Assembly (NCBI GenBank): GCA_024644745.1
Contig: JAHEHF010000004.1
Span: 20,269-84,268, forward strand
Direction: 5' to 3'
DNA from: Flavobacteriaceae bacterium
GTDB taxonomy: Bacteria; Bacteroidota; Bacteroidia; Flavobacteriales; Flavobacteriaceae
DNA length: 64,000 bases
Shown: positions 1 through 64,000 of the stretch, piece after piece
How the letters are laid out: every line of letters begins with the position of its first letter
How positions within the stretch are numbered: position 1 is the first letter of the stretch
The notes under the pieces: model-generated
The model's input: the letters and a program-made list of their open reading frames with translations, nothing else
The model's database searches: none
Told to the model about the DNA's origin: nothing
Translations under genes and position numbers: made by a program

Positions 1-6
1 TTTACG

Positions 7-960
7 CTACAATAAAGCGTTGATGATCTGTGTTTCGGTGATCCCTTCTGCTTCAGCCTTATAGTTCTTTACGATCCTATGGTGCAGAATGCCATGTGCA
101 ACCGCCTGTACATCGGCTATGTCAGGAGAGTATTTACCATGAATCGCAGCGAAGGCCTTTGCCGCCAAAACCAAATTTTGGGAAGCCCTCGGTCCGGCAC
201 CCCAGTCAATATAATTTTTAACGATCTCAGGAGCATGTTCCTGATTGGGTCTTGTACGGGTTGCAAGTTTTACCGCGTATTCGACCACATTGTCTGCAAT
301 GGGAATTCTTCTGATCAGGTGCTGGTATTCTATGATATCCTTATGGGTGAAAACCGGGTTGACCACTATATCTTCATCGTTGGTTGTGTTCTTCGCCACA
401 AAAACTTCTTCCTTAAAAGATGGATAATCCAGATAGATTGAGAACATGAACCGGTCCAACTGAGCCTCGGGCAAGGGATAGGTGCCTTCCTGTTCTATTG
501 GGTTCTGCGTCGCAAGAACAAAAAACGGCAGGTCAAGACTAAAATGATGTCCGGCCACCGTTACCGATTTTTCCTGCATGGCCTCAAGCAACGCTGCCTG
601 TGTTTTTGGGGGTGTACGGTTGATTTCATCAGCCAGAATAATATTGGCAAAAATTGGTCCCTTAATAAATTTAAAATGTCGGTTCTCATCCAAAATCTCA
701 CTTCCAAGAATGTCTGAAGGCATGAGGTCGGGTGTGAATTGTATCCTTTTAAAATCAAGTCCCAGCGCTTTGGCAACCGTGTTCACCAATAAGGTTTTTG
801 CCAATCCGGGGACCCCGATCAAAAGGGAGTGGCCACCGCAAAGAACCGATAGCAATACATGATCAACGGCATCGTGCTGCCCGACGATCACTTTTCCTAT
901 CTCTTTTTTTAAGAGCTGGTAATTTTCGACAAGGCTGTTGATTTTGGAAACATCAGACAT
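7..960 (-). CDS. MoxR-family AAA+ ATPase
   Basis: Walker A-like GVPGLAKT, Walker B ILADEINR, ATQNPIEQEGTYPLPEAQLDRF motif typical of MoxR ATPases. Confidence 0.95.
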   Translation of the reverse strand: MSDVSKINSLVENYQLLKKEIGKVIVGQHDAVDHVLLSVLCGGHSLLIGVPGLAKTLLVNTVAKALGLDFKRIQFTPDLMPSDILGSEILDENRHFKFIKGPIFANIILADEINRTPPKTQAALLEAMQEKSVTVAGHHFSLDLPFFVLATQNPIEQEGTYPLPEAQLDRFMFSIYLDYPSFKEEVFVAKNTTNDEDIVVNPVFTHKDIIEYQHLIRRIPIADNVVEYAVKLATRTRPNQEHAPEIVKNYIDWGAGPRASQNLVLAAKAFAAIHGKYSPDIADVQAVAHGILHHRIVKNYKAEAEGITETQIINALL

Positions 961-966
961 ATAGCT

Positions 967-2310
967 CTATTTTTTGGCCCAATTGCTCTTGAATTCACAG
1001 GGCATGTAAACTTCATTGATGTTGACATAGGTATCCTGAATTTTGTCCTCAGACCATTTCTCTATGGATTCTGTTTTCTTTTTTTGCAGTGCCAGCTCCA
1101 TGATCTTTACATAATCCTCCTTGAGATCAGCTACGTGTGCCTCGGTTCTGCTTTTAAGCAAAAGGATCTTAAACATTTTTTTTCCTTCACGTGTTTGATC
1201 CAAGAACACCTCGCTGATTTCCCCTTCCTCCAGGTTACTCACCTTTGAATAGAGTTCCGGATCCATTCGAGTCAGGTCAAAGTGGGTATCGCCCGAAACG
1301 GGATTCATTAATACCCCGCCGCTCAAACGTGTGTCCTTATCCTGTGAATATTTTAAAACAGCTTCTTCAAAAGGAATTTCCATTTTTAGAATTTGCTGTC
1401 GGTATTTTGTCAAAGAGTCTTTGACCTTCTCTGCTGCATATTCATCTGCTTTGGGCTGCATCAGTATATGGTATACATCCCTTTGTTTCCCTTTGATTTT
1501 TTCCACCATCAGAATATGGTATCCAAAATCCGATTTGAAAGGCTGAGAAATTTCGCCTTCTTCCATACTGAAAGCCGCCTCTTTAAATTCCTTTACAAAG
1601 GCACTGTTTCTTTCAATGGAATAAAAACCACTGTTTTGGGTTACTCCCGGATCATCTGAATACAGAATGGCTTTCATTTTAAAATTACCTCCATCTTCCA
1701 CTTCTTTCTTGATCTCATTGAGTCGGTCTATGGTCTTCTGAATTTCCTGTTCTGTGGGTTCAACATTGAGAACAATTTGCGAAAGTTCGATCTCGGCCCC
1801 GATCTCGGGTAAATTGTCTTCTTCCTTCAGGCTATTGTAATACCTTTTCACCTCTTCAGGAGTAATATCAATATCGTCAGTCAGTTTCTGCTGCATTTTC
1901 TGGATCAGGAGACCTTCCTTTTCAACTCTGTACAATTCGTCCTTGAGCTCCTTCATATTCTCAAATCCGTAAAGCTCAAGCATTTTTTCAGGTGAGCCAA
2001 GCTGCTGGGTAAAATAATCCGTTTTGCGCTGCACCTGCTGCTGGATTTCTCCTTCATTGACCACCACACTGTCAATAACCGCATGATGCGCCAGTAATTT
2101 CCGGTTCATGATCCGCTCAAGCATTTCACAATCACTTATTTCTGCCTGTCCTCCGCTTTGCTGTATCAATTCCTGTTTAAAGGCATCAATTTCTGAATCC
2201 AATACAATATTGTCTCCAACAACGGTGGCAACTCCATCAATTTTTATCTTTTCCTGGGCCTGGATTTGCAACACAAAAGCCGCTATGGCAATAAAAAATA
2301 TTCTTTTCAT
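967..2310 (-). CDS. SurA-like peptidylprolyl isomerase (periplasmic, parvulin type)
   Basis: Signal peptide MKRIFFIAIAAFVLQIQAQ; SurA N-like region; parvulin motifs (GFYSIERNSAFVKEFKEAAFSMEEGEISQPFKSDFGYHILMV). Start moved from 2325 to the internal Met preceding the signal peptide. Confidence 0.9.
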   Translation of the reverse strand: MKRIFFIAIAAFVLQIQAQEKIKIDGVATVVGDNIVLDSEIDAFKQELIQQSGGQAEISDCEMLERIMNRKLLAHHAVIDSVVVNEGEIQQQVQRKTDYFTQQLGSPEKMLELYGFENMKELKDELYRVEKEGLLIQKMQQKLTDDIDITPEEVKRYYNSLKEEDNLPEIGAEIELSQIVLNVEPTEQEIQKTIDRLNEIKKEVEDGGNFKMKAILYSDDPGVTQNSGFYSIERNSAFVKEFKEAAFSMEEGEISQPFKSDFGYHILMVEKIKGKQRDVYHILMQPKADEYAAEKVKDSLTKYRQQILKMEIPFEEAVLKYSQDKDTRLSGGVLMNPVSGDTHFDLTRMDPELYSKVSNLEEGEISEVFLDQTREGKKMFKILLLKSRTEAHVADLKEDYVKIMELALQKKKTESIEKWSEDKIQDTYVNINEVYMPCEFKSNWAKK

Positions 2311-2311
2311 C

Positions 2312-3142
2312 TTAATACTGTTCAAATTTTTTGTTTTTTATGGCGTCCACAATGATCGTTTTTTCAATACTATTCATGAGTTCAAGCTTTCGTTTGTGCA
2401 AGATCATTTGTCTGATTGTCGGAATCACGTAACTTTTAGGGGCAACTTCATTTCTATGAAGAATATCTCTAACTGTCAGCAAATATACTCCTAATGAATC
2501 TTCTTTCTGAATAAATTGATTCTTTTTTAAATTTTGCTCCTCCTTCAAAAAGCTAAGTTTTTTTTCAACTTCATTGTAATTTACCCAGATACTGTCATTG
2601 AAAGTAAATGAATAAAATTCAAGCTCCCTTTCCGTCAAAACCTGCAGATCTTCATCCTTGTCTGATTTAAACAATTTGATCAGTTCTTTTTTGTCGCTCA
2701 GGTCAGCACTGAAATGGATGTATTTTAATTGAATTAGATCCTCATTGAGCCTGTAAACATTTTTATTTGAATCGTAATAAAGATCTAAATCCTGTTCTGT
2801 GATCACTGTATCGAGCTCCTGCTGCAGCAATGCTTTCTTATAACGGTCTATCAAAAGCTCCTCTTCGTATTCTCTTACCAGTTTTTCGATCTCGTTATTG
2901 TCATCTTCTACATTGATCCTGGCCTTTTCCAGCATCAGTTCTTTGGTGGCCCATACTTTGATATAATTGTTCCGGTACAGCAAACTGTCTTCCTTACTAA
3001 GTCCCTCTGGTAAAACAGTATTCAGATCTGACGCATAAAGGTAATTGTCATTCACCCTTGCGACGACGCCTTCATCTATTATTTCCTGTTTACAGGAAAA
3101 CAAGGTGATACATATCAATATGCAGGTGATCATCCTTCTCAT
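2312..3142 (-). CDS. SurA-N-like lipoprotein lacking an obvious parvulin domain
   Basis: Lipobox LFSC; residues resemble a SurA/PpiC chaperone N-terminus (VVARVNDNYLYASDLN); no GYHIL-type parvulin motif; lies between two PPIase genes. Confidence 0.65.
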   Translation of the reverse strand: MRRMITCILICITLFSCKQEIIDEGVVARVNDNYLYASDLNTVLPEGLSKEDSLLYRNNYIKVWATKELMLEKARINVEDDNNEIEKLVREYEEELLIDRYKKALLQQELDTVITEQDLDLYYDSNKNVYRLNEDLIQLKYIHFSADLSDKKELIKLFKSDKDEDLQVLTERELEFYSFTFNDSIWVNYNEVEKKLSFLKEEQNLKKNQFIQKEDSLGVYLLTVRDILHRNEVAPKSYVIPTIRQMILHKRKLELMNSIEKTIIVDAIKNKKFEQY

Positions 3143-5034
3143 ACCTTATTCGAAAACCGCAGTTTCAGCTCTCTGTAGTTTTTATGGTTTAGTTTTACTT
3201 TGTAGGTATTCCTTAAATTTTCCACCCACTGTTTTTCAAGGTGATTCTGATAATCGTTCATCACCTCTCCTCTGGCTTCCATCAGTTCTTTTTGTTGCGG
3301 CTCAAAGATTTCAGATGCCTTGATGATGGTATAGTTATTTTTTTCTTCTTCAAAAATTTCAGAAACACCTTGTTCAAACTGATACTGTGAAGGAAGTTTC
3401 AAACTACCTTCCTCTAATTTTCCCTTACTGAATAAAACATGAATGGTGGCACCTTCATTGACAAGGCTTTTGATGCTATCAGCCGGCAGTTCCTGCTGCA
3501 TATATTCCCGAACGATCTCAGCCTTTTCCCTTTTAGTGCAGCTTGCAATGGTGAATGCCGCCCTTTTTTTCCAGACATATTCATCTCTTCGCTGCTCAAA
3601 AAACCGTTCCAAACCAAGGGAATCCTTTTCAGCTCTTTCCCAAATTTCCTTTTGCAACAATTCAAACAAAAGCAATCCATCACGGTATTCCTGATAGGTC
3701 AGTGCAAATTCCTGACTGGTCTCCTCGAGATGTGCCTTGTAATAATCGATGATCATCGCATTTTTAAATTCTTCAAACAGGTCGCCGGTGTTTTTTTGTT
3801 TTGACTGCTTACTGAATTCATAAAGATCATTTGCAGTATAATACTCATTAACAATCCTTAAAATTGTATCATTTTTATTTTTCATTTCAGCAGATCCAGC
3901 ATAGGCATACACTTTGTCCCGGTCTGTTGCTATGTCATAATCCATAGCTATTTTTTGCGCCAGGGATCTTTCAACATAGCCTGCCCTGCTGCTGTTTTTG
4001 ACTTTGCCCTCAAGTCTCGAATGGAGATCTGCAAAAGAAGGAACCGGATATTTCTTGAGTAGCTTTAAAATGTGCCATCCATAAGCCGATTGAAAGGGCT
4101 CTGAAAAATCTCCCTCTTTTTTCAGGCCGAATGCGACCTCTTCAAAGGGCTTGATCATTCTGCCTGTACCGAATTTTGGCAATACGCCTCCCTTTTGAGC
4201 GGAACTCGGATCATCTGAATGATCTTTGGCTATGGTACCAAAATCGCCTCCCTGCTCCAGCTTTTTATAAATGTCGTCAATTTTTTGCCTGGCGGAATCA
4301 CCATTCAGGCTATCATTTTTAGCCATGATATGTGCAACCTGAACTTCCCCCGGGGATTTTCTTTTGTCATTGACCTTTAATATATGGTAGCCAAACTGTG
4401 TCCTGAAAGGGCTTGAAATTTCTCCGATTTCGGTGTTGTACGCTGCATTTTCAAAGGGGTAAACCATGGAAAAAGCAGAAAAATAACCCAGATCACCATA
4501 ATTTATTTTAACTGAAGGATCCTCTGAATATGTTTTCGCAACACTGTCGAAAGGGTCACCCGCAAGAATACTGGCTCTTGCCTCAAGAATTCTTTGATAA
4601 GCCTCAAGTGTATCTTTAGGAGCTGCATTTTCCTCCAGTTTTAGCAGAATGTGACTTGCACGTACTTCTTCAATGGTCCTTTCATAAGCCTCTTTGATCA
4701 GGCCTTCTGTTGCCTCCGGGTTTTGCAGATAAGGTTGTATGAGTTGCTCCCTGTACTTTTGCAGTTCTTCAATATAGGTGTTTGAAGTGTCCAGACCCAT
4801 GTCACGGGCCTGTCTCAGTTTCAGTTTAAAATCAACGAAAAGATCAAAATATTCCTTAAAATCCTTTTGCTGCTCATCAACCAGGATGTCCTTGTTCTTT
4901 TCAAAGACCCTTATAAACTCATCATTATAAACCTCTTCACCCTCAATACTGAAAAGCACCTTGTCCTGATCCTGAGCCTGCATCAGGCCCCCAATAAGAA
5001 GTGCAGATAAGATGACAACTTTTTTTATCCTCAT
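3139..5034 (-). CDS. Peptidylprolyl isomerase with two parvulin domains
   Basis: Two parvulin repeats (GDLGYFSAFSMVYPFENAAYNTEIGEISSPFRTQFGYHILKV and GGVLPKFGTGRMIKPFEEVAFGLKKEGDFSEPFQSAYGWHILKL); signal peptide starting at MRIKKVVILSALLIGGLMQAQ, so start refined from 5079. Confidence 0.9.
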   Translation of the reverse strand: MRIKKVVILSALLIGGLMQAQDQDKVLFSIEGEEVYNDEFIRVFEKNKDILVDEQQKDFKEYFDLFVDFKLKLRQARDMGLDTSNTYIEELQKYREQLIQPYLQNPEATEGLIKEAYERTIEEVRASHILLKLEENAAPKDTLEAYQRILEARASILAGDPFDSVAKTYSEDPSVKINYGDLGYFSAFSMVYPFENAAYNTEIGEISSPFRTQFGYHILKVNDKRKSPGEVQVAHIMAKNDSLNGDSARQKIDDIYKKLEQGGDFGTIAKDHSDDPSSAQKGGVLPKFGTGRMIKPFEEVAFGLKKEGDFSEPFQSAYGWHILKLLKKYPVPSFADLHSRLEGKVKNSSRAGYVERSLAQKIAMDYDIATDRDKVYAYAGSAEMKNKNDTILRIVNEYYTANDLYEFSKQSKQKNTGDLFEEFKNAMIIDYYKAHLEETSQEFALTYQEYRDGLLLFELLQKEIWERAEKDSLGLERFFEQRRDEYVWKKRAAFTIASCTKREKAEIVREYMQQELPADSIKSLVNEGATIHVLFSKGKLEEGSLKLPSQYQFEQGVSEIFEEEKNNYTIIKASEIFEPQQKELMEARGEVMNDYQNHLEKQWVENLRNTYKVKLNHKNYRELKLRFSNKV

Positions 5035-5116
5035 TTTCAAATGTTTCCTATCTGTTTTGGATTTGATTAAAACGGTCAAAAATATTTTTTATTTTTTAAA
5101 ACAGCTGTTAAAAATA

Positions 5117-5398
5117 TCACAAAGAAATAACGCCCTCCACCTTGGAAACCTCTTGATATTTTAAGATTATTGTATCTGCCGATTCCATTTTTACCAAAAT
5201 GGTTAGACTTGTATATTTCCCTGTTTTAGACGGTTTTGAACTGATTACTGCCCCCAGATTGTCAAAGATGGTTTCGATTTCTTTGAATTTTTCATCACTC
5301 GAAGGAATGATAAACTTAAACATGTATTTTGTGGGAAAAGTAGTGGTCTCTATGAGGCTCACTTTCAATTTTTTATAAAATTCAGACTCCTTGCTCAT
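5117..5398 (-). CDS. DUF493 family protein
   Basis: Small 93 aa protein, FPTKYMFKFIIPS... matches the DUF493/YbeD-like pattern. Confidence 0.75.
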   Translation of the reverse strand: MSKESEFYKKLKVSLIETTTFPTKYMFKFIIPSSDEKFKEIETIFDNLGAVISSKPSKTGKYTSLTILVKMESADTIILKYQEVSKVEGVISL

Positions 5399-5485
5399 CG
5401 CTCAATATTTCAATTTTTAAAGTCTACAAATTTACAATTATTATTTTCTTAATTTTGAATTTGGAATAAGAATAATTCTCAATCC

Positions 5486-6025
5486 TTGAAACAGCAAAAA
5501 ATAGTCATAACCGGAGGTCCCGGGACCGGTAAATCTACGGTCATTGAAAAATTAATGAAACTGGAGTTTACCTGTATGCCTGAAATTTCAAGAATGATTA
5601 CAAGAGAGGCCCAGCAGACAGGAGTTGAACAATTGTTTTTAAAAGAGCCTTTGCTGTTCAGTGAAATGCTGCTACAGGGCAGAATCGATCAGTTTCAGAA
5701 CGCTGAGGAACTGGGCCATGATATTGTTTTTTTTGACCGAGGAATTCCCGATATTTTCGGATATCTTAATTACGTACAACTGGATTATCCCATGAATTTT
5801 TTCCGTCAAAGCATAAAATTCAGATACAACAAAATTTTTATGATGCCTCCCTGGAAGGACATTTATCGAACAGATAATGAAAGATACGAGACCTACGAGC
5901 AATCCCTGGTTATTTATGATTTCCTGGTCAAAGCTTATCAAAAGCTGGATTATGAAATTATTACGGTTCCTGAAAACAAAATAGAAAGCAGGGTGGAATT
6001 TATTTTAAATGCGTTGGAATCATAA
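5486..6025 (+). CDS. AAA family ATPase (NTP-binding, NadR/AAA_28-like)
   Basis: P-loop GGPGTGKST, FFDRGIPDI motif; TTG start. Confidence 0.8.
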   Translation: MKQQKIVITGGPGTGKSTVIEKLMKLEFTCMPEISRMITREAQQTGVEQLFLKEPLLFSEMLLQGRIDQFQNAEELGHDIVFFDRGIPDIFGYLNYVQLDYPMNFFRQSIKFRYNKIFMMPPWKDIYRTDNERYETYEQSLVIYDFLVKAYQKLDYEIITVPENKIESRVEFILNALES

Positions 6026-6026
6026 G

Positions 6027-7928
6027 ATGGAAAGGGCTCAGGAATTGCTGTTAAAACACTGGGGGTACCAATATTTCAAGGAACCTCAGGCTGCTGTCAT
6101 AGAAAATGTCCTCAAACAAAAGGACAGCTTTGTCATGCTGCCCACGGGTGCCGGAAAATCACTATGCTATCAACTCCCCTCCCTGATGATGGAAGGGATC
6201 TGTCTTGTCATTTCACCTCTGATAGCCCTCATGGAAGACCAGGTACAGAGTCTTGAAAAAAAAGGAATCAGGGGAATGATGCTGAGTTCCAAACTCAACA
6301 GGCATGAAACCATCATGGCTTTTGACAATTTGCAGTTTGGCGGCTACAAATTTCTATACCTTTCTCCTGAAAAATTACAATCTGAATTCATTCAGGAGAA
6401 AATTGCCCAACTCAAACTTTGCCTGATCGCCATTGATGAGGCACATTGTATTTCAGAATGGGGGCATGATTTCAGACCAGCTTATATGAAAATACCTGCT
6501 TTGACAGCACTGCACCCTGAAACCCCTCTCATTGCCTTAACCGCATCTGCCACACCCCGGGTCAAAGAGGACATCATGGAACATTTACAACTTGAGAAGG
6601 CCCAGGTCTTTGAAAGATCCTTTGCAAGACCCAATCTTAAAATTAAAATGCTTCGCACCGAAGATATTCTGGGCACCCTGTGCCAGCTGTTAAAGCCGCT
6701 TACAGAACCAGCTATTGTTTATGTGGGAACAAGAAAAGATTCCATTCAGTTCTCAAATTACCTGAACCGGCAAAATATAGCTGCCACTTCATACCACGGG
6801 GGGCTTTCAAATGATGAAAAAACCAGGAAACTCCTCAGCTGGAAACAGGAAACAAATCCGGTTATGGTGGCAACCAATGCATTTGGAATGGGAATCGATA
6901 AGGCCAATGTGAGAATGATCATTCATACCCACCTTCCTCAAAGTCCTGAAAACTATATGCAGGAAATTGGACGTGCAGGAAGAGATCAGGTCAATTCAAG
7001 TGCGCTGCTGCTCTATAATGATGGTATCATTCACAATAGCAGGAACATGTTAGAGAAGACAATGGCCACAGCTGAATTTTGTAAAAAAGTATACAAGAAG
7101 CTGAATGATTATTACCAAATTGGGCAGGGTGAATTGTCAGAATCAATTTTTGATTTTGACCTCCAGGAGTTCAGCAGGACCTATAAACTCCCATTGGTGA
7201 AAACCTTAACAGCCATCAACCACTTGCATCATGAAAATGTATTGTTTTACAATCAATATCCGAATCAACGCTCAAGAGTAAGAGTCATAGAAAAAGGGAA
7301 CAGGCTTTACGACATCCAGCACCAGCAAAAAACACCGGGCAAGGTATTACAGCTTTTGTTGAGAAATTACGGGGGGATCCATGACCAGATGATCACCATA
7401 AGTGAGGGACTGCTTGCACAAAAATTGAATCTGAACTTCAAAGAGGTTGTCGCTGCGCTTCACTTGCTTGACAATGATCAAGTCATCAGCTATAAAAGAG
7501 CTACTGAGCTTATTCAACTCAAATTTCTTGTTCCCAGAGAAGACAATTTTGTTTATCACGCCATCTCCAGACATGTCGAATTAAGAAATAAAACCAAATT
7601 ATCGAAATCAAAGGCCATGCGGCTTCTGATAGAGAACAACCATCTTTGCCGGCAAGTTCAGTTGCTTTCCTATTTTGGCGAAAAGGATATTCAAGATTGT
7701 GGCCTGTGTGATGTATGTTTGGATAAAAATAAAACGGCACGGATAAATTATCGTTCCATGGCAATAAAAATACAGGGCTTATTTCAAGGTTCCGGTTCCC
7801 TAAATGCCAATGAAATAGCTATGGCGCTCGAGCTCGATAAAAAAGATGTGGTAAAAACCTTGCAATTAATGGTTGAAAGCAATTCTATCCGTTTAAATTT
7901 GCAGAAGAAATTTGAATGGGTGGAATGA
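6027..7928 (+). CDS. recQ: RecQ-family ATP-dependent DNA helicase (paralog 1, with Zn-binding Cys cluster)
   Basis: MLPTGAGKSLCYQLP, IDEAHCISEWGHDFRP, GRAGRD motifs; C-terminal CRQVQLLSYFGEKDIQDCGLCDVC. Start refined to ATG 6027, just after the upstream stop. Confidence 0.95.
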   Translation: MERAQELLLKHWGYQYFKEPQAAVIENVLKQKDSFVMLPTGAGKSLCYQLPSLMMEGICLVISPLIALMEDQVQSLEKKGIRGMMLSSKLNRHETIMAFDNLQFGGYKFLYLSPEKLQSEFIQEKIAQLKLCLIAIDEAHCISEWGHDFRPAYMKIPALTALHPETPLIALTASATPRVKEDIMEHLQLEKAQVFERSFARPNLKIKMLRTEDILGTLCQLLKPLTEPAIVYVGTRKDSIQFSNYLNRQNIAATSYHGGLSNDEKTRKLLSWKQETNPVMVATNAFGMGIDKANVRMIIHTHLPQSPENYMQEIGRAGRDQVNSSALLLYNDGIIHNSRNMLEKTMATAEFCKKVYKKLNDYYQIGQGELSESIFDFDLQEFSRTYKLPLVKTLTAINHLHHENVLFYNQYPNQRSRVRVIEKGNRLYDIQHQQKTPGKVLQLLLRNYGGIHDQMITISEGLLAQKLNLNFKEVVAALHLLDNDQVISYKRATELIQLKFLVPREDNFVYHAISRHVELRNKTKLSKSKAMRLLIENNHLCRQVQLLSYFGEKDIQDCGLCDVCLDKNKTARINYRSMAIKIQGLFQGSGSLNANEIAMALELDKKDVVKTLQLMVESNSIRLNLQKKFEWVE

Positions 7929-8869
7929 AAGATATTCGCATTGTTTTTATGGGTACGCCCGACTTCGCCGTGGCTTCGTTAAAAAGACTGATAGAATCAG
8001 GTTATCATATCGTTGGGGTCATAACCGCCCCTGACAGGCCTGCAGGAAGAGGCCGCAAATTAAATGAATCTGCCGTAAAAAAATATGCCCTTTCGCAGGG
8101 TCTTGAAGTTTTGCAGCCGACCAATTTAAAGGACCCTGTTTTTTTAAATCAATTGGATGCATTAAAACCTGACCTTCAAGTCGTAGTTGCATTCAGGATG
8201 CTTCCGGTTCAGGTCTGGAGCAATCCCAAACTCGGCACTTTTAACCTGCATGCCTCCCTGTTACCCGATTACAGAGGGGCTGCCCCGATCAACTGGGCCA
8301 TAATCAATGGAGAGAATCAAACCGGAGTCACTACTTTTTTCATTAATGAGGACATTGACACAGGCGCTATTTTGAAACAGGAGCGTATTTCAATAGGAGA
8401 TTCAGAAACAGCAGGAGAACTCCATGACAAGTTGATGGACCAGGGCAGCAAGCTCGTACTGGACACCGTTGAAATGATTATTGACGGTCACGCAGATCCC
8501 ATACCTCAGGAAGACAAGACGGAAAAACTGGCCCCGAAGCTCAATAAGGAGAATTGCAGGATCAACTGGAATTGGCCCAAAAAGAAAATATTTGACCTGA
8601 TCAGAGGCCTCAGCCCTTATCCTGGTGCCTGGACGATGCTGCACAATGGAACAGAAACCATTGAGCTCAAAATTTACAGAACGAAAATGATTGATGAATC
8701 CCATCAGAAGGAAGCAGGAAGTCTGCTCATCTCTAAGAAGAAAATCATGGTTGCGGTGGCAGGAGGATACATTGACATCCTTGAATTAAAAATGGCAGGG
8801 AAGCGTAAAATGGATGCCCTGAGTTTACGCAACGGATATGATTTCAAAGAGAATTGCAAATTGATCTAA
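7925..8869 (+). CDS. fmt: Methionyl-tRNA formyltransferase
   Basis: FMGTPDFAVASL, NLHASLLPDYRGAAPINWAIINGE motifs; ATGA overlap with the recQ stop. Confidence 0.97.
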   Translation: MKDIRIVFMGTPDFAVASLKRLIESGYHIVGVITAPDRPAGRGRKLNESAVKKYALSQGLEVLQPTNLKDPVFLNQLDALKPDLQVVVAFRMLPVQVWSNPKLGTFNLHASLLPDYRGAAPINWAIINGENQTGVTTFFINEDIDTGAILKQERISIGDSETAGELHDKLMDQGSKLVLDTVEMIIDGHADPIPQEDKTEKLAPKLNKENCRINWNWPKKKIFDLIRGLSPYPGAWTMLHNGTETIELKIYRTKMIDESHQKEAGSLLISKKKIMVAVAGGYIDILELKMAGKRKMDALSLRNGYDFKENCKLI

Positions 8870-8975
8870 ACACAATAATGGTAAGGACTTAGGGACATTT
8901 TACTTCATTATTTCCAAGTTTATCAACAAATTGAAGTTAATTATTAACAATATGAACCTTTTTGAGGCCTAAAAC

Positions 8976-9005
8976 TTGCGTAAACCCTTATAAAATCTAT
9001 ATTTG
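8976..9005 (+). promoter_or_regulatory. Bacteroidota sigma70-type promoter for the HU gene
   Basis: TTG (8976-8978), 19-nt spacer, TATATTTG (8998-9005), matching TTG-N17-23-TAnnTTTG. Confidence 0.65.
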
Positions 9006-9061
9006 TTATGCTATTGAAAGGCAAAAAAATGAATATTTAACCAATTTTAAAATTTTTAATT

Positions 9062-9334
9062 ATGAACAAATCAGATTTAATTGAATCTATGGCAACTAAT
9101 GCCGGGATTTCAAAAGCTGCTGCTGGAAAAGCATTAGACGCTATGATGAAGAGCATCACAGGTGAATTAATGACAGGGGGTAGAGTATCATTGGTAGGAT
9201 TCGGTTCTTTTTCAGTTTCTGAAAGAGCTGCTAGAGACGGAAGAAATCCTCAAACTGGAGCTACAATAAAAATACCTGCAAGAAAGGTTGTTAAATTTAA
9301 GGCAGGATCTGAATTAAAAGATTCAGTGAACTAG
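9062..9334 (+). CDS. HU-family DNA-binding protein
   Basis: 90 aa; [11 protein letters not shown]...[37 protein letters not shown]. Confidence 0.97.
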
Positions 9335-9356
9335 TCAATCACAACGAAATTTATAT

Positions 9357-9387
9357 AAAAACCCTCTTTTTTCGGAGGGTTTTTTTA
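9357..9387 (+). terminator. Rho-independent terminator of the HU gene
   Basis: ACCCTC-TTTTTTCG-GAGGGT stem followed by TTTTTTT. Confidence 0.85.
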
Positions 9388-9427
9388 TTAATTATTTTTT
9401 TGTACATTTAATCAGAACTTATTTAGT

Positions 9428-9985
9428 ATGACAACTTTAAAACCGACAAAAGGGAAATTGCTGATAGCAGAACCTTCTATTTTAAGCGACAGCTCCTTTA
9501 ACAGGTCAGTTGTTTTACTGACCGAACATAATGACCTCGGCTCGGTTGGTTTTATTTTTAACAAGCCATCTCCTTATACCATAAATGACCTCATTCCTGA
9601 TATTGAGTCTTCACTCAATGTATATATCGGCGGACCGGTTTCTGAAGACAATCTGTATTTTGTTCACAAAGTGCCTGAATTGATACCTGATAGTATCGAA
9701 ATTGGCAATGGCATTTATTGGGGTGGTGATTTTGAGACCATTCAGGATCTCCTGAAAGAAGACATTCTTTCAAAACATGACATCAGGTTCTTTTTGGGAT
9801 ATTCAGGTTGGAGTGAACAACAACTCGAAGAAGAACTTCAGACAACTTCTTGGCTGATTGTGGAAAACAATTTTAAGAATCTGTTTAAAATCAATCACAA
9901 CAGCTTCTGGAAAGATGAATTGATCAAATTTGGAGGCATCTATCAATTATGGGCCAACGCTCCTATCGACCCGAGCCTGAATTAA
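9428..9985 (+). CDS. YqgE/AlgH family protein
   Basis: KGKLLIAEPSILSDSSFNRSVVLLTEHNDLGSVGFIFNKP; YIGGPVSEDNLYFVH. Confidence 0.93.
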   Translation: MTTLKPTKGKLLIAEPSILSDSSFNRSVVLLTEHNDLGSVGFIFNKPSPYTINDLIPDIESSLNVYIGGPVSEDNLYFVHKVPELIPDSIEIGNGIYWGGDFETIQDLLKEDILSKHDIRFFLGYSGWSEQQLEEELQTTSWLIVENNFKNLFKINHNSFWKDELIKFGGIYQLWANAPIDPSLN

Positions 9986-9987
9986 TT

Positions 9988-10815
9988 TTATTTTTTAATG
10001 TCACTGTGGAAAAAGGATTCAATCTCTTTCGTTTTTTCTTGTGAAAATCTTTTTTTCCTGTATTGATCCACAGGTTGGATTTCGTTGATCGAATTGGTCA
10101 AGAAGATTTCATCCGCTTTCAACAGATCAAAAGGGGAAACAGCAAGCTCAAGAACTTTCAGGTCATCTCTTTTTTGAAGCCCTTCAATAAGTTTTTTCCT
10201 TACAATTCCGTTGATGCAGCCAGAGTCAAGTGGCGGAGTTATCACTTGATTTCCACGGATAAGAAATATATTGGAGTTTATGGCCTCTACAACCTCCTTT
10301 TTTTCATTGATCAAAATACAATTTTGATATGCATTCTCTGTGGCATAAACACTTGCAAGCACATTGATGATCCTGTTATTTGTCTTGATGGTTGACAGCA
10401 AACCCGAAGCCACGGGAAAATCTTTGTACAATTCGATTTCATAGTTTTCATGCCTTGGTATTTCTATTGGGGCAACCTCGATCAAAAAATCAGATTCATT
10501 GGTCTGTGGGGCATAATAGCCCCCATCTGCTCTGTATACGCTGACCCTGACTCTTGCATTTTTATTTTCACGACTCTCTTCTAGGGTTTTTCTGATCTGT
10601 GCCTCATAATATTCCAAAGTAAAATTCAAGGGAATTTTCATTCTGAGCATCCGCATAGAAGACATGAGTCTGAAATAATGATCCTCGACAAAATACAAGA
10701 GGCCATTTTCCCATTTAAGGGTGTCAAAAACACTGTCTCCGTATTTGAAAGCTCTGTTCTTCAGGCCCAGATTAAAAGCTTTATCAGCAATCAGTCTCCC
10801 GTTAAAATTGATCAT
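9988..10815 (-). CDS. Class IV aminotransferase (PLP-dependent; BCAT/ADC-lyase-like)
   Basis: FKYGDSVFDTLKW, EAINSNIFLIRGNQVITPPLDSGCINGIVRKKLIE motifs. Confidence 0.9.
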   Translation of the reverse strand: MINFNGRLIADKAFNLGLKNRAFKYGDSVFDTLKWENGLLYFVEDHYFRLMSSMRMLRMKIPLNFTLEYYEAQIRKTLEESRENKNARVRVSVYRADGGYYAPQTNESDFLIEVAPIEIPRHENYEIELYKDFPVASGLLSTIKTNNRIINVLASVYATENAYQNCILINEKKEVVEAINSNIFLIRGNQVITPPLDSGCINGIVRKKLIEGLQKRDDLKVLELAVSPFDLLKADEIFLTNSINEIQPVDQYRKKRFSQEKTKEIESFFHSDIKK

Positions 10816-10850
10816 TTTTTTTCTATTTTTAGCTTGATTGACAAAAATAA

Positions 10851-10880
10851 AAAAAGCCTTGACAGATCAAGGCTTTTTTT
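10851..10880 (-). terminator. Rho-independent terminator downstream of the START-like gene
   Basis: 12-bp perfect stem AAAAAGCCTTGA/TCAAGGCTTTTT with CAGA loop; T-tracts on both strands, and minus-strand genes flank it. Confidence 0.75.
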
Positions 10881-10897
10881 AAAAATATAAGGTGCTG

Positions 10898-11281
10898 TTA
10901 TCCTCCGATAACATGTTTGAGTTCAGCGATTTGATTTTCCCAAAACATTTTGGATTCTTCAACCTCATCCTCATCGGCAAAATCCACAACCAAAAGAGAA
11001 ACATCTTTGGTCAGGTCATCCACTTCTATTCTGAATTCAAAATAGGTATCTTCATCATCATCCTCGTCCCATTTGAACTTTATAAACAAATCTGTTTTTT
11101 GAGCAATTCTAGTCGCAACCTCTTCCGAATCATTCCACATAAATGTATATTGCTTTCCTCTTGAATTTACATTATCCGCGAACCACTCTCCCAAAGAATC
11201 AGGAGTTGATATATATTGAAACAAAAAAGCAGGAGATGCGTGAATTGGAAATTCCAGATCTATTCTAACTTTCTTTGACAT
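10898..11281 (-). CDS. START-like (SRPBCC/AHSA1-type) domain protein
   Basis: PIHASPAFLFQYISTPDSLGEWFADNVNSRG...; typical Bacteroidota START-like domain protein. Confidence 0.8.
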   Translation of the reverse strand: MSKKVRIDLEFPIHASPAFLFQYISTPDSLGEWFADNVNSRGKQYTFMWNDSEEVATRIAQKTDLFIKFKWDEDDDEDTYFEFRIEVDDLTKDVSLLVVDFADEDEVEESKMFWENQIAELKHVIGG

Positions 11282-11364
11282 GCTTTTTTTTTAATGAAGG
11301 CAATATATAGAATATCTATTTCTAAAAAAAATATTTTTTATTTAAATATTTTAGACCTCTTTAC

Positions 11365-11394
11365 TTGTCCTGAATGAATTTGTTTTTATATTTG
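11365..11394 (+). promoter_or_regulatory. Bacteroidota-type promoter upstream of tRNA-Met
   Basis: TTG (11365-11367), 19-nt spacer, TATATTTG (11387-11394). Confidence 0.65.
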
Positions 11395-11441
11395 CAAACT
11401 CAAAATTTGGAAAGCTGCAACAGCTTTTTAAAAATGGTGAT

Positions 11442-11515
11442 GGCGAGGTAGCTCAGATGGTTAGAGCGTCGGATTCATAACCCGGAGGTCGGCAGTTCGA
11501 TTCTGCTCCTCGCTA
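11442..11515 (+). tRNA. tRNA-Met (CAT)
   Basis: Cloverleaf: acceptor GGCGAGG/CCTCGCT, D arm GCTC..GAGC, anticodon loop TTCATAA, T arm GCAG TTCGATT CTGC; no encoded CCA. Confidence 0.92.
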
Positions 11516-11526
11516 CAGAATAATAG

Positions 11527-11560
11527 AAAAAACCGTAACGCAAGTGAACGGTTTTTTTTA
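11527..11560 (+). terminator. Terminator downstream of tRNA-Met
   Basis: AAAAACCGT-(aacgcaagtga)-ACGGTTTTTTTT hairpin and T-tract. Confidence 0.75.
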
Positions 11561-11586
11561 TACTTTTTTTGGATCAATACCAGATC

Positions 11587-12591
11587 TTATTCAAAAGGCT
11601 TTTTCTTTTTAAAAATTTTTCCAATTTGATACCCTACCGCAATTTTTGACTTTGTCACACTCAAAAACACGTCATTTCCAAAATTAAGGCTGCTAAAATA
11701 CCAATCTGTACCAAAAGTAAAATGAACATAGAATTTTTTCCTGTTATAACCCAGGGAAGCAAAAAAATCAGTTTTGAGTAGCAGTGGGTTGGAAGGGCTG
11801 TAATTGTCATTTTCAGTCTTGACATATTTATATTCATATCCAATTCCCGGCGCTACCAATACCGTAGCGAAAAAATTTGCAGGCAAGGCGAAATAGGCAT
11901 TGAATCCTGCCAGCACGCCAGCTCCAATACCAGAATAATCGTATATCTCGGCCTGGTCATTGAAATATTCCCGATCAGGAACCGGTATGATCGAAGCATC
12001 AGCTTCCATCTGCCTCATTAGAAAAAAACCTCCCAAACCATAAGAAACAAAAGACTTTTGCTGATCAGGCAAACCAGATTTCATACCGCGAACGGTAATT
12101 GTGCTTTTACTAAGAACACGCAAATATTCAAGTCCTAAGGAGAACATCCTGATATCATCTCTAAAATTCTCGTCTGAATTCTGGCGACTGGAAACTTCAT
12201 AGCCATTTACATTTTCCAGGGTAAAACCAAACAAGTTCCTATTTAAAATGATCGCTCCTTCCGCAGCAAATTTTGTGGTATGCTCTTCCTCTTCTCCTGT
12301 CTTAAGGTTAATGATGACATCGATGACCATCTTTTGATTGGCAATTCCGAAACCGACTCCAAAAGGGTTATTAGGCATGTAAAGCAATTTACCACTTTCA
12401 TTCTTGAGCCTGAATTGTTGCTGTTTGAAATTGGTGACCAATCTGACGGACCAATCTAAATTCTCACTGAAAACAAGAGAGTCTATCACCTGGGAAGGCT
12501 TGAGGATCGTATCTTTTACAATAAAATTATTCCCATAAGAACAAATCGAAAATGTAAGCAGTAATGCAAGAATAATGATATGTTCTTTCAA
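11587..12591 (-). CDS. DUF4421-like outer-membrane/secreted protein
   Basis: Signal peptide; NNPFGVGFGIANQKMVIDV and alternating beta-strand pattern; family name from overall resemblance. Confidence 0.55.
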   Translation of the reverse strand: MKEHIIILALLLTFSICSYGNNFIVKDTILKPSQVIDSLVFSENLDWSVRLVTNFKQQQFRLKNESGKLLYMPNNPFGVGFGIANQKMVIDVIINLKTGEEEEHTTKFAAEGAIILNRNLFGFTLENVNGYEVSSRQNSDENFRDDIRMFSLGLEYLRVLSKSTITVRGMKSGLPDQQKSFVSYGLGGFFLMRQMEADASIIPVPDREYFNDQAEIYDYSGIGAGVLAGFNAYFALPANFFATVLVAPGIGYEYKYVKTENDNYSPSNPLLLKTDFFASLGYNRKKFYVHFTFGTDWYFSSLNFGNDVFLSVTKSKIAVGYQIGKIFKKKKPFE

Positions 12592-12682
12592 AATATAAAA
12601 TTTGAATTAATGAATCCTTACATAAAAATAAAAAAAGAAATCTTATAAAGACGTGATTTTGGAATTCATCTGCAGGCAGCGA

Positions 12683-13117
12683 CTATTTCAATACCTTAAA
12701 CATTTTAAAATGAGCTCCCACCTGTGGTACTTCAAATTGTTTTCCCATCACCTGATAACCCAGTTTTTCGTAAAATTCGACGGCGGTAATACGGGCATTG
12801 CACCAGATGATGTCGATTCCTTTACCTGAAAGAATCAGCTCTGCCCTCTCAAGGAGGAGTTTACCAAAACCCTTCCCCTGGCTTTCTTCTCTGGCCGCCA
12901 TGCCACGCAATTGGTACTGCGAGCCGGAAAGTCCTTCGAAAGAAGCCTTCATAAAACTTCCAATACAAACAAGTTCCTCTTCCGCAAAAACTCCCAGATG
13001 CAAGGTCTCCGGGTCCAGATCCCCATGCATGACATGGCTCAGGCTCATGTTTTTTCTCAAGATGTTTTTTCTAATTGGATAGGTATCCTCAGCACTTATT
13101 TCTTCAATTCGGATCAT
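12683..13117 (-). CDS. GNAT family N-acetyltransferase
   Basis: QLRGMAAREESQGKGFGKLLLERAE acetyl-CoA binding motif, VEFYEKLGYQVMGKQFEVP. Confidence 0.9.
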   Translation of the reverse strand: MIRIEEISAEDTYPIRKNILRKNMSLSHVMHGDLDPETLHLGVFAEEELVCIGSFMKASFEGLSGSQYQLRGMAAREESQGKGFGKLLLERAELILSGKGIDIIWCNARITAVEFYEKLGYQVMGKQFEVPQVGAHFKMFKVLK

Positions 13118-13168
13118 TCGTTTCCTTCTAAGGTAAAGTTCAGTTTCTCTAGGTAACAGTGCAGTATG

Positions 13169-14329
13169 TCAATCCATTTTATTCCTTTTCCTGCTTCCTG
13201 AATACATTTCATATTTCACGAACCTGCATTCTAGTTTACCATTGTATACTTTTATTTTTCTAGAGGTTCTTAAGCCGACATTCTTTAAACCCTGCTCAAA
13301 ATCAGAGGTGATCAACCATGCCGAAGTATCTGTGTATTCCTGCTTCAGGGTATCTCCTATTTTACCGTAAAAAACAGGCACATCCACTTCCAGTCGTTCC
13401 CCATAGGGCGGATTGAATAGTACAATGACTTTACCCTCAACCGGATTTTTCTCCTTAAAGAAGTTTTTCCGTTCAATTTTAATAAATTCTTCAAGGGAAG
13501 CATTCATTATATTGTTTTGAGCCTTTCTCACGGCAGACGGAGCCTTATCAAAGCCTATAATGCTTTTATCTGCGTTACGGATTTTTTTCAACAGGGAGTC
13601 ATGGATCACCTTAAAGAGCTCCTCGTCAAAATTCTTCCATTTTTCAAACCCGAACTCAGGACGGTTGATATTGGCTGGAATATTATTGGCAATCATGGCT
13701 GCCTCAATCAAAATGGTTCCGCTTCCGCACATGGGGTCAACAAAATGCTGTGTGCCGTCGTACCCGGTTAAAAGTACCAGACCCGCTGCCAGAACTTCAT
13801 TGATGGGAGCGATATTGGTATCACTTCGATATCCTCTTTTGTGCAAGGATTCTCCTGAACTGTCCAAGGATATGGTGCATACATTATTCTGTATGTGAAC
13901 ATCGAACTGAACATCAGGATGTTTTAGATCAATGCTAGGGCGCTTATGGTACTTTTGCCTGAAATAATCAACAATGGCATCCTTGCTTTTCAAGGAAACA
14001 TAATGTGAATTCGAGAAAATGGGCGAATGGACGGAAGAATGGATCGCCAGGGTGGATTCAGGGTCTAAATAATCTTCCCAGGTAAACTTTGATAAGTTTC
14101 TGTACAAATCATCCTCGCTGTTCAACATAAAGGTATGGATGGGTACAAGGATCCTAATGGCCGTGCGCAAGGCTAAATTTGCCTTGTACATAAAACCGAT
14201 GTCCCCTTTGAATTTAACATGACGCACCCCTTCCTTGACATTCTGAGCTCCAAGATTCCTCAATTCTCGCGCCAGCACATTTTCAAAGCCAAAAAGTGAT
14301 TTGGCAAGCATTTCAAAATTTTCTTCCAT
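13169..14329 (-). CDS. THUMP-domain class I SAM-dependent RNA methyltransferase (RlmL/TrmN-like)
   Basis: FVDPMCGSGTILIEAAMIA and VLFNPPYGERL motifs; start refined to internal Met (MEENFEMLAK), ORF call 14413. Confidence 0.9.
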   Translation of the reverse strand: MEENFEMLAKSLFGFENVLARELRNLGAQNVKEGVRHVKFKGDIGFMYKANLALRTAIRILVPIHTFMLNSEDDLYRNLSKFTWEDYLDPESTLAIHSSVHSPIFSNSHYVSLKSKDAIVDYFRQKYHKRPSIDLKHPDVQFDVHIQNNVCTISLDSSGESLHKRGYRSDTNIAPINEVLAAGLVLLTGYDGTQHFVDPMCGSGTILIEAAMIANNIPANINRPEFGFEKWKNFDEELFKVIHDSLLKKIRNADKSIIGFDKAPSAVRKAQNNIMNASLEEFIKIERKNFFKEKNPVEGKVIVLFNPPYGERLEVDVPVFYGKIGDTLKQEYTDTSAWLITSDFEQGLKNVGLRTSRKIKVYNGKLECRFVKYEMYSGSRKRNKMD

Positions 14330-14387
14330 AAGGCAAAAATAAGCTAAAGATTTAAGCTGATGCATAATTCTCACAAAAACTGAAAGT

Positions 14388-14420
14388 TTGATCTCCAATA
14401 CATATAATTTCATACTTTTG
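14388..14420 (+). promoter_or_regulatory. Bacteroidota-type promoter for the 14437 methyltransferase gene
   Basis: TTG (14388-14390), 22-nt spacer, TACTTTTG (14413-14420). Confidence 0.5.
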
Positions 14421-14436
14421 TTTGATTTTGAAAACT

Positions 14437-15165
14437 ATGCAAGAAGAAAAAGAATGGTTCAAAAACTGGTTCAACACTCCCTTTTATCATGTGCTTTATG
14501 ATTACAGGAATGATGAGGAGGCAGAATTCTTTATGAAAAACCTGGTCGGGTTTTTACAGCTGAAAAAAGGGGATCGCATTTTGGATTTGCCCTGTGGCAA
14601 AGGAAGACATGCCGTCTTTTTGAATGCAGAGGGCTTTAAAACAACAGGAGCCGATATATCGGAAAACAGCATTGAATATGCAAAAAGATTCGAAAATGCA
14701 GAGCTGAAGTTTACCATTCACGATATGCGCGACCCCCTGAGCCATAAATACAACGCCATCTTCAACCTGTTTACAAGTTTTGGCTATTTTAATGAGGAAA
14801 GTACCAATATCAGGATTTTAAAGAATTTTAAAAACGCCCTTTTACCGGGAGGACACATTGCGGTTGATTTTTTAAATCTGAAGAAAGTGATCAAGGACCT
14901 GGAACCCTACCAGCATTTTACAAAAAAAGGAATTGAGTTTACAATTAGGAAAAAGGTATCAGAAAAATTTATCACAAAAGAAATTGAGGTCAACTTTGAA
15001 AACAGATCGAGAAAATATGTAGAAAGGGTGCAGGCTCTTGATCTGAACAAAATGGAGAAATTTACCCAATTGGCCGGACTGGAAATAAAGCACGTATTTG
15101 GTGATTATGCTTTAAAGAAATATGACGAACATCATTCTGAACGATTAATAATGATCATACAATGA
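14437..15165 (+). CDS. Class I SAM-dependent methyltransferase
   Basis: RILDLPCGKGRHAVFLNAEGFKTTGADIS motif I/II; ATG 14437 preferred over the TTG at 14422. Confidence 0.88.
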   Translation: MQEEKEWFKNWFNTPFYHVLYDYRNDEEAEFFMKNLVGFLQLKKGDRILDLPCGKGRHAVFLNAEGFKTTGADISENSIEYAKRFENAELKFTIHDMRDPLSHKYNAIFNLFTSFGYFNEESTNIRILKNFKNALLPGGHIAVDFLNLKKVIKDLEPYQHFTKKGIEFTIRKKVSEKFITKEIEVNFENRSRKYVERVQALDLNKMEKFTQLAGLEIKHVFGDYALKKYDEHHSERLIMIIQ

Positions 15166-15836
15166 TTTACCTGGCACTTATTATACCGGTAATTGCGGGC
15201 TTTGGACTTGTTCAGCTGCTCAGGCCCAATTCAAAACATCTGCAACTCTTTTTATCATTCAGCGGAGCCTATTTGTTGTCTGTCACGGTTATGCATCTCA
15301 TTCCCGAAGTATTTGAGGAGGCGCACAAGAACATCGGTGTGTTTATTCTTATTGGGATCGTTCTGCAGACAGGCTTGGAATATTTATCGAAAGGAGCGGA
15401 ACATGGGCATTTGCACTCACATGATTTTCAGGAAAAGATTCCCTGGCTGCTCTTATCAAGTTTATGGCTGCACGCATTTTTAGAGGGAATGCCTCTTGGT
15501 TTAGGAGACAACCCCAATCTCTTGTATGCGGTTGTCATCCACAAACTACCCATTGCCATTATACTGGCCATGTTCCTGAAACGGTCCTCATTGTCAAAGG
15601 CTTATGTTTTGCTATTCTTATTGCTGTTCGCGTTTATGAGTCCTTTGGGTAGCTGGGTGGCAGGTAATTTCCCAATGATTCATGCCTATGAAAATTATAT
15701 AAATGCCATCATTATTGGCGTATTTCTACACATATCAACAGCAATTCTATTCGAGACCTCTGAAAATCATAGCTTTAACCTTCAAAAGTTCATAGCCATT
15801 TTGATAGGTTTCGGGGTTGCTTTTATAAGCTTATAA
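15162..15836 (+). CDS. ZIP family metal transporter
   Basis: Multiple TM segments, His-rich loop (AEHGHLHSHDF), WLHAFLEGMPLG and VIHKLPIAIILAMFLKR motifs. Confidence 0.85.
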   Translation: MIYLALIIPVIAGFGLVQLLRPNSKHLQLFLSFSGAYLLSVTVMHLIPEVFEEAHKNIGVFILIGIVLQTGLEYLSKGAEHGHLHSHDFQEKIPWLLLSSLWLHAFLEGMPLGLGDNPNLLYAVVIHKLPIAIILAMFLKRSSLSKAYVLLFLLLFAFMSPLGSWVAGNFPMIHAYENYINAIIIGVFLHISTAILFETSENHSFNLQKFIAILIGFGVAFISL

Positions 15837-15839
15837 GCA

Positions 15840-16661
15840 TCAGTATTTTTCAGGAACAAAGGTCTGGTTCGCAAAGGGGGTTCTGACATAGCCCTTGTCT
15901 TCTTTTCTTGGGGGCAGCACAATTTTTTCACCTTCTATCTCCTCGTATTTAATTTTGCTCAACAAATGATCGATGCAATTTAATCTTGCTCTTTTTTTAT
16001 TGTCAGCGGCAACAACATACCATGGAGACTGTTTTGTGTCGGTGTATTTAAACATTTCATCCTTTGCTCTGCTGTATTCCAGCCAGTGCTCTCTTGATTT
16101 TAGATCCATCGGGCTGAGCTTCCACCCTTTCATGGGGTCATTGATCCGTGCCCTGAACCTTCTTTCCTGCTCTTCATCGGAAACAGAGAACCAATATTTC
16201 AGGAGAATGATCCCTGATCTGATCAGCATCCTTTCAAACTCAGGACAAGAACGCATAAATTCGTTATATTCATCCTGGGTACAGAAACCCATCACATGCT
16301 CCACCCCTGCCCGGTTATACCAACTTCGGTCAAACAGGATCATTTCACCCGCACTGGGTAAATGCTGGACATATCGTTGAAAATACCATTGGGATTTTTC
16401 TTTACTGGAAGGTGTTCCAAGCGCGACAATTTTACAAACCCTCGGGTTGAGACTCTGTGAGATCCTTTTGATGACCCCACCTTTCCCAGCTGCGTCCCTT
16501 CCTTCAAAAATAACGACAACTTTCAGTCCTTTGTACTGGATCCAGTCCTGTAATTTTACGAGCTCAATCTGTAATTTTTCAAGTTCCTTAAGATAGAACT
16601 TTTCATTGATCCTTTTTTTATCTCTCTTTTCCGGTTCAACCTTTTTCTTGTTTTTATCCAT
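15840..16661 (-). CDS. ppk2: Polyphosphate kinase 2 family protein
   Basis: VVIFEGRDAAGKGGVIKRI Walker A, MILFDRSWYNRAGVEHVMGFC, WKLSPMDLKSREHWLEYSRAKDEMF. Confidence 0.96.
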   Translation of the reverse strand: MDKNKKKVEPEKRDKKRINEKFYLKELEKLQIELVKLQDWIQYKGLKVVVIFEGRDAAGKGGVIKRISQSLNPRVCKIVALGTPSSKEKSQWYFQRYVQHLPSAGEMILFDRSWYNRAGVEHVMGFCTQDEYNEFMRSCPEFERMLIRSGIILLKYWFSVSDEEQERRFRARINDPMKGWKLSPMDLKSREHWLEYSRAKDEMFKYTDTKQSPWYVVAADNKKRARLNCIDHLLSKIKYEEIEGEKIVLPPRKEDKGYVRTPFANQTFVPEKY

Positions 16662-16681
16662 AAAATTTTTTCAGCGCAATT

Positions 16682-18880
16682 TTAATTCGCTACTTCACTT
16701 ATAAATTTGATCCGCATCAATCTGAGCTCCTCATCATCATAATCTCCGTCAAATTCATCGAGCGCCAACTGAATTCTATCGCTTTCAGCTTCCATAAAAT
16801 AATCGAGTATTTCTTCCTGCTGCTCTTCATCCAGCAATTCGTCAATGCAGTAGTCTATATTAATTTTTGTACCCGAATAAATGATCTGCTCCATCACCTT
16901 CACCAGCTCTCCCATTTCAAGCCCTTTTGAATGTGCAATATCTGCAAGGGGTAGTTTTTTATCTGTGTTTTGTATGATATACAACTTCAATCCTGAATTG
17001 ACACCTGTGCTTTTGACGATGAGGTCATCCGGTCTTGTAATATCATTTTCCGCGACATAAACACTGATCAATTCAACAAATTCCTTCCCGTATTTTTTCG
17101 CCTTTCCATCGCCGACACCATGTACATTTGACAATTCAGCCATATTGACCGGGTACTTCAAGGTCATGTCTTCCAAAGAAGGGTCCTGAAATACAACAAA
17201 CGGAGGAACACCCAATTTTTTGGATACCTTTTTTCTGAGATCCTTTAAAAGTGACATCAGCTCTTCGTCAACACTGGCACCCGAACCTTTGGCATTGACA
17301 ATGATACCTGAATCGTTATCCTCATTATAAACATGGTCCTCAGTCATCAGAAAAGAATGGGGCTTTTCTAAAAAGTCTTTTCCTTCCTTTGAAAGTTTCA
17401 GTACCCCGTACTGTTCTATTTCCTTCTTCAGCAAGCCGGCAACAATAACTTGCCTGATCAAACCCATCCAATATTTGTCATCATGCTCCTTGCCGATACC
17501 AAAAATAGATTGCAAATGTGTTTTATGAGAGACCAGCAGGGCATTTTCCTTGCCTATAAGCGTGTTGATAATTTCCTTGGCCCGATATTCTTCTTTGGTT
17601 TTTTTCACCACTTTAAGCAGGGTCTGAACCTGCTTCATGGCCTCCGTTCTCTTTTTAGGATTGCGCATATTGTCATCCATATCGGCCCCTTCTCCATTTA
17701 CTTCATCAAATTCTTCTCCAAAATAATGCAGCAGGAATTTTCTTCTCGACATGGAGGTCTCGGCATAAGAAACAACCTCTTGCAGCAAGGCGTTACCGAT
17801 TTCCTGCTCCGCAACTGGTTTTCCGGAAAGAAATTTTTCCAGTTTTTCAATATCTTTATAGGAATAATATGCCAGGCAATACCCTTCGCCTCCATCCCGG
17901 CCGGCCCTTCCTGTTTCCTGGTAATAACTTTCCAGGCTTTTCGGAATATCGTGATGGATCACAAATCTAACATCGGGTTTGTCTATTCCCATTCCAAAAG
18001 CGATGGTCGCTACCACAACATCAATATCCTCCATGAGGAACATGTCCTGGTGTTTGGCTCTTGTCTTGGCATCAAGGCCTGCATGATAAGGCACGGCCTT
18101 AATTCCGTTCACCTGAAGCACCTGAGCAATTTCTTCTACTTTTTTTCTGCTCAGACAATAAATGATACCTGACTTTCCCTTATAGTTCCTTATGAACCTG
18201 ATGATATCTTTATCGACATCTTTTGACTTTGGTTTGACCTCGTAAAAAAGATTGGCCCTGTTAAAAGATGCCTTAAAAGTCCTGGCTTCTGTAATCCCCA
18301 GGTTCTTTAAAATATCTTCCTGTACTTTTTCTGTGGCCGTTGCCGTAAGACCTATGATCGGAAACTTACCGATCTTGTGTATGATATTTCTAAGGTTTCT
18401 GTATTCAGGTCTGAAATCATGACCCCATTCTGAAATACAATGGGCCTCATCGATGGCAAAGAAAGAAATCTTCTGTTTTTTGAGAAATTCAATGTTCTCT
18501 TCCTTGGTTAGTGATTCAGGAGCCACATACAAGAGTTTGGTAATTCCATTCTCAATATCGCCTTTAACCCTGGCAATCTCTCCTTTATTCAATGATGAAT
18601 TCAGCACATGGGCGATACCATGCTCGGATGAAATGCCCCTGATGGCATCCACCTGATTTTTCATTAAAGCGATAAGCGGGGAAACCACAATGGCCGTTCC
18701 TTCCAGAATAAGCGCAGGCAATTGGTATATTAATGATTTTCCACCTCCTGTAGGCATGACCACAAAGGTGTCATTACCTTCGATCAAACTTTCAATAGCA
18801 TCTTTCTGTAAACCTTTAAACTTACTAAAACCAAAATATTTTTTCAAATATTCCTGTAAGTTAATTTTTGTTACTTTCAT
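16682..18880 (-). CDS. recQ: RecQ-family DNA helicase (paralog 2, long C-terminus, no Zn cysteine cluster)
   Basis: MPTGGGKSLIYQLPA, IDEAHCISEWGHDFRPEYRNL, GRAGRDGGEGYCLAYY; HRDC-like region and long acidic C-terminus. Confidence 0.94.
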   Translation of the reverse strand: MKVTKINLQEYLKKYFGFSKFKGLQKDAIESLIEGNDTFVVMPTGGGKSLIYQLPALILEGTAIVVSPLIALMKNQVDAIRGISSEHGIAHVLNSSLNKGEIARVKGDIENGITKLLYVAPESLTKEENIEFLKKQKISFFAIDEAHCISEWGHDFRPEYRNLRNIIHKIGKFPIIGLTATATEKVQEDILKNLGITEARTFKASFNRANLFYEVKPKSKDVDKDIIRFIRNYKGKSGIIYCLSRKKVEEIAQVLQVNGIKAVPYHAGLDAKTRAKHQDMFLMEDIDVVVATIAFGMGIDKPDVRFVIHHDIPKSLESYYQETGRAGRDGGEGYCLAYYSYKDIEKLEKFLSGKPVAEQEIGNALLQEVVSYAETSMSRRKFLLHYFGEEFDEVNGEGADMDDNMRNPKKRTEAMKQVQTLLKVVKKTKEEYRAKEIINTLIGKENALLVSHKTHLQSIFGIGKEHDDKYWMGLIRQVIVAGLLKKEIEQYGVLKLSKEGKDFLEKPHSFLMTEDHVYNEDNDSGIIVNAKGSGASVDEELMSLLKDLRKKVSKKLGVPPFVVFQDPSLEDMTLKYPVNMAELSNVHGVGDGKAKKYGKEFVELISVYVAENDITRPDDLIVKSTGVNSGLKLYIIQNTDKKLPLADIAHSKGLEMGELVKVMEQIIYSGTKINIDYCIDELLDEEQQEEILDYFMEAESDRIQLALDEFDGDYDDEELRLMRIKFISEVAN

Positions 18881-19029
18881 CCTCTTATTAATCTATTTTT
18901 GAATATTTTTGCAACTTTAGTGCCAAATTTTTGAGAGGGGGAGTTAGTGATTTGAATTTAACGATCTTTAAACTCAAAAAGATCATACTATAAATATAAT
19001 ATATTATTTTTAAAAATAAATACAAAGTA

Positions 19030-19995
19030 TTGATAAAGGACAAAAACATTTTACAGACAGCAAAAGATACAATTCTTATCGAGGCAGATGCCATAAAAAA
19101 CCTGGCCGAACTGGTCAATGAAGACTTCGAGAAAGCTGTTATGACCATTTACAAATCCGAAGGCAGGGTCATTGTAACAGGAATTGGGAAAAGTGCCAAT
19201 ATCGCAGCTAAGATAGTGGCTACTATGAATTCAACCGGAACACCGGCCATTTTCATGCATGCGGCAGATGCCATTCACGGCGATCTTGGAAATATCCAGA
19301 AATCAGACGTGGTAATTTGTATTTCTAAAAGCGGCAATACACCTGAGATCAAAGTATTGTTGCCCCTGATTAAAAATTATGGCAATGAGATCATTGCCAT
19401 CACAGGGAATCCTGACTCTTTTTTAGGAAAACAGGCTGATCATACCCTGAGCTCCTATGTTGAAAAAGAGGCTTGTCCGAACAACCTGGCTCCCACAACG
19501 AGTACAACTGCCCAGTTGGTTATTGGGGATGCTCTTGCCATATGTTTGCTGAATTTAAAAGATTTTTCAAGCAAGGATTTTGCAAAATACCATCCCGGCG
19601 GAACACTTGGCAAAAAGTTGTACCTGAGGGTTGATGAAATTGTGGCCCATAATGAAGCACCGAAAGTGTATAGAAATACCTCTGTAAAGGATGTAATTGT
19701 GGAGATATCCAAAAAAAGATTGGGAACAACTGCCGTTGTGGAGGATGAAAGGATCATCGGTATTATCACAGATGGTGATTTGAGACGTATGCTCGAAAAA
19801 AATACGGACATCAGTGAATTGAAAGCCGGTGACATCATGAGTGCAAATCCCATTCAGGTCGATTCTGATACCATGGCCGTGATCGCACTTGATATCATGC
19901 AAAAAAATAATATTACGCAGATCCTGGTTTCCGAAAATGACAAATACATGGGAGTGGTTCATTTTCACGATTTGTTAAAAGAAGGAATTATTTGA
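19030..19995 (+). CDS. kdsD: KpsF/GutQ-family D-arabinose 5-phosphate isomerase (SIS and two CBS domains)
   Basis: GIGKSANIAAKIVATMNSTGTPAIFMHAADAIHGDLG, SKSGNTPEIK, HPGGTLGKKL; TTG start. Confidence 0.95.
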   Translation: MIKDKNILQTAKDTILIEADAIKNLAELVNEDFEKAVMTIYKSEGRVIVTGIGKSANIAAKIVATMNSTGTPAIFMHAADAIHGDLGNIQKSDVVICISKSGNTPEIKVLLPLIKNYGNEIIAITGNPDSFLGKQADHTLSSYVEKEACPNNLAPTTSTTAQLVIGDALAICLLNLKDFSSKDFAKYHPGGTLGKKLYLRVDEIVAHNEAPKVYRNTSVKDVIVEISKKRLGTTAVVEDERIIGIITDGDLRRMLEKNTDISELKAGDIMSANPIQVDSDTMAVIALDIMQKNNITQILVSENDKYMGVVHFHDLLKEGII

Positions 19996-20073
19996 TATAA
20001 ATGATCTTGTACAGGAATGAGTAGGATTTATTTTCATTATACATGCAATATCAAAAATTTTAAACCCTGAACC

Positions 20074-20901
20074 ATGAGTGAATCAAAAGAGGAAATGTCC
20101 TTTTTAGACCATCTTGAAGTTTTGAGATGGACCTTAGTAAGATCTTCTCTATCAATTTTAGCCTTCGCCATGGTGGCTTTTATGATGAAGGATTTTATAT
20201 TTAATAAGATTCTTCTGGCTCCAAAGGACCCTTCATTTTTTACTTACAGATTTTTGTGTTCTGTTTCTAAAAGCCTGGGTACTGATGGTTTCTGTATCGA
20301 AGAAATTCCTTTTATCGTTCAGAGCAGAACCATGGCCGGACAGTTTTCAGCGCACATCTGGACCTCGATCGCCTTTGGTTTTGTCATGGCTTTTCCATAC
20401 ATCATCTGGGAGGTTTGGAAATTTATAAAACCCGCACTGTATGAAAATGAAAAAAAGAATGCCAGGAGCTTTATCATCATTACCTCCTTTTTATTTTTTA
20501 TAGGGATCCTTTTTGGGTATTATGTGATCACACCGCTCTCTATAAACTTTTTAGGGAGTTACAGGGTGGCTGACGAAGTTAGAAACAATTTTGATCTCAG
20601 TTCTTACACAGGGCTCTTAAAAGCTTCCTGCCTGTCGTCCGGATTTATTTTCGAGTTGCCTATTATCATTTATTTTTTGACCAAAATGGGACTCGTTACT
20701 CCCGAATTTTTAAAGAAATACCGCAAGTATGCCCTTGTACTCGTCCTGATCCTCGCGGCGATCATCACCCCGCCGGACATCATCAGTCAGGTCATTGTTG
20801 CGATCCCCATGGTCATTCTCTACGAGGTTAGTATAAAAATCTCTAAATTTATCATCCGAAAACAAAACAAGGAGGCTTCAAAAGAATTGGTAAAAAAATA
20901 G
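20074..20901 (+). CDS. tatC: Twin-arginine translocase subunit TatC
   Basis: SFLDHLEVLRWTLVRS, FPYIIWEVWKFIKPALYENEKK, ITPPDIISQV motifs. Confidence 0.97.
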   Translation: MSESKEEMSFLDHLEVLRWTLVRSSLSILAFAMVAFMMKDFIFNKILLAPKDPSFFTYRFLCSVSKSLGTDGFCIEEIPFIVQSRTMAGQFSAHIWTSIAFGFVMAFPYIIWEVWKFIKPALYENEKKNARSFIIITSFLFFIGILFGYYVITPLSINFLGSYRVADEVRNNFDLSSYTGLLKASCLSSGFIFELPIIIYFLTKMGLVTPEFLKKYRKYALVLVLILAAIITPPDIISQVIVAIPMVILYEVSIKISKFIIRKQNKEASKELVKK

Positions 20902-20914
20902 CCAATAAAAATAA

Positions 20915-21502
20915 ATGGACGTCGAAACTTATATTGCCGGGCATCAAATCCATGCTGAATTACTCAACAGGCTCAGAGAGATCATTATGATGCACCCTTT
21001 TGAGGAAAGCATCAAATGGGGTATGCCCACCTATAGCTTTGATTCAAAAAACCTTGTTGGCATCGGTGCTTTTAAAAAACATGTTGGAATATGGTTCTTT
21101 CAGGGAGCCCTTCTCAGTGATCCGGAAAAGATGCTTCACAACGCCCAGGAGGGCAAAACAAAAGCGATGAGACAACTACACCTTTACAAGGCCAAAGACA
21201 TCAATGAAAAGGTCTTAAAAAGCTATCTTCAGGAAACAATAGACAACCAAAAAAAAGGATTATCAGTAAAAATTCCGAAAAAGTCAGAGAAACTCATAAT
21301 TCCTGAGGCATTGTCAGCTGCCTTTAGGGAACATAAAACCACAGCGAAACAGTTCTCAGCCTTTCCTCCGGGCAAGCAAAGAGAATACGCTGAATATATT
21401 GCAACTGCAAAAAGAGAAAAAACAATAAGCGACAGGTTACAAAAAATTCTTCCCATGATTGACCAGGGAAAAGGCCTTAATGACAAATACAAAAAAAAGT
21501 AG
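20915..21502 (+). CDS. DUF1801/YdeI family protein
   Basis: [36 protein letters not shown]-terminal YdeI-type [31 protein letters not shown]. Confidence 0.85.
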
Positions 21503-21509
21503 ATTCAAT

Positions 21510-22256
21510 ATGATCCTTAGAGCGGAAAATATCATGAAAATGTACGGGAACAGAAAAGTTGTAAAAAGCATTTCTCTTCAAGTCAAACAAGGTGAGATCA
21601 TTGGGTTGCTCGGGCCGAACGGGGCTGGTAAGACAACTTCATTTTATATGATCGTAGGGATGATCAAACCCAATGAAGGAAGGATATTTCTGAACGATAT
21701 CGAGATCACAAAAGACTCTATGTACAAGCGTGCTCAAAGAGGTATTGGGTATCTGGCACAGGAGGCTTCCGTATTCAGAAAACTGTCGGTAGAAGACAAT
21801 ATCATGTCTGTACTTCAGTTCACAGAGTTGAGCAAGGCAGAACAAAAGGAAAAACTGGAATCCCTGATTGAAGAATTCAGTCTGAACCATGTCAGGAAAA
21901 ACAGAGGAGATCTGCTTTCGGGTGGCGAAAGAAGAAGAACAGAAATTGCGCGTGCCCTCGCCTCCGACCCCAAGTTCATATTGCTTGATGAGCCTTTTGC
22001 AGGTGTAGATCCCATCGCAGTCGAAGACATTCAGAGCATTGTAGCCCACTTGAAAGACCGTAACATAGGGATTCTGATCACTGACCACGATGTACAGGCT
22101 ACATTGGCCATTACAGACAAAACCTATCTCATGTTTGAAGGAGGTATTCTGAAAGAAGGATCCCCGAAAGAACTGGCTGATGATGAACTCGTGCGGAAGG
22201 TTTATCTGGGTGAAACTTTTGAATTAAAAGAGCGGAAGAAGAAACTCAATTTGTAA
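21510..22256 (+). CDS. lptB: LPS export ABC transporter ATP-binding protein LptB
   Basis: [52 protein letters not shown]; start refined to [10 protein letters not shown] (21510). Confidence 0.96.
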
Positions 22257-22285
22257 AAAAACCCTATTACCGGTTGGTAATAGGG
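22254..22285 (-). terminator. Strong minus-strand terminator downstream of the 22345-22650 gene
   Basis: 10-bp perfect stem CCCTATTACC/GGTAATAGGG with GGTT loop; minus strand continues into TTTTTTT. Confidence 0.75.
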
Positions 22286-22344
22286 CATACATACAAACAA
22301 ATCTGAAAAATTTATCAAAAAATTTTTCCAGATGACTTTAAGCT

Positions 22345-22650
22345 TTAATGTTCACCTGTTTCTATTCCTATGATTTTACCGGTTTCATTGATCAGTAAAT
22401 AATGCGACCAACTTCCCTTTTCGACTTTGAACTTATATATTTCTCTGTCTCTATTTCTGACAAGAGTTACCTCATTGGCAATTTTATAATTTGAATAATC
22501 CTTTAAAGATTCTTTTACCTTCAGAGGTGTTTTCTCTTTGGTTGTCTTTACTACTTCTTTTTCCGTCTGAGGCTCCTTTTGAGCGAAACTGCCCTGAACA
22601 CTCAAAAGTGTTAAGGATAATACCGCAAAAATGATTTTGAAACTTTTCAT
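22345..22650 (-). CDS. Small secreted protein, unknown function
   Basis: 101 aa with signal peptide (MKSFKIIFAVLSLTLLSVQGSFAQ); own minus-strand terminator. Confidence 0.7.
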   Translation of the reverse strand: MKSFKIIFAVLSLTLLSVQGSFAQKEPQTEKEVVKTTKEKTPLKVKESLKDYSNYKIANEVTLVRNRDREIYKFKVEKGSWSHYLLINETGKIIGIETGEH

Positions 22651-22828
22651 TGTCCTTTTAATTAAATGTTTAATAATTATTGCTGACGGGGAGTTTGCTT
22701 ATTCGAATCCAAAATTATCCGAAAGTTGAAAAACTCAATATAACGAACAACATTAAAAACAGAATTATTTTTATCTTTTTCATAGCAGCGAAAATTTATA
22801 TTCAAAAAATTTTTTTCTTTTTCTAGCC

Positions 22829-23767
22829 TTACCATCTGGGACTGCCTCTTCTGGATTCAAAATCGTATCCGAGTGTCAGCATATGTGTCCCTCCATGATT
22901 TAACTCATTTGCTTCATTAATATTGTATTGGAATGCATATCCAACGTAAAAATCTTTCTTTTTCAGGCCTAATAGTGGCACAACTGCCAGAGGATCAAAG
23001 CTTTGGTCATTCATAAACCTTGTGCTAAAACCAGCCCAAAAATACCCGTCATCCGTGATTTTTTTGACTTTTATGTTCAAATCTGTAATAGATCGTGCGT
23101 CACTTTCATAATATTTGAAATAGATCGAAGGCTCAAGTTCAATGAGTCCGTCATCCAGATCGAAAATATATCCGGTGTATATATAGTAATTTCTTAATTT
23201 TTTGGGTTCTGATTCATCAAATACCTTGACACTTTTGTTTAAAATATTGGCTGCGTTAAAACTGAAATAGAACCTTTGGATCTTGTATAAAAATGCGGCG
23301 TCAAAATTCGAATTATGAGATGAGATATCAGCCCCTATATTAGGATCATCATTGGGATTGTCAAAATCTGACACATCAATCTTAAATTGGGTGAATTTGT
23401 ATGACAATCCAAATGAAATATATTGTTCATTCGAAGTATTAATGGTCAAATGATGGGCAAAAGAAAGTTGTCCTCCCAGCTGAGACGTATTACCGTTCTT
23501 GTCAAAGTAGATGACACCTCCGATTCCTGATTTTTCAAGAATATGCGCATCGTATGACAAGGTCTGCGTATTTGGTGCATCACTCAATCCTACCCATTGA
23601 AAGGCGCTCGTTAACCTCAGCCTGTTCATTTCACTGTCTCCCGCATAGGCTGGTGAAATCAAAAACGGATTTTCAACCAGGTATTGTGTATAGGGTGTCA
23701 GCTTGAACTCCTGAGCATTAGACAAGGATGTTACCAATAATATGACTATAATAATTGCTTTTTTCAT
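22829..23767 (-). CDS. PorP/SprF family type IX secretion system membrane protein
   Basis: PYTQYLVENPFLISPAYAGDSEMNRLRLTSAFQWVGLSDAPNTQTLS typical of PorP/SprF. Confidence 0.95.
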   Translation of the reverse strand: MKKAIIIVILLVTSLSNAQEFKLTPYTQYLVENPFLISPAYAGDSEMNRLRLTSAFQWVGLSDAPNTQTLSYDAHILEKSGIGGVIYFDKNGNTSQLGGQLSFAHHLTINTSNEQYISFGLSYKFTQFKIDVSDFDNPNDDPNIGADISSHNSNFDAAFLYKIQRFYFSFNAANILNKSVKVFDESEPKKLRNYYIYTGYIFDLDDGLIELEPSIYFKYYESDARSITDLNIKVKKITDDGYFWAGFSTRFMNDQSFDPLAVVPLLGLKKKDFYVGYAFQYNINEANELNHGGTHMLTLGYDFESRRGSPRW

Positions 23768-23773
23768 GACCTC

Positions 23774-26700
23774 TTATCTAACTAAACTGAAATTTCCTTT
23801 AAATTCTCTGTTGTCTGTTGTTTCATTCAATCGCACCACGTACCAATAATCTCCACTCGGGAGCGGATTGCCTTTGTAATTTCCGTCCCAGCTATTTGTA
23901 TTGCCTTCATAGTTTGCGATCAAACGCTGGTACCTGTCAAAAATCTTCACCGTGATCTTTGGATAGATCTCTATGTTTATCGGATACCAGGTCTCATTGA
24001 TTCCATCACCTTCCGGAGTGAAAAAATCAGGGATCACGATATCGAGGAATTCGAGGAAAATGGTTTTTTCGGCCACACAGCCCCGCTGGTCCTTCACATA
24101 GAATACATAATCTCTGGTTTCTCTTGAATTCTTCAAATCGAGGATATTATTGGCACTGAAATCATCGGCGCTGTCGAAACTATATTCATAACCCGGCTCG
24201 CCGCCACTTGCCACGACTGTATACTCATTGATATCAGTTTCCACTACTTCAAAAGTGATGGGCACATATTGTTCTACGGTAACCTCAACAGGAGTGTCAG
24301 CACAACCGAATTCCTTATGACTTACTGAAACCGTATGTTTGCCCTGAGACACATTTTCAAAAATACCGGAAGACTGTGTCAGGCTGCCGTCCAGAATATA
24401 ATTGACCTCACCTTCATAAATCGGGTCTACAGAGGCAATAATGATATTACTGGCACCTTCACATGAAAAATCAGTCTCGGCTTTGAGTTCCATATAGATC
24501 AATTGCTCCAGCTCTATGGTTTGCTGGGTCTCACATACGTGAAATTCATTTTCCTTTTTGATCCAAAGGTCATAAACCCCGTTGCTCAATCCTGTAAAAT
24601 TTGGACTTGCCTTATAATTCACACCGTCCATACTGTAGGTCACCTGATAACCCTGATCGTTGGTCACATCAATACTTATTTTGCCATCAGTATCACCTAC
24701 ACAGATGATGTCTTCTTCAATGATGGTGTATTCTATTTCAGGATCAAATCCAACATCTACATTGGTAATACTGGTGCAACCATTGGCATCTTTTACAGTG
24801 ACCTCATAGGTTTTTTCAGTTGCCACGGAAAAATAATTTTCTACTTGATAAGTCTGACCGCCATCAATGCTGTACTCGTATGGTGGGGTTCCTCCTGCTC
24901 CACTGGCTTCAAGGCTTCCGTTAAGGATCTCTCCGTTACAGGTTGTTATGTTGTACAACTTGCTTGAAGTCGAGGTCAGCAAAGTGGGTTCGTCTATAGA
25001 AAATTCTGAAACGTTAAAACAACCATCTGCATTTATCGATTTCACCTCATAATCACCGATGTCAATATTTGAGAATACATGATTATTCATGGTTTTTACA
25101 ATTGAATTGACCATGGTCCCATTTTTATACAACTCAAAAGTGTATTGGCTGGAATCCTCATTGACCGTCACTTCCACCTTACCATTGCTGTCTTTACACA
25201 AAGCGTCAGATGGATCTACCGTGACATCAAGACCAAGAACAGTGACCACCCTTATGGTTTCTGTACAACCTGTTCTTCTTTGGGTTGCAGTATATACGCC
25301 TGTACCGTTTACGGTTACTTCCTTGCTGTTGCCGATCACATTCCCGTTTTCATCGGTCCAGATATAAGTATCATAGCCTTCGTCTCCTGAGAAAGTAAGG
25401 TTATTGTTACAGAAATACAGTTCGGAATCAAATGAACAGGAACTTGTATCGACAAACAGGTCCATGGATCCTATTTTACCCAGACCGCATCCATTGATGC
25501 CGTATAATCCCGGTTGCCCTGAAACGTTCTGACCTGAAGTTTCACCATCGTAATAAGATGAAATGCTGTTTACCAATAAATTGGTACAGGCATCTGAATA
25601 GTCAAAACAATCACTCGATGCAGTTACCTGATAGCGTATGGTATGAGTCTCTGACAATATTTTGCGCTCAACCAGTGAATTATCTATTTCGAATCTCAAT
25701 TCTCTTGAAGCCTCATTAAAGGTATAGGTCACTCCTGAAGGCAGCTCAATTGAAGCCTCATCAAGGGTTACATTGATCGGTAAAGTATTGAGGATATAGG
25801 TGTTTTGAGCATTATCGGTTCCGATGTTTCTAAAATCGATATTATACCAAACTGTGGACCCCAATGGCACCGGAGACTGGTAGGTAATTGGGTCGTTGGA
25901 CGTATCTTCAACGCTGGTGATCACCTGTAGATTGGGCTCTATGATATTGATGGCAAAAGTATTGAGGAAAGTATAGATATGATCTCCCCCTATATTATTG
26001 GTTACCCTTACCGTTGCCCCAGTTTCTCCATTACCGATCAAGGTGTTTCCAGGGTTTAAATCTGTTAAATTTAACAGCTTCTGGTCCCAGCCAAGGGTAT
26101 TCGTGCTATTCAGATTTCTGTCTGTAACCTGAGCGCCGTCTTTTGTTATTTTGCTGTTGAAAAAATTGTCAACGTTATTTTCAGCATCATATAAGGCAGT
26201 AAAATTTGCATTACCGTCTGACTTGAAAAGCATTTGATCACCAAACCAGCCCAGATCACCTTCGAGTGCTGCAACTCCAACCCGTCCCTCTACAGGCCCT
26301 GATGGCGGTGTGGTAAACCCTGAATAATTAAAATCCACCTCATTGTTCGGTTCGTTTCGAACGGCTGAAAATCCGTCAAATGTTGAAATATATTTTCTTG
26401 ATTCATTGGGGTCTTCATAAACGATGACCAGAGACCATCCTGCGGATGAATTAATCCCTTCCGTTGAACTCACATTGGCTACGAAATATTCTCCTGAAGG
26501 ATTGTTCAATGCGCTCAGAAGACTGGTAACATCCTTATAGTAGATCCTGTCGATGGCTGTATCAGCGGTGAGGTCCAGATAGGATCCTCCCGGTATTTTG
26601 AACTTGACCTGCTCTGGCAAAGGTGTTGCAGGAGTCGCTATGGCTCCCCAGTACAAACCTGCATATACAACTCGGTTACAGTTGCTCGTATTAAAGGTTG

Positions 26701-26965
26701 CGCTACTTGAACTGAATGTGGAGGCGTCATTATCGATATCGACAAACACCATATCAATGAAATTGTTTTGCGTATCACCATTATAGGGTGTATCGGCAGA
26801 TTCTCCTAAAATTGAATTTCCGATAATAGTAAGATCGCCGTTGATTCCTGCAGTTTCATATCTTTTTTGAAACGGAACTGTGGTTTGGGCCCAGCCTGTG
26901 AATGAGCTCATGAACAGCAACAAAAATAAAAATTGTAAGCATTGGGTTTGGAACACTGTTTTCAT
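23774..26965 (-). CDS. T9SS type B sorting-domain (gliding motility-associated C-terminal) secreted protein
   Basis: 1063 aa, signal peptide, repeated SprB-like modules, C-terminal IPDFFTPEGDGINETWYPINIEIYPKITVKIFDRYQRL...WDGNYKGNPLPSGDYWYVV. Confidence 0.95.
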   Translation of the reverse strand: MKTVFQTQCLQFLFLLLFMSSFTGWAQTTVPFQKRYETAGINGDLTIIGNSILGESADTPYNGDTQNNFIDMVFVDIDNDASTFSSSSATFNTSNCNRVVYAGLYWGAIATPATPLPEQVKFKIPGGSYLDLTADTAIDRIYYKDVTSLLSALNNPSGEYFVANVSSTEGINSSAGWSLVIVYEDPNESRKYISTFDGFSAVRNEPNNEVDFNYSGFTTPPSGPVEGRVGVAALEGDLGWFGDQMLFKSDGNANFTALYDAENNVDNFFNSKITKDGAQVTDRNLNSTNTLGWDQKLLNLTDLNPGNTLIGNGETGATVRVTNNIGGDHIYTFLNTFAINIIEPNLQVITSVEDTSNDPITYQSPVPLGSTVWYNIDFRNIGTDNAQNTYILNTLPINVTLDEASIELPSGVTYTFNEASRELRFEIDNSLVERKILSETHTIRYQVTASSDCFDYSDACTNLLVNSISSYYDGETSGQNVSGQPGLYGINGCGLGKIGSMDLFVDTSSCSFDSELYFCNNNLTFSGDEGYDTYIWTDENGNVIGNSKEVTVNGTGVYTATQRRTGCTETIRVVTVLGLDVTVDPSDALCKDSNGKVEVTVNEDSSQYTFELYKNGTMVNSIVKTMNNHVFSNIDIGDYEVKSINADGCFNVSEFSIDEPTLLTSTSSKLYNITTCNGEILNGSLEASGAGGTPPYEYSIDGGQTYQVENYFSVATEKTYEVTVKDANGCTSITNVDVGFDPEIEYTIIEEDIICVGDTDGKISIDVTNDQGYQVTYSMDGVNYKASPNFTGLSNGVYDLWIKKENEFHVCETQQTIELEQLIYMELKAETDFSCEGASNIIIASVDPIYEGEVNYILDGSLTQSSGIFENVSQGKHTVSVSHKEFGCADTPVEVTVEQYVPITFEVVETDINEYTVVASGGEPGYEYSFDSADDFSANNILDLKNSRETRDYVFYVKDQRGCVAEKTIFLEFLDIVIPDFFTPEGDGINETWYPINIEIYPKITVKIFDRYQRLIANYEGNTNSWDGNYKGNPLPSGDYWYVVRLNETTDNREFKGNFSLVR

Positions 26966-27274
26966 AACACTTATTTAATTAAACGGTAACGTTGAAAAAA
27001 ATAATGACAAAACAGGGAGAAGATTTAAATCATTATATAATAACAATCAGATAACAGAAAAAAGCATCATAAATTGTATTCTAAGCTGATTTTTTCATCA
27101 AATACAGGTAAAAAGATACACTTCTGGCTAAGAAACTATTTATAAATCAGAAAATTATGGTACCGAATTATGAATCAAATTTTTAGTTTTTTTTGAAAAA
27201 AACCATCACATTGATAAAACTAAATCTTCAGAAATTCCTTAAATTTGAAAGAAATAAATTCTAAATCCATATTC

Positions 27275-27826
27275 ATGAAAACGTTTAATATGAAATCATT
27301 TCAGGCCATTGTCCTAATGCTTGCAGTGAGCAGCTCCATGAGCCTTGCGGCCCAGGTAGGTGGCTGGAAAGCAGATCTGATCGAAGATTCTGAAAAAGCA
27401 TTGGCAGCAATGATTGAAAAAGCACCTAAACTTCAGTCTTTTAAAGACAAATCTTATGGTTACGCGGTATTCCCAAGAGTGACAAAAGCAGCCATTGGCA
27501 TCGGGGGTGCCGGAGGAAAAGGGATCGTATTCAAAGGACATGTACCCACCGGTGAGTCAACCTTGAGCCAAGCCACCATTGGATTTCAATTGGGAGGTCA
27601 ACAATACATGGAGGTCATCTTTTTTGAAAATGAAACAGCTTATAAAAAATTCACCAATAAAAAAGTGAAATTCGATGGGCAGGCATCTGCAGTGGCCATA
27701 ACTGCAGGCGCCTCGGTAGATATAGCCTTCAAAGGAGGAATGGCGGTATTCACGCAAACCAAAGGTGGATTGATGTATGAGGCGTCCATTGGCGGTCAGC
27801 ATTTTTCATTTAAACCAAAAAAGTAA
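27275..27826 (+). CDS. SYLF/YSC84-type lipid-binding domain protein
   Basis: SYGYAVFPRVTKAAIGIGGAGGKGIV; TIGFQLGGQQYMEVIFFENE; ATG 27275 preferred over TTG 27245. Confidence 0.92.
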   Translation: MKTFNMKSFQAIVLMLAVSSSMSLAAQVGGWKADLIEDSEKALAAMIEKAPKLQSFKDKSYGYAVFPRVTKAAIGIGGAGGKGIVFKGHVPTGESTLSQATIGFQLGGQQYMEVIFFENETAYKKFTNKKVKFDGQASAVAITAGASVDIAFKGGMAVFTQTKGGLMYEASIGGQHFSFKPKK

Positions 27827-27852
27827 ATAATATTATATAAGAGATTATTTAA

Positions 27853-27886
27853 CAAGGATTTAATTTATTTTAAATCCTTTTTTTGT
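27853..27886. terminator. Bidirectional terminator between convergent genes
   Basis: AAGGATTTAA..TTAAATCCTT stem followed by T-run; overlaps the stop region of the pssA-like gene. Confidence 0.55.
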
Positions 27887-28634
27887 AAATATAATTACCC
27901 ACCATTGATAGTAAAACATAAAGTATGATGACCAGGGGGATCGCCACCGTTTTAAAGCCGATCAACAGACCCACAGTTGCCAAGAGAAAAACATATTTAA
28001 CCTCATTTCCTTTCCAGTCATACGTTTTAAATTTCAGCGAGAACAATGGGATCTCTGCATTCATCAAATAGGAACCTGCCAATGTTATTCCGATCAAAAC
28101 ATAAATATTTTGCAATGCCTGAGCAAAGAGATCATACTCAGAATAAACCAATATCAAGGGAAGCGACAGTACAAAAATTGAAAAGGCCGGAGTAGGCAAA
28201 CCGATGAATGAGGTAGTTTGTCTCTCATCAATATTGAAGTTGGCCAGTCTGTAAGCTGCGGCAAGCGTAATGATGATACCGAGAAAAGGAATGAAAAAAT
28301 AAAAGGCCTCCTGGGGTTCCTGCCAGCTTCCTGTTTCTGAGCTCATTTCCATAAACCATTTCTTTTTCGTGGCATATAGCATCAACTGAAACATGACAAT
28401 TCCAGGCACAACCCCTGAGGTGACTACATCAGCCAGAGAATCCAGCTGCTTGCCCAATTCGCCCTGAACCTTGAATTTTCTTGCAAAAAATCCGTCAAAA
28501 AAATCAAAAAAAATTCCTAAAAAAACAAAATATGCCGCCAAAACCAACTCATCGGTTGCCGCCATCAGAACAGCGATCATTCCTGAAAACAAATTCAATA
28601 AAGTGAAAAAATTAGGGAGGTGCTTTTTTATCAT
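27870..28634 (-). CDS. pssA: CDP-diacylglycerol--serine O-phosphatidyltransferase
   Basis: FFDFFDGFFARKFKVQGELGKQLDSLADVVTSGVVP, matching the CDP-alcohol phosphatidyltransferase motif DGxxAR...G..LDSLAD. Confidence 0.95.
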   Translation of the reverse strand: MIKKHLPNFFTLLNLFSGMIAVLMAATDELVLAAYFVFLGIFFDFFDGFFARKFKVQGELGKQLDSLADVVTSGVVPGIVMFQLMLYATKKKWFMEMSSETGSWQEPQEAFYFFIPFLGIIITLAAAYRLANFNIDERQTTSFIGLPTPAFSIFVLSLPLILVYSEYDLFAQALQNIYVLIGITLAGSYLMNAEIPLFSLKFKTYDWKGNEVKYVFLLATVGLLIGFKTVAIPLVIILYVLLSMVGNYIYKKRI

Positions 28635-28776
28635 TTCTTAAGGCTTAGCATCAGTAAAAATAGCAAATTAAAATATACGGGCATTTTTAATTACTGTGTT
28701 AATAAAAAATTGTTGTACAATTTTATTTTTAGCCCTTAATTGTTACTTTAGCAACGCTAGATAACCCAATTACTTC

Positions 28777-30636
28777 ATGTCAAACCATACTTCATATACC
28801 GAAGATAATATTCGCTCGCTAGACTGGAAAGAACATATCAGAATGCGTCCGGGGATGTATATCGGTAAGCTGGGTGACGGTACGGCTCCTGATGATGGCA
28901 TATACATCCTGATCAAGGAGGTGCTCGACAATTCTATTGATGAATATGTCATGGGTGCAGGGAAAAACATTGAAATCTCTGTGAAGAACAATATGGTTAC
29001 CGTCCGTGATTACGGGCGTGGCATCCCGCTGGGCAAGGTGGTTGACGTAGTATCTAAAATGAATACCGGAGGGAAATACGACTCTAAGGCTTTTAAAAAA
29101 TCAGTAGGTCTCAACGGGGTTGGTACCAAGGCCGTTAATGCCCTTTCCTCCTATTTCAAGGTTCAGTCTATCAGGGACAACGCTTCCAAAGTAGCCGAAT
29201 TTGAACAGGGAAATCTTGTCAATGACCTGCCCCAGGAAGCCTCAACGCTTAGAAAGGGTACGAAGGTTTCCTTCATTCCTGATCTTGATATTTTCCCGCA
29301 TTATAAATTCAGAAACGAATACATCGTTAAAATGATCAAAAATTACGTATACCTCAACACGGGTCTTACGGTGATTTTTAATGGTGAGAAATACCGTTCT
29401 GAAAATGGCTTAAAAGACCTTCTTGACGAGAATATTGCTGAAGAATCGAAACTGTTCCCAATCATTCACCTTCTCGACGATGACATCGAAGTGGCCCTGA
29501 CCTACAGCAAATCGCAATACAGTGAAGAATACCACTCTTTTGTCAACGGACAGCATACGACTCAGGGCGGTACGCATCAAAATGCCTTCAGAGAGTCAAT
29601 CGTTAAAACGATAAGGGAGTTTTTCGGCAAGAATTTTGATGCTTCGGATGTCAGAAAATCGATAGTTTGTGCCATCAGCATCAAAGTGATGGAACCCGTA
29701 TTTGAAAGCCAGACCAAAACCAAGCTGGGCTCAACGGAAATGGGAGGTGATCTTCCTAGCGTAAGGGCATTTATCAGTGACTTTGTAAAGAAAAGGCTCG
29801 ACAATTACCTGCACAGAAATCCAGAAACAGCAGACAAGATCCTCAAAAAGATCATGCAGGCTGAAAAGGAGCGAAAAGAACTTTCCGGAATCCGAAAAAT
29901 TGCCAGGGAAAGAGCGAAAAAAGCAAGTCTGCACAATAAAAAGTTAAGGGATTGCAGAATTCACCTGAATGACATGAAAAAGGATGACCGCCTTGACAGC
30001 AGCCTCTTTATCACAGAGGGCGATTCGGCGAGCGGTTCTATAACGAAATCAAGAGATGTGAACACCCAGGCGGTTTTCAGCTTAAAGGGAAAACCCCTCA
30101 ACTCGTATGGTTTGAGCAAGAAGATCGTTTATGAAAATGAGGAATTCAATCTTTTACAGGCAGCGCTCAATATTGAAGACGGCATCGAAAATTTGCGTTA
30201 TAACAATATTGTCATTGCAACGGATGCCGATGTTGACGGAATGCACATCAGACTGCTTTTGATCACATTTTTCCTCCAGTTCTTTCCTGAAGTGATCAAA
30301 GAAGGACATCTGTATATCCTGGAGACCCCGCTTTTCAGAGTAAGGGATAAAAAGGAAACCTTCTACTGTTATTCTGAAAATGAGAAGCAGTTGGCTCTGA
30401 AAAAACTGAAGGGCAAACCTGAAGTGACAAGATTCAAGGGACTTGGAGAAATTTCCCCCAATGAATTCATACACTTTATCGGAAAAGATATCAGGCTTGA
30501 TCCGGTCATGCTGAACAAAGAGACTTCAATAGACAAACTTCTGGAATTCTATATGGGTAAGAACACCCCTGAAAGACAAAAATTCATTATCAACAACCTG
30601 AAGGTCGAGCTGGACTTGATCGAGGAGAACCAATAA
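28777..30636 (+). CDS. parE: DNA topoisomerase IV subunit B
   Basis: GHKL ATPase and Toprim motifs; [39 protein letters not shown]. Confidence 0.95.
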
Positions 30637-30653
30637 AATCTGACGAGGCATCA

Positions 30654-33266
30654 ATGGCTGAACAAGAAGATAAAGAGCAGGATTTAAATCAAAACGAGGA
30701 CACCATTACCAAAATAACGGGAATGTATGAAGACTGGTTCCTCGATTATGCTTCCTATGTGATTTTGGAAAGAGCTGTACCGGGCATCAATGACGGTTTT
30801 AAACCAGTGCAAAGAAGGATCATGCAGTCTATGAAGGACCTCGACGATGGCAGATACAACAAGGTCGCCAATCTGGTAGGACATACCATGCAATACCATC
30901 CGCATGGTGACGCCAGTATTGCAGACGCCATGGTTCAGCTGGGTCAAAAGGAACTTTTGATCGACATGCAGGGAAACTGGGGAAATATCCTTACAGGTGA
31001 CAGAGCGGCGGCCTCAAGATATATTGAGGCAAGACTGTCGAAGTTTGCCCTTGCCGTCGTTTTCAACCCTAAAACGACAGAGTGGCAGGCCTCATATGAC
31101 GGAAGGCGAAAAGAACCCATTGACCTGCCCGTTAAGTTTCCTTTGCTTCTGGCTCAGGGAGCTGAAGGAATCGCCGTTGGACTTTCAACAAAAATCCTTC
31201 CACATAACTTTAATGAACTGATTCAGGCTAGCATCAAAATTTTAAAGGGTCAGAGTTTTTCGATCTTTCCAGATTTTCTGACCGGGGGTGTTGCGGATGT
31301 CAGTAATTATAACGACGGGAAAAGAGGTGGAAAGGTAAGGGTTCGGGCTAAAATTTCTCAGCGTGATAAAACTACCCTGGTGATCAATGAAATCCCCTTT
31401 GGTACAACGACCTCCTCGCTCATCGATTCCGTATTAAAGGCCAATGACAAGGGCAAGATCAAAATCAAGAGAATTGAAGACAATACGGCAAGGGAAGTTG
31501 AAATCCTGATCCATCTGCCTTCAGGCGTATCGCCCGATAAAACCATAGATGCGCTGTTTGCTTTTACAAATTGCGAGGTTTCCATATCTCCGCTATGCTG
31601 TATCATTCAGGAAAACAAACCTGTATTCATAGGTGTCAGGGATGCCCTGAAGTACTCAACTGAGCACACGGTTGATCTTCTCCGAAATGAATTGCAGATC
31701 CAACTGGCGGAACTTGAAGAACAATGGCATTTTTCTTCGCTGGAAAGAATATTCATTGAGAACAGAATCTACCGTGACATTGAGGAAGAAGAAACCTGGG
31801 AAGGTGTCATAAAAGCCATTGATTTGGGCTTAAAACCCCATATCAAACATTTGAAGCGGGCCGTAACCGAAGAAGACATCATCAGGCTTACAGAGATCAG
31901 GATCAAGAAGATTTCAAAGTTTGATATAGACAAAGCAAAATTATTCATTGAAGGTCTTGAAGAGAAAATAGCCAAGGTCAAGGACAATCTTGAGCATATT
32001 ATAGATTATGCCATTGACTATTTTAAGGACTTAAAGGAGAAGTTTGGCAAAGACAGGAATCGCAAGACCGACATCAGGATCTTCGAGGATATCGTTGCCA
32101 CGAAAGTGGTCATGGCCAATGCAAAATTATATGTGAACCGCGAAGAAGGGTTCATCGGTACCTCCCTGAGAAAAGATGAATTCGTATCAGATTGTGCTGA
32201 CATTGATGACATCATTGTCTTCAAAAGGGATGGAAAAATGATGGTGACAAAAGTAGACAGCAAAACTTTTGTAGGTAAAAACATTATCCATGCAGCGGTT
32301 TTTAAAAAGAATGACAAAAGAACCATTTACAACATGCTGTACAAAGACGGTAAGAGTGGTGTGACCTATATGAAACGTTTTGCGGTCACTTCGGTTACCA
32401 GAGATCGAGAATACGACCTCACAAGCGGAACCAAGGGGTCAAAAGTTGTCTATTTTACTGCAAATCCGAACGGGGAAGCCGAATTGATTACGGTCAATTT
32501 GAGAGCTGCCGGAAGCGTAAAAAAAATCAAATGGGATATTGACCTTGCCGACCTGTCCATCAAAGGAAGGGGCAGTAAAGGGAATATTGTAACAAAATAT
32601 CCTTTGAAAAAAATTGAACTGAAAGAAAAAGGTGTATCCACTCTAAAACCAAGAAAGATCTGGTTTGATGAAACGGTTCAGCGACTCAATGTGGATTCCA
32701 GAGGTGACCTTTTAGGGGAGTTCACCGCAGATGACAGGCTTCTGATCATCAATCAGAAAGGAGAGGTCAAGACGATCATCCCCAATCTGAACACCCATTT
32801 TGACAATGACATGATCGTTCTTGAAAAATGGAACCCGAACAAACCTATTTCCGCCATGTATTTTGACGGTGAACGAGAGCGTTATTACGTAAAGCGATTT
32901 ATGGTAGAACATCCAGACAGGGAAGAAAAATTCATCAGCGATCACCCCGATTCAAAATTACAGATCGTGGCAATGGATCACCGTCCGATGGCCGAAGTCA
33001 TTTATTCAAAAAGAAGCTTGGATAATGAAATATTGAATTTTGAAGAGTTTATTGCAGTAAAAGGAATTAAAGCACTTGGTAATCAATATAGTACAGAAAA
33101 AATAAAAGACATCAACCTGCTCGATCCCCTGCCTTATGAGGAACCTGAAATAAATGACGTAGAACTTGTTGAAGAGGAGGTCATTGAAAGCGAAAATAAA
33201 GATCAGAATGCTTCAGAAGATAGTAAAGATGAGGATGATGGTGACCCTCAGACCAAACTGTTTTAG
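30654..33266 (+). CDS. parC: DNA topoisomerase IV subunit A
   Basis: YASYVILERAVPGINDGFKPVQRRIMQSM, GDRAAASRYIEARLSKFA catalytic Tyr motif; acidic C-terminal tail. Confidence 0.95.
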   Translation: MAEQEDKEQDLNQNEDTITKITGMYEDWFLDYASYVILERAVPGINDGFKPVQRRIMQSMKDLDDGRYNKVANLVGHTMQYHPHGDASIADAMVQLGQKELLIDMQGNWGNILTGDRAAASRYIEARLSKFALAVVFNPKTTEWQASYDGRRKEPIDLPVKFPLLLAQGAEGIAVGLSTKILPHNFNELIQASIKILKGQSFSIFPDFLTGGVADVSNYNDGKRGGKVRVRAKISQRDKTTLVINEIPFGTTTSSLIDSVLKANDKGKIKIKRIEDNTAREVEILIHLPSGVSPDKTIDALFAFTNCEVSISPLCCIIQENKPVFIGVRDALKYSTEHTVDLLRNELQIQLAELEEQWHFSSLERIFIENRIYRDIEEEETWEGVIKAIDLGLKPHIKHLKRAVTEEDIIRLTEIRIKKISKFDIDKAKLFIEGLEEKIAKVKDNLEHIIDYAIDYFKDLKEKFGKDRNRKTDIRIFEDIVATKVVMANAKLYVNREEGFIGTSLRKDEFVSDCADIDDIIVFKRDGKMMVTKVDSKTFVGKNIIHAAVFKKNDKRTIYNMLYKDGKSGVTYMKRFAVTSVTRDREYDLTSGTKGSKVVYFTANPNGEAELITVNLRAAGSVKKIKWDIDLADLSIKGRGSKGNIVTKYPLKKIELKEKGVSTLKPRKIWFDETVQRLNVDSRGDLLGEFTADDRLLIINQKGEVKTIIPNLNTHFDNDMIVLEKWNPNKPISAMYFDGERERYYVKRFMVEHPDREEKFISDHPDSKLQIVAMDHRPMAEVIYSKRSLDNEILNFEEFIAVKGIKALGNQYSTEKIKDINLLDPLPYEEPEINDVELVEEEVIESENKDQNASEDSKDEDDGDPQTKLF

Positions 33267-33874
33267 ACCTTGTCCTCAAAGAAAGAAACCAATTTCTGAA
33301 TGGCCTTGCCACGATGTGAAATTTCCCCTTTTTCTTCGGAACTCATTTCAGCAAAAGTTTTCTGATAGCCCTCAGGGGTAAAGATCGGATCGTAACCAAA
33401 ACCCTGATCCCCTGATTTTTTTTCTTCAATACGTCCAACACAAACACCTTCAAAAAAATACTGTTTTCCCTTCCAAAACAGCGAAACGACAGTTCTGAAC
33501 CTCGCTTCTCGGTTTTTTTCACCCCGAAGTTCCGACAGCATTTTATTCACATTGTCGTCAAAAGTGACATTCTCACCTGCATAACGGGCAGAATAGACAC
33601 CTGGGGCACCATTCAAAGCAGATACCTCCAATCCTGTATCATCTGCAAAACAATCATATCCATATCCGTTTTTAACATGGTCCGTTTTAATTTTGGCATT
33701 CCCCTCAAGCGTGGAGGCGGTTTCCTCAATTTCTTCATGGCAGCCAATATCCTGAAGAGTTAAAACTTCTATTCCCTCCGGCAGGAGCTCCTGAACTTCT
33801 CTTAGTTTGTATTGATTATTTGTGGCAAATACAAGTTTCACAGTATCATTTATCTTTGATTCAAAAATAGTCAT
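33263..33874 (-). CDS. rdgB: Non-canonical purine NTP diphosphatase (RdgB/HAM1)
   Basis: VFATNNQYKLREVQ, ADDTGLEVSALNGAPGVYSARYAGE, FGYDPIF, ISHRGKA. Confidence 0.97.
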   Translation of the reverse strand: MTIFESKINDTVKLVFATNNQYKLREVQELLPEGIEVLTLQDIGCHEEIEETASTLEGNAKIKTDHVKNGYGYDCFADDTGLEVSALNGAPGVYSARYAGENVTFDDNVNKMLSELRGEKNREARFRTVVSLFWKGKQYFFEGVCVGRIEEKKSGDQGFGYDPIFTPEGYQKTFAEMSSEEKGEISHRGKAIQKLVSFFEDKV

Positions 33875-33991
33875 AATTTCCTGTCAAATATCCATATTTA
33901 TGGGGTTGTTTTTTAAAGAAAGCTCCCACTGTTCCTGTTTTTAACAAATTTTCTTTAACTTTATTCCAAACATTAACTTAATTTTTCCCCA

Positions 33992-35866
33992 ATGAAGAAC
34001 ATTATTCTTTTAGCCAGTTTGTGCCTTCTTTTTGCCTGTCAGAAGGAAATTAAAAAAGATAATCCTGAAAATTTACCTGAAACTGCAGAATCGGGAGAGG
34101 TTGTAACTGAAAAATACCCGACTGAGGTGTATTTTGGTGATACCCACCTTCATACCGCCCTTTCAATGGATGCAGGCGCCTTTGGCAATCGTATCGGTAT
34201 GGATGAGGCTTATCAGTTCGCCAGAGGCGATGAGGTGACCTCTACCACAGGGATCAAAACAAAACTGGCTCAACCACTCGATTTTTTAGTCATAGCGGAT
34301 CATTCAGACGGAATGGGTTTCTTTCCTGACCTGATGGCCGGAAAAGAACATGTCATGAAATATGAGGAATCCAAAAGATGGAAAAAAATGATCGATGAAG
34401 GCAAAGGAGGGGATGCTGCCGTGGATATCATAAAGACCTTCTCACAAGGTCAAATGCCTTTTAAGACCAATGACGTGGAAATGATGACTCCTGTATGGAA
34501 AACGGTTGTGGATGCAGCTGAAAAATATAATGACCCAGGTAAATTTACGGCATTCATAGGCTATGAGTGGACCTCCCTGATCAAAGGGAACAACTTACAC
34601 AGGGTGGTTATCTACAGAGATAACGGTGACAAAGCCATCAACCAGCTCCCATTTACAAATGAAGACAGTTCTGATCCGGAACGCCTCTGGGATAATCTTG
34701 AAGGCTATGAAAAAAATACAGGAGGAAAAGTACTGGCCATTCCACACAATGGGAACCTGAGCAACGGGATGATGTTTGCCGAGACAACAGTTGACGGAAG
34801 ATCTTTTGACAAGGCCTATGTTGACCGCCGGGCCAGATGGGAGCCTTTATACGAGGCAACCCAAATCAAGGGAGACGGTGAGACGCATCCATTCCTTTCC
34901 CCTAATGATGAGTTTGCAGACTATGAAAACTGGGACAAAGGAAATCTTGATATGAGTGAGAAGAAAACCAAAGACATGCTGCAGTATGAATACACCAGAT
35001 CTGCCTTGAAACTGGGATTGAAGTTTAAAAAAGAACTGGGCACCAACCCTTATAAATTCGGATTGATCGGCAGTACAGATTCTCATACTTCCCTGGCCAC
35101 AGGAGATGATTCAAATTTCTTTGGTAAGGCTTCCAATGTGGAACCGAGCAAAGAGCGATGGAACCATCCGTTTCTTAGTTCAGAAAATGGAACAGTAGCT
35201 ACCTGGGAAACCCTGGCAGCAGGATATGCTGCAGTATGGGCCCATGAAAACACAAGGACCTCTCTTTGGGATGCTATGAAAAGAAAGGAGACCTATGCCA
35301 CAACCGGTTCAAGGATGAAAGTACGCTTCTTTGGCGGATGGGACTTTAGAAAAGAGGATCTAACAGGAGATTGGGTGAGCCTTGGTTACGAAAAAGGTGT
35401 TCCCATGGGTGGAGACCTGACGGCTTCACAAGACAAAGCCCCTACTTTTATGGTATATGCCTTAATGGACCCTGAAGGAGGAAGCCTCGACAGGATTCAG
35501 ATGGTCAAAGGCTGGCTGAATGCCGACGGCAGTCTTGATGAAAAGGTCTATGACGTCGTTTGGAGTGGTAACAGATCCGTTGGTCCAGATGGAAAATTAC
35601 CATCTGTCGGAAATTCAGTGAATGTCAGTGACGGGACCTGGGACAATGCCATAGGATCATCAGAATTGAAAGGGCTTTGGTCCGACCCCGAATTTGACCC
35701 GGCACTTGAGGCTTTCTATTATGTAAGAGTTATTGAAATTCCCACCCCGCGATGGACCTTGTATGACAAATTGCAATACGGGGCTGAATTGTCAAAAGAT
35801 GTTCCATTGTTCAATACTGAAAGGGCCTATACCTCCCCTATCTGGTATTCCCCTGAACAAAATTAA
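33992..35866 (+). CDS. DUF3604 domain lipoprotein (PHP-like metal-dependent hydrolase), paralog A
   Basis: Lipobox LFAC; GDTHLHTALSMDA, VIADHSDGMG, IPHNGNLSNG, GSTDSHTS, C-terminal TERAYTSPIWY. Confidence 0.9.
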   Translation: MKNIILLASLCLLFACQKEIKKDNPENLPETAESGEVVTEKYPTEVYFGDTHLHTALSMDAGAFGNRIGMDEAYQFARGDEVTSTTGIKTKLAQPLDFLVIADHSDGMGFFPDLMAGKEHVMKYEESKRWKKMIDEGKGGDAAVDIIKTFSQGQMPFKTNDVEMMTPVWKTVVDAAEKYNDPGKFTAFIGYEWTSLIKGNNLHRVVIYRDNGDKAINQLPFTNEDSSDPERLWDNLEGYEKNTGGKVLAIPHNGNLSNGMMFAETTVDGRSFDKAYVDRRARWEPLYEATQIKGDGETHPFLSPNDEFADYENWDKGNLDMSEKKTKDMLQYEYTRSALKLGLKFKKELGTNPYKFGLIGSTDSHTSLATGDDSNFFGKASNVEPSKERWNHPFLSSENGTVATWETLAAGYAAVWAHENTRTSLWDAMKRKETYATTGSRMKVRFFGGWDFRKEDLTGDWVSLGYEKGVPMGGDLTASQDKAPTFMVYALMDPEGGSLDRIQMVKGWLNADGSLDEKVYDVVWSGNRSVGPDGKLPSVGNSVNVSDGTWDNAIGSSELKGLWSDPEFDPALEAFYYVRVIEIPTPRWTLYDKLQYGAELSKDVPLFNTERAYTSPIWYSPEQN

Positions 35867-35884
35867 AAAACCCTAACCATAACA

Positions 35885-37801
35885 ATGATGAAATCAACTA
35901 TTTTTGTAATTGTCCTTATATTTTTATGCACATCCGGATTTTATGCCCAACAAGTAGGAGAAATGACCATGAATCCTAAAGAAGGTGAAAACATTCATAA
36001 AAAAAGAGGATATTCTCCCTATGCAGGTCGGTATTTTCCGACGCAGGTCTATTGGGGAGACACACATTTACACACAAGCAACTCATTGGATGCCAGGGCT
36101 TTTGGAACCACTTTAGGGCCTGAAGAAGCATACAGGTTAGCAAGAGGTGAGGAAATTACAGCGACTCATGGTGAGAAGGTGAAATTATCAAGACCACTTG
36201 ACTGGTTGGTGGTAGCTGACCATTCTGATGGAATGGGGGCCATGAATGAGATCATCAAAGGCTCGCCGAATTTGATGCGAGACCCGACAGTTAAAGACTG
36301 GCACAACAGGGTCAATGAAGGTGGTAAGACAGCCTTGATGGCAACCATGGATATCATCAACAGTTTTGCTTTAGGAAAAATCCCGGAAATCCTTTTGGAT
36401 GATGAATTTAGTCAGTCCATTTGGGACAGGTACATCGAAACAGCCGAAAAATACAATGACCCGGGGACCTTTACAACCATTATTGGTTATGAATGGACAT
36501 CAACTGAAAACGGAAACAACCTGCACAGGAACGTGTTGTATCGAGATAATGGAAATCTTGCAAGACAAATGCTTCCCTATACCACGAGCGAGAGTTTTAA
36601 TCCGGAAGACCTTTGGAAATGGATGGAACAATACGAAGCAAAAACGAATGGGAACGTCCTCGCCCTGGCGCATAACGGCAACCTGAGCAATGGTATCATG
36701 TTTCCGGTTGAGGTAAATCCTGCCAATGGGAAACCCCTTGATGGCAATTATGCCAAGGATAGGATCAAGTGGGAGCCTTTATATGAAATCACACAGATCA
36801 AAGGTGATGGTGAGACCCATCCTTTTCTTTCTCCTAATGATGAATTTGCAGATTATGAAAATTGGGAAAAAGGAAATTTAAACCTTAGCGTACCAAAATC
36901 GAAGGACATGCTGCAATATGAGTATGCAAGAGAGGCACTGAAGAATGGATTAAAAATAGAAGCCAAACTCGGAACGAACCCATATAAGTTTGGGGTGGTC
37001 GGATCCACTGATTCACATACCAGTCTGGCCACAGCCGAAGAGGACAATTTTTTTGGCAAGCACTCAGGCAATGAACCAAGCGCCCACAGAGCAACCGGTA
37101 TAGTTGGTGAATTTGAAGGAAATAAAATTTTTGATTGGGAATTGGTGGCTTCTGGATACGCGGGGGTATGGGCAACTGAAAATACACGGGAAGCCTTATT
37201 TGATGCCATGGCCCGAAAAGAAGTTTATGCGACGACCGGTCCAAGGATATTGGTTCGCTTTTTTGGCGGATGGGATTTTAGCGCTGAAGACGCGCGCAAC
37301 AGGCTTCCTGCCGAAGTTGGTTACACCAAAGGAGTCCCTATGGGAGGGGATCTGCGCAAAGCGCCCTCCGGAAAATCACCCACATTTTTAGTCGGTGCCT
37401 TAAAGGATCCGTATGGAGGCAACCTTGACAGGATCCAAATTGTGAAAGGATGGCTTGACAAATCAGGAAAAACACAAGAAAAAGTATACAATGTGGTCTG
37501 GAGCGATATGGACCAGCGAAAAGCCGATAAAAATGGGAAAATCCCTGACGTGGGTAACTCTGTTGATGTAAAAAACGCCACCTGGTCAAACACCATTGGC
37601 AGGGCCGAATTGATCTCTGTATGGAAAGATCCGGACTTTGACCCAAAATTAAGAGCTTTCTATTATGCCAGGGTTATTGAGATCCCAACACCAAGATGGA
37701 CTGCGTATGACGCCAAGAGATTTGGAGTGGAAATGCCTAAGGAATCGCCTATGACGACTACTGAAAGAGCTTATACTTCTCCTATTTGGTACACACCTTG
37801 A
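35885..37801 (+). CDS. DUF3604 domain protein (periplasmic/secreted), paralog B
   Basis: Signal peptide; GDTHLHTSNSLDA, VVADHSDGMG, LAHNGNLSNG, GSTDSHTS, TERAYTSPIWY; closely similar to paralog A. Confidence 0.9.
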   Translation: MMKSTIFVIVLIFLCTSGFYAQQVGEMTMNPKEGENIHKKRGYSPYAGRYFPTQVYWGDTHLHTSNSLDARAFGTTLGPEEAYRLARGEEITATHGEKVKLSRPLDWLVVADHSDGMGAMNEIIKGSPNLMRDPTVKDWHNRVNEGGKTALMATMDIINSFALGKIPEILLDDEFSQSIWDRYIETAEKYNDPGTFTTIIGYEWTSTENGNNLHRNVLYRDNGNLARQMLPYTTSESFNPEDLWKWMEQYEAKTNGNVLALAHNGNLSNGIMFPVEVNPANGKPLDGNYAKDRIKWEPLYEITQIKGDGETHPFLSPNDEFADYENWEKGNLNLSVPKSKDMLQYEYAREALKNGLKIEAKLGTNPYKFGVVGSTDSHTSLATAEEDNFFGKHSGNEPSAHRATGIVGEFEGNKIFDWELVASGYAGVWATENTREALFDAMARKEVYATTGPRILVRFFGGWDFSAEDARNRLPAEVGYTKGVPMGGDLRKAPSGKSPTFLVGALKDPYGGNLDRIQIVKGWLDKSGKTQEKVYNVVWSDMDQRKADKNGKIPDVGNSVDVKNATWSNTIGRAELISVWKDPDFDPKLRAFYYARVIEIPTPRWTAYDAKRFGVEMPKESPMTTTERAYTSPIWYTP

Positions 37802-37817
37802 TCATTATGTTCAGCTT

Positions 37818-37856
37818 AAAAAAGATCCTGCTGTAAAACCAGGGTCTTTTTTTTTA
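37818..37856 (+). terminator. Terminator after DUF3604 paralog B
   Basis: AAAAGATCCTG..CAGGGTCTTTTTTTTT imperfect (G-U) stem and T-run. Confidence 0.65.
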
Positions 37857-37887
37857 TTTTTACCCTACATAATTATTACAAAGAACA

Positions 37888-38472
37888 ATGGGTTTATTGG
37901 AACTTAAGAAGGCTTTAAAGGATTTCTTTCCCTTTCTTTCATTGGAAGAAATTGACCTCTTATTGTCTATATGTGAATATAAAAGCTATCCCAGTAAAGC
38001 CATAATCCTGAAAAGTGGCAAATTTTCTAAAATGGCATTTCTTATTTTAGAGGGCAGCGTAAGAGGCTATATACTTAATGAATCTGGAATTGAAAAAAAC
38101 ATTTTGCTCAGATCAAAGGGTATTTTTGTAGCTGATGCAGATGCAATTTTTGGGCATCAGCCGCAGAAATTGACTATTGAATCCCTAGATCAAACTCGGA
38201 TATTAATGTTTTCTGTATCAGATTTTGAAGAATTGGCCAACAAAATTAAGGGCATACAACATCTTTATTTAGAAAGCCTTAAGGAAGCAGTTTTAAGATT
38301 AACCTATAGGGTAAACAGTTTAATCACCATGACTGCCGAGGAAAGGTATCTGGATCTGATGACTAAAAACCCTCAATTTCTAAAAGATGCCTATGACAAG
38401 TACATAGCTAACTATCTCGGCATCACACCTGTATCGTTTTCCAGAATCAAGAAAAATTTAAATCGTTCTTGA
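37888..38472 (+). CDS. Crp/Fnr-family cyclic-nucleotide-binding-domain regulator
   Basis: cNMP-binding-like N-terminus (AFLILEGSVRGYILNESGIEKN) and C-terminal HTH (IANYLGITPVSFSRIKKNL). Confidence 0.88.
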   Translation: MGLLELKKALKDFFPFLSLEEIDLLLSICEYKSYPSKAIILKSGKFSKMAFLILEGSVRGYILNESGIEKNILLRSKGIFVADADAIFGHQPQKLTIESLDQTRILMFSVSDFEELANKIKGIQHLYLESLKEAVLRLTYRVNSLITMTAEERYLDLMTKNPQFLKDAYDKYIANYLGITPVSFSRIKKNLNRS

Positions 38473-38594
38473 ATTATCAAATGTTAATTCGAGTTATCTT
38501 TAAATGAAATACATTTGATATCTAAATCCAATGTGATTTATTTAATAATAACATTCTTTTATTGCATTATATAGAATTACCGTTTCCCCCTGGC

Positions 38595-38678
38595 ATTGAT
38601 TATGGTCATTTTAGCTATATATTTTTTGGTGATGCAAAATATTCACTTACAAAATCGCTTCAATGACCAATGATCAAT
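38595..38678. repeat. Imperfect inverted repeat in long AT-rich intergenic region
   Basis: ATTGATTATGGTCATTTTAGC (38595-38615) vs reverse complement of GCTTCAATGACCAATGATCAAT (38657-38678); TGGTCATT/AATGACCA and ATTGAT/ATCAAT exact. Confidence 0.6.
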
Positions 38679-38918
38679 CCAAAATTAAAAACTTCTTGCT
38701 GAAAAACTTTTATATTTCCTAAATAAAATTTGCCGAAAAACGTGATGGTTGATTCTCTGAGATAATTTTAACAAGTGATGATAATTTACCAAGAGGATGA
38801 AGAATAAACCCTAGGTCAAAATAGTATTTCTAATTTTAAAAGATTTGCACTAACTTTATACAAATATGTTATCAACCCCTTTCACAAACCTAATAAACAC
38901 TTACTAAACTTTTTATAA

Positions 38919-39650
38919 ATGAAAAACTTCTATCTATTATTTGCCTTATTCTCATTATTTATGCTGAATGCACAAGAATCCACATCAGAGAATTATGACC
39001 CGATAGCCATAGGTATTTTGGATCATATGGCGGATGTGATCGGCGATTTGGAATCTTGTTCATTTACCTTATCTACCTCTGCTGATTTTACAGATCCTGA
39101 TCATGGCTATATTAAACATTATACCAATGACGACATTTTTTTTGATGGTTCAAATAAATTGATGATCCAGGTAGAAGGAACAAAAGGAAAAAAAGGATTT
39201 TGGTATAATGGAAATGAATTGGATTACTATTCTTATGATGAAAATAATTATGTTACCATTCCGGCACCAAACAATACTATTGCCATGATTGACAGCATTC
39301 ACCAGACTTACGGTATTCGTTTTCCAGCTGCTGATTTTTTCTACCCTTCCTTAACCGATGATATCATAGACGGTTTTGATTCTGTAAGATTCCTTGGAAA
39401 AAACACCATAGACAATGTTGAATGTCTTTTTATTAAAGCATCCAATGAAGAAATGGATGTTTTACTGTGGATTGCCAATGACGCTTATAAATTACCCAAA
39501 AGACAGCTTATCCTTTACAAAAACCAGAATAACGAACAATACGAAGCTACTTTTAACAACTGGGTTTTGAATCCAAATTTGCCAGAAGCCATTTTTAATT
39601 TTATCCCACCAGCCAGCGCATCACAAATTGAAATATTAGCTAAAAAATAA
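38919..39650 (+). CDS. DUF2092 family secreted protein (LolA-like fold family)
   Basis: Signal peptide; LDHMADVIGDLESCSFTLSTSADF..., PAADFFYPSL, MDVLLWIANDAYKLPKRQLILYKN pattern. Confidence 0.75.
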   Translation: MKNFYLLFALFSLFMLNAQESTSENYDPIAIGILDHMADVIGDLESCSFTLSTSADFTDPDHGYIKHYTNDDIFFDGSNKLMIQVEGTKGKKGFWYNGNELDYYSYDENNYVTIPAPNNTIAMIDSIHQTYGIRFPAADFFYPSLTDDIIDGFDSVRFLGKNTIDNVECLFIKASNEEMDVLLWIANDAYKLPKRQLILYKNQNNEQYEATFNNWVLNPNLPEAIFNFIPPASASQIEILAKK

Positions 39651-39672
39651 ACACTATAACAAACCCATACAT

Positions 39673-40698
39673 ATGAAAACTTCTTATTTTTCAGGTCAAA
39701 TTAAAACCATATTCTTTTTAGTATTTATTATTTTTTGTCTTCCCTTATCGATTGAAGCACAGAGGATGGGCCATAAAGCTTCACGTGGTGGCGGCGGACG
39801 CTCAATGCAACAATCACGGCCCAGCACAAGTCGTGCTTCAAATGCCAGAACCAGCAGACCTGCTGCAAGCAGTAACAGGAAAGCAACAACGAATAGAAAC
39901 ACAGCAGCACAGAGTAGACCCAGTACCCCGAAAAAATCTATCAATGGTGGGCATAATAAATCAACAGATAGAAAGGTGACATCAAATAGACCCAGTAAAA
40001 GCGTGTCTACTAACAGAGGTTCAAACACAAATAAAGTAACCAATAAAAAAACGACCAACAGAGGTGGCAATAAGGTGGGTAACAAAACCCAAATTGGTAA
40101 TAATAACGTCAATATTAATGTGAATAATAGTCGCAATACAAGAGTAAATGCAAGTTCAAGACATTACAGCCGGCCTCCCTATCACTATGGTGGTTTTGGT
40201 TACTATTGCCATCGCCCCTATTTTTACCATCCATACAGGCCTTTTTACTGGGGTCCCTATTACCATCCATGGGGCTATTTTGTAGCATCCCTGGCAACAA
40301 CAGCAATCATTGTTAGTATTGCCAATGATAATGATAGTAGCAAGAATGAAGAATACCATTATGAAAATGGTACTTATTATCAAAAAACGGAAGATGGTTT
40401 CGTTGCGGTCCAGGCCCCTGTAGGGGCCCAGGTTCCGGAAATTCCCAAAGAAGCGGAAAAGGTCCAGGTGGATAACAGCAGCAATTATTATTATGGAGGT
40501 GCTTTTTACGAACAGAATGCCGAAGGTTATATTGTAGTGCCCGCTACTGCCGGAACAATTGTTCCTAACCTTCCTGAAGGAGGTGAAGAAGTAAAAATTG
40601 GGGAACAAACCTATGTGCAATTTGGTGAAACTTATTACCAACCTATTCAAGTAGATGGTAAGAACATGTATGAAATAGTTGAAGTCAGAGAAGAGTAA
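39673..40698 (+). CDS. DUF6515-like secreted protein with low-complexity basic N-terminus and YY-rich C-terminal repeats
   Basis: Signal peptide; S/R/N/T-rich linker; YHYENGTYYQKTEDGFVAVQAPVGAQVPEIP and YYYGGAFYEQNAEGYIVVPATAGTIVPNLP repeats. Confidence 0.7.
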   Translation: MKTSYFSGQIKTIFFLVFIIFCLPLSIEAQRMGHKASRGGGGRSMQQSRPSTSRASNARTSRPAASSNRKATTNRNTAAQSRPSTPKKSINGGHNKSTDRKVTSNRPSKSVSTNRGSNTNKVTNKKTTNRGGNKVGNKTQIGNNNVNINVNNSRNTRVNASSRHYSRPPYHYGGFGYYCHRPYFYHPYRPFYWGPYYHPWGYFVASLATTAIIVSIANDNDSSKNEEYHYENGTYYQKTEDGFVAVQAPVGAQVPEIPKEAEKVQVDNSSNYYYGGAFYEQNAEGYIVVPATAGTIVPNLPEGGEEVKIGEQTYVQFGETYYQPIQVDGKNMYEIVEVREE

Positions 40699-40726
40699 TT
40701 GTTATCATAATCCTCCTTAAAAAAAT

Positions 40727-42580
40727 ATGAAATATTTTCCCCATATTTTCATGTTGATTTTATTGCAATTTAGTTGTAAACAATCGACTTTGCAAAAGGA
40801 AGAAGCCTCAAAACAAGTTTCATACGCTTCTGAGGAGCAAATTATGATCGAGTCAGATCCTCAAAAGCAAGCTTATTTTGGTGAAACGCATGTGCACACC
40901 AGCTCTTCCATGGATGCATTTATTGGAGGCAACCGGCTGACACCAGAAGACGCCTATCGTTTTGCTCGAGGTGAAGAAGTATTGGTCAATGGAAGTATGC
41001 ATCGCCTGAAACGTCCTTTAGATTTTTGTGCAATTTCAGACCATGCGGAATATCTTGGGGAAACCTTTACCCTTATGAACCAGGGCTCCCCTGGTTACGA
41101 TGATCCGGTAGCAAGGCAAATGCGGGAAGCTGATAATTATGAGGATGCGATGGCATTGTTTGTAAAATACGTGATCACCCCGGCCCGAACAGGAGGGTCT
41201 TCACACCCTGATTTTTATCAGGGAAAAGCTTCGACGATGTCAGGCTGGCGCAAAAATATAAATGCCACAGAAAAATATTATGAACCGGGTAAATTTACAA
41301 CCTTTCATGCCTTTGAATGGACTTCGGCCCCTAATGCAGGTAATTTACATCGCAATGTGATTTTTAGGGATACCATCCTGCCAGAAATTCCCTTTAGCGC
41401 CAATGAAAGCAGGGATCCTCAAAAACTCTGGGCCTGGATGCAGCAGCAAATAGATCTTGGGTCAACCCTTTTGGCCATCCCACATAATTCAAACGGAAGC
41501 AAAGGCATGATGTTTCCTGAAGTCGATATAGAGGGCAAACCAATAACACAAGCCTATGCAACCATGCGTCAGAATATGGAACCTGTAATTGAAATGATGC
41601 AGATCAAAGGCAATTCTGAAGTACATCCTGACTTCTGGCCCAATGATGAATTTGCAGACTTTGAATTGGCCTACTCTATTCAAGATTACAGCGGGCGAAA
41701 ATTTGAAAAAAGAAACTATATCCGTTACGGTTTGGAGCGAGGTCTTAAATACGAGGAAGATCTGGGGGTCAACCCGTTCAAATATGGATTTGTTGGAGGC
41801 ACTGACAATCACAACGGAACACCGGGTAATGTGGAAGAAGATAATTATGGGGTTGGTAGCCATGGTTATGCTGATCAAACTGCTTTAAACAGGACAAATC
41901 AAGTAATTGACGGCTGGGCCACAGCTTATGATATTAATCCGGGTTCCCTGACAGGCGTTTGGGCGCAAAGCAATACACGAGAAGCAATTTGGGACGCAAT
42001 AAAAAAGAGAGAAACTTTTGCCACGAGTGGCCCAAGAATAAAGGTTCGATTGTTCGGTGGATATGGCTATGGGAACAATTACAAAGACCACTCTTTTATC
42101 GAAGATGGATATGCCAAAGGTGTACCTATGGGAGGCGATTTGAAGAAGGTCAATGGTAAAACCCCACAATTCATCGTATGGGCGATAAAAGACCCTATTG
42201 GACCGGGACTTGACCGGATTCAAATCATCAAAGGATGGATGGAAAAAGGAAAAATGAAAGAAAAAATCTACAATGTTGCTGTATCAGACAAAAGACAAAT
42301 CAAGGACGATGGCTCTGTGGATCCATTAGACGCAGCTATAGATTTAAAAACAGGTGATTTTAACAAGGCCAAAGGAAGCAACGAATTACAGACGGTTTGG
42401 ACAGATCCCGACTTTGAGGCCTCACAAAAAGCATTTTATTATGCCAGGGTCTTACAGATACCTACAGCACGATGGAACTTATATGATGAGATAAGATCGG
42501 GTGTGAAATTCCCTGAATCATCAGCTAAAACGATTATTGAAAGAGCCTGGACAAGCCCTATCTGGTATCAGGCAAATTAA
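40727..42580 (+). CDS. DUF3604 domain lipoprotein, paralog C (divergent from A/B)
   Basis: Lipobox LQFSC; GETHVHTSSSMDA, AISDHAEYLGE, IPHNSNGSKG, GGTDNHNGTPGNVEEDNYG, IERAWTSPIWY. Confidence 0.92.
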   Translation: MKYFPHIFMLILLQFSCKQSTLQKEEASKQVSYASEEQIMIESDPQKQAYFGETHVHTSSSMDAFIGGNRLTPEDAYRFARGEEVLVNGSMHRLKRPLDFCAISDHAEYLGETFTLMNQGSPGYDDPVARQMREADNYEDAMALFVKYVITPARTGGSSHPDFYQGKASTMSGWRKNINATEKYYEPGKFTTFHAFEWTSAPNAGNLHRNVIFRDTILPEIPFSANESRDPQKLWAWMQQQIDLGSTLLAIPHNSNGSKGMMFPEVDIEGKPITQAYATMRQNMEPVIEMMQIKGNSEVHPDFWPNDEFADFELAYSIQDYSGRKFEKRNYIRYGLERGLKYEEDLGVNPFKYGFVGGTDNHNGTPGNVEEDNYGVGSHGYADQTALNRTNQVIDGWATAYDINPGSLTGVWAQSNTREAIWDAIKKRETFATSGPRIKVRLFGGYGYGNNYKDHSFIEDGYAKGVPMGGDLKKVNGKTPQFIVWAIKDPIGPGLDRIQIIKGWMEKGKMKEKIYNVAVSDKRQIKDDGSVDPLDAAIDLKTGDFNKAKGSNELQTVWTDPDFEASQKAFYYARVLQIPTARWNLYDEIRSGVKFPESSAKTIIERAWTSPIWYQAN

Positions 42581-42687
42581 AACTGGATTTTACTATGAAC
42601 AATTTTATTCAATGAATGCACCAATAAAGTTTGAGGGATTTTATTTTCAGATTGAAGGTCTGATGCAAACTTGAATAATCAAGTACT

Positions 42688-44799
42688 ATGTTAGATATGA
42701 GCACAAAGAAAACCTTAAAATGGACTTTGATCATTATTGTTGGAGTTTTTATCGCCAGTTGGATCATTGTTCCTGTTATTGTCAAAAACTATGCGATCAA
42801 AAACAGTAAGGAGCTGTTGGGTCGCCAGATCGACATCAATCGGCTTAGATTTAATTTCTTCACGGGTAATATCCATATGAACGATTTTAAGATGTTTGAA
42901 CAAGACGAGAAAACGGTATTTGTTTCCTTCGACACCCTCAATGTGAACATTGAACCATATCAATTCATTTTTAACAAGAAAGTGGTTGAACAATTCTACC
43001 TTCAAGGCTTATATGTGAACATCATTCAACAGGATTCAACTTTTAATTTTGACGATCTGATCGCTTTTCACAGTGCTGAAGAGGAATCGGAGGAGCCTGA
43101 AGATGAAACGTCTTTTAAATATATCCTTTCCAACCTCGAACTCAAGGATGCTCAATTTGTTTATGAAGACAGGAACATTGATCATACAACAGACATAGAT
43201 GATTTTTCATTTTTCATCCCACAGATCAGCTGGGACCAGGAGGAGAAAAGCAACGCAGACATCAGGTTCAATTTCAAACAGGAGGGCTATTTGGAATCCA
43301 GCTTCAACATCAATCCTGTTGACGGTCAATACGATGCCAGGATCAAAATTTACCGCCTTTATCTCAATCCATTTTTAAAGCGGTTTCAAGAGTATGCAGA
43401 GGTTACCGAAGTTGAAGGATATTTAAATACGGACCTGGAAATCGTTGGCAATGTGAATGAAGCGGAAAAATCGGTCGTTTCGGGCAGAACAATTCTCAAC
43501 GATTTTTCAATGAAAGATACAGATTCCAAAGCGTTTTTATCTGCCGATAAAATCGTATGCACCCTCAAGGAGATAGATTATTATAATGATTCCTACCACA
43601 TTGATACCCTGGCCTTAATGAATCCTTATCTATTTTTTGAGCTGGATTCGATCAGCAATAATGTCTTTCGCATCTTCAAAATGGATTCTGATACGGCTGC
43701 AACGGATGTTTCAGAGCCGGAAACAACAGAGGTGGATAACGAAGTTACTTCTCAAGACAACTTGTTTTACGCGATCAATCACCTGAATTTGCAGGACGGA
43801 ATCCTTGACTACACCGACAACCTTACGGGTCAACCTTTCAATTATCATTTGAGCGAGATACAGGTTGATACCGACAGTATCTTCAGTGATTCAGAATGGG
43901 TCGAGGTCAATGCAAAGATGTTGCTGAATGAAAGGGGGACTTTGGTAGCCCAGGTGGGCTTCGATCCGGTAGATTACCTCGATGGCCGACTGGATATTTC
44001 TGTTGAGAAATTCCTTTTACCTGATCTTAATATTTACACGAACCACTATACCGGGCATTCCTTGCTCGACGGAGACATGTATTATTATTCCAAATCCAAA
44101 TTGGTGAACGGAATGATTGAAAGTGAAAACGAACTGATTGTCAAAAAACCAACAATCCGTGATGGCGAGGGAGGTCTTTACAGGTTACCCTTGAAATTTG
44201 CCTTATGGCTTCTCTCGGATTCGAATGGAGACGTATCTCTAAACGTTCCTGTCAGAGGCGATCTTAATGATCCGGAAATAGATGTCTGGAAACTGGTATG
44301 GACCACCTTGAAGAAGAAGATCACCGATACTGCTGACAATCCTGTCAATTCGCTCGCGCCGCTTGTCGACGCAGATCCCAAGGAACTTCAATCGATTGAA
44401 TTTAACTACGCTGATTCCCTGCTGACGGATCAGCATCTGAAGCAATTGAACTGGCTCCTGGAACTTGAACAAAAAAAGGAAGGCCTGTCAATTGATTTGA
44501 ATTATTTTGTTGATGAAGCGATTCAAAAAGATACAATTGCCATGATGCAGGCTTCTTCGGAGGGAAGGAAAATTGCAGATTCAACCTCGACAACTTCCGG
44601 AAATCAGGAGATTGACAAGAGTTCAATGGCTTATTCAGATACCAGGATCAGAAAAGTCAGAAATTATCTAAGTTCAAAATTTCCTGAAACTGCAATAAGC
44701 ACATCCGACAGGGATACATTATCACCCGAAAATACAGGAATCAGGCCAACCTTCAAGATTAAATTTTCACTGCAATCAGAGATGGACAGCATAAAATGA
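42688..44799 (+). CDS. DUF748/AsmA-like membrane-anchored protein
   Basis: N-terminal TM segment; NIHMNDFKMFEQDEKTVFVSFDTLNVNIEPY..., long beta-rich repeat architecture. Confidence 0.7.
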   Translation: MLDMSTKKTLKWTLIIIVGVFIASWIIVPVIVKNYAIKNSKELLGRQIDINRLRFNFFTGNIHMNDFKMFEQDEKTVFVSFDTLNVNIEPYQFIFNKKVVEQFYLQGLYVNIIQQDSTFNFDDLIAFHSAEEESEEPEDETSFKYILSNLELKDAQFVYEDRNIDHTTDIDDFSFFIPQISWDQEEKSNADIRFNFKQEGYLESSFNINPVDGQYDARIKIYRLYLNPFLKRFQEYAEVTEVEGYLNTDLEIVGNVNEAEKSVVSGRTILNDFSMKDTDSKAFLSADKIVCTLKEIDYYNDSYHIDTLALMNPYLFFELDSISNNVFRIFKMDSDTAATDVSEPETTEVDNEVTSQDNLFYAINHLNLQDGILDYTDNLTGQPFNYHLSEIQVDTDSIFSDSEWVEVNAKMLLNERGTLVAQVGFDPVDYLDGRLDISVEKFLLPDLNIYTNHYTGHSLLDGDMYYYSKSKLVNGMIESENELIVKKPTIRDGEGGLYRLPLKFALWLLSDSNGDVSLNVPVRGDLNDPEIDVWKLVWTTLKKKITDTADNPVNSLAPLVDADPKELQSIEFNYADSLLTDQHLKQLNWLLELEQKKEGLSIDLNYFVDEAIQKDTIAMMQASSEGRKIADSTSTTSGNQEIDKSSMAYSDTRIRKVRNYLSSKFPETAISTSDRDTLSPENTGIRPTFKIKFSLQSEMDSIK

Positions 44800-44854
44800 C
44801 ATAATTTTTTTATATTGGCGAAAATTGTTTATCCTTTAAAATCAAATTGAAATT

Positions 44855-45736
44855 ATGAAAAAAATACTTAAGGAACCTCTCTTGCATTTTATCGTGATAG
44901 GAGCCTTATTTTTCATGTTGTACGGATGGGTCAATAAGGAAGGTGACGGTGAGGAAACCATTTACTTTGACGATTATGATATGGATAATCTCATTGCAAG
45001 CTGGGAAATGCAATGGAAACGTTTACCCAGTCAGGAAGAGCTTAAGAGCCTTGTAGACCTGAATATCCGACAGGAGATCTTTTATCAGGAAGCACTCAAA
45101 ATGAATCTCGATCATAATGATGAGATCATTAAACGCAGACTGGCACAGAAAATGCAGTTTTTGTCAAATGATCTTGCCACTTTTAAGGAACCCACCCAAG
45201 AAGCCCTGCAGGACTATTACGAGGCCAATGTGGATAAATATCTAAGCCCTTTTGAATTTTCCTTTTATCAGATTGTTCTGAGCCCTGATCACAGAAAGAA
45301 CCCGGCAGAAGATGCTGAAAAACTTTTGAAGGAATTCGGAGCCTATGGTCCGGAGGCCCTTGCAGACAAGGGAGATCCGCTTCCTTTTCCATTTGAATAT
45401 GAAAACACAGATGCAGAGGATATTTCCAGGCAATTGGGTATGCAGTTTTCACGACGACTTGAAACTTTAGATACCGGAAAATGGACAGGACCAATCCAGT
45501 CTGGTTTTGGGATGCATCTTGTTTATCTGAAAACACGAAAAGACCCCCAACGCCCGCCTTTTGAATCCATTCAAAGAGAACTGACAAGGGATCTGGAATA
45601 TGAAACCCAGCAAAAGGTGAACGACCTGGTCTATGAAGAACTTAAAAAAAACTACAGGATAGAATTTGACCTGAATCCTGAAAAGTTTGACAAAGCCTAT
45701 GTGGAATTCCTTGAAGGAAAGGAGACAGATAACTAA
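44855..45736 (+). CDS. Membrane-anchored PpiC-type peptidylprolyl isomerase
   Basis: N-terminal TM (LLHFIVIGALFFMLYGWV); SurA-N-like IRQEIFYQEALKMNLDHNDEIIKRRLAQKMQFL; C-terminal SGFGMHLVYL. Confidence 0.8.
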   Translation: MKKILKEPLLHFIVIGALFFMLYGWVNKEGDGEETIYFDDYDMDNLIASWEMQWKRLPSQEELKSLVDLNIRQEIFYQEALKMNLDHNDEIIKRRLAQKMQFLSNDLATFKEPTQEALQDYYEANVDKYLSPFEFSFYQIVLSPDHRKNPAEDAEKLLKEFGAYGPEALADKGDPLPFPFEYENTDAEDISRQLGMQFSRRLETLDTGKWTGPIQSGFGMHLVYLKTRKDPQRPPFESIQRELTRDLEYETQQKVNDLVYEELKKNYRIEFDLNPEKFDKAYVEFLEGKETDN

Positions 45737-45737
45737 A

Positions 45738-46730
45738 ATGAAGACAAACCTTATTTATTTTCTGTTCCTGGTCCTCATGCTAGTTCCCCTGTCAACAAGG
45801 GCACATGAGATACGCCCCGCCTACCTGCAGATCAATCAGGTTGATGAATTTACCTACGAAGTATACTGGAAAGTTCCCAGCATGGGTGATGCCGTGCCAA
45901 GGATACAGCCAGTGTTCCCTGAGTCTTTTACCCTGGAAACCACCAAACAGCCCAATCAGATTCCGGGCTCTGTCATCTATTACTTCACGATAAGCTCTGA
46001 TGAAGGATTACAGGGTCAGAGAATCTTCATTCAGGGACTCAATAAAACACTGATAGACGTATTGGTAACTGTTGCTTATCTCAACGGAGAAAAGGCTACC
46101 CTGCTATTGCAGGCAGACAAAGATTCAGGAATCCTTCCTGGGGAGACCAAGGTAAGCGATGTGATTCAGACTTATACTGTTTTAGGCATTGAACACATTC
46201 TTCTCGGTATTGATCACCTGTTATTCGTTCTTGCCCTGATCATGATCACGAGGGGAAAATGGAGGATCCTTAAAACCATCACTTCCTTTACCCTTGCTCA
46301 TAGTATCACCCTTAGCCTGGCAGCACTGGGTTTGGTAAAATTTCCCGGTCCGCCGGTTGAGGCTGTTATTGCCTTAAGCATCGTTTTTCTTGCCATGGAA
46401 ATTCTAAAGAATCTCAGAGGGGAAGCGACGCTGACCAGTAAAAAGCCCTGGATCGTAGCTTTCACTTTTGGGCTGTTGCATGGTTTTGGATTTGCGGGAG
46501 CCCTCTCAGACATTGGACTTCCTCAAACTGAGATTCCCCTGGCACTCGCCTTTTTCAACATTGGCGTTGAGCTGGGACAGATCATATTTGTAATGGTCAT
46601 GCTGTTCGTGATTTATCTGATCAGCTTTAAAAAGCAATGGCCCGTGTATCTTAAAAAAATGCCGGCCTATGCCATTGGTTCCATTGCCGCTTTTTGGATG
46701 ATCCAACGCGTCGTTGGGTTTTGGAATTAA
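45738..46730 (+). CDS. HupE/UreJ family membrane protein
   Basis: GIEHILLGIDHLLFVLAL, FTLAHSITLSLAALG, FGLLHGFGFAGAL; signal peptide, so start refined from 45687 to ATG 45738. Confidence 0.88.
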   Translation: MKTNLIYFLFLVLMLVPLSTRAHEIRPAYLQINQVDEFTYEVYWKVPSMGDAVPRIQPVFPESFTLETTKQPNQIPGSVIYYFTISSDEGLQGQRIFIQGLNKTLIDVLVTVAYLNGEKATLLLQADKDSGILPGETKVSDVIQTYTVLGIEHILLGIDHLLFVLALIMITRGKWRILKTITSFTLAHSITLSLAALGLVKFPGPPVEAVIALSIVFLAMEILKNLRGEATLTSKKPWIVAFTFGLLHGFGFAGALSDIGLPQTEIPLALAFFNIGVELGQIIFVMVMLFVIYLISFKKQWPVYLKKMPAYAIGSIAAFWMIQRVVGFWN

Positions 46731-46807
46731 TCTCCATAAATGCTTGCTATTGAGGCTTTATTTTTTTAATTTTAAATAGTATTCATTGCTCATTTAAAAG
46801 CTGTTTC

Positions 46808-47170
46808 ATGAAACATGCTATCTCATTCTCGGCAATTATAGGGCTTGCATTTCTAAGTATTCGTTTTGTTGGTCTTTTTATTGATCTTCCCTATAACAAC
46901 CTGTTTCTCATTTTTGGACTGGGCATTTTAGTTCTAGTAACTTTACCCCTCTATCTTCTTGAACAATCGCACTATGCAAAGTTGAAGCGATCTATACTGC
47001 GCAAATACAAAAAGGAAAAAACATCAAATAAGAAAGAAGCAATCAAAAAGAAAACCGGGGTCAATTATCCTTCCTTCAGAAGACAAAAAAGCGGCCTGAC
47101 CTGGCGAGGTGGGAGCGTTCATGGATCAAGTGCCCAACGCAATGAAAGAAAAGGCTTTCTAAAACATTGA
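46808..47170 (+). CDS. Hypothetical membrane protein with basic C-terminus
   Basis: Two predicted TM segments then K/R-rich tail; no recognised family. Confidence 0.5.
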   Translation: MKHAISFSAIIGLAFLSIRFVGLFIDLPYNNLFLIFGLGILVLVTLPLYLLEQSHYAKLKRSILRKYKKEKTSNKKEAIKKKTGVNYPSFRRQKSGLTWRGGSVHGSSAQRNERKGFLKH

Positions 47171-47258
47171 AATCGCTTCTCAGCCCTTTTTGTGTGAAGG
47201 ACCTACTTCCCACCCCGTGACTTCTGTATTCTCTCTAGTGAAGGCTTCAGTCTTACCA

Positions 47259-48047
47259 TCAAGGCTTGATTGCCTCAATGGCAAAAACCATGGGGATTTT
47301 GTTTTCTAAATGTTTTATTCTAAACTTTTTAGGCGAAGATTCGATCGTATGGTTAAAACAATTATAGGGGGAATAATCATATTCATCAAGTGAATTAATA
47401 GCAAGCCCGCAATTGATCAAACTATTCAGTATTTCACTCAAACTATGGTTCCATACGACACTTTGAGGATTGATCCTGGCCTTTTTATCTGCATAGGTTC
47501 CCTTTTCAATTTCAACAATAGATCCGGTATTGAAATAATTGTATTGAATTCTTTTAAAATCTTCATCAAACATCCAAACGAACGGATGGAACTCAACAAA
47601 AATAAATTGTCCCTTTGGTTTTAAATATCTCGAAACAATACCTGCCCATTTTTTCAAATCAGGAAGCCATCCAATTGTCCCATAACTCGCAAAAACGATA
47701 TCAAATTGACGATCCAAATGTTTTGGCAAATCATATAGGTCGCATTGAATGAAAGAAGCATCTACATCACATTGAGACGCGAGTTCCTGAGCCCTTTGGA
47801 TCGCTTTGTCTGATAAATCTATTCCCGTTACACTTGCTCCCTCCCGGGCCAGTGAAATTGTATCCTGTCCGAAATGGCATTGAAGATGCAAAATTTCTTT
47901 ACCCCTTAGATCTCCAAGCAGTTCAAGCTCTATAATATTCAAGGAAGATTTTCCCGAAAGAAATCCCTTCATATCATAAAATTCAGATTCCATATGCACA
48001 TCGACACGTTGATTCCAGGATTTCCTATTGATTTCTTTATAATTCAT
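47259..48047 (-). CDS. Class I SAM-dependent methyltransferase
   Basis: GKEILHLQCHFGQDTISLAREGASVTGIDLSDKAI motif. Confidence 0.92.
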   Translation of the reverse strand: MNYKEINRKSWNQRVDVHMESEFYDMKGFLSGKSSLNIIELELLGDLRGKEILHLQCHFGQDTISLAREGASVTGIDLSDKAIQRAQELASQCDVDASFIQCDLYDLPKHLDRQFDIVFASYGTIGWLPDLKKWAGIVSRYLKPKGQFIFVEFHPFVWMFDEDFKRIQYNYFNTGSIVEIEKGTYADKKARINPQSVVWNHSLSEILNSLINCGLAINSLDEYDYSPYNCFNHTIESSPKKFRIKHLENKIPMVFAIEAIKP

Positions 48048-48161
48048 TTCTTACTACAGGTCCTTTTTTTAATTTTTTGTTCATTAAAATTTTGTCATTG
48101 TTGCATGATTCTTATTGAAAATAAGCAGTTATGATTTGTCATCAACTTGTCTCAAAATACC

Positions 48162-49055
48162 TTATCCGGGATCAACCTGCAAGAGCATCTTTTTGATCTT
48201 CTTGAAAGCCTCAACAAAGATAAAGGCTATAAAACCAACAATCAAGCCCACCATCAATTCAGCGATAATGATAGGTAATGCATGTAAAAAATCATGAATT
48301 TCCTTGACATTATGAACAAACATCCCTCCTCCTACCAATAACATCGCAAGTGTCCCAACAACGGCGAGTAACTGAATCAACTTCGGGAGCGAATATACCA
48401 AACCTTTGCCCATCACGACAAAGGAAGATTTGACAAATCGCTGCCTTCCTCTGGCATTTTGAATAAGTTTCATACCAACATCATCCATACGTACCATCAA
48501 TGCAACAATTCCATAAACGCCAATGGTCGCGACGATGGCAACAATTGAAACCACCAAAATTTGTTCGAGCAGCGGCTGTTCAGTAACGGTTCCCAAGGCA
48601 ATCATGATGATTTCCAAAGACAAAATAAAATCTGTAATGATGGTCGACCTGATCTTAGCCTTTTCAACCACAAGTAATTCCTCTTCGCTCCTGAACTCAG
48701 TCTTTTTTTGTTGCTCCTGCTTTTTGTGAAATAAAACATGGATAATTTTTTCCACCCCTTCATAACTCAGATAAAGGCCTCCAATAAGCAAAATTGGTAC
48801 GATCATAAAAGGTGCAAAGGCAGATAACAAAAAGGCAAAAGGTAAAATAAGCAGTTTGTTGAGAAAAGAACCTTTTGTGATCGCCCAAAGTACGGGTAAT
48901 TCTCTCGAGGCTCTGAAACTGGAGGCTTTTTCGGCTCCGACGGCCAGATCATCCCCGAGCACTCCTGCCGTTTTTTTAGTGGCGAACTTTGCCATGAGGG
49001 CTACATCGTCCATCAAAGCCGCTATATCATCCAAAATTGCAAAAAATCCTGTCAT
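48162..49055 (-). CDS. DUF808 family membrane protein (YedI-like)
   Basis: MTGFFAILDDIAALMDDVALMAKFATKKTAGVLGDDLAVGAEKASSFRASRELPVLWAITKGSFLNK. Confidence 0.93.
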   Translation of the reverse strand: MTGFFAILDDIAALMDDVALMAKFATKKTAGVLGDDLAVGAEKASSFRASRELPVLWAITKGSFLNKLLILPFAFLLSAFAPFMIVPILLIGGLYLSYEGVEKIIHVLFHKKQEQQKKTEFRSEEELLVVEKAKIRSTIITDFILSLEIIMIALGTVTEQPLLEQILVVSIVAIVATIGVYGIVALMVRMDDVGMKLIQNARGRQRFVKSSFVVMGKGLVYSLPKLIQLLAVVGTLAMLLVGGGMFVHNVKEIHDFLHALPIIIAELMVGLIVGFIAFIFVEAFKKIKKMLLQVDPG

Positions 49056-49101
49056 GTGCTGCTTGTTTTAATCAAGGGTAAAATCAAAATACCTTATTTT
49101 A

Positions 49102-49575
49102 TTATTCATGATGGTAAGGTTCGTTTTTTAAGATGGTAAAGGCCCGGTATAACTGCTCGACAACAAACAAACGAATCATTTGATGAGAAAAGGTCATTTT
49201 CGACAATGATATTTTACCTTGTGCAATTCGATAAACCGCATCCGAAAATCCATAAGGCCCTCCAATGACCAATACAAATCTCTTTAACCCCGCATTCATT
49301 TTCTTTTGCAGAAACTTTGAAAAATCAATTGACCTGAACATCTCTCCTTTTTCGTCAAGCAACCACAATTGATCGCCTGGCTCCACTTTTTTGAGAATCA
49401 GCTCGCCCTCCTTCTCTTTCTGGTCCCTTTCAGACATATTTTTAACCTGTTTCAGGTCCGGAATCAGTTCCATCTCGAATCTGATGTAATGTTTCAATCG
49501 CTTCTCATAAGCATCAATAAGTTGTTTCAAATTTTTATCATCGGTTTTCCCTATGGCCAAAACTTTGATTTTCAT
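49102..49575 (-). CDS. rlmH: 23S rRNA (pseudouridine1915-N3)-methyltransferase RlmH
   Basis: 157 aa; FVLVIGGPYGFSDAVYRIAQGKISLSKMTFSHQMIRLFVVEQLYRAFTILKNEPYHHE. Confidence 0.97.
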   Translation of the reverse strand: MKIKVLAIGKTDDKNLKQLIDAYEKRLKHYIRFEMELIPDLKQVKNMSERDQKEKEGELILKKVEPGDQLWLLDEKGEMFRSIDFSKFLQKKMNAGLKRFVLVIGGPYGFSDAVYRIAQGKISLSKMTFSHQMIRLFVVEQLYRAFTILKNEPYHHE

Positions 49576-49583
49576 GGAAGTCG

Positions 49584-49614
49584 TTGTTTTGGTAAAGATA
49601 AAGACTTATTTTTG
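49584..49614 (+). promoter_or_regulatory. Bacteroidota-type promoter for nadC
   Basis: TTG (49584-49586), 20-nt spacer, TATTTTTG (49607-49614). Confidence 0.55.
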
Positions 49615-49634
49615 TAACAATAAAAATAAATCTA

Positions 49635-50492
49635 ATGATCAGTAAAGCCCAGATGGCCAAAGAGCTTGAGTTCATTATAAAAAACGGGATCAGGGAGGAT
49701 ATAGGAGAAGGAGATCACAGCTCACTGGCATGCATTCCCGAAGATGCAAAAGGACAGGCCAAATTACTGGTCAAGGAGAATGGCATCATTGCAGGCGTGG
49801 CATTTGCCAAAATGATATTTAAAGAAGTTGACCCGGATTTAAAAGTTGAGACCTTTTTGATAGACGGCGATGAGGTCAAGGTGGGTGACATTGTATTTTA
49901 TGTAACGGGCAGTTCTCAGTCTATCTTAAAATCTGAAAGACTGGTATTGAATGCGATGCAGCGTATGAGTGCCATTGCGACCAAAACAAGGAAATTTGTC
50001 AAACTGCTGGAAGGCACCCCGACCAAAATTCTGGATACCAGAAAAACAACCCCCGGAGTCAGAGCCATTGAGAAGTGGGCCGTTAAAATTGGTGGTGGCG
50101 AGAACCATCGGTTTGCCCTTTACGACATGATCATGTTAAAGGACAATCATATTGATTTTGCAGGAGGTATAGATCAGGCCATCAAAAAAACCAAGGATTA
50201 TTTAAAGGAAAAGAACCTTGATCTTAAAATAATTGTGGAGGCAAGGGATCTTGACGAGATTCAACAAATTCTCGATCATCAGGGAATTCACAGGATCCTG
50301 ATTGACAATTTTGACTATGCGGAAACCGAAAAGGCGGTCAGCCTTATCGCTGGGCAATGTGAAACTGAATCATCAGGGGGGATTACGCTTCAGTCAGCAA
50401 GACGTTACGCCGAATGTGGTGTGGATTATATCTCAACAGGGGCACTTACGCATTCGATTCGAAATATGGACCTGAGCCTGAAGGCCTTTTGA
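49635..50492 (+). CDS. nadC: Nicotinate-nucleotide pyrophosphorylase (carboxylating)
   Basis: EDIGEGDHSSLACIPED, LDTRKTTPGVRAIEKWAVKIGGGENHRFALYDMIMLKDNHI. Confidence 0.97.
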   Translation: MISKAQMAKELEFIIKNGIREDIGEGDHSSLACIPEDAKGQAKLLVKENGIIAGVAFAKMIFKEVDPDLKVETFLIDGDEVKVGDIVFYVTGSSQSILKSERLVLNAMQRMSAIATKTRKFVKLLEGTPTKILDTRKTTPGVRAIEKWAVKIGGGENHRFALYDMIMLKDNHIDFAGGIDQAIKKTKDYLKEKNLDLKIIVEARDLDEIQQILDHQGIHRILIDNFDYAETEKAVSLIAGQCETESSGGITLQSARRYAECGVDYISTGALTHSIRNMDLSLKAF

Positions 50493-50506
50493 GGATTTTA
50501 TCATCA

Positions 50507-51352
50507 TTATTTTTCAATGGGAAGCTCAGGCATACTGCCCCATTCGGTCCAGGAGCCATCATATACCGAAATTCTTTTTTCCCCAGCCATTTCAGCAGCC
50601 AGGGCCAGGACACATGCTGTAATACCGGATCCACATGAAAACACAAGCGATTTCCCTTCTGGCAACCGTTCCTTAACAAGGTTTCTGATCGTCTTTGTAT
50701 CGATCCTTTGCTGATCATCCAAAAGATCTGTATACGGTAAATTCACTGAATGAGGAATGTGACCGCTTCTGAGACCCTTTCTCGGTTCTTCCACAAGTCC
50801 CTTGAATCGATCAGTAGCTCTGGCATCAACAACCAGTGTGTCGGCATCATATATATACTTCAGAACTTCTTTATGATCTTTAAAGAACCCATCCTGGTAA
50901 CCGGCCTCAAAGTTGCCCTTATATGCTTCTGAAAAATCATTTTTCTCGGTTGGATATCCAGCCAAACTCCAGCTTTTCATGCCGCCGTTCAATACTGCCA
51001 CATTCTCATGCCCCATGGCACGAAACATCCACCAGGCTCTGGCACTTGAATAAATGCCGTGAATATCGTAAATCACAATTGCACTGTCTGCATTAATCCC
51101 TATTGCCCTGGCTGCCTTTTCAAATGAAATCGCGTCAACCATCGTATTAGGATATGGAGCATCTGTTTTACTGAAGGGTCCACGCAAATCGAAAAATCTA
51201 GCCCCTGGAATCTTCACCTTATTTTCCACTTCAGGTACATCTTTAACAGCCTTGGGAATGCTGGCATCCAAAACCACCAAATTCGCAGCATCTAAATGAT
51301 CCATAAGCCAAGCTGCCTCAATCAGCGGGTCATGCAGTATTATATGATTCAT
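50507..51352 (-). CDS. Sulfurtransferase (thiosulfate / 3-mercaptopyruvate sulfurtransferase family)
   Basis: Two rhodanese-like domains; active-site loop CGSGITAC. Confidence 0.93.
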   Translation of the reverse strand: MNHIILHDPLIEAAWLMDHLDAANLVVLDASIPKAVKDVPEVENKVKIPGARFFDLRGPFSKTDAPYPNTMVDAISFEKAARAIGINADSAIVIYDIHGIYSSARAWWMFRAMGHENVAVLNGGMKSWSLAGYPTEKNDFSEAYKGNFEAGYQDGFFKDHKEVLKYIYDADTLVVDARATDRFKGLVEEPRKGLRSGHIPHSVNLPYTDLLDDQQRIDTKTIRNLVKERLPEGKSLVFSCGSGITACVLALAAEMAGEKRISVYDGSWTEWGSMPELPIEK

Positions 51353-51370
51353 ACTATAAAAATAAGCGCA

Positions 51371-52018
51371 TTAATTCTTTTCCTTGAGCATGGGAACAAA
51401 TCTGAAATCCCCGTATTCATGCTTTTCAAATTTCTTTTCACCCGTTCTGGTAAAAACGGTCATCACCTGTACTTCATCACCCACAGGGATCACAAGCCTG
51501 CCCCCAATTTTCAATTGTTCTAAAAGGGGTTTTGGTACAAATGGGGCGCCGGCGGTAACAATAATTCCATCAAAAGAGGCATGTTCGGGCAGCCCGAGGT
51601 ATCCATCTCCAAATACAAGTTTTTTCGGGACATAACCCACCTTGGGCAGGAATTTTTTAACCTTGGTATAGAGTTCCTTTTGTCTTTCAATACTGTAAAC
51701 CTCAGCCTTTAACTCTATTAATATGGCCGTCTGATACCCTGAACCCGTTCCAATTTCCAGGATTTTTTGTCCTGGCTCTACTTTGAGCAGTTCTGTTTGA
51801 AAAGCCACTGTGTAAGGCTGTGAGATTGTCTGATCCGCACCAATAGGAAAGGGTTTGTCCTGATAGGCAAAATCTATAAAACCCGAATCCATGAACAAAT
51901 GCCTGGGTACTTTCGAAACAGCATCCAGAACCGATTTATCTTTGATCCCTTTGGCTTTGATCGTTCTCACCAATTGATTTCTAAGTCCTTTATGTCTGTT
52001 AGAATCGTTTATTATCAT
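51371..52018 (-). CDS. pcm: Protein-L-isoaspartate(D-aspartate) O-methyltransferase
   Basis: VPRHLFMDSGF, ADQTISQPYTVAFQTELL, ILEIGTGSGYQTAIL. Confidence 0.96.
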   Translation of the reverse strand: MIINDSNRHKGLRNQLVRTIKAKGIKDKSVLDAVSKVPRHLFMDSGFIDFAYQDKPFPIGADQTISQPYTVAFQTELLKVEPGQKILEIGTGSGYQTAILIELKAEVYSIERQKELYTKVKKFLPKVGYVPKKLVFGDGYLGLPEHASFDGIIVTAGAPFVPKPLLEQLKIGGRLVIPVGDEVQVMTVFTRTGEKKFEKHEYGDFRFVPMLKEKN

Positions 52019-52178
52019 AGCGTAAAAATAGCCAAATAATTGATTTATGAAGGTCCGGTCAATTAATTTTTAGCCAAAAACATTCGATTGGATCAAAAAT
52101 GATACAAACAATTTATAATCAATGCTTTATACTGTAATAAAAAGTGTTTAGAATTGCAAAAGACAGACTTATCCCCGC

Positions 52179-52496
52179 TTATTCTCCAAGCATTTCATTG
52201 TATTGCTCAAACATGAGTTGATAGTCTCCGGATGAAAACAGATAGATGACCCACAGCATTGAAAGAACTCCGATTACGATTCCAATGATAGAAGTGGTTT
52301 TACCTGTTTGGGCATTGTTAATGCCTTCATACTGCTCTGGGTTTTCATTATGGATCGCGATAGCCTTGTTGGCATTAAAAAGGCCAATGATGCCAATGAT
52401 GATACCGATGATACCCCAACAGCAACAAGCGGTTACAATTGAGACGATTCCTAAAATAAGAGCCGTTTGGGAATGGGGTAATTTTTCTTTGTACAT
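52179..52496 (-). CDS. CCC-motif (DUF4190-like) small membrane protein
   Basis: TALILGIVSIVTACCCWGIIGIIIGIIGLFNANKA; start refined to MYKEKLPHSQ. Confidence 0.75.
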   Translation of the reverse strand: MYKEKLPHSQTALILGIVSIVTACCCWGIIGIIIGIIGLFNANKAIAIHNENPEQYEGINNAQTGKTTSIIGIVIGVLSMLWVIYLFSSGDYQLMFEQYNEMLGE

Positions 52497-52507
52497 ATCT
52501 AAATTGC

Positions 52508-52795
52508 TTAAATTAACTTCAAAACATAGTTGACCAAAATAATGGCAACATTCAAAATGAACAACCACAGAAGTACCTTATGCCCCCTGGCAAAATTAAA
52601 TTTCAGGTGCAATCCTAAAAAAACCATCATCAGGATCAAGGTAAAAATTGCCGGATAGGCTGAAAAGGCATCCGAGAACTGGCCTTTCATCAAGAAAATT
52701 ACAGAGCGCTGTAAACCGCATCCCATGCACTCAATGCCCATGCTTTTCCACTGGCAAGGCAACAAATGATCTTCCAGAAAGGAAATGAAGCCCAT
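52508..52795 (-). CDS. DUF2752 family membrane protein
   Basis: CQWKSMGIECMGCGLQRSVIFLMKGQFSDAFSAYPAIF motif. Confidence 0.88.
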   Translation of the reverse strand: MGFISFLEDHLLPCQWKSMGIECMGCGLQRSVIFLMKGQFSDAFSAYPAIFTLILMMVFLGLHLKFNFARGHKVLLWLFILNVAIILVNYVLKLI

Positions 52796-52855
52796 AATAG
52801 ATCTGTGATTAATGAAATAAATTTAACAATAATATTTTAATATATCTTTGCCATC

Positions 52856-53395
52856 ATGAAAATCGAAAGGGAATTTCAAACTGGAGACAGAGTTGGTGTG
52901 ATCAATGAAACGCTGACCGGAAAAGTCATTGAGGTAAGATCAGGAAGTATCACAGTTAGATGTGATGATGGATTCCATTATACCTTTGATCCCAAAGAGC
53001 TGGTTTTACAGAAGGAATGGAACGACATGATCAACATGGTCCCTGAGATCCATCAAAAAAATCCCGAACAGCGTCCTTCCCCAAAGGCTGATGTCAAAAA
53101 CAAACCTGAACAGGCTGAAATTGATCTGCACCTTCATGAACTCATTGAAAATGAAGATGGCCTGAGCAGTCATGACAAGCTTTCACTGCAGTTGGGTGAA
53201 GCAAGGCAAAGGCTTGAAATGGCGATTGGAAAAAAGGAGAAAAAAATCATTTTTATTCATGGTCGAGGAGACGGTGTCCTGAAAAAGGAACTGCAGTACA
53301 TGCTAAGGAATTATCCTGTAGAATTTCACGATGCCTCTTATACCAAATACGGTATGGGCGCCACAGAAGTGATCATATACCAAAATAAAAAATGA
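52856..53395 (+). CDS. Smr-domain protein with DUF2027-like N-terminus
   Basis: QAEIDLHLHELIE and IIFIHGRGDGVLKKELQYML Smr motifs. Confidence 0.88.
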   Translation: MKIEREFQTGDRVGVINETLTGKVIEVRSGSITVRCDDGFHYTFDPKELVLQKEWNDMINMVPEIHQKNPEQRPSPKADVKNKPEQAEIDLHLHELIENEDGLSSHDKLSLQLGEARQRLEMAIGKKEKKIIFIHGRGDGVLKKELQYMLRNYPVEFHDASYTKYGMGATEVIIYQNKK

Positions 53396-53400
53396 TTTGC

Positions 53401-53919
53401 TTATCCGGCAGGGCCAGTTTCAACCGTCCCGAAAACAAAAGTCTCATCAAGTTTCAACTCCTCATCCCCTATTTTTAATACCACATCAACCAGAACAATA
53501 TAATGTTTCCAGCCCGTGATGGTTTCCCCGTCAACGTCATATTCGGGTTGATTTTCAACAAAAATAGCTCCAGCCACACCTCTCCAGTCCTTGACAACCT
53601 TTGGTTCTATAGGAGGCACGGCCGCACAAAAATAGGCATCCGTCACTCTTTCATCAAACAAGCGGTAGGTCACCGTATAATCGCCGGTTAAGCTGATCCC
53701 CACAGGCTGTACGGGATCTTCATCCTTTCTGATCTGCTTGTCGGTCAAAGTTACAATAAGGCTTTCTCTCTGGTCATTCGAACTGAGTCTGTAGAGGGTA
53801 TAATTATTGGATCCGCAAAGGCTTACCTCATCTTCAAATTCAAAACTGGAAATATCAAGATCACCGTCATTACAGGCCAGAGTAAAGGTTAAAAACACAT
53901 ATAATACAATTTTTTTCAT
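53401..53919 (-). CDS. Hypothetical lipoprotein
   Basis: Lipobox LAC at N-terminus; no recognised domain. Confidence 0.65.
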   Translation of the reverse strand: MKKIVLYVFLTFTLACNDGDLDISSFEFEDEVSLCGSNNYTLYRLSSNDQRESLIVTLTDKQIRKDEDPVQPVGISLTGDYTVTYRLFDERVTDAYFCAAVPPIEPKVVKDWRGVAGAIFVENQPEYDVDGETITGWKHYIVLVDVVLKIGDEELKLDETFVFGTVETGPAG

Positions 53920-54035
53920 CAGTCTCTCTAAGCTAAAAGGTCATTTTTCCGCAGTTGACACGGATGAGACAAAAGTAACAGTTTTATCAACTATTTTAAA
54001 ACATTAGTCAGAATAAAAATAATTACTTTTGTATC

Positions 54036-55190
54036 ATGCGAAAAATATACTTTGACAATGCGGCAACCACTCCTGTGGATCAGGAGGTGATCAGGGTCAT
54101 GACGGATCATTTGAGTCACAATTTCGGGAATCCTTCATCAACTCATGAATTTGGAAGAAAAGCCAAGGCACAATTGGAGATGGCCCGTAAGAAAATTGCA
54201 GGATATCTGAATTGCACTCCGTCTGAAGTTATTTTTACGGGGGGAGGAAGTGAAGCCGATAACCTGATCCTTTTTAATGCCGTAAAAGATCTTGGTGTTA
54301 AAAGGATCCTCAGTTCCTCTATTGAGCATCACGCCGTTCTGCATACCATAGATGCCTTACAAAAAAATTTCGGTATTGAATCTGAAACTGTAGCCCTTGA
54401 TGAAAACGGGCAAGTCAATTTTCAGGCTCTTGAATCCCTTTTGAAAGCATCAGAAAAGAAAACACTTGTCAGCCTGATGCAGGTGAACAATGAATTGGGA
54501 AACATTCTTGAAATTGACAGGGTCATCGACCTCTGTTCAAAGTACGGGGCCTTGTTCCATTCGGACACAGTACAGGGTATTGGTCATGTCCCTCTGGATC
54601 TTAAAAAATCTCCCATTGATTTTATCGCCGCAAGTGCCCATAAATTTCACGGACCCAAAGGTGTTGGCTTTGCCATTATTCAAAAACAATACAAAATAGA
54701 ACCCCTGCTCCATGGAGGGGAACAGGAAAGGGGCGCCCGTGCAGGAACTGAAAATACGCACAGCATAGCAGGAATGGACAAGGCCCTGGAGCTTGTTATG
54801 GAAAATTTCGAAGCAGACAAAGCCTATATTTCCGGATTGAAAAACTATTTCATTGAGCAAATTCGTTTGAAGATCAATGACATAGCCTTTAATGGTCTTT
54901 CCGGGGATATGGATAAAAGCGCTTTTCATATCCTGAATGTGAGGTTCCCAAGACAAATTCCGATGCTCCTGTTCAATCTGGACCTTAAAGGCATTGCGGC
55001 CTCCGGTGGAAGTGCTTGCCAAAGCGGAAGCAATAAAGGTTCGCATGTATTGGGCGCTATCCTGGGTGAAGAGGCTTCAAAACAGACTTCTGTGCGTTTC
55101 TCCTTCAGTAAATTCAATACGAGGGAAGAAATTGACTATACGATCGGGGTTCTTGAGGCCCTGTGTGCTGAAAAAACGAATCATGCATAA
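54036..55190 (+). CDS. Cysteine desulfurase (NifS/IscS family)
   Basis: YFDNAATTPVDQEV, HNFGNPSSTHEFG, ASAHKFHGPKGVGF, GGEQERGARAGTEN, SGGSACQSGS. Confidence 0.95.
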   Translation: MRKIYFDNAATTPVDQEVIRVMTDHLSHNFGNPSSTHEFGRKAKAQLEMARKKIAGYLNCTPSEVIFTGGGSEADNLILFNAVKDLGVKRILSSSIEHHAVLHTIDALQKNFGIESETVALDENGQVNFQALESLLKASEKKTLVSLMQVNNELGNILEIDRVIDLCSKYGALFHSDTVQGIGHVPLDLKKSPIDFIAASAHKFHGPKGVGFAIIQKQYKIEPLLHGGEQERGARAGTENTHSIAGMDKALELVMENFEADKAYISGLKNYFIEQIRLKINDIAFNGLSGDMDKSAFHILNVRFPRQIPMLLFNLDLKGIAASGGSACQSGSNKGSHVLGAILGEEASKQTSVRFSFSKFNTREEIDYTIGVLEALCAEKTNHA

Positions 55191-55192
55191 AT

Positions 55193-55225
55193 AAAAAAGG
55201 TTGTGTCAATCACAACCCTTTTTAT
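55193..55225. terminator. Bidirectional terminator between convergent genes
   Basis: AAAAAAGGTTGTG-TCAAT-CACAACCCTTTTT hairpin with A/T tracts on both sides. Confidence 0.8.
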
Positions 55226-55250
55226 TTATTTTATCCTGATACCATTTTGA

Positions 55251-56087
55251 TCAACTGTCTGCATCCAGGTAATTCGGAATACCATCGCCATCGGTGTCAT
55301 CATTTGTAGGGTCTCCATCTTCGTCAGTATCCTCCAATCTTGTCGGAGTACCATCGTTGTCATCGTCTATATCGAGATAATCGGGTACGAGGTCTCCATC
55401 GGTATCATCATTAGAAACGTCCCCGTCTCCATCAATGTCCTCCTTATTGTTGATTACAAGGTCCTGATCCGCATCAGCCACAACCACACTGCCAAGATCG
55501 AAAAAATAATATATGGGCGCATTGCCCGGGATTGAAGAAGAACCATTACGTCCGTAGGCCAGACCCGAAGGCATGAAAAATACCCCATTTCCGGTATTTT
55601 CATAACCAAAGGATTCATCAGGATAGATCACTCTTTCTCCTGATTTAAAATATGATACCCCGTACCTGAATCCCATAATGGTCTGAGGCAAATGGAACCA
55701 TGACTTTTTTGAAGTGTAACTCAAATTCTCATCAAATTTGGTGCTGTCAAGCAAAAACCCGCGATACAAAACCTGCACGGAATCATTCCTGCTGGGCTGA
55801 ACACCGACACCTACCTGATCAACATAGTAATACATCTTGTAATCGATGTCATTGTAATTGATATTATCGATCTCAACAATAGAATACAAAGGCGTCTCTC
55901 CATTCATGATGGTATCTATGGCTTTGTCTTCTGTTAAATAATGTGTCTGCAAAAATTCGACCAGGTCTGCATCATCCTCCAGTGCCTGCGCAACCGGATC
56001 GTGATTATCTTTGTCATCATCATCGTCATCACTGCATGCATAAATAGCGATTCCCAGGATCAGTACAATTAAATATTTCAGTTTCAT
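55251..56087 (-). CDS. FKBP-type peptidylprolyl isomerase lipoprotein with thrombospondin type 3-like Asp-rich repeats
   Basis: Lipobox YAC followed by [13 protein letters not shown]-like [18 protein letters not shown]...[26 protein letters not shown]; DxDxDG repeats at C-terminus. Confidence 0.85.
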
Positions 56088-56202
56088 TCCAATTATTTAT
56101 GGTGGCAATTTAACATTTTAATTTTTTTTTAAATATCCACTGCCAAAAATTAACATTAAATTAGATATGTACGGTTCCCATTCATCATGAGGGAAAACCG
56201 TT

Positions 56203-57972
56203 CTATCTAAACTCTATTTTTCTCATCCTCAAGCTTAAAGGCGTGATCTCAAGGTATTCATCATCCCTGATGTATTCCATACACTCTTCGAGTGAAAAAT
56301 CTATCTTGGGGAATATTTTTGCACTGTCATCTGATCCGGATGACCTCACGTTGGTCAGCTTTTTTCCTTTGATCAGGTTGACACCCATATCTTCCTGGCG
56401 GGTGTTCTCTCCCACAACCTGTCCTTTGTAAATTTCCTGATTGGGGTCTATGAAAAATTTGCCCCTGTCCTGAAGCCTGTCTATGGCATAAGCTGTAGCT
56501 TTACCTGCTTCAGAAGCTACTATCGCCCCATTGAGCACTTCACTGAAATCTCCTTTGTACGTATCATAGCCTCTTAACCTGTGGTTGATGATGGCTTCCC
56601 CCTGGGTGGCTGTCAGTATCTTATTTCTCAAGCCAATAAGTCCCCTTGAAGGGATGTCAAACTCAAGATGCTGCAGGTCTCCCTTTGGTTCCATCACGTG
56701 CAGGTCTCCTTTCCTGATGGTCACCAGATTGATGGCCTTGCTTGCCAGTTCTTCAGGGACGTCAATCACAAGGGTCTCAAAGGGCTCACATTGTTTGCCG
56801 TCAATTTCCTTCAGGATGACCTTGGGCCTTCCCACCTGAAGCTCGTAGCCTTCTCGTCTCATTGTTTCAATAAGAACAGACAAGTGCAGAATTCCCCTTC
56901 CGTAAACAATAAACTTGTCTTCACTGTCGGTTTCTTCAACACGAAGGGCCAGATTCTTTTCTGTTTCCTTGAACAACCTGTCTCTCAAATGACGGGAGGT
57001 TACAAACTTTCCCTCCTTCCCGAAGAACGGGGAATTGTTGATCGTGAACAGCATACTCATGGTTGGCTTATCCACTTCAATTCTTGGAAGCGCCTCAGGG
57101 TTCTCAAAATCAGCAATGGTATCACCGATCTCAAATCCTTCAATTCCTGTGATGGCACAGATGTCACCACTCCTGACCTTGCTGGTCTTGGCTTTTCCGA
57201 GACCTTCAAAAGTATGCAGTTCCTTGATCCTGACTTTTTTCACCACCCCGTCAGATTTACACAGCATGTAGTCTTTACCTTCTTCAAGGTCACCCCTGAA
57301 CACTCTTCCAATGGCTATCCTTCCCGTGAAGGAAGAATAATCGAGAGAGGTGATCTGCATTTGTGGTGAACCCTCTCTGTAGGGTGCCTCAGGAATGTTT
57401 TCAATAATGGCATCAAGCAAAGGAATGATATTATCAGTAGGTTCCTGCCAGTCGGTATTCATCCAGCCATTTTTAGCCGAACCGTAAATGGTGTTAAATT
57501 CTAATTGCTCCTCAGTCGCATCCAGCGCGAACATCAGGTCAAAAACTTTTTCATGAACCAGATCCGGAGTACAATTCTCCTTATCTACTTTATTCACAAC
57601 AACAATGGGCATCAATCCAAGTTCAAGTGCCTTGCTCAATACAAACCTTGTCTGAGGCATGGGGCCTTCAAAAGCATCAACCAGCAGCAACACCCCGTCA
57701 GCCATTTTCAGGACACGCTCTACTTCTCCTCCAAAGTCAGCGTGACCGGGTGTATCGATCACATTGATTTTTACTCCTTTATAATTCACCGATACATTTT
57801 TCGACAAAATGGTAATTCCTCTTTCTCGTTCAAGGTCATTGTTGTCTAAAAGCAAGTCGGTTCGCACCTTTCTGTCGTCCAATATTTTGGCCTGATCAAT
57901 GATTTTGTCAACCAAGGTGGTTTTACCGTGATCAACGTGGGCGATAATTGCTATATTTCTGATTGATTGCAT
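56203..57972 (-). CDS. typA: Ribosome-associated GTPase TypA/BipA
   Basis: IAHVDHGKTTLVDKI, DLERERGITILSKN, DTPGHADFGGEVERVL, RGLIGLRNKILTATQGEAIINHR. Confidence 0.98.
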   Translation of the reverse strand: MQSIRNIAIIAHVDHGKTTLVDKIIDQAKILDDRKVRTDLLLDNNDLERERGITILSKNVSVNYKGVKINVIDTPGHADFGGEVERVLKMADGVLLLVDAFEGPMPQTRFVLSKALELGLMPIVVVNKVDKENCTPDLVHEKVFDLMFALDATEEQLEFNTIYGSAKNGWMNTDWQEPTDNIIPLLDAIIENIPEAPYREGSPQMQITSLDYSSFTGRIAIGRVFRGDLEEGKDYMLCKSDGVVKKVRIKELHTFEGLGKAKTSKVRSGDICAITGIEGFEIGDTIADFENPEALPRIEVDKPTMSMLFTINNSPFFGKEGKFVTSRHLRDRLFKETEKNLALRVEETDSEDKFIVYGRGILHLSVLIETMRREGYELQVGRPKVILKEIDGKQCEPFETLVIDVPEELASKAINLVTIRKGDLHVMEPKGDLQHLEFDIPSRGLIGLRNKILTATQGEAIINHRLRGYDTYKGDFSEVLNGAIVASEAGKATAYAIDRLQDRGKFFIDPNQEIYKGQVVGENTRQEDMGVNLIKGKKLTNVRSSGSDDSAKIFPKIDFSLEECMEYIRDDEYLEITPLSLRMRKIEFR

Positions 57973-58152
57973 ATCTATTTTTTAGAAAGTGCAAAAGTAA
58001 TCCTTTATTTTGATTGTCAGAGGTTTTGATCAAATAATAATTGGACCCCCTGCATTGTTCATTATCTCGAGTAATTATCTATAACTTAATGAGCCAAAAC
58101 AGTTATTATTCAACAGAGAAAGTTATTTTTGCATCTTAATTTTATTCATGAT

Positions 58153-58968
58153 ATGGATCTTTCTCAGGTAAAAATGGTGGTTACAGACATGGACGGAACG
58201 CTTCTGAATTCTAAAAGCGAGGTGAGTCATCATTTTTTTACACTCTTCAATAATTTAAAGGCGCACCAGGTTCATTTTGTTGCGGCCAGCGGAAGGCAGT
58301 ACAGCAGCATACAGGACAAACTCATGTCAATTTACACCGATATTACCATTATTGCCGAAAATGGAGGTTATATCAAGCAAGGGGAAAAAGAACTGGGCGC
58401 GATTCATTTGTCGTCAGAGCACATCAAGCTCCTGATTCCTGTTCTCAGAAAAGTAGAAGGTGTTCATATCGTTTTATGCGGTAAAAAGTCGGCCTACATT
58501 GAAGATGATAATGAAGAATTTAAAAGCATCCTGAAAGAATATTACACCAAATTTGACGTGGTCAGTGACCTGCTGAACGAGGTGGATGATCATTTTTTTA
58601 AAGTAGCCGTTTATCATTTCGAAAGTTCAGAAGCTTATATTTACCCCCATGTTAAGCATTTGGAAAAGGAATTGCAGATCAAAGTTTCCGGGACCAATTG
58701 GGTTGATATAGCCGATTACAGGGCCAATAAAGGGGAGGCAGTCAAGTTACTGCAAAACCAGCTCGGAGTTGACATCAAGGAGACCATGGTGTTCGGAGAT
58801 TTTAATAACGATCTTGAAATGATTGACCGTGCCTATTTCAGTTATGCCATGGAAAACGCGCACCAAAACGTTAAAATGGCTGCAAGGTTCCATACAAAAA
58901 GCAACAACGAAGGCGGTGTGGAACTCATTTTAGAGGAATTGATCCGTTCCAAAAAAGCAAATTTCTAG
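58153..58968 (+). CDS. Cof-type HAD-IIB family phosphatase
   Basis: VVTDMDGTLLNSKSEVS, VAASGRQY, MVFGDFNNDLEMI; start refined from TTG 58129 to ATG 58153. Confidence 0.92.
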   Translation: MDLSQVKMVVTDMDGTLLNSKSEVSHHFFTLFNNLKAHQVHFVAASGRQYSSIQDKLMSIYTDITIIAENGGYIKQGEKELGAIHLSSEHIKLLIPVLRKVEGVHIVLCGKKSAYIEDDNEEFKSILKEYYTKFDVVSDLLNEVDDHFFKVAVYHFESSEAYIYPHVKHLEKELQIKVSGTNWVDIADYRANKGEAVKLLQNQLGVDIKETMVFGDFNNDLEMIDRAYFSYAMENAHQNVKMAARFHTKSNNEGGVELILEELIRSKKANF

Positions 58969-58980
58969 CATTTCTGCCTT

Positions 58981-59394
58981 TTATTTAGGATGGAGGAGCG
59001 ACAATATATCTTCCTTGATCCTTGCAGGGCTCAATGTTTTTGCGTCAAGCAGACACCATGTTGACCTGGCCTTAAACAAAAGGGTGTCCCCGTTAAAGGC
59101 CTGCACGTGACGTACAGATTTTACACCATTTGAATCGCCGACCCATGTGATCAACGTAATCTCCTGATCCAGTTTGGCCTGGCTCAAATAATCCAGTTCG
59201 TGCCGAAGCACCACCCAGAGATATTTTCTGCTGACCTCAGGAGTAGCCAATTGTTTCCAGTGCTGTTCTGAAATATCATTCAACCATTTCAGGTAGACCA
59301 CATTGTTGACATGTTTCAATGCATCAATATCCTTTTCCCCTACTTTTAAGGTATAGGAAAAAGATACAGCGTTTTCCGGAATCATTTTCTTCAC
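58981..59394 (-). CDS. Acyl-CoA thioesterase (hotdog fold, 4-hydroxybenzoyl-CoA thioesterase-like)
   Basis: DIDALKHVNNVVYLKWLNDISEQHW motif. Confidence 0.85.
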   Translation of the reverse strand: MKKMIPENAVSFSYTLKVGEKDIDALKHVNNVVYLKWLNDISEQHWKQLATPEVSRKYLWVVLRHELDYLSQAKLDQEITLITWVGDSNGVKSVRHVQAFNGDTLLFKARSTWCLLDAKTLSPARIKEDILSLLHPK

Positions 59395-59400
59395 GATTTA

Positions 59401-59994
59401 TTATTTATGTCTGCCTTTTAACACCTCGGTAATTCGGTTGAGGTCAAAACCTTTGGCCTGCAACAAAATTAAGTAATGAAACAACAAATCAGCAGCCTCG
59501 TCCAAAAATAATTGCTGATTATCATCTTTGGCCTCAATAACCACTTCTACGGCCTCCTCTCCCACTTTTTGCGCAATTTTGTTAATTCCTTTTTTAAATA
59601 GGGAAGACACATATGAAGCTTCAGACTCATTTTCCCTTCTGTCTTTGATCACATTTTCCAATGTTGACAAGAATCCAAATTCCTGCACATTTTTAGCAGC
59701 CCAGCAGGTGTCGGTACCCTGATGGCAAACAGGACCTTCAGGACGCACCTTGATCAGCAGGGTATCATCATCACAATCGTTCAGGATTTCCACAAGGTAC
59801 AGAAAATTACCGCTTTCTTCTCCTTTGGTCCATAAGCGCTGCTTGCTTCTGCTGTAAAAGGTTACCCGACCCGTTTCCATGGTTTTGTGATAGGCATCCA
59901 GATTCATATAACCCAGCATCAAAACATTTTTAGTCGCCACATCCTGGATAATTGCCGGAATCAGGCCCGTTGTTTCATCAAAATTTAATTTCAT
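59401..59994 (-). CDS. hisIE: Bifunctional phosphoribosyl-AMP cyclohydrolase / phosphoribosyl-ATP pyrophosphatase
   Basis: [37 protein letters not shown] plus HisE-like [16 protein letters not shown]. Confidence 0.97.
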
Positions 59995-60746
59995 AATCTT
60001 ATATTTATTCCCTGTTGGTACAGTTCCTTTTTTAAATCCTTGATTTCAATTTCCTTGTAGTGAAAAACACTAGCTGCCAATGCGGCATCTGCCTTGCCTT
60101 TGACAAAAGTATCTGAAAAATGCTGAATGGTACCTGCCCCGCCACTGGCAATGACAGGAACTTTGACCAGATCAGAGATCTTTTTTAAGGTTTCATTGGC
60201 AAAACCGTTTTTGGTTCCATCGTGATCCATTGACGTAAAAAGAATTTCTCCGGCGCCCAATCTCACACCTTCCTCAATCCATTCAAAAAGATCCAGGTCG
60301 GTCTCTACCCTTCCGCCCACTAAAAATACTTTCCACTGCCCATTGATAAGTTTTGCATCAACTGCAAGAACGATACACTGGCTGCCAAATTTATTGGCGA
60401 GCTCACTGATCAGCTTTGGGTTTTTGACTGCTGAAGAATTAATCGAGACCTTGTCTGCTCCGGCTCTTAAAAGCATGTTCACATCCTCGACGCTTGAGAT
60501 GCCACCTCCCACAGTAAAGGGTATATTAACTTTTCTGGCCACTTTCTCAACCAGTTGTACCAGGGTTTTCCTCTTTTCTTTGGTCGCTGTGATATCGAGA
60601 AAAACCAACTCATCAGCACCTTCTTTTGAATATCGATCTGCCAGCTCAACAGGGTCCCCCGCGTCCTGAAGGTCCACAAAATTGACCCCTTTTACGGTCC
60701 TGCCATTTTTTATATCAAGACAGGGTATGATTCTTTTACTTACCAT
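59991..60746 (-). CDS. hisF: Imidazole glycerol phosphate synthase subunit HisF
   Basis: [33 protein letters not shown]. Confidence 0.98.
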
Positions 60747-60808
60747 TTACTGTTTGTTTTTATGTTTCAAATGCCATCACCGGAAAATCCATGGCAGCAT
60801 TGCGTCTT

Positions 60809-61534
60809 CTATGCATTTAAAATATAATTTTCCAACTGCTTTAAGCTGATACGTTTTTCATAAATCGCCTTACCCAGGATAGCGCCTTCACAACCCAGTT
60901 CGGCCAGTTTGGGCAGCTCGTCAAAATGCGATATACCCCCTGAGGCGATCAAACTGATCTCGGGAATCTCGTCTAAAATTCTTTTGTAAAGCTCAAAAGA
61001 AGGTCCCTCAAGCATTCCGTCCTTCGAAATATCCGTACAGATCACATAGGTCACTCCTTTCTGTTGATAGGACTTAATAAAAGGGATCACCTCTTTTCCG
61101 GATGCTTCCTGCCATCCCGAAATGGCAATTTTTTCCTCTTGTGCGTCAGCTCCTAAAATAATTCTCTCCGGCCCATAGGTACCAAGCCACTTTTTAAATG
61201 TTACCGGGTCCTTAACCGCGATGCTCCCACCGGTAATTTGACTCGCTCCACTTTCAAAGGCAATGCGCAGGTCTTCATCAGACTTGAGTCCACCCCCAAA
61301 ATCGATCTTTAATCTGGTTTTGGAAGCTATTTGCTCAAGGATCCTGTAATTCACAATATGGCTGCTTTTGGCTCCGTCAAGGTCCACAAGATGTAAATAT
61401 TGAATGCCAGCCGCTTCAAATTGTTTGGCCACCTCTAAAGGGTTTTCATTGTATATCTTTTTTGTGGCATAATCTCCTTTGGACAACCTGACACATTTCC
61501 CTTCTATAATATCAATTGCAGGTATAATTCTCAT
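60809..61534 (-). CDS. hisA: Phosphoribosylformimino-AICAR phosphoribosyl isomerase HisA
   Basis: [45 protein letters not shown]. Confidence 0.98.
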
Positions 61535-61535
61535 G

Positions 61536-62120
61536 TTAAATGGCCTTAATAAAATTCTTTAATATCTGTTCACCCGCATCCCCGCTTTTTTCAGGGTGAA
61601 ACTGGCAGGCGTAAAAATTATCTTTTTGAATGGCACCTGAAAACAAGACACCATAATCTGTTTTTGCTATCGCATATTTGCTGTCGGGCACATAATAACT
61701 GTGTACATAATATACATAAGAATTTTCATTGACCCGATCGCACAAATGGCTTTTGAGATCGAAAATCTGATTCCATCCAATGTGGGGAATCTTAAAATCC
61801 ACTTTAAATTTTAAGACGTCAACAGGAAAAATACCAAGACAATCGGTATTGTTCTCTTCAGAGAATCGACACATGAGCTGCATCCCGAGGCAAATTCCCA
61901 AAACAGGTTGTTTCAACCCGGGAATCACCCTGTCCAGGCCAAATTTCTTAAGTTCCTTCATGGCACTTTGAGCCTCTCCCACACCAGGGAAAATCACCTT
62001 GTCGGCCTCCATGATCTCTTTGGGATCCTTGCTGCAAGTTGCCGAAAAACCTAATCTTTCAAGCGCAAATTGCACCGATTTAACATTGCCTGCCCCGTAA
62101 TCTATAATAACAATATTCAT
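61536..62120 (-). CDS. hisH: Imidazole glycerol phosphate synthase subunit HisH
   Basis: [48 protein letters not shown]. Confidence 0.98.
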
Positions 62121-62121
62121 T

Positions 62122-63255
62122 TTATAAAAGCCCTTTGGTACTGGGTAATATCATTTTATCCACATCCCTTTTTACGGCAACCTTTATGGATTTTGCAAAG
62201 GCCTTAAAGATCGCTTCGATCTTGTGATGTTCATTTTGCCCTTCGGCCTTGATGTTCAGATTGGCTTTGGCACCATCCGTAAAGGATTTGAAAAAGTGAA
62301 AAAACATTTCCGTAGGCATGTCACCGATCTTTTCTCTTTTGAATTCAGCATCCCAGACCAGCCAGTTTCTTCCTCCGAAATCAATGGCAACCTGGGCCAG
62401 ACAGTCATCCATGGGTAAGGTAAAACCATACCTTTCCATACCTCTTTTATCTTCCAGAGCCTTTCCAAAAGCCTCTCCCAGCACGATGGCTGTATCCTCC
62501 ATGGTGTGGTGTTCATCAACCTGAAGATCACCTTTTACTTTAATTTCAAGGTCCATCTGTCCATGCCTGGCAATCTGATCCAGCATATGATCAAAAAATG
62601 CCAGCCCGGTATCAATATCACTTTGTCCTGTGCCGTCAATATTCAATCTGATATAGATTTCAGTCTCATGGGTTGACCGCTTTATTTCGACGCTTCTTTC
62701 TTTGAGTTTAAGAAACTCGTAAATGGCTTGCCAACTATCAGTTTCTAAGGCAATGTAGGGTCTCAACTCCTTGTCAGAAACCGAAGTTTCACCTTGCCCG
62801 AGGTTGTTCTCGCTATTGATGAAGATTCCTTTTGAGTCGAGGTTTTTAGCGAGTTCCATATCCGTCATTCGGTCTCCGATCACAAAAGAATTCTTCAGGT
62901 CATAGGCATCCGTAAAATAATCCTGCAACAGACCCGTTCTGGGTTTTCTGTCAGGTGAATTATCTTCAGGAAAGGAATTGTCAATAAATTGCTTCTCAAA
63001 CTCAACCCCTTCTTGTTTAAAGGTTTTAATAATAAAGTCATGTACAGGTCGAAAGTGTTCCTCAGGAAATGCTTCGGTTCCCAAACCATCCTGGTTGGTG
63101 ATCATTACAAATTCAAAGTCCATTTCCTGTGCTATTTTTGATAGATAGAACAAGGCTTTGGGATAAAATTCAAGTTTATCAAAACTGTCTATCTGCTCAT
63201 CTGCAGGTTCCTTGATCATGGTACCGTCCCGATCAATAAATAATACTTTTTTCAT
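62122..63255 (-). CDS. hisB: Bifunctional histidinol-phosphatase / imidazoleglycerol-phosphate dehydratase
   Basis: N-terminal HAD ([13 protein letters not shown]) and C-terminal IGPD ([33 protein letters not shown]); start refined to ATG 63255, 4-bp overlap with hisC. Confidence 0.97.
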
Positions 63256-64000
63256 GATTTCAATGCTGTTGTTTTGTCCAAACCACGCAGGGTTTGTATC
63301 AATTTTAAATTTTCGGCCTTTGTGCCAACGGTAATCCTGAGACAATTTTTACACAGTGGCTCCCTGGTCCTGTTCCTGACCACAATATCCTTGCCGATCA
63401 ATTGATCATATCTTTTGTCGGCATCATCAAACCTGACCAGAAGAAAATTACTGTCCGATCTGTAAATCTTCTTTACCATGTTCAGGGTCGATAGCTCATT
63501 TTTCAGGATTGACCTGTTTTTGATGATTCTGTCAACCTCCATTGCCCGTGCCTCTTCATTTTGAAGGTATTCGGCCGCCTTGGTTTGGGTCAGCACATTC
63601 ACGTTATAGGGCATTTTGACCTTTTTGAGCAAATCGATCACCTGTTGGTCTGCAAAGCAAGCTCCCAATCTGATTCCCGCAAGACCATAAGCCTTGGAAA
63701 AGGTCTGGGTCACGATCAGGTTATTGAATTCATGCAATCGTTTTGTCCAGCTTTGCGTATCGGCAAAATCAATATAGGCTTCATCAATAACTACCAGCAC
63801 ATCAAGGGATAACAATCTTGAAATAGCCTCTACCGACATGAGATTTCCGGTTGGGTTATTCGGGGAACAGATAAAAATAGCCTTGGTACTTTCATCGATC
63901 TGTTTTATGATCGCCTCAGTGTCGAGATCAAATTCAGGGGTCAGTTGAACCTTTCTGCATTCAACATTATTGATATTCGACAACACTTCGAACATACCGA
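63252..64000 (-). CDS. hisC: Histidinol-phosphate aminotransferase (partial, runs off window)
   Basis: [39 protein letters not shown]; 5' end beyond window. Confidence 0.95.

Follow-up and report, generated by a model that had tools for sequence, protein, structure and literature searches.

Do the plus-strand genes that surround three DUF3604 genes in this flavobacterial DNA form a single extracytoplasmic system and, if not, which of them belong together and what could they do? The stretch analysed here (64,000 nucleotides; the window) had been described in an earlier note, which read nine of these genes as one envelope module for metal-dependent hydrolysis. Literature on DUF3604 is almost absent; among the papers searched, one contains the family name, and there only in a mutant table.

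Layout of the gene block

The block consists of ten plus-strand genes (33992-47170), with minus-strand genes on either side (33263-33874 and 47259-48047). Its features are as follows.

33992..35866, plus strand: DUF3604 paralog D1, lipoprotein with an LFAC lipobox, predicted PHP-type hydrolase (PF12228, E 5.3e-242)
35885..37801, plus strand: DUF3604 paralog D2, Sec signal peptide, predicted PHP-type hydrolase (PF12228, E 9.2e-250)
37888..38472, plus strand: Crp/Fnr-type regulator, variable part and not core (cNMP_binding, E 8.9e-9)
38919..39650, plus strand: DUF2092 protein, exported, LolA-related, second module (PF09865, E 3.7e-61; weak LolA1 match)
39673..40698, plus strand: DUF6515 protein, exported, second module (PF20125, E 2.5e-82)
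40727..42580, plus strand: DUF3604 paralog D3, lipoprotein with a QFSC lipobox, predicted PHP-type hydrolase (PF12228, E 1.7e-218)
42688..44799, plus strand: DUF748 AsmA-like protein with an N-terminal transmembrane segment, second module (PF05359, E 3.5e-88)
44855..45736, plus strand: PpiC, membrane-anchored periplasmic parvulin-like folding protein, core (PF13145, Rotamase_2, E 3.5e-14)
45738..46730, plus strand: HupE, with signal peptide, ZrgA-like ectodomain and HupE_UreJ_2 permease, core (PF13795, E 2.1e-47)
46808..47170, plus strand: small membrane protein downstream of HupE (no Pfam match)

The nine genes with named families are all open reading frames at these positions, and Pfam confirmed every family named for them in the earlier note; the start of hupE was corrected and the tenth gene was added. 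The most likely hupE start is the ATG at 45738, two bases past the end of the ppiC stop codon, rather than the TTG at 45687 inside ppiC. Only Lutimonas-like genomes were found to have the small membrane gene after hupE. By inspection, a signal peptide, a lipobox or an N-terminal transmembrane segment is present in every product apart from the Crp protein, in agreement with the earlier view that nearly all are exported or membrane-anchored.

Intergenic gaps are short between D1 and D2 (18 bp), on either side of the DUF6515 gene (22 and 28 bp) and between ppiC and hupE (1 bp). The Crp and DUF2092 genes are separated by 446 bp, so that two transcription units are possible. Promoter and terminator scans, together with a search for the Bacteroidota-type promoter pattern, gave signal at chance level and therefore do not place the operon borders. 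No Rfam element, for example a metal riboswitch, was found in the window or in four related loci. A defence role was rejected, as PADLOC gave marginal matches of the Crp domain only. The genome holds these three DUF3604 genes and no further ones. Elsewhere in the window, positions 23774-26965 encode a large protein with an SprB repeat and a CHU_C type IX secretion signal domain.

The conserved core and its recurrence

The source genome is that of a marine flavobacterium near Lutimonas. Three relatives were compared, namely Lutimonas halocynthiae (L004), L. saemankumensis (L005) and a member of the same genus as the window genome (L068). In all three the block occupies the same chromosomal place as in the window, with topoisomerase-A-subunit-like and NTP-pyrophosphatase-like genes on its left and a DUF808 gene nearby on its right, and all three carry the small membrane gene. 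The gene order is D1-D2-PpiC-HupE in L068, D1-D2-D3-PpiC-HupE in L005, D1-D2-Crp-D3-PpiC-HupE in L004 and D1-D2-Crp-DUF2092-DUF6515-D3-DUF748-PpiC-HupE in the window. The Crp gene is thus present at the site in one of the three relatives (L004, and neither L005 nor L068), and the DUF2092, DUF6515 and DUF748 genes are present in none. These four orders at one site define DUF3604-PpiC-HupE as the core and the remaining genes of the block as variable, so the nine genes do not hold together as one system: the AsmA-like, DUF2092, DUF6515 and Crp genes fall outside the core, and the block in the window is composed of two modules.

The core recurs in Bacteroidota, in Alpha-, Beta- and Gammaproteobacteria and in one cyanobacterium. 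With the window proteins as queries, it was found in tight order in Lutimonas, Caballeronia, Labrenzia, several Gammaproteobacteria including SAR86, Altererythrobacter and the cyanobacterium Microseira, where the order is PpiC-HupE-DUF3604. The earlier note had staked its proposal on recurrent association of DUF3604 with PpiC and HupE, and this association was found across several phyla. PpiC lies directly upstream of HupE in 34 of 35 HupE matches. Both genes are nearby and on the same strand in 21 of the 45 DUF3604 clusters with full flanks; about half of the examined clusters are without a linked PpiC-HupE pair, which is thus not strictly required at the locus. In multi-copy genomes such as G155 and G158 no PpiC-HupE pair was found beside the DUF3604 copies examined. 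One of these, the deltaproteobacterial metagenome-assembled genome G158 (locus L026), has 24 DUF3604 matches, some of them partial, which represents a strong lineage expansion.

At the level of whole genomes, full-length HupE was found in 21 of 246 Alphaproteobacteria, all 21 among the 25 genomes with DUF3604, and in ten of 196 Gammaproteobacteria, all ten among the 19 with DUF3604; these counts were made with a HupE profile seeded from DUF3604-linked copies, which favours that class. Among the matches listed for 151 Flavobacteriaceae genomes, where protein length served as the mark of the HupE class, 12 genomes had full-length HupE and all 12 lay inside the 13 with DUF3604. The hypergeometric P values (approximately 1e-26, 5e-12 and 7e-17 for Alphaproteobacteria, Gammaproteobacteria and Flavobacteriaceae, respectively) ignore genome relatedness and overstate independence. 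The core genes co-occur far more often than chance would give. Of the 27 HupE genes in Alphaproteobacteria, 25 have a DUF3604 gene within 2.5 kb, for the most part at a distance of 0.85-1.15 kb, which is the length of ppiC.

Two further arrangements were noted. In L081 (394-8737; genome G085), the genes upstream of DUF3604 encode PpiC, a 720-residue protein that gives a HupE-like match, an ABC ATPase-like protein, a ZnuA-type zinc-binding protein and additional membrane proteins. In two genera (L074, 11705-12355; L075, 9545-10177), a protein of about 215 residues, from a family with no Pfam match, is encoded between the DUF3604 and PpiC genes.

DUF3604 proteins as predicted PHP-type enzymes

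Nine residues (His61, His63, Asp69, His113, Glu203, His214, His263, Asp376 and His378 in D2 numbering) are invariant in an alignment of 33 sequences, and their equivalents are invariant in 97 homologues from several phyla. Trinuclear PHP sites show the same succession (HxH, D, H, E, H, H, DxH), which is consistent with a role as metal ligands assigned by order and fold. For comparison, the PHP site of tuberculosis DnaE1 has nine residues and three metals, with Asp23, Glu73, His107 and Asp226 among the nine (PMC5636811). The HxH and DH motifs recognized in the earlier note are part of this complete nine-residue PHP-like site, which supports its proposal of an extracytoplasmic metal-dependent hydrolase system.

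Structure prediction, which had been suggested as a check on that proposal, was carried out for D2 (AlphaFold2, pLDDT 89.2). In Foldseek the best PDB match of the model was the PHP-like protein 3e38 (E 1.8e-6, probability 1.00), followed by the PHP protein 2anu (E 1.8e-4); no other PDB entry matched it below E 0.001, and the TM-scores were low to modest as the match is partial. The model thus indicates that DUF3604 has a PHP-type fold, with the nine invariant residues as putative metal ligands. At the sequence level the Pfam PHP model gave no match to DUF3604, for which PF12228 was the only match at E values up to 0.01, and sequence searches of solved structures returned nothing usable.

DUF3604 proteins and the PHP phosphoesterases (3e38, BVU_3505; 2anu, TM0559; Sb-PDE) would accordingly share a PHP-type fold with nine ligands in the same order. 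Sb-PDE of Sphingobium TCM1 is an exported PHP enzyme of known activity, a secreted zinc-containing phosphodiesterase (PMC5460133), and DUF3604 proteins are likewise exported. Unlike these phosphoesterases, DUF3604 proteins have about 600 residues and a conserved C-terminal beta region and lack a sequence match to Pfam PHP or to the PDB. The CehA/McbA carbamate esterases (NF038032), metallohydrolases, either exported or soluble, in which histidines are essential, appear from sequence to be at best distantly related: D3 is weakly similar (E 0.007), and membership was rejected as D3 scored 15.8 bits where the cut-off is 80 and D1 and D2 gave no match.

D1, D2 and D3 each belong to a clade of their own that includes Lutimonas orthologues. 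They are therefore paralogs of long standing, and their substrates may differ. Orthologues of D1 stand at the same place in the Lutimonas-type loci L004, L005 and L068, and the D3 clade also includes copies linked to DUF2092, DUF6515 and DUF748. In the obligate intracellular bacterium Chlamydia trachomatis, a single transposon insertion has been reported in the DUF3604-annotated gene CT_425, located at the final codon (PMC11925237).

Features of HupE and PpiC

The window HupE scores 161 bits against PF13795 (Pfam cut-off 24.5). Invariant residues are His23, His153-x5-Asp159-His160 (the HX5DH metal motif), His188, Glu221, His248, Asn274 and Glu278. A histidine (His23 in the window copy) stands at the predicted mature N-terminus in all 31 aligned copies, preceded at position -1 by Ala, Ser, Gly or Cys in 29 of the 31, as for a predicted signal peptide cleavage site. 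The ectodomain that follows is a beta domain of about 115 residues with no sequence match to any solved structure in the PDB, and its best Foldseek match is the Vibrio zinc protein ZrgA (8ezw/8f1b).

Two HupE/UreJ-2 proteins with an N-terminal histidine, the anglerases, were described in a 2025 study: their ectodomains bind copper, and one also binds nickel, ZrgA is the nearest structure for one of the two, and they were proposed to fish metal for import (PMC12537917). Ang-1 and Ang-2 share with the present HupE a signal peptide, an invariant histidine at the predicted mature N-terminus, a beta-sandwich ectodomain nearest to ZrgA and a HupE_UreJ_2 permease. Their ectodomains are longer (about 176 residues) and their neighbours differ, being DUF4198, indigoidine A-like and PfkB proteins there and PpiC with DUF3604 or arginase here; the main text of the study mentions neither DUF3604 nor PpiC. 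As regards homology to the Ang-1 domain of RbAng-1a, the comparison yielded the fold match to ZrgA and no sequence match in the PDB. Given the shorter ectodomain and its lack of sequence recognition in the PDB, we term the window protein anglerase-like rather than a member of the anglerases.

PpiC is related to HP_0175 and to Campylobacter cell-binding factor 2. The second parvulin histidine (His226, alignment numbering) is invariant and the first position is His or Gln, with Gln in the window copy, so that the protein lacks one of the two parvulin histidines. Because the first histidine is replaced in many members, isomerase activity appears doubtful and a chaperone role seems more likely than catalysis.

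Exported arginase-family enzymes beside PpiC-HupE

A congener of the window genome (G025) has a second PpiC-HupE pair (L104, 5760-8816), which follows an exported arginase-family gene and not DUF3604. When this arginase was searched for in 301 Flavobacteriaceae genomes, one further copy was found, 56% identical and in another genus, where the exported arginase-family gene is again directly followed by PpiC and HupE (L132, 6907-9970; genome G730). The metal ligand motifs of the exported arginase are intact (GGDH, HFDSHYD, DIDV), and among its PDB relatives are a guanidinobutyrase and the guanidinase entries 7oi1 and 9fek. Guanidinase-type enzymes have Ni and Mn or Ni sites, and the nickel loading of some arginase-family guanidinases has been noted as an open question (PMC11410670). 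We found no description of a secreted ureohydrolase operon of the type arginase-PpiC-HupE.

Two unrelated exported polynuclear metallohydrolases with one helper pair provide the strongest argument that PpiC-HupE serves metal-enzyme biogenesis and not a single substrate. The pair would thus not be specific to DUF3604 and would also serve exported arginase-family enzymes. The assignment to envelope assembly in the earlier note is better replaced by folding and metal supply of an exported enzyme, as the same pair also stands beside exported arginase-family enzymes.

The second module

The second module (DUF2092-DUF6515-...-D3-DUF748) is apart from PpiC-HupE in L073 and L076, which are not independent cases as their D3 copies are near identical, and is joined to PpiC-HupE in L078 and in the window. 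DUF748 adjoins D3 relatives in L073, L076 and L078, and a D1-type copy in L070. Full-length DUF6515 occurs in 14 of 151 Flavobacteriaceae genomes, nine of which are DUF3604-positive; five Flavobacteriaceae genomes carry the DUF2092-DUF6515 pair without DUF3604, which also speaks against its membership of one system. The pair was located at eleven further places (L113-L123), some with DUF748 or sulfatases nearby; this count includes L121, where the gene picker called only DUF2092, beside a DUF6515 match.

Arylsulfatases and Phenol_MetA_deg proteins are found near genes of the block in relatives, and sulfatases near ten of the 45 DUF3604 clusters. A constant sulfatase partner of DUF3604 was not accepted, the proximity being suggestive only, as several of the sulfatase-adjoining genomes contain 27 to 40 sulfatase matches. 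With that reservation, the second module and the nearby arylsulfatases and Phenol_MetA_deg proteins suggest extracytoplasmic breakdown of small ester compounds.

Proposed role and alternative explanations

Support is good for both the conserved unit and the catalytic site. The reading that fits best, and that we regard as reasonably probable, is that exported polynuclear metallohydrolases are folded by PpiC and receive their metal from HupE. D1-D3 would be exported through Sec as lipoprotein or periplasmic PHP-type hydrolases with a predicted active site for three divalent metals. PpiC, anchored in the inner membrane, would catch the newly exported enzyme and assist its folding in the periplasm, while HupE would bind a transition metal through its N-terminal histidine ectodomain and permease motif and keep it available, so that the enzyme would be metallated after export. 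In the window this core would be interleaved with a separately occurring second module that elsewhere can be near sulfatases, a setting that would fit hydrolysis of small ester-type compounds outside the cytoplasm. Metal supply by HupE is what we infer, and its main weakness is that HupE/UreJ proteins are usually described as importers into the cytoplasm, which by itself would be of no help to a periplasmic enzyme.

A wider form of this reading is more tentative, although we consider it a real possibility: PpiC-HupE might be a general system for post-export metallocentre assembly, a foldase and a permease that metallate Sec-exported polynuclear hydrolases of unrelated folds (DUF3604 proteins and ureohydrolases), with HupE possibly as an outward transporter of metal or as a donor of periplasmic metal.

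Alternatively, the genes could form a nutrient-scavenging operon in which HupE imports scarce Ni, Co, Zn or Cu and DUF3604 frees metal-binding or nutrient compounds, with no part in enzyme maturation. Known or proposed Ni/Co import by HupE/UreJ proteins (PMC4284471), the import role proposed for anglerases (PMC12537917) and the ZnuA-type binding protein near DUF3604 in L081 are in its favour, but it leaves unexplained both the near-constant PpiC partner and the replacement of DUF3604 by an exported arginase, and no TonB receptor or SusCD pair was a constant neighbour in the loci viewed. We consider it unlikely.

Less likely again is that the link with DUF3604 reflects one horizontally transferred package, with PpiC-HupE acting more generally, and without relation to DUF3604, in envelope stress or metal homeostasis. 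DUF3604 is indeed sporadic in Bacteroidota, with matches in three of 300 genomes (and in 13 of 151 from Flavobacteriaceae), and the identity of D2 to beta- and alphaproteobacterial copies is about 60%, versus 39% to D3 in the same genome. The linkage is retained, however, in convergent as well as tandem orientation, and DUF3604 and PpiC-HupE are both present even in genomes where they are unlinked (for example G152 and G301). The convergent cases (L133-L135, three genomes) show a link that is independent of co-transcription, which argues for a functional connection and not for read-through alone. That the nine genes are one envelope-assembly system, in which DUF748, DUF2092 and PpiC place surface lipoproteins, is very improbable: D1 and D3 are lipoproteins by their lipoboxes, DUF2092 is related to LolA (PMC4520260) and D3-type copies occur together with DUF748, DUF2092 and DUF6515 in L073, L076, L078 and the window, but nearly all other loci have the core without these genes and DUF2092-DUF6515 is found without DUF3604.

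Folding and metal supply of an exported enzyme by PpiC-HupE can also be set against the HupE/UreJ permeases of hydrogenase and urease operons. There too a permease stands beside the genes of a metalloenzyme that requires the metal. Hydrogenase and urease receive nickel inside the cell, whereas the enzyme here carries a signal for Sec export and its constant partner is a periplasmic parvulin; an exported enzyme with a periplasmic foldase as constant partner is what would be new relative to that scheme.

To our knowledge, the acquisition of metal by Sec-exported enzymes with multinuclear sites is poorly understood. The exchange of DUF3604 for an exported arginase offers a clean comparison for metal acquisition after export, and anglerase-type permeases gain a concrete candidate client. 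DUF3604 itself is represented in several phyla as a large family of exported enzymes, with up to 24 matches per genome, some partial, and for this family the analysis provides a predicted fold, a putative catalytic site and an accessory pair.
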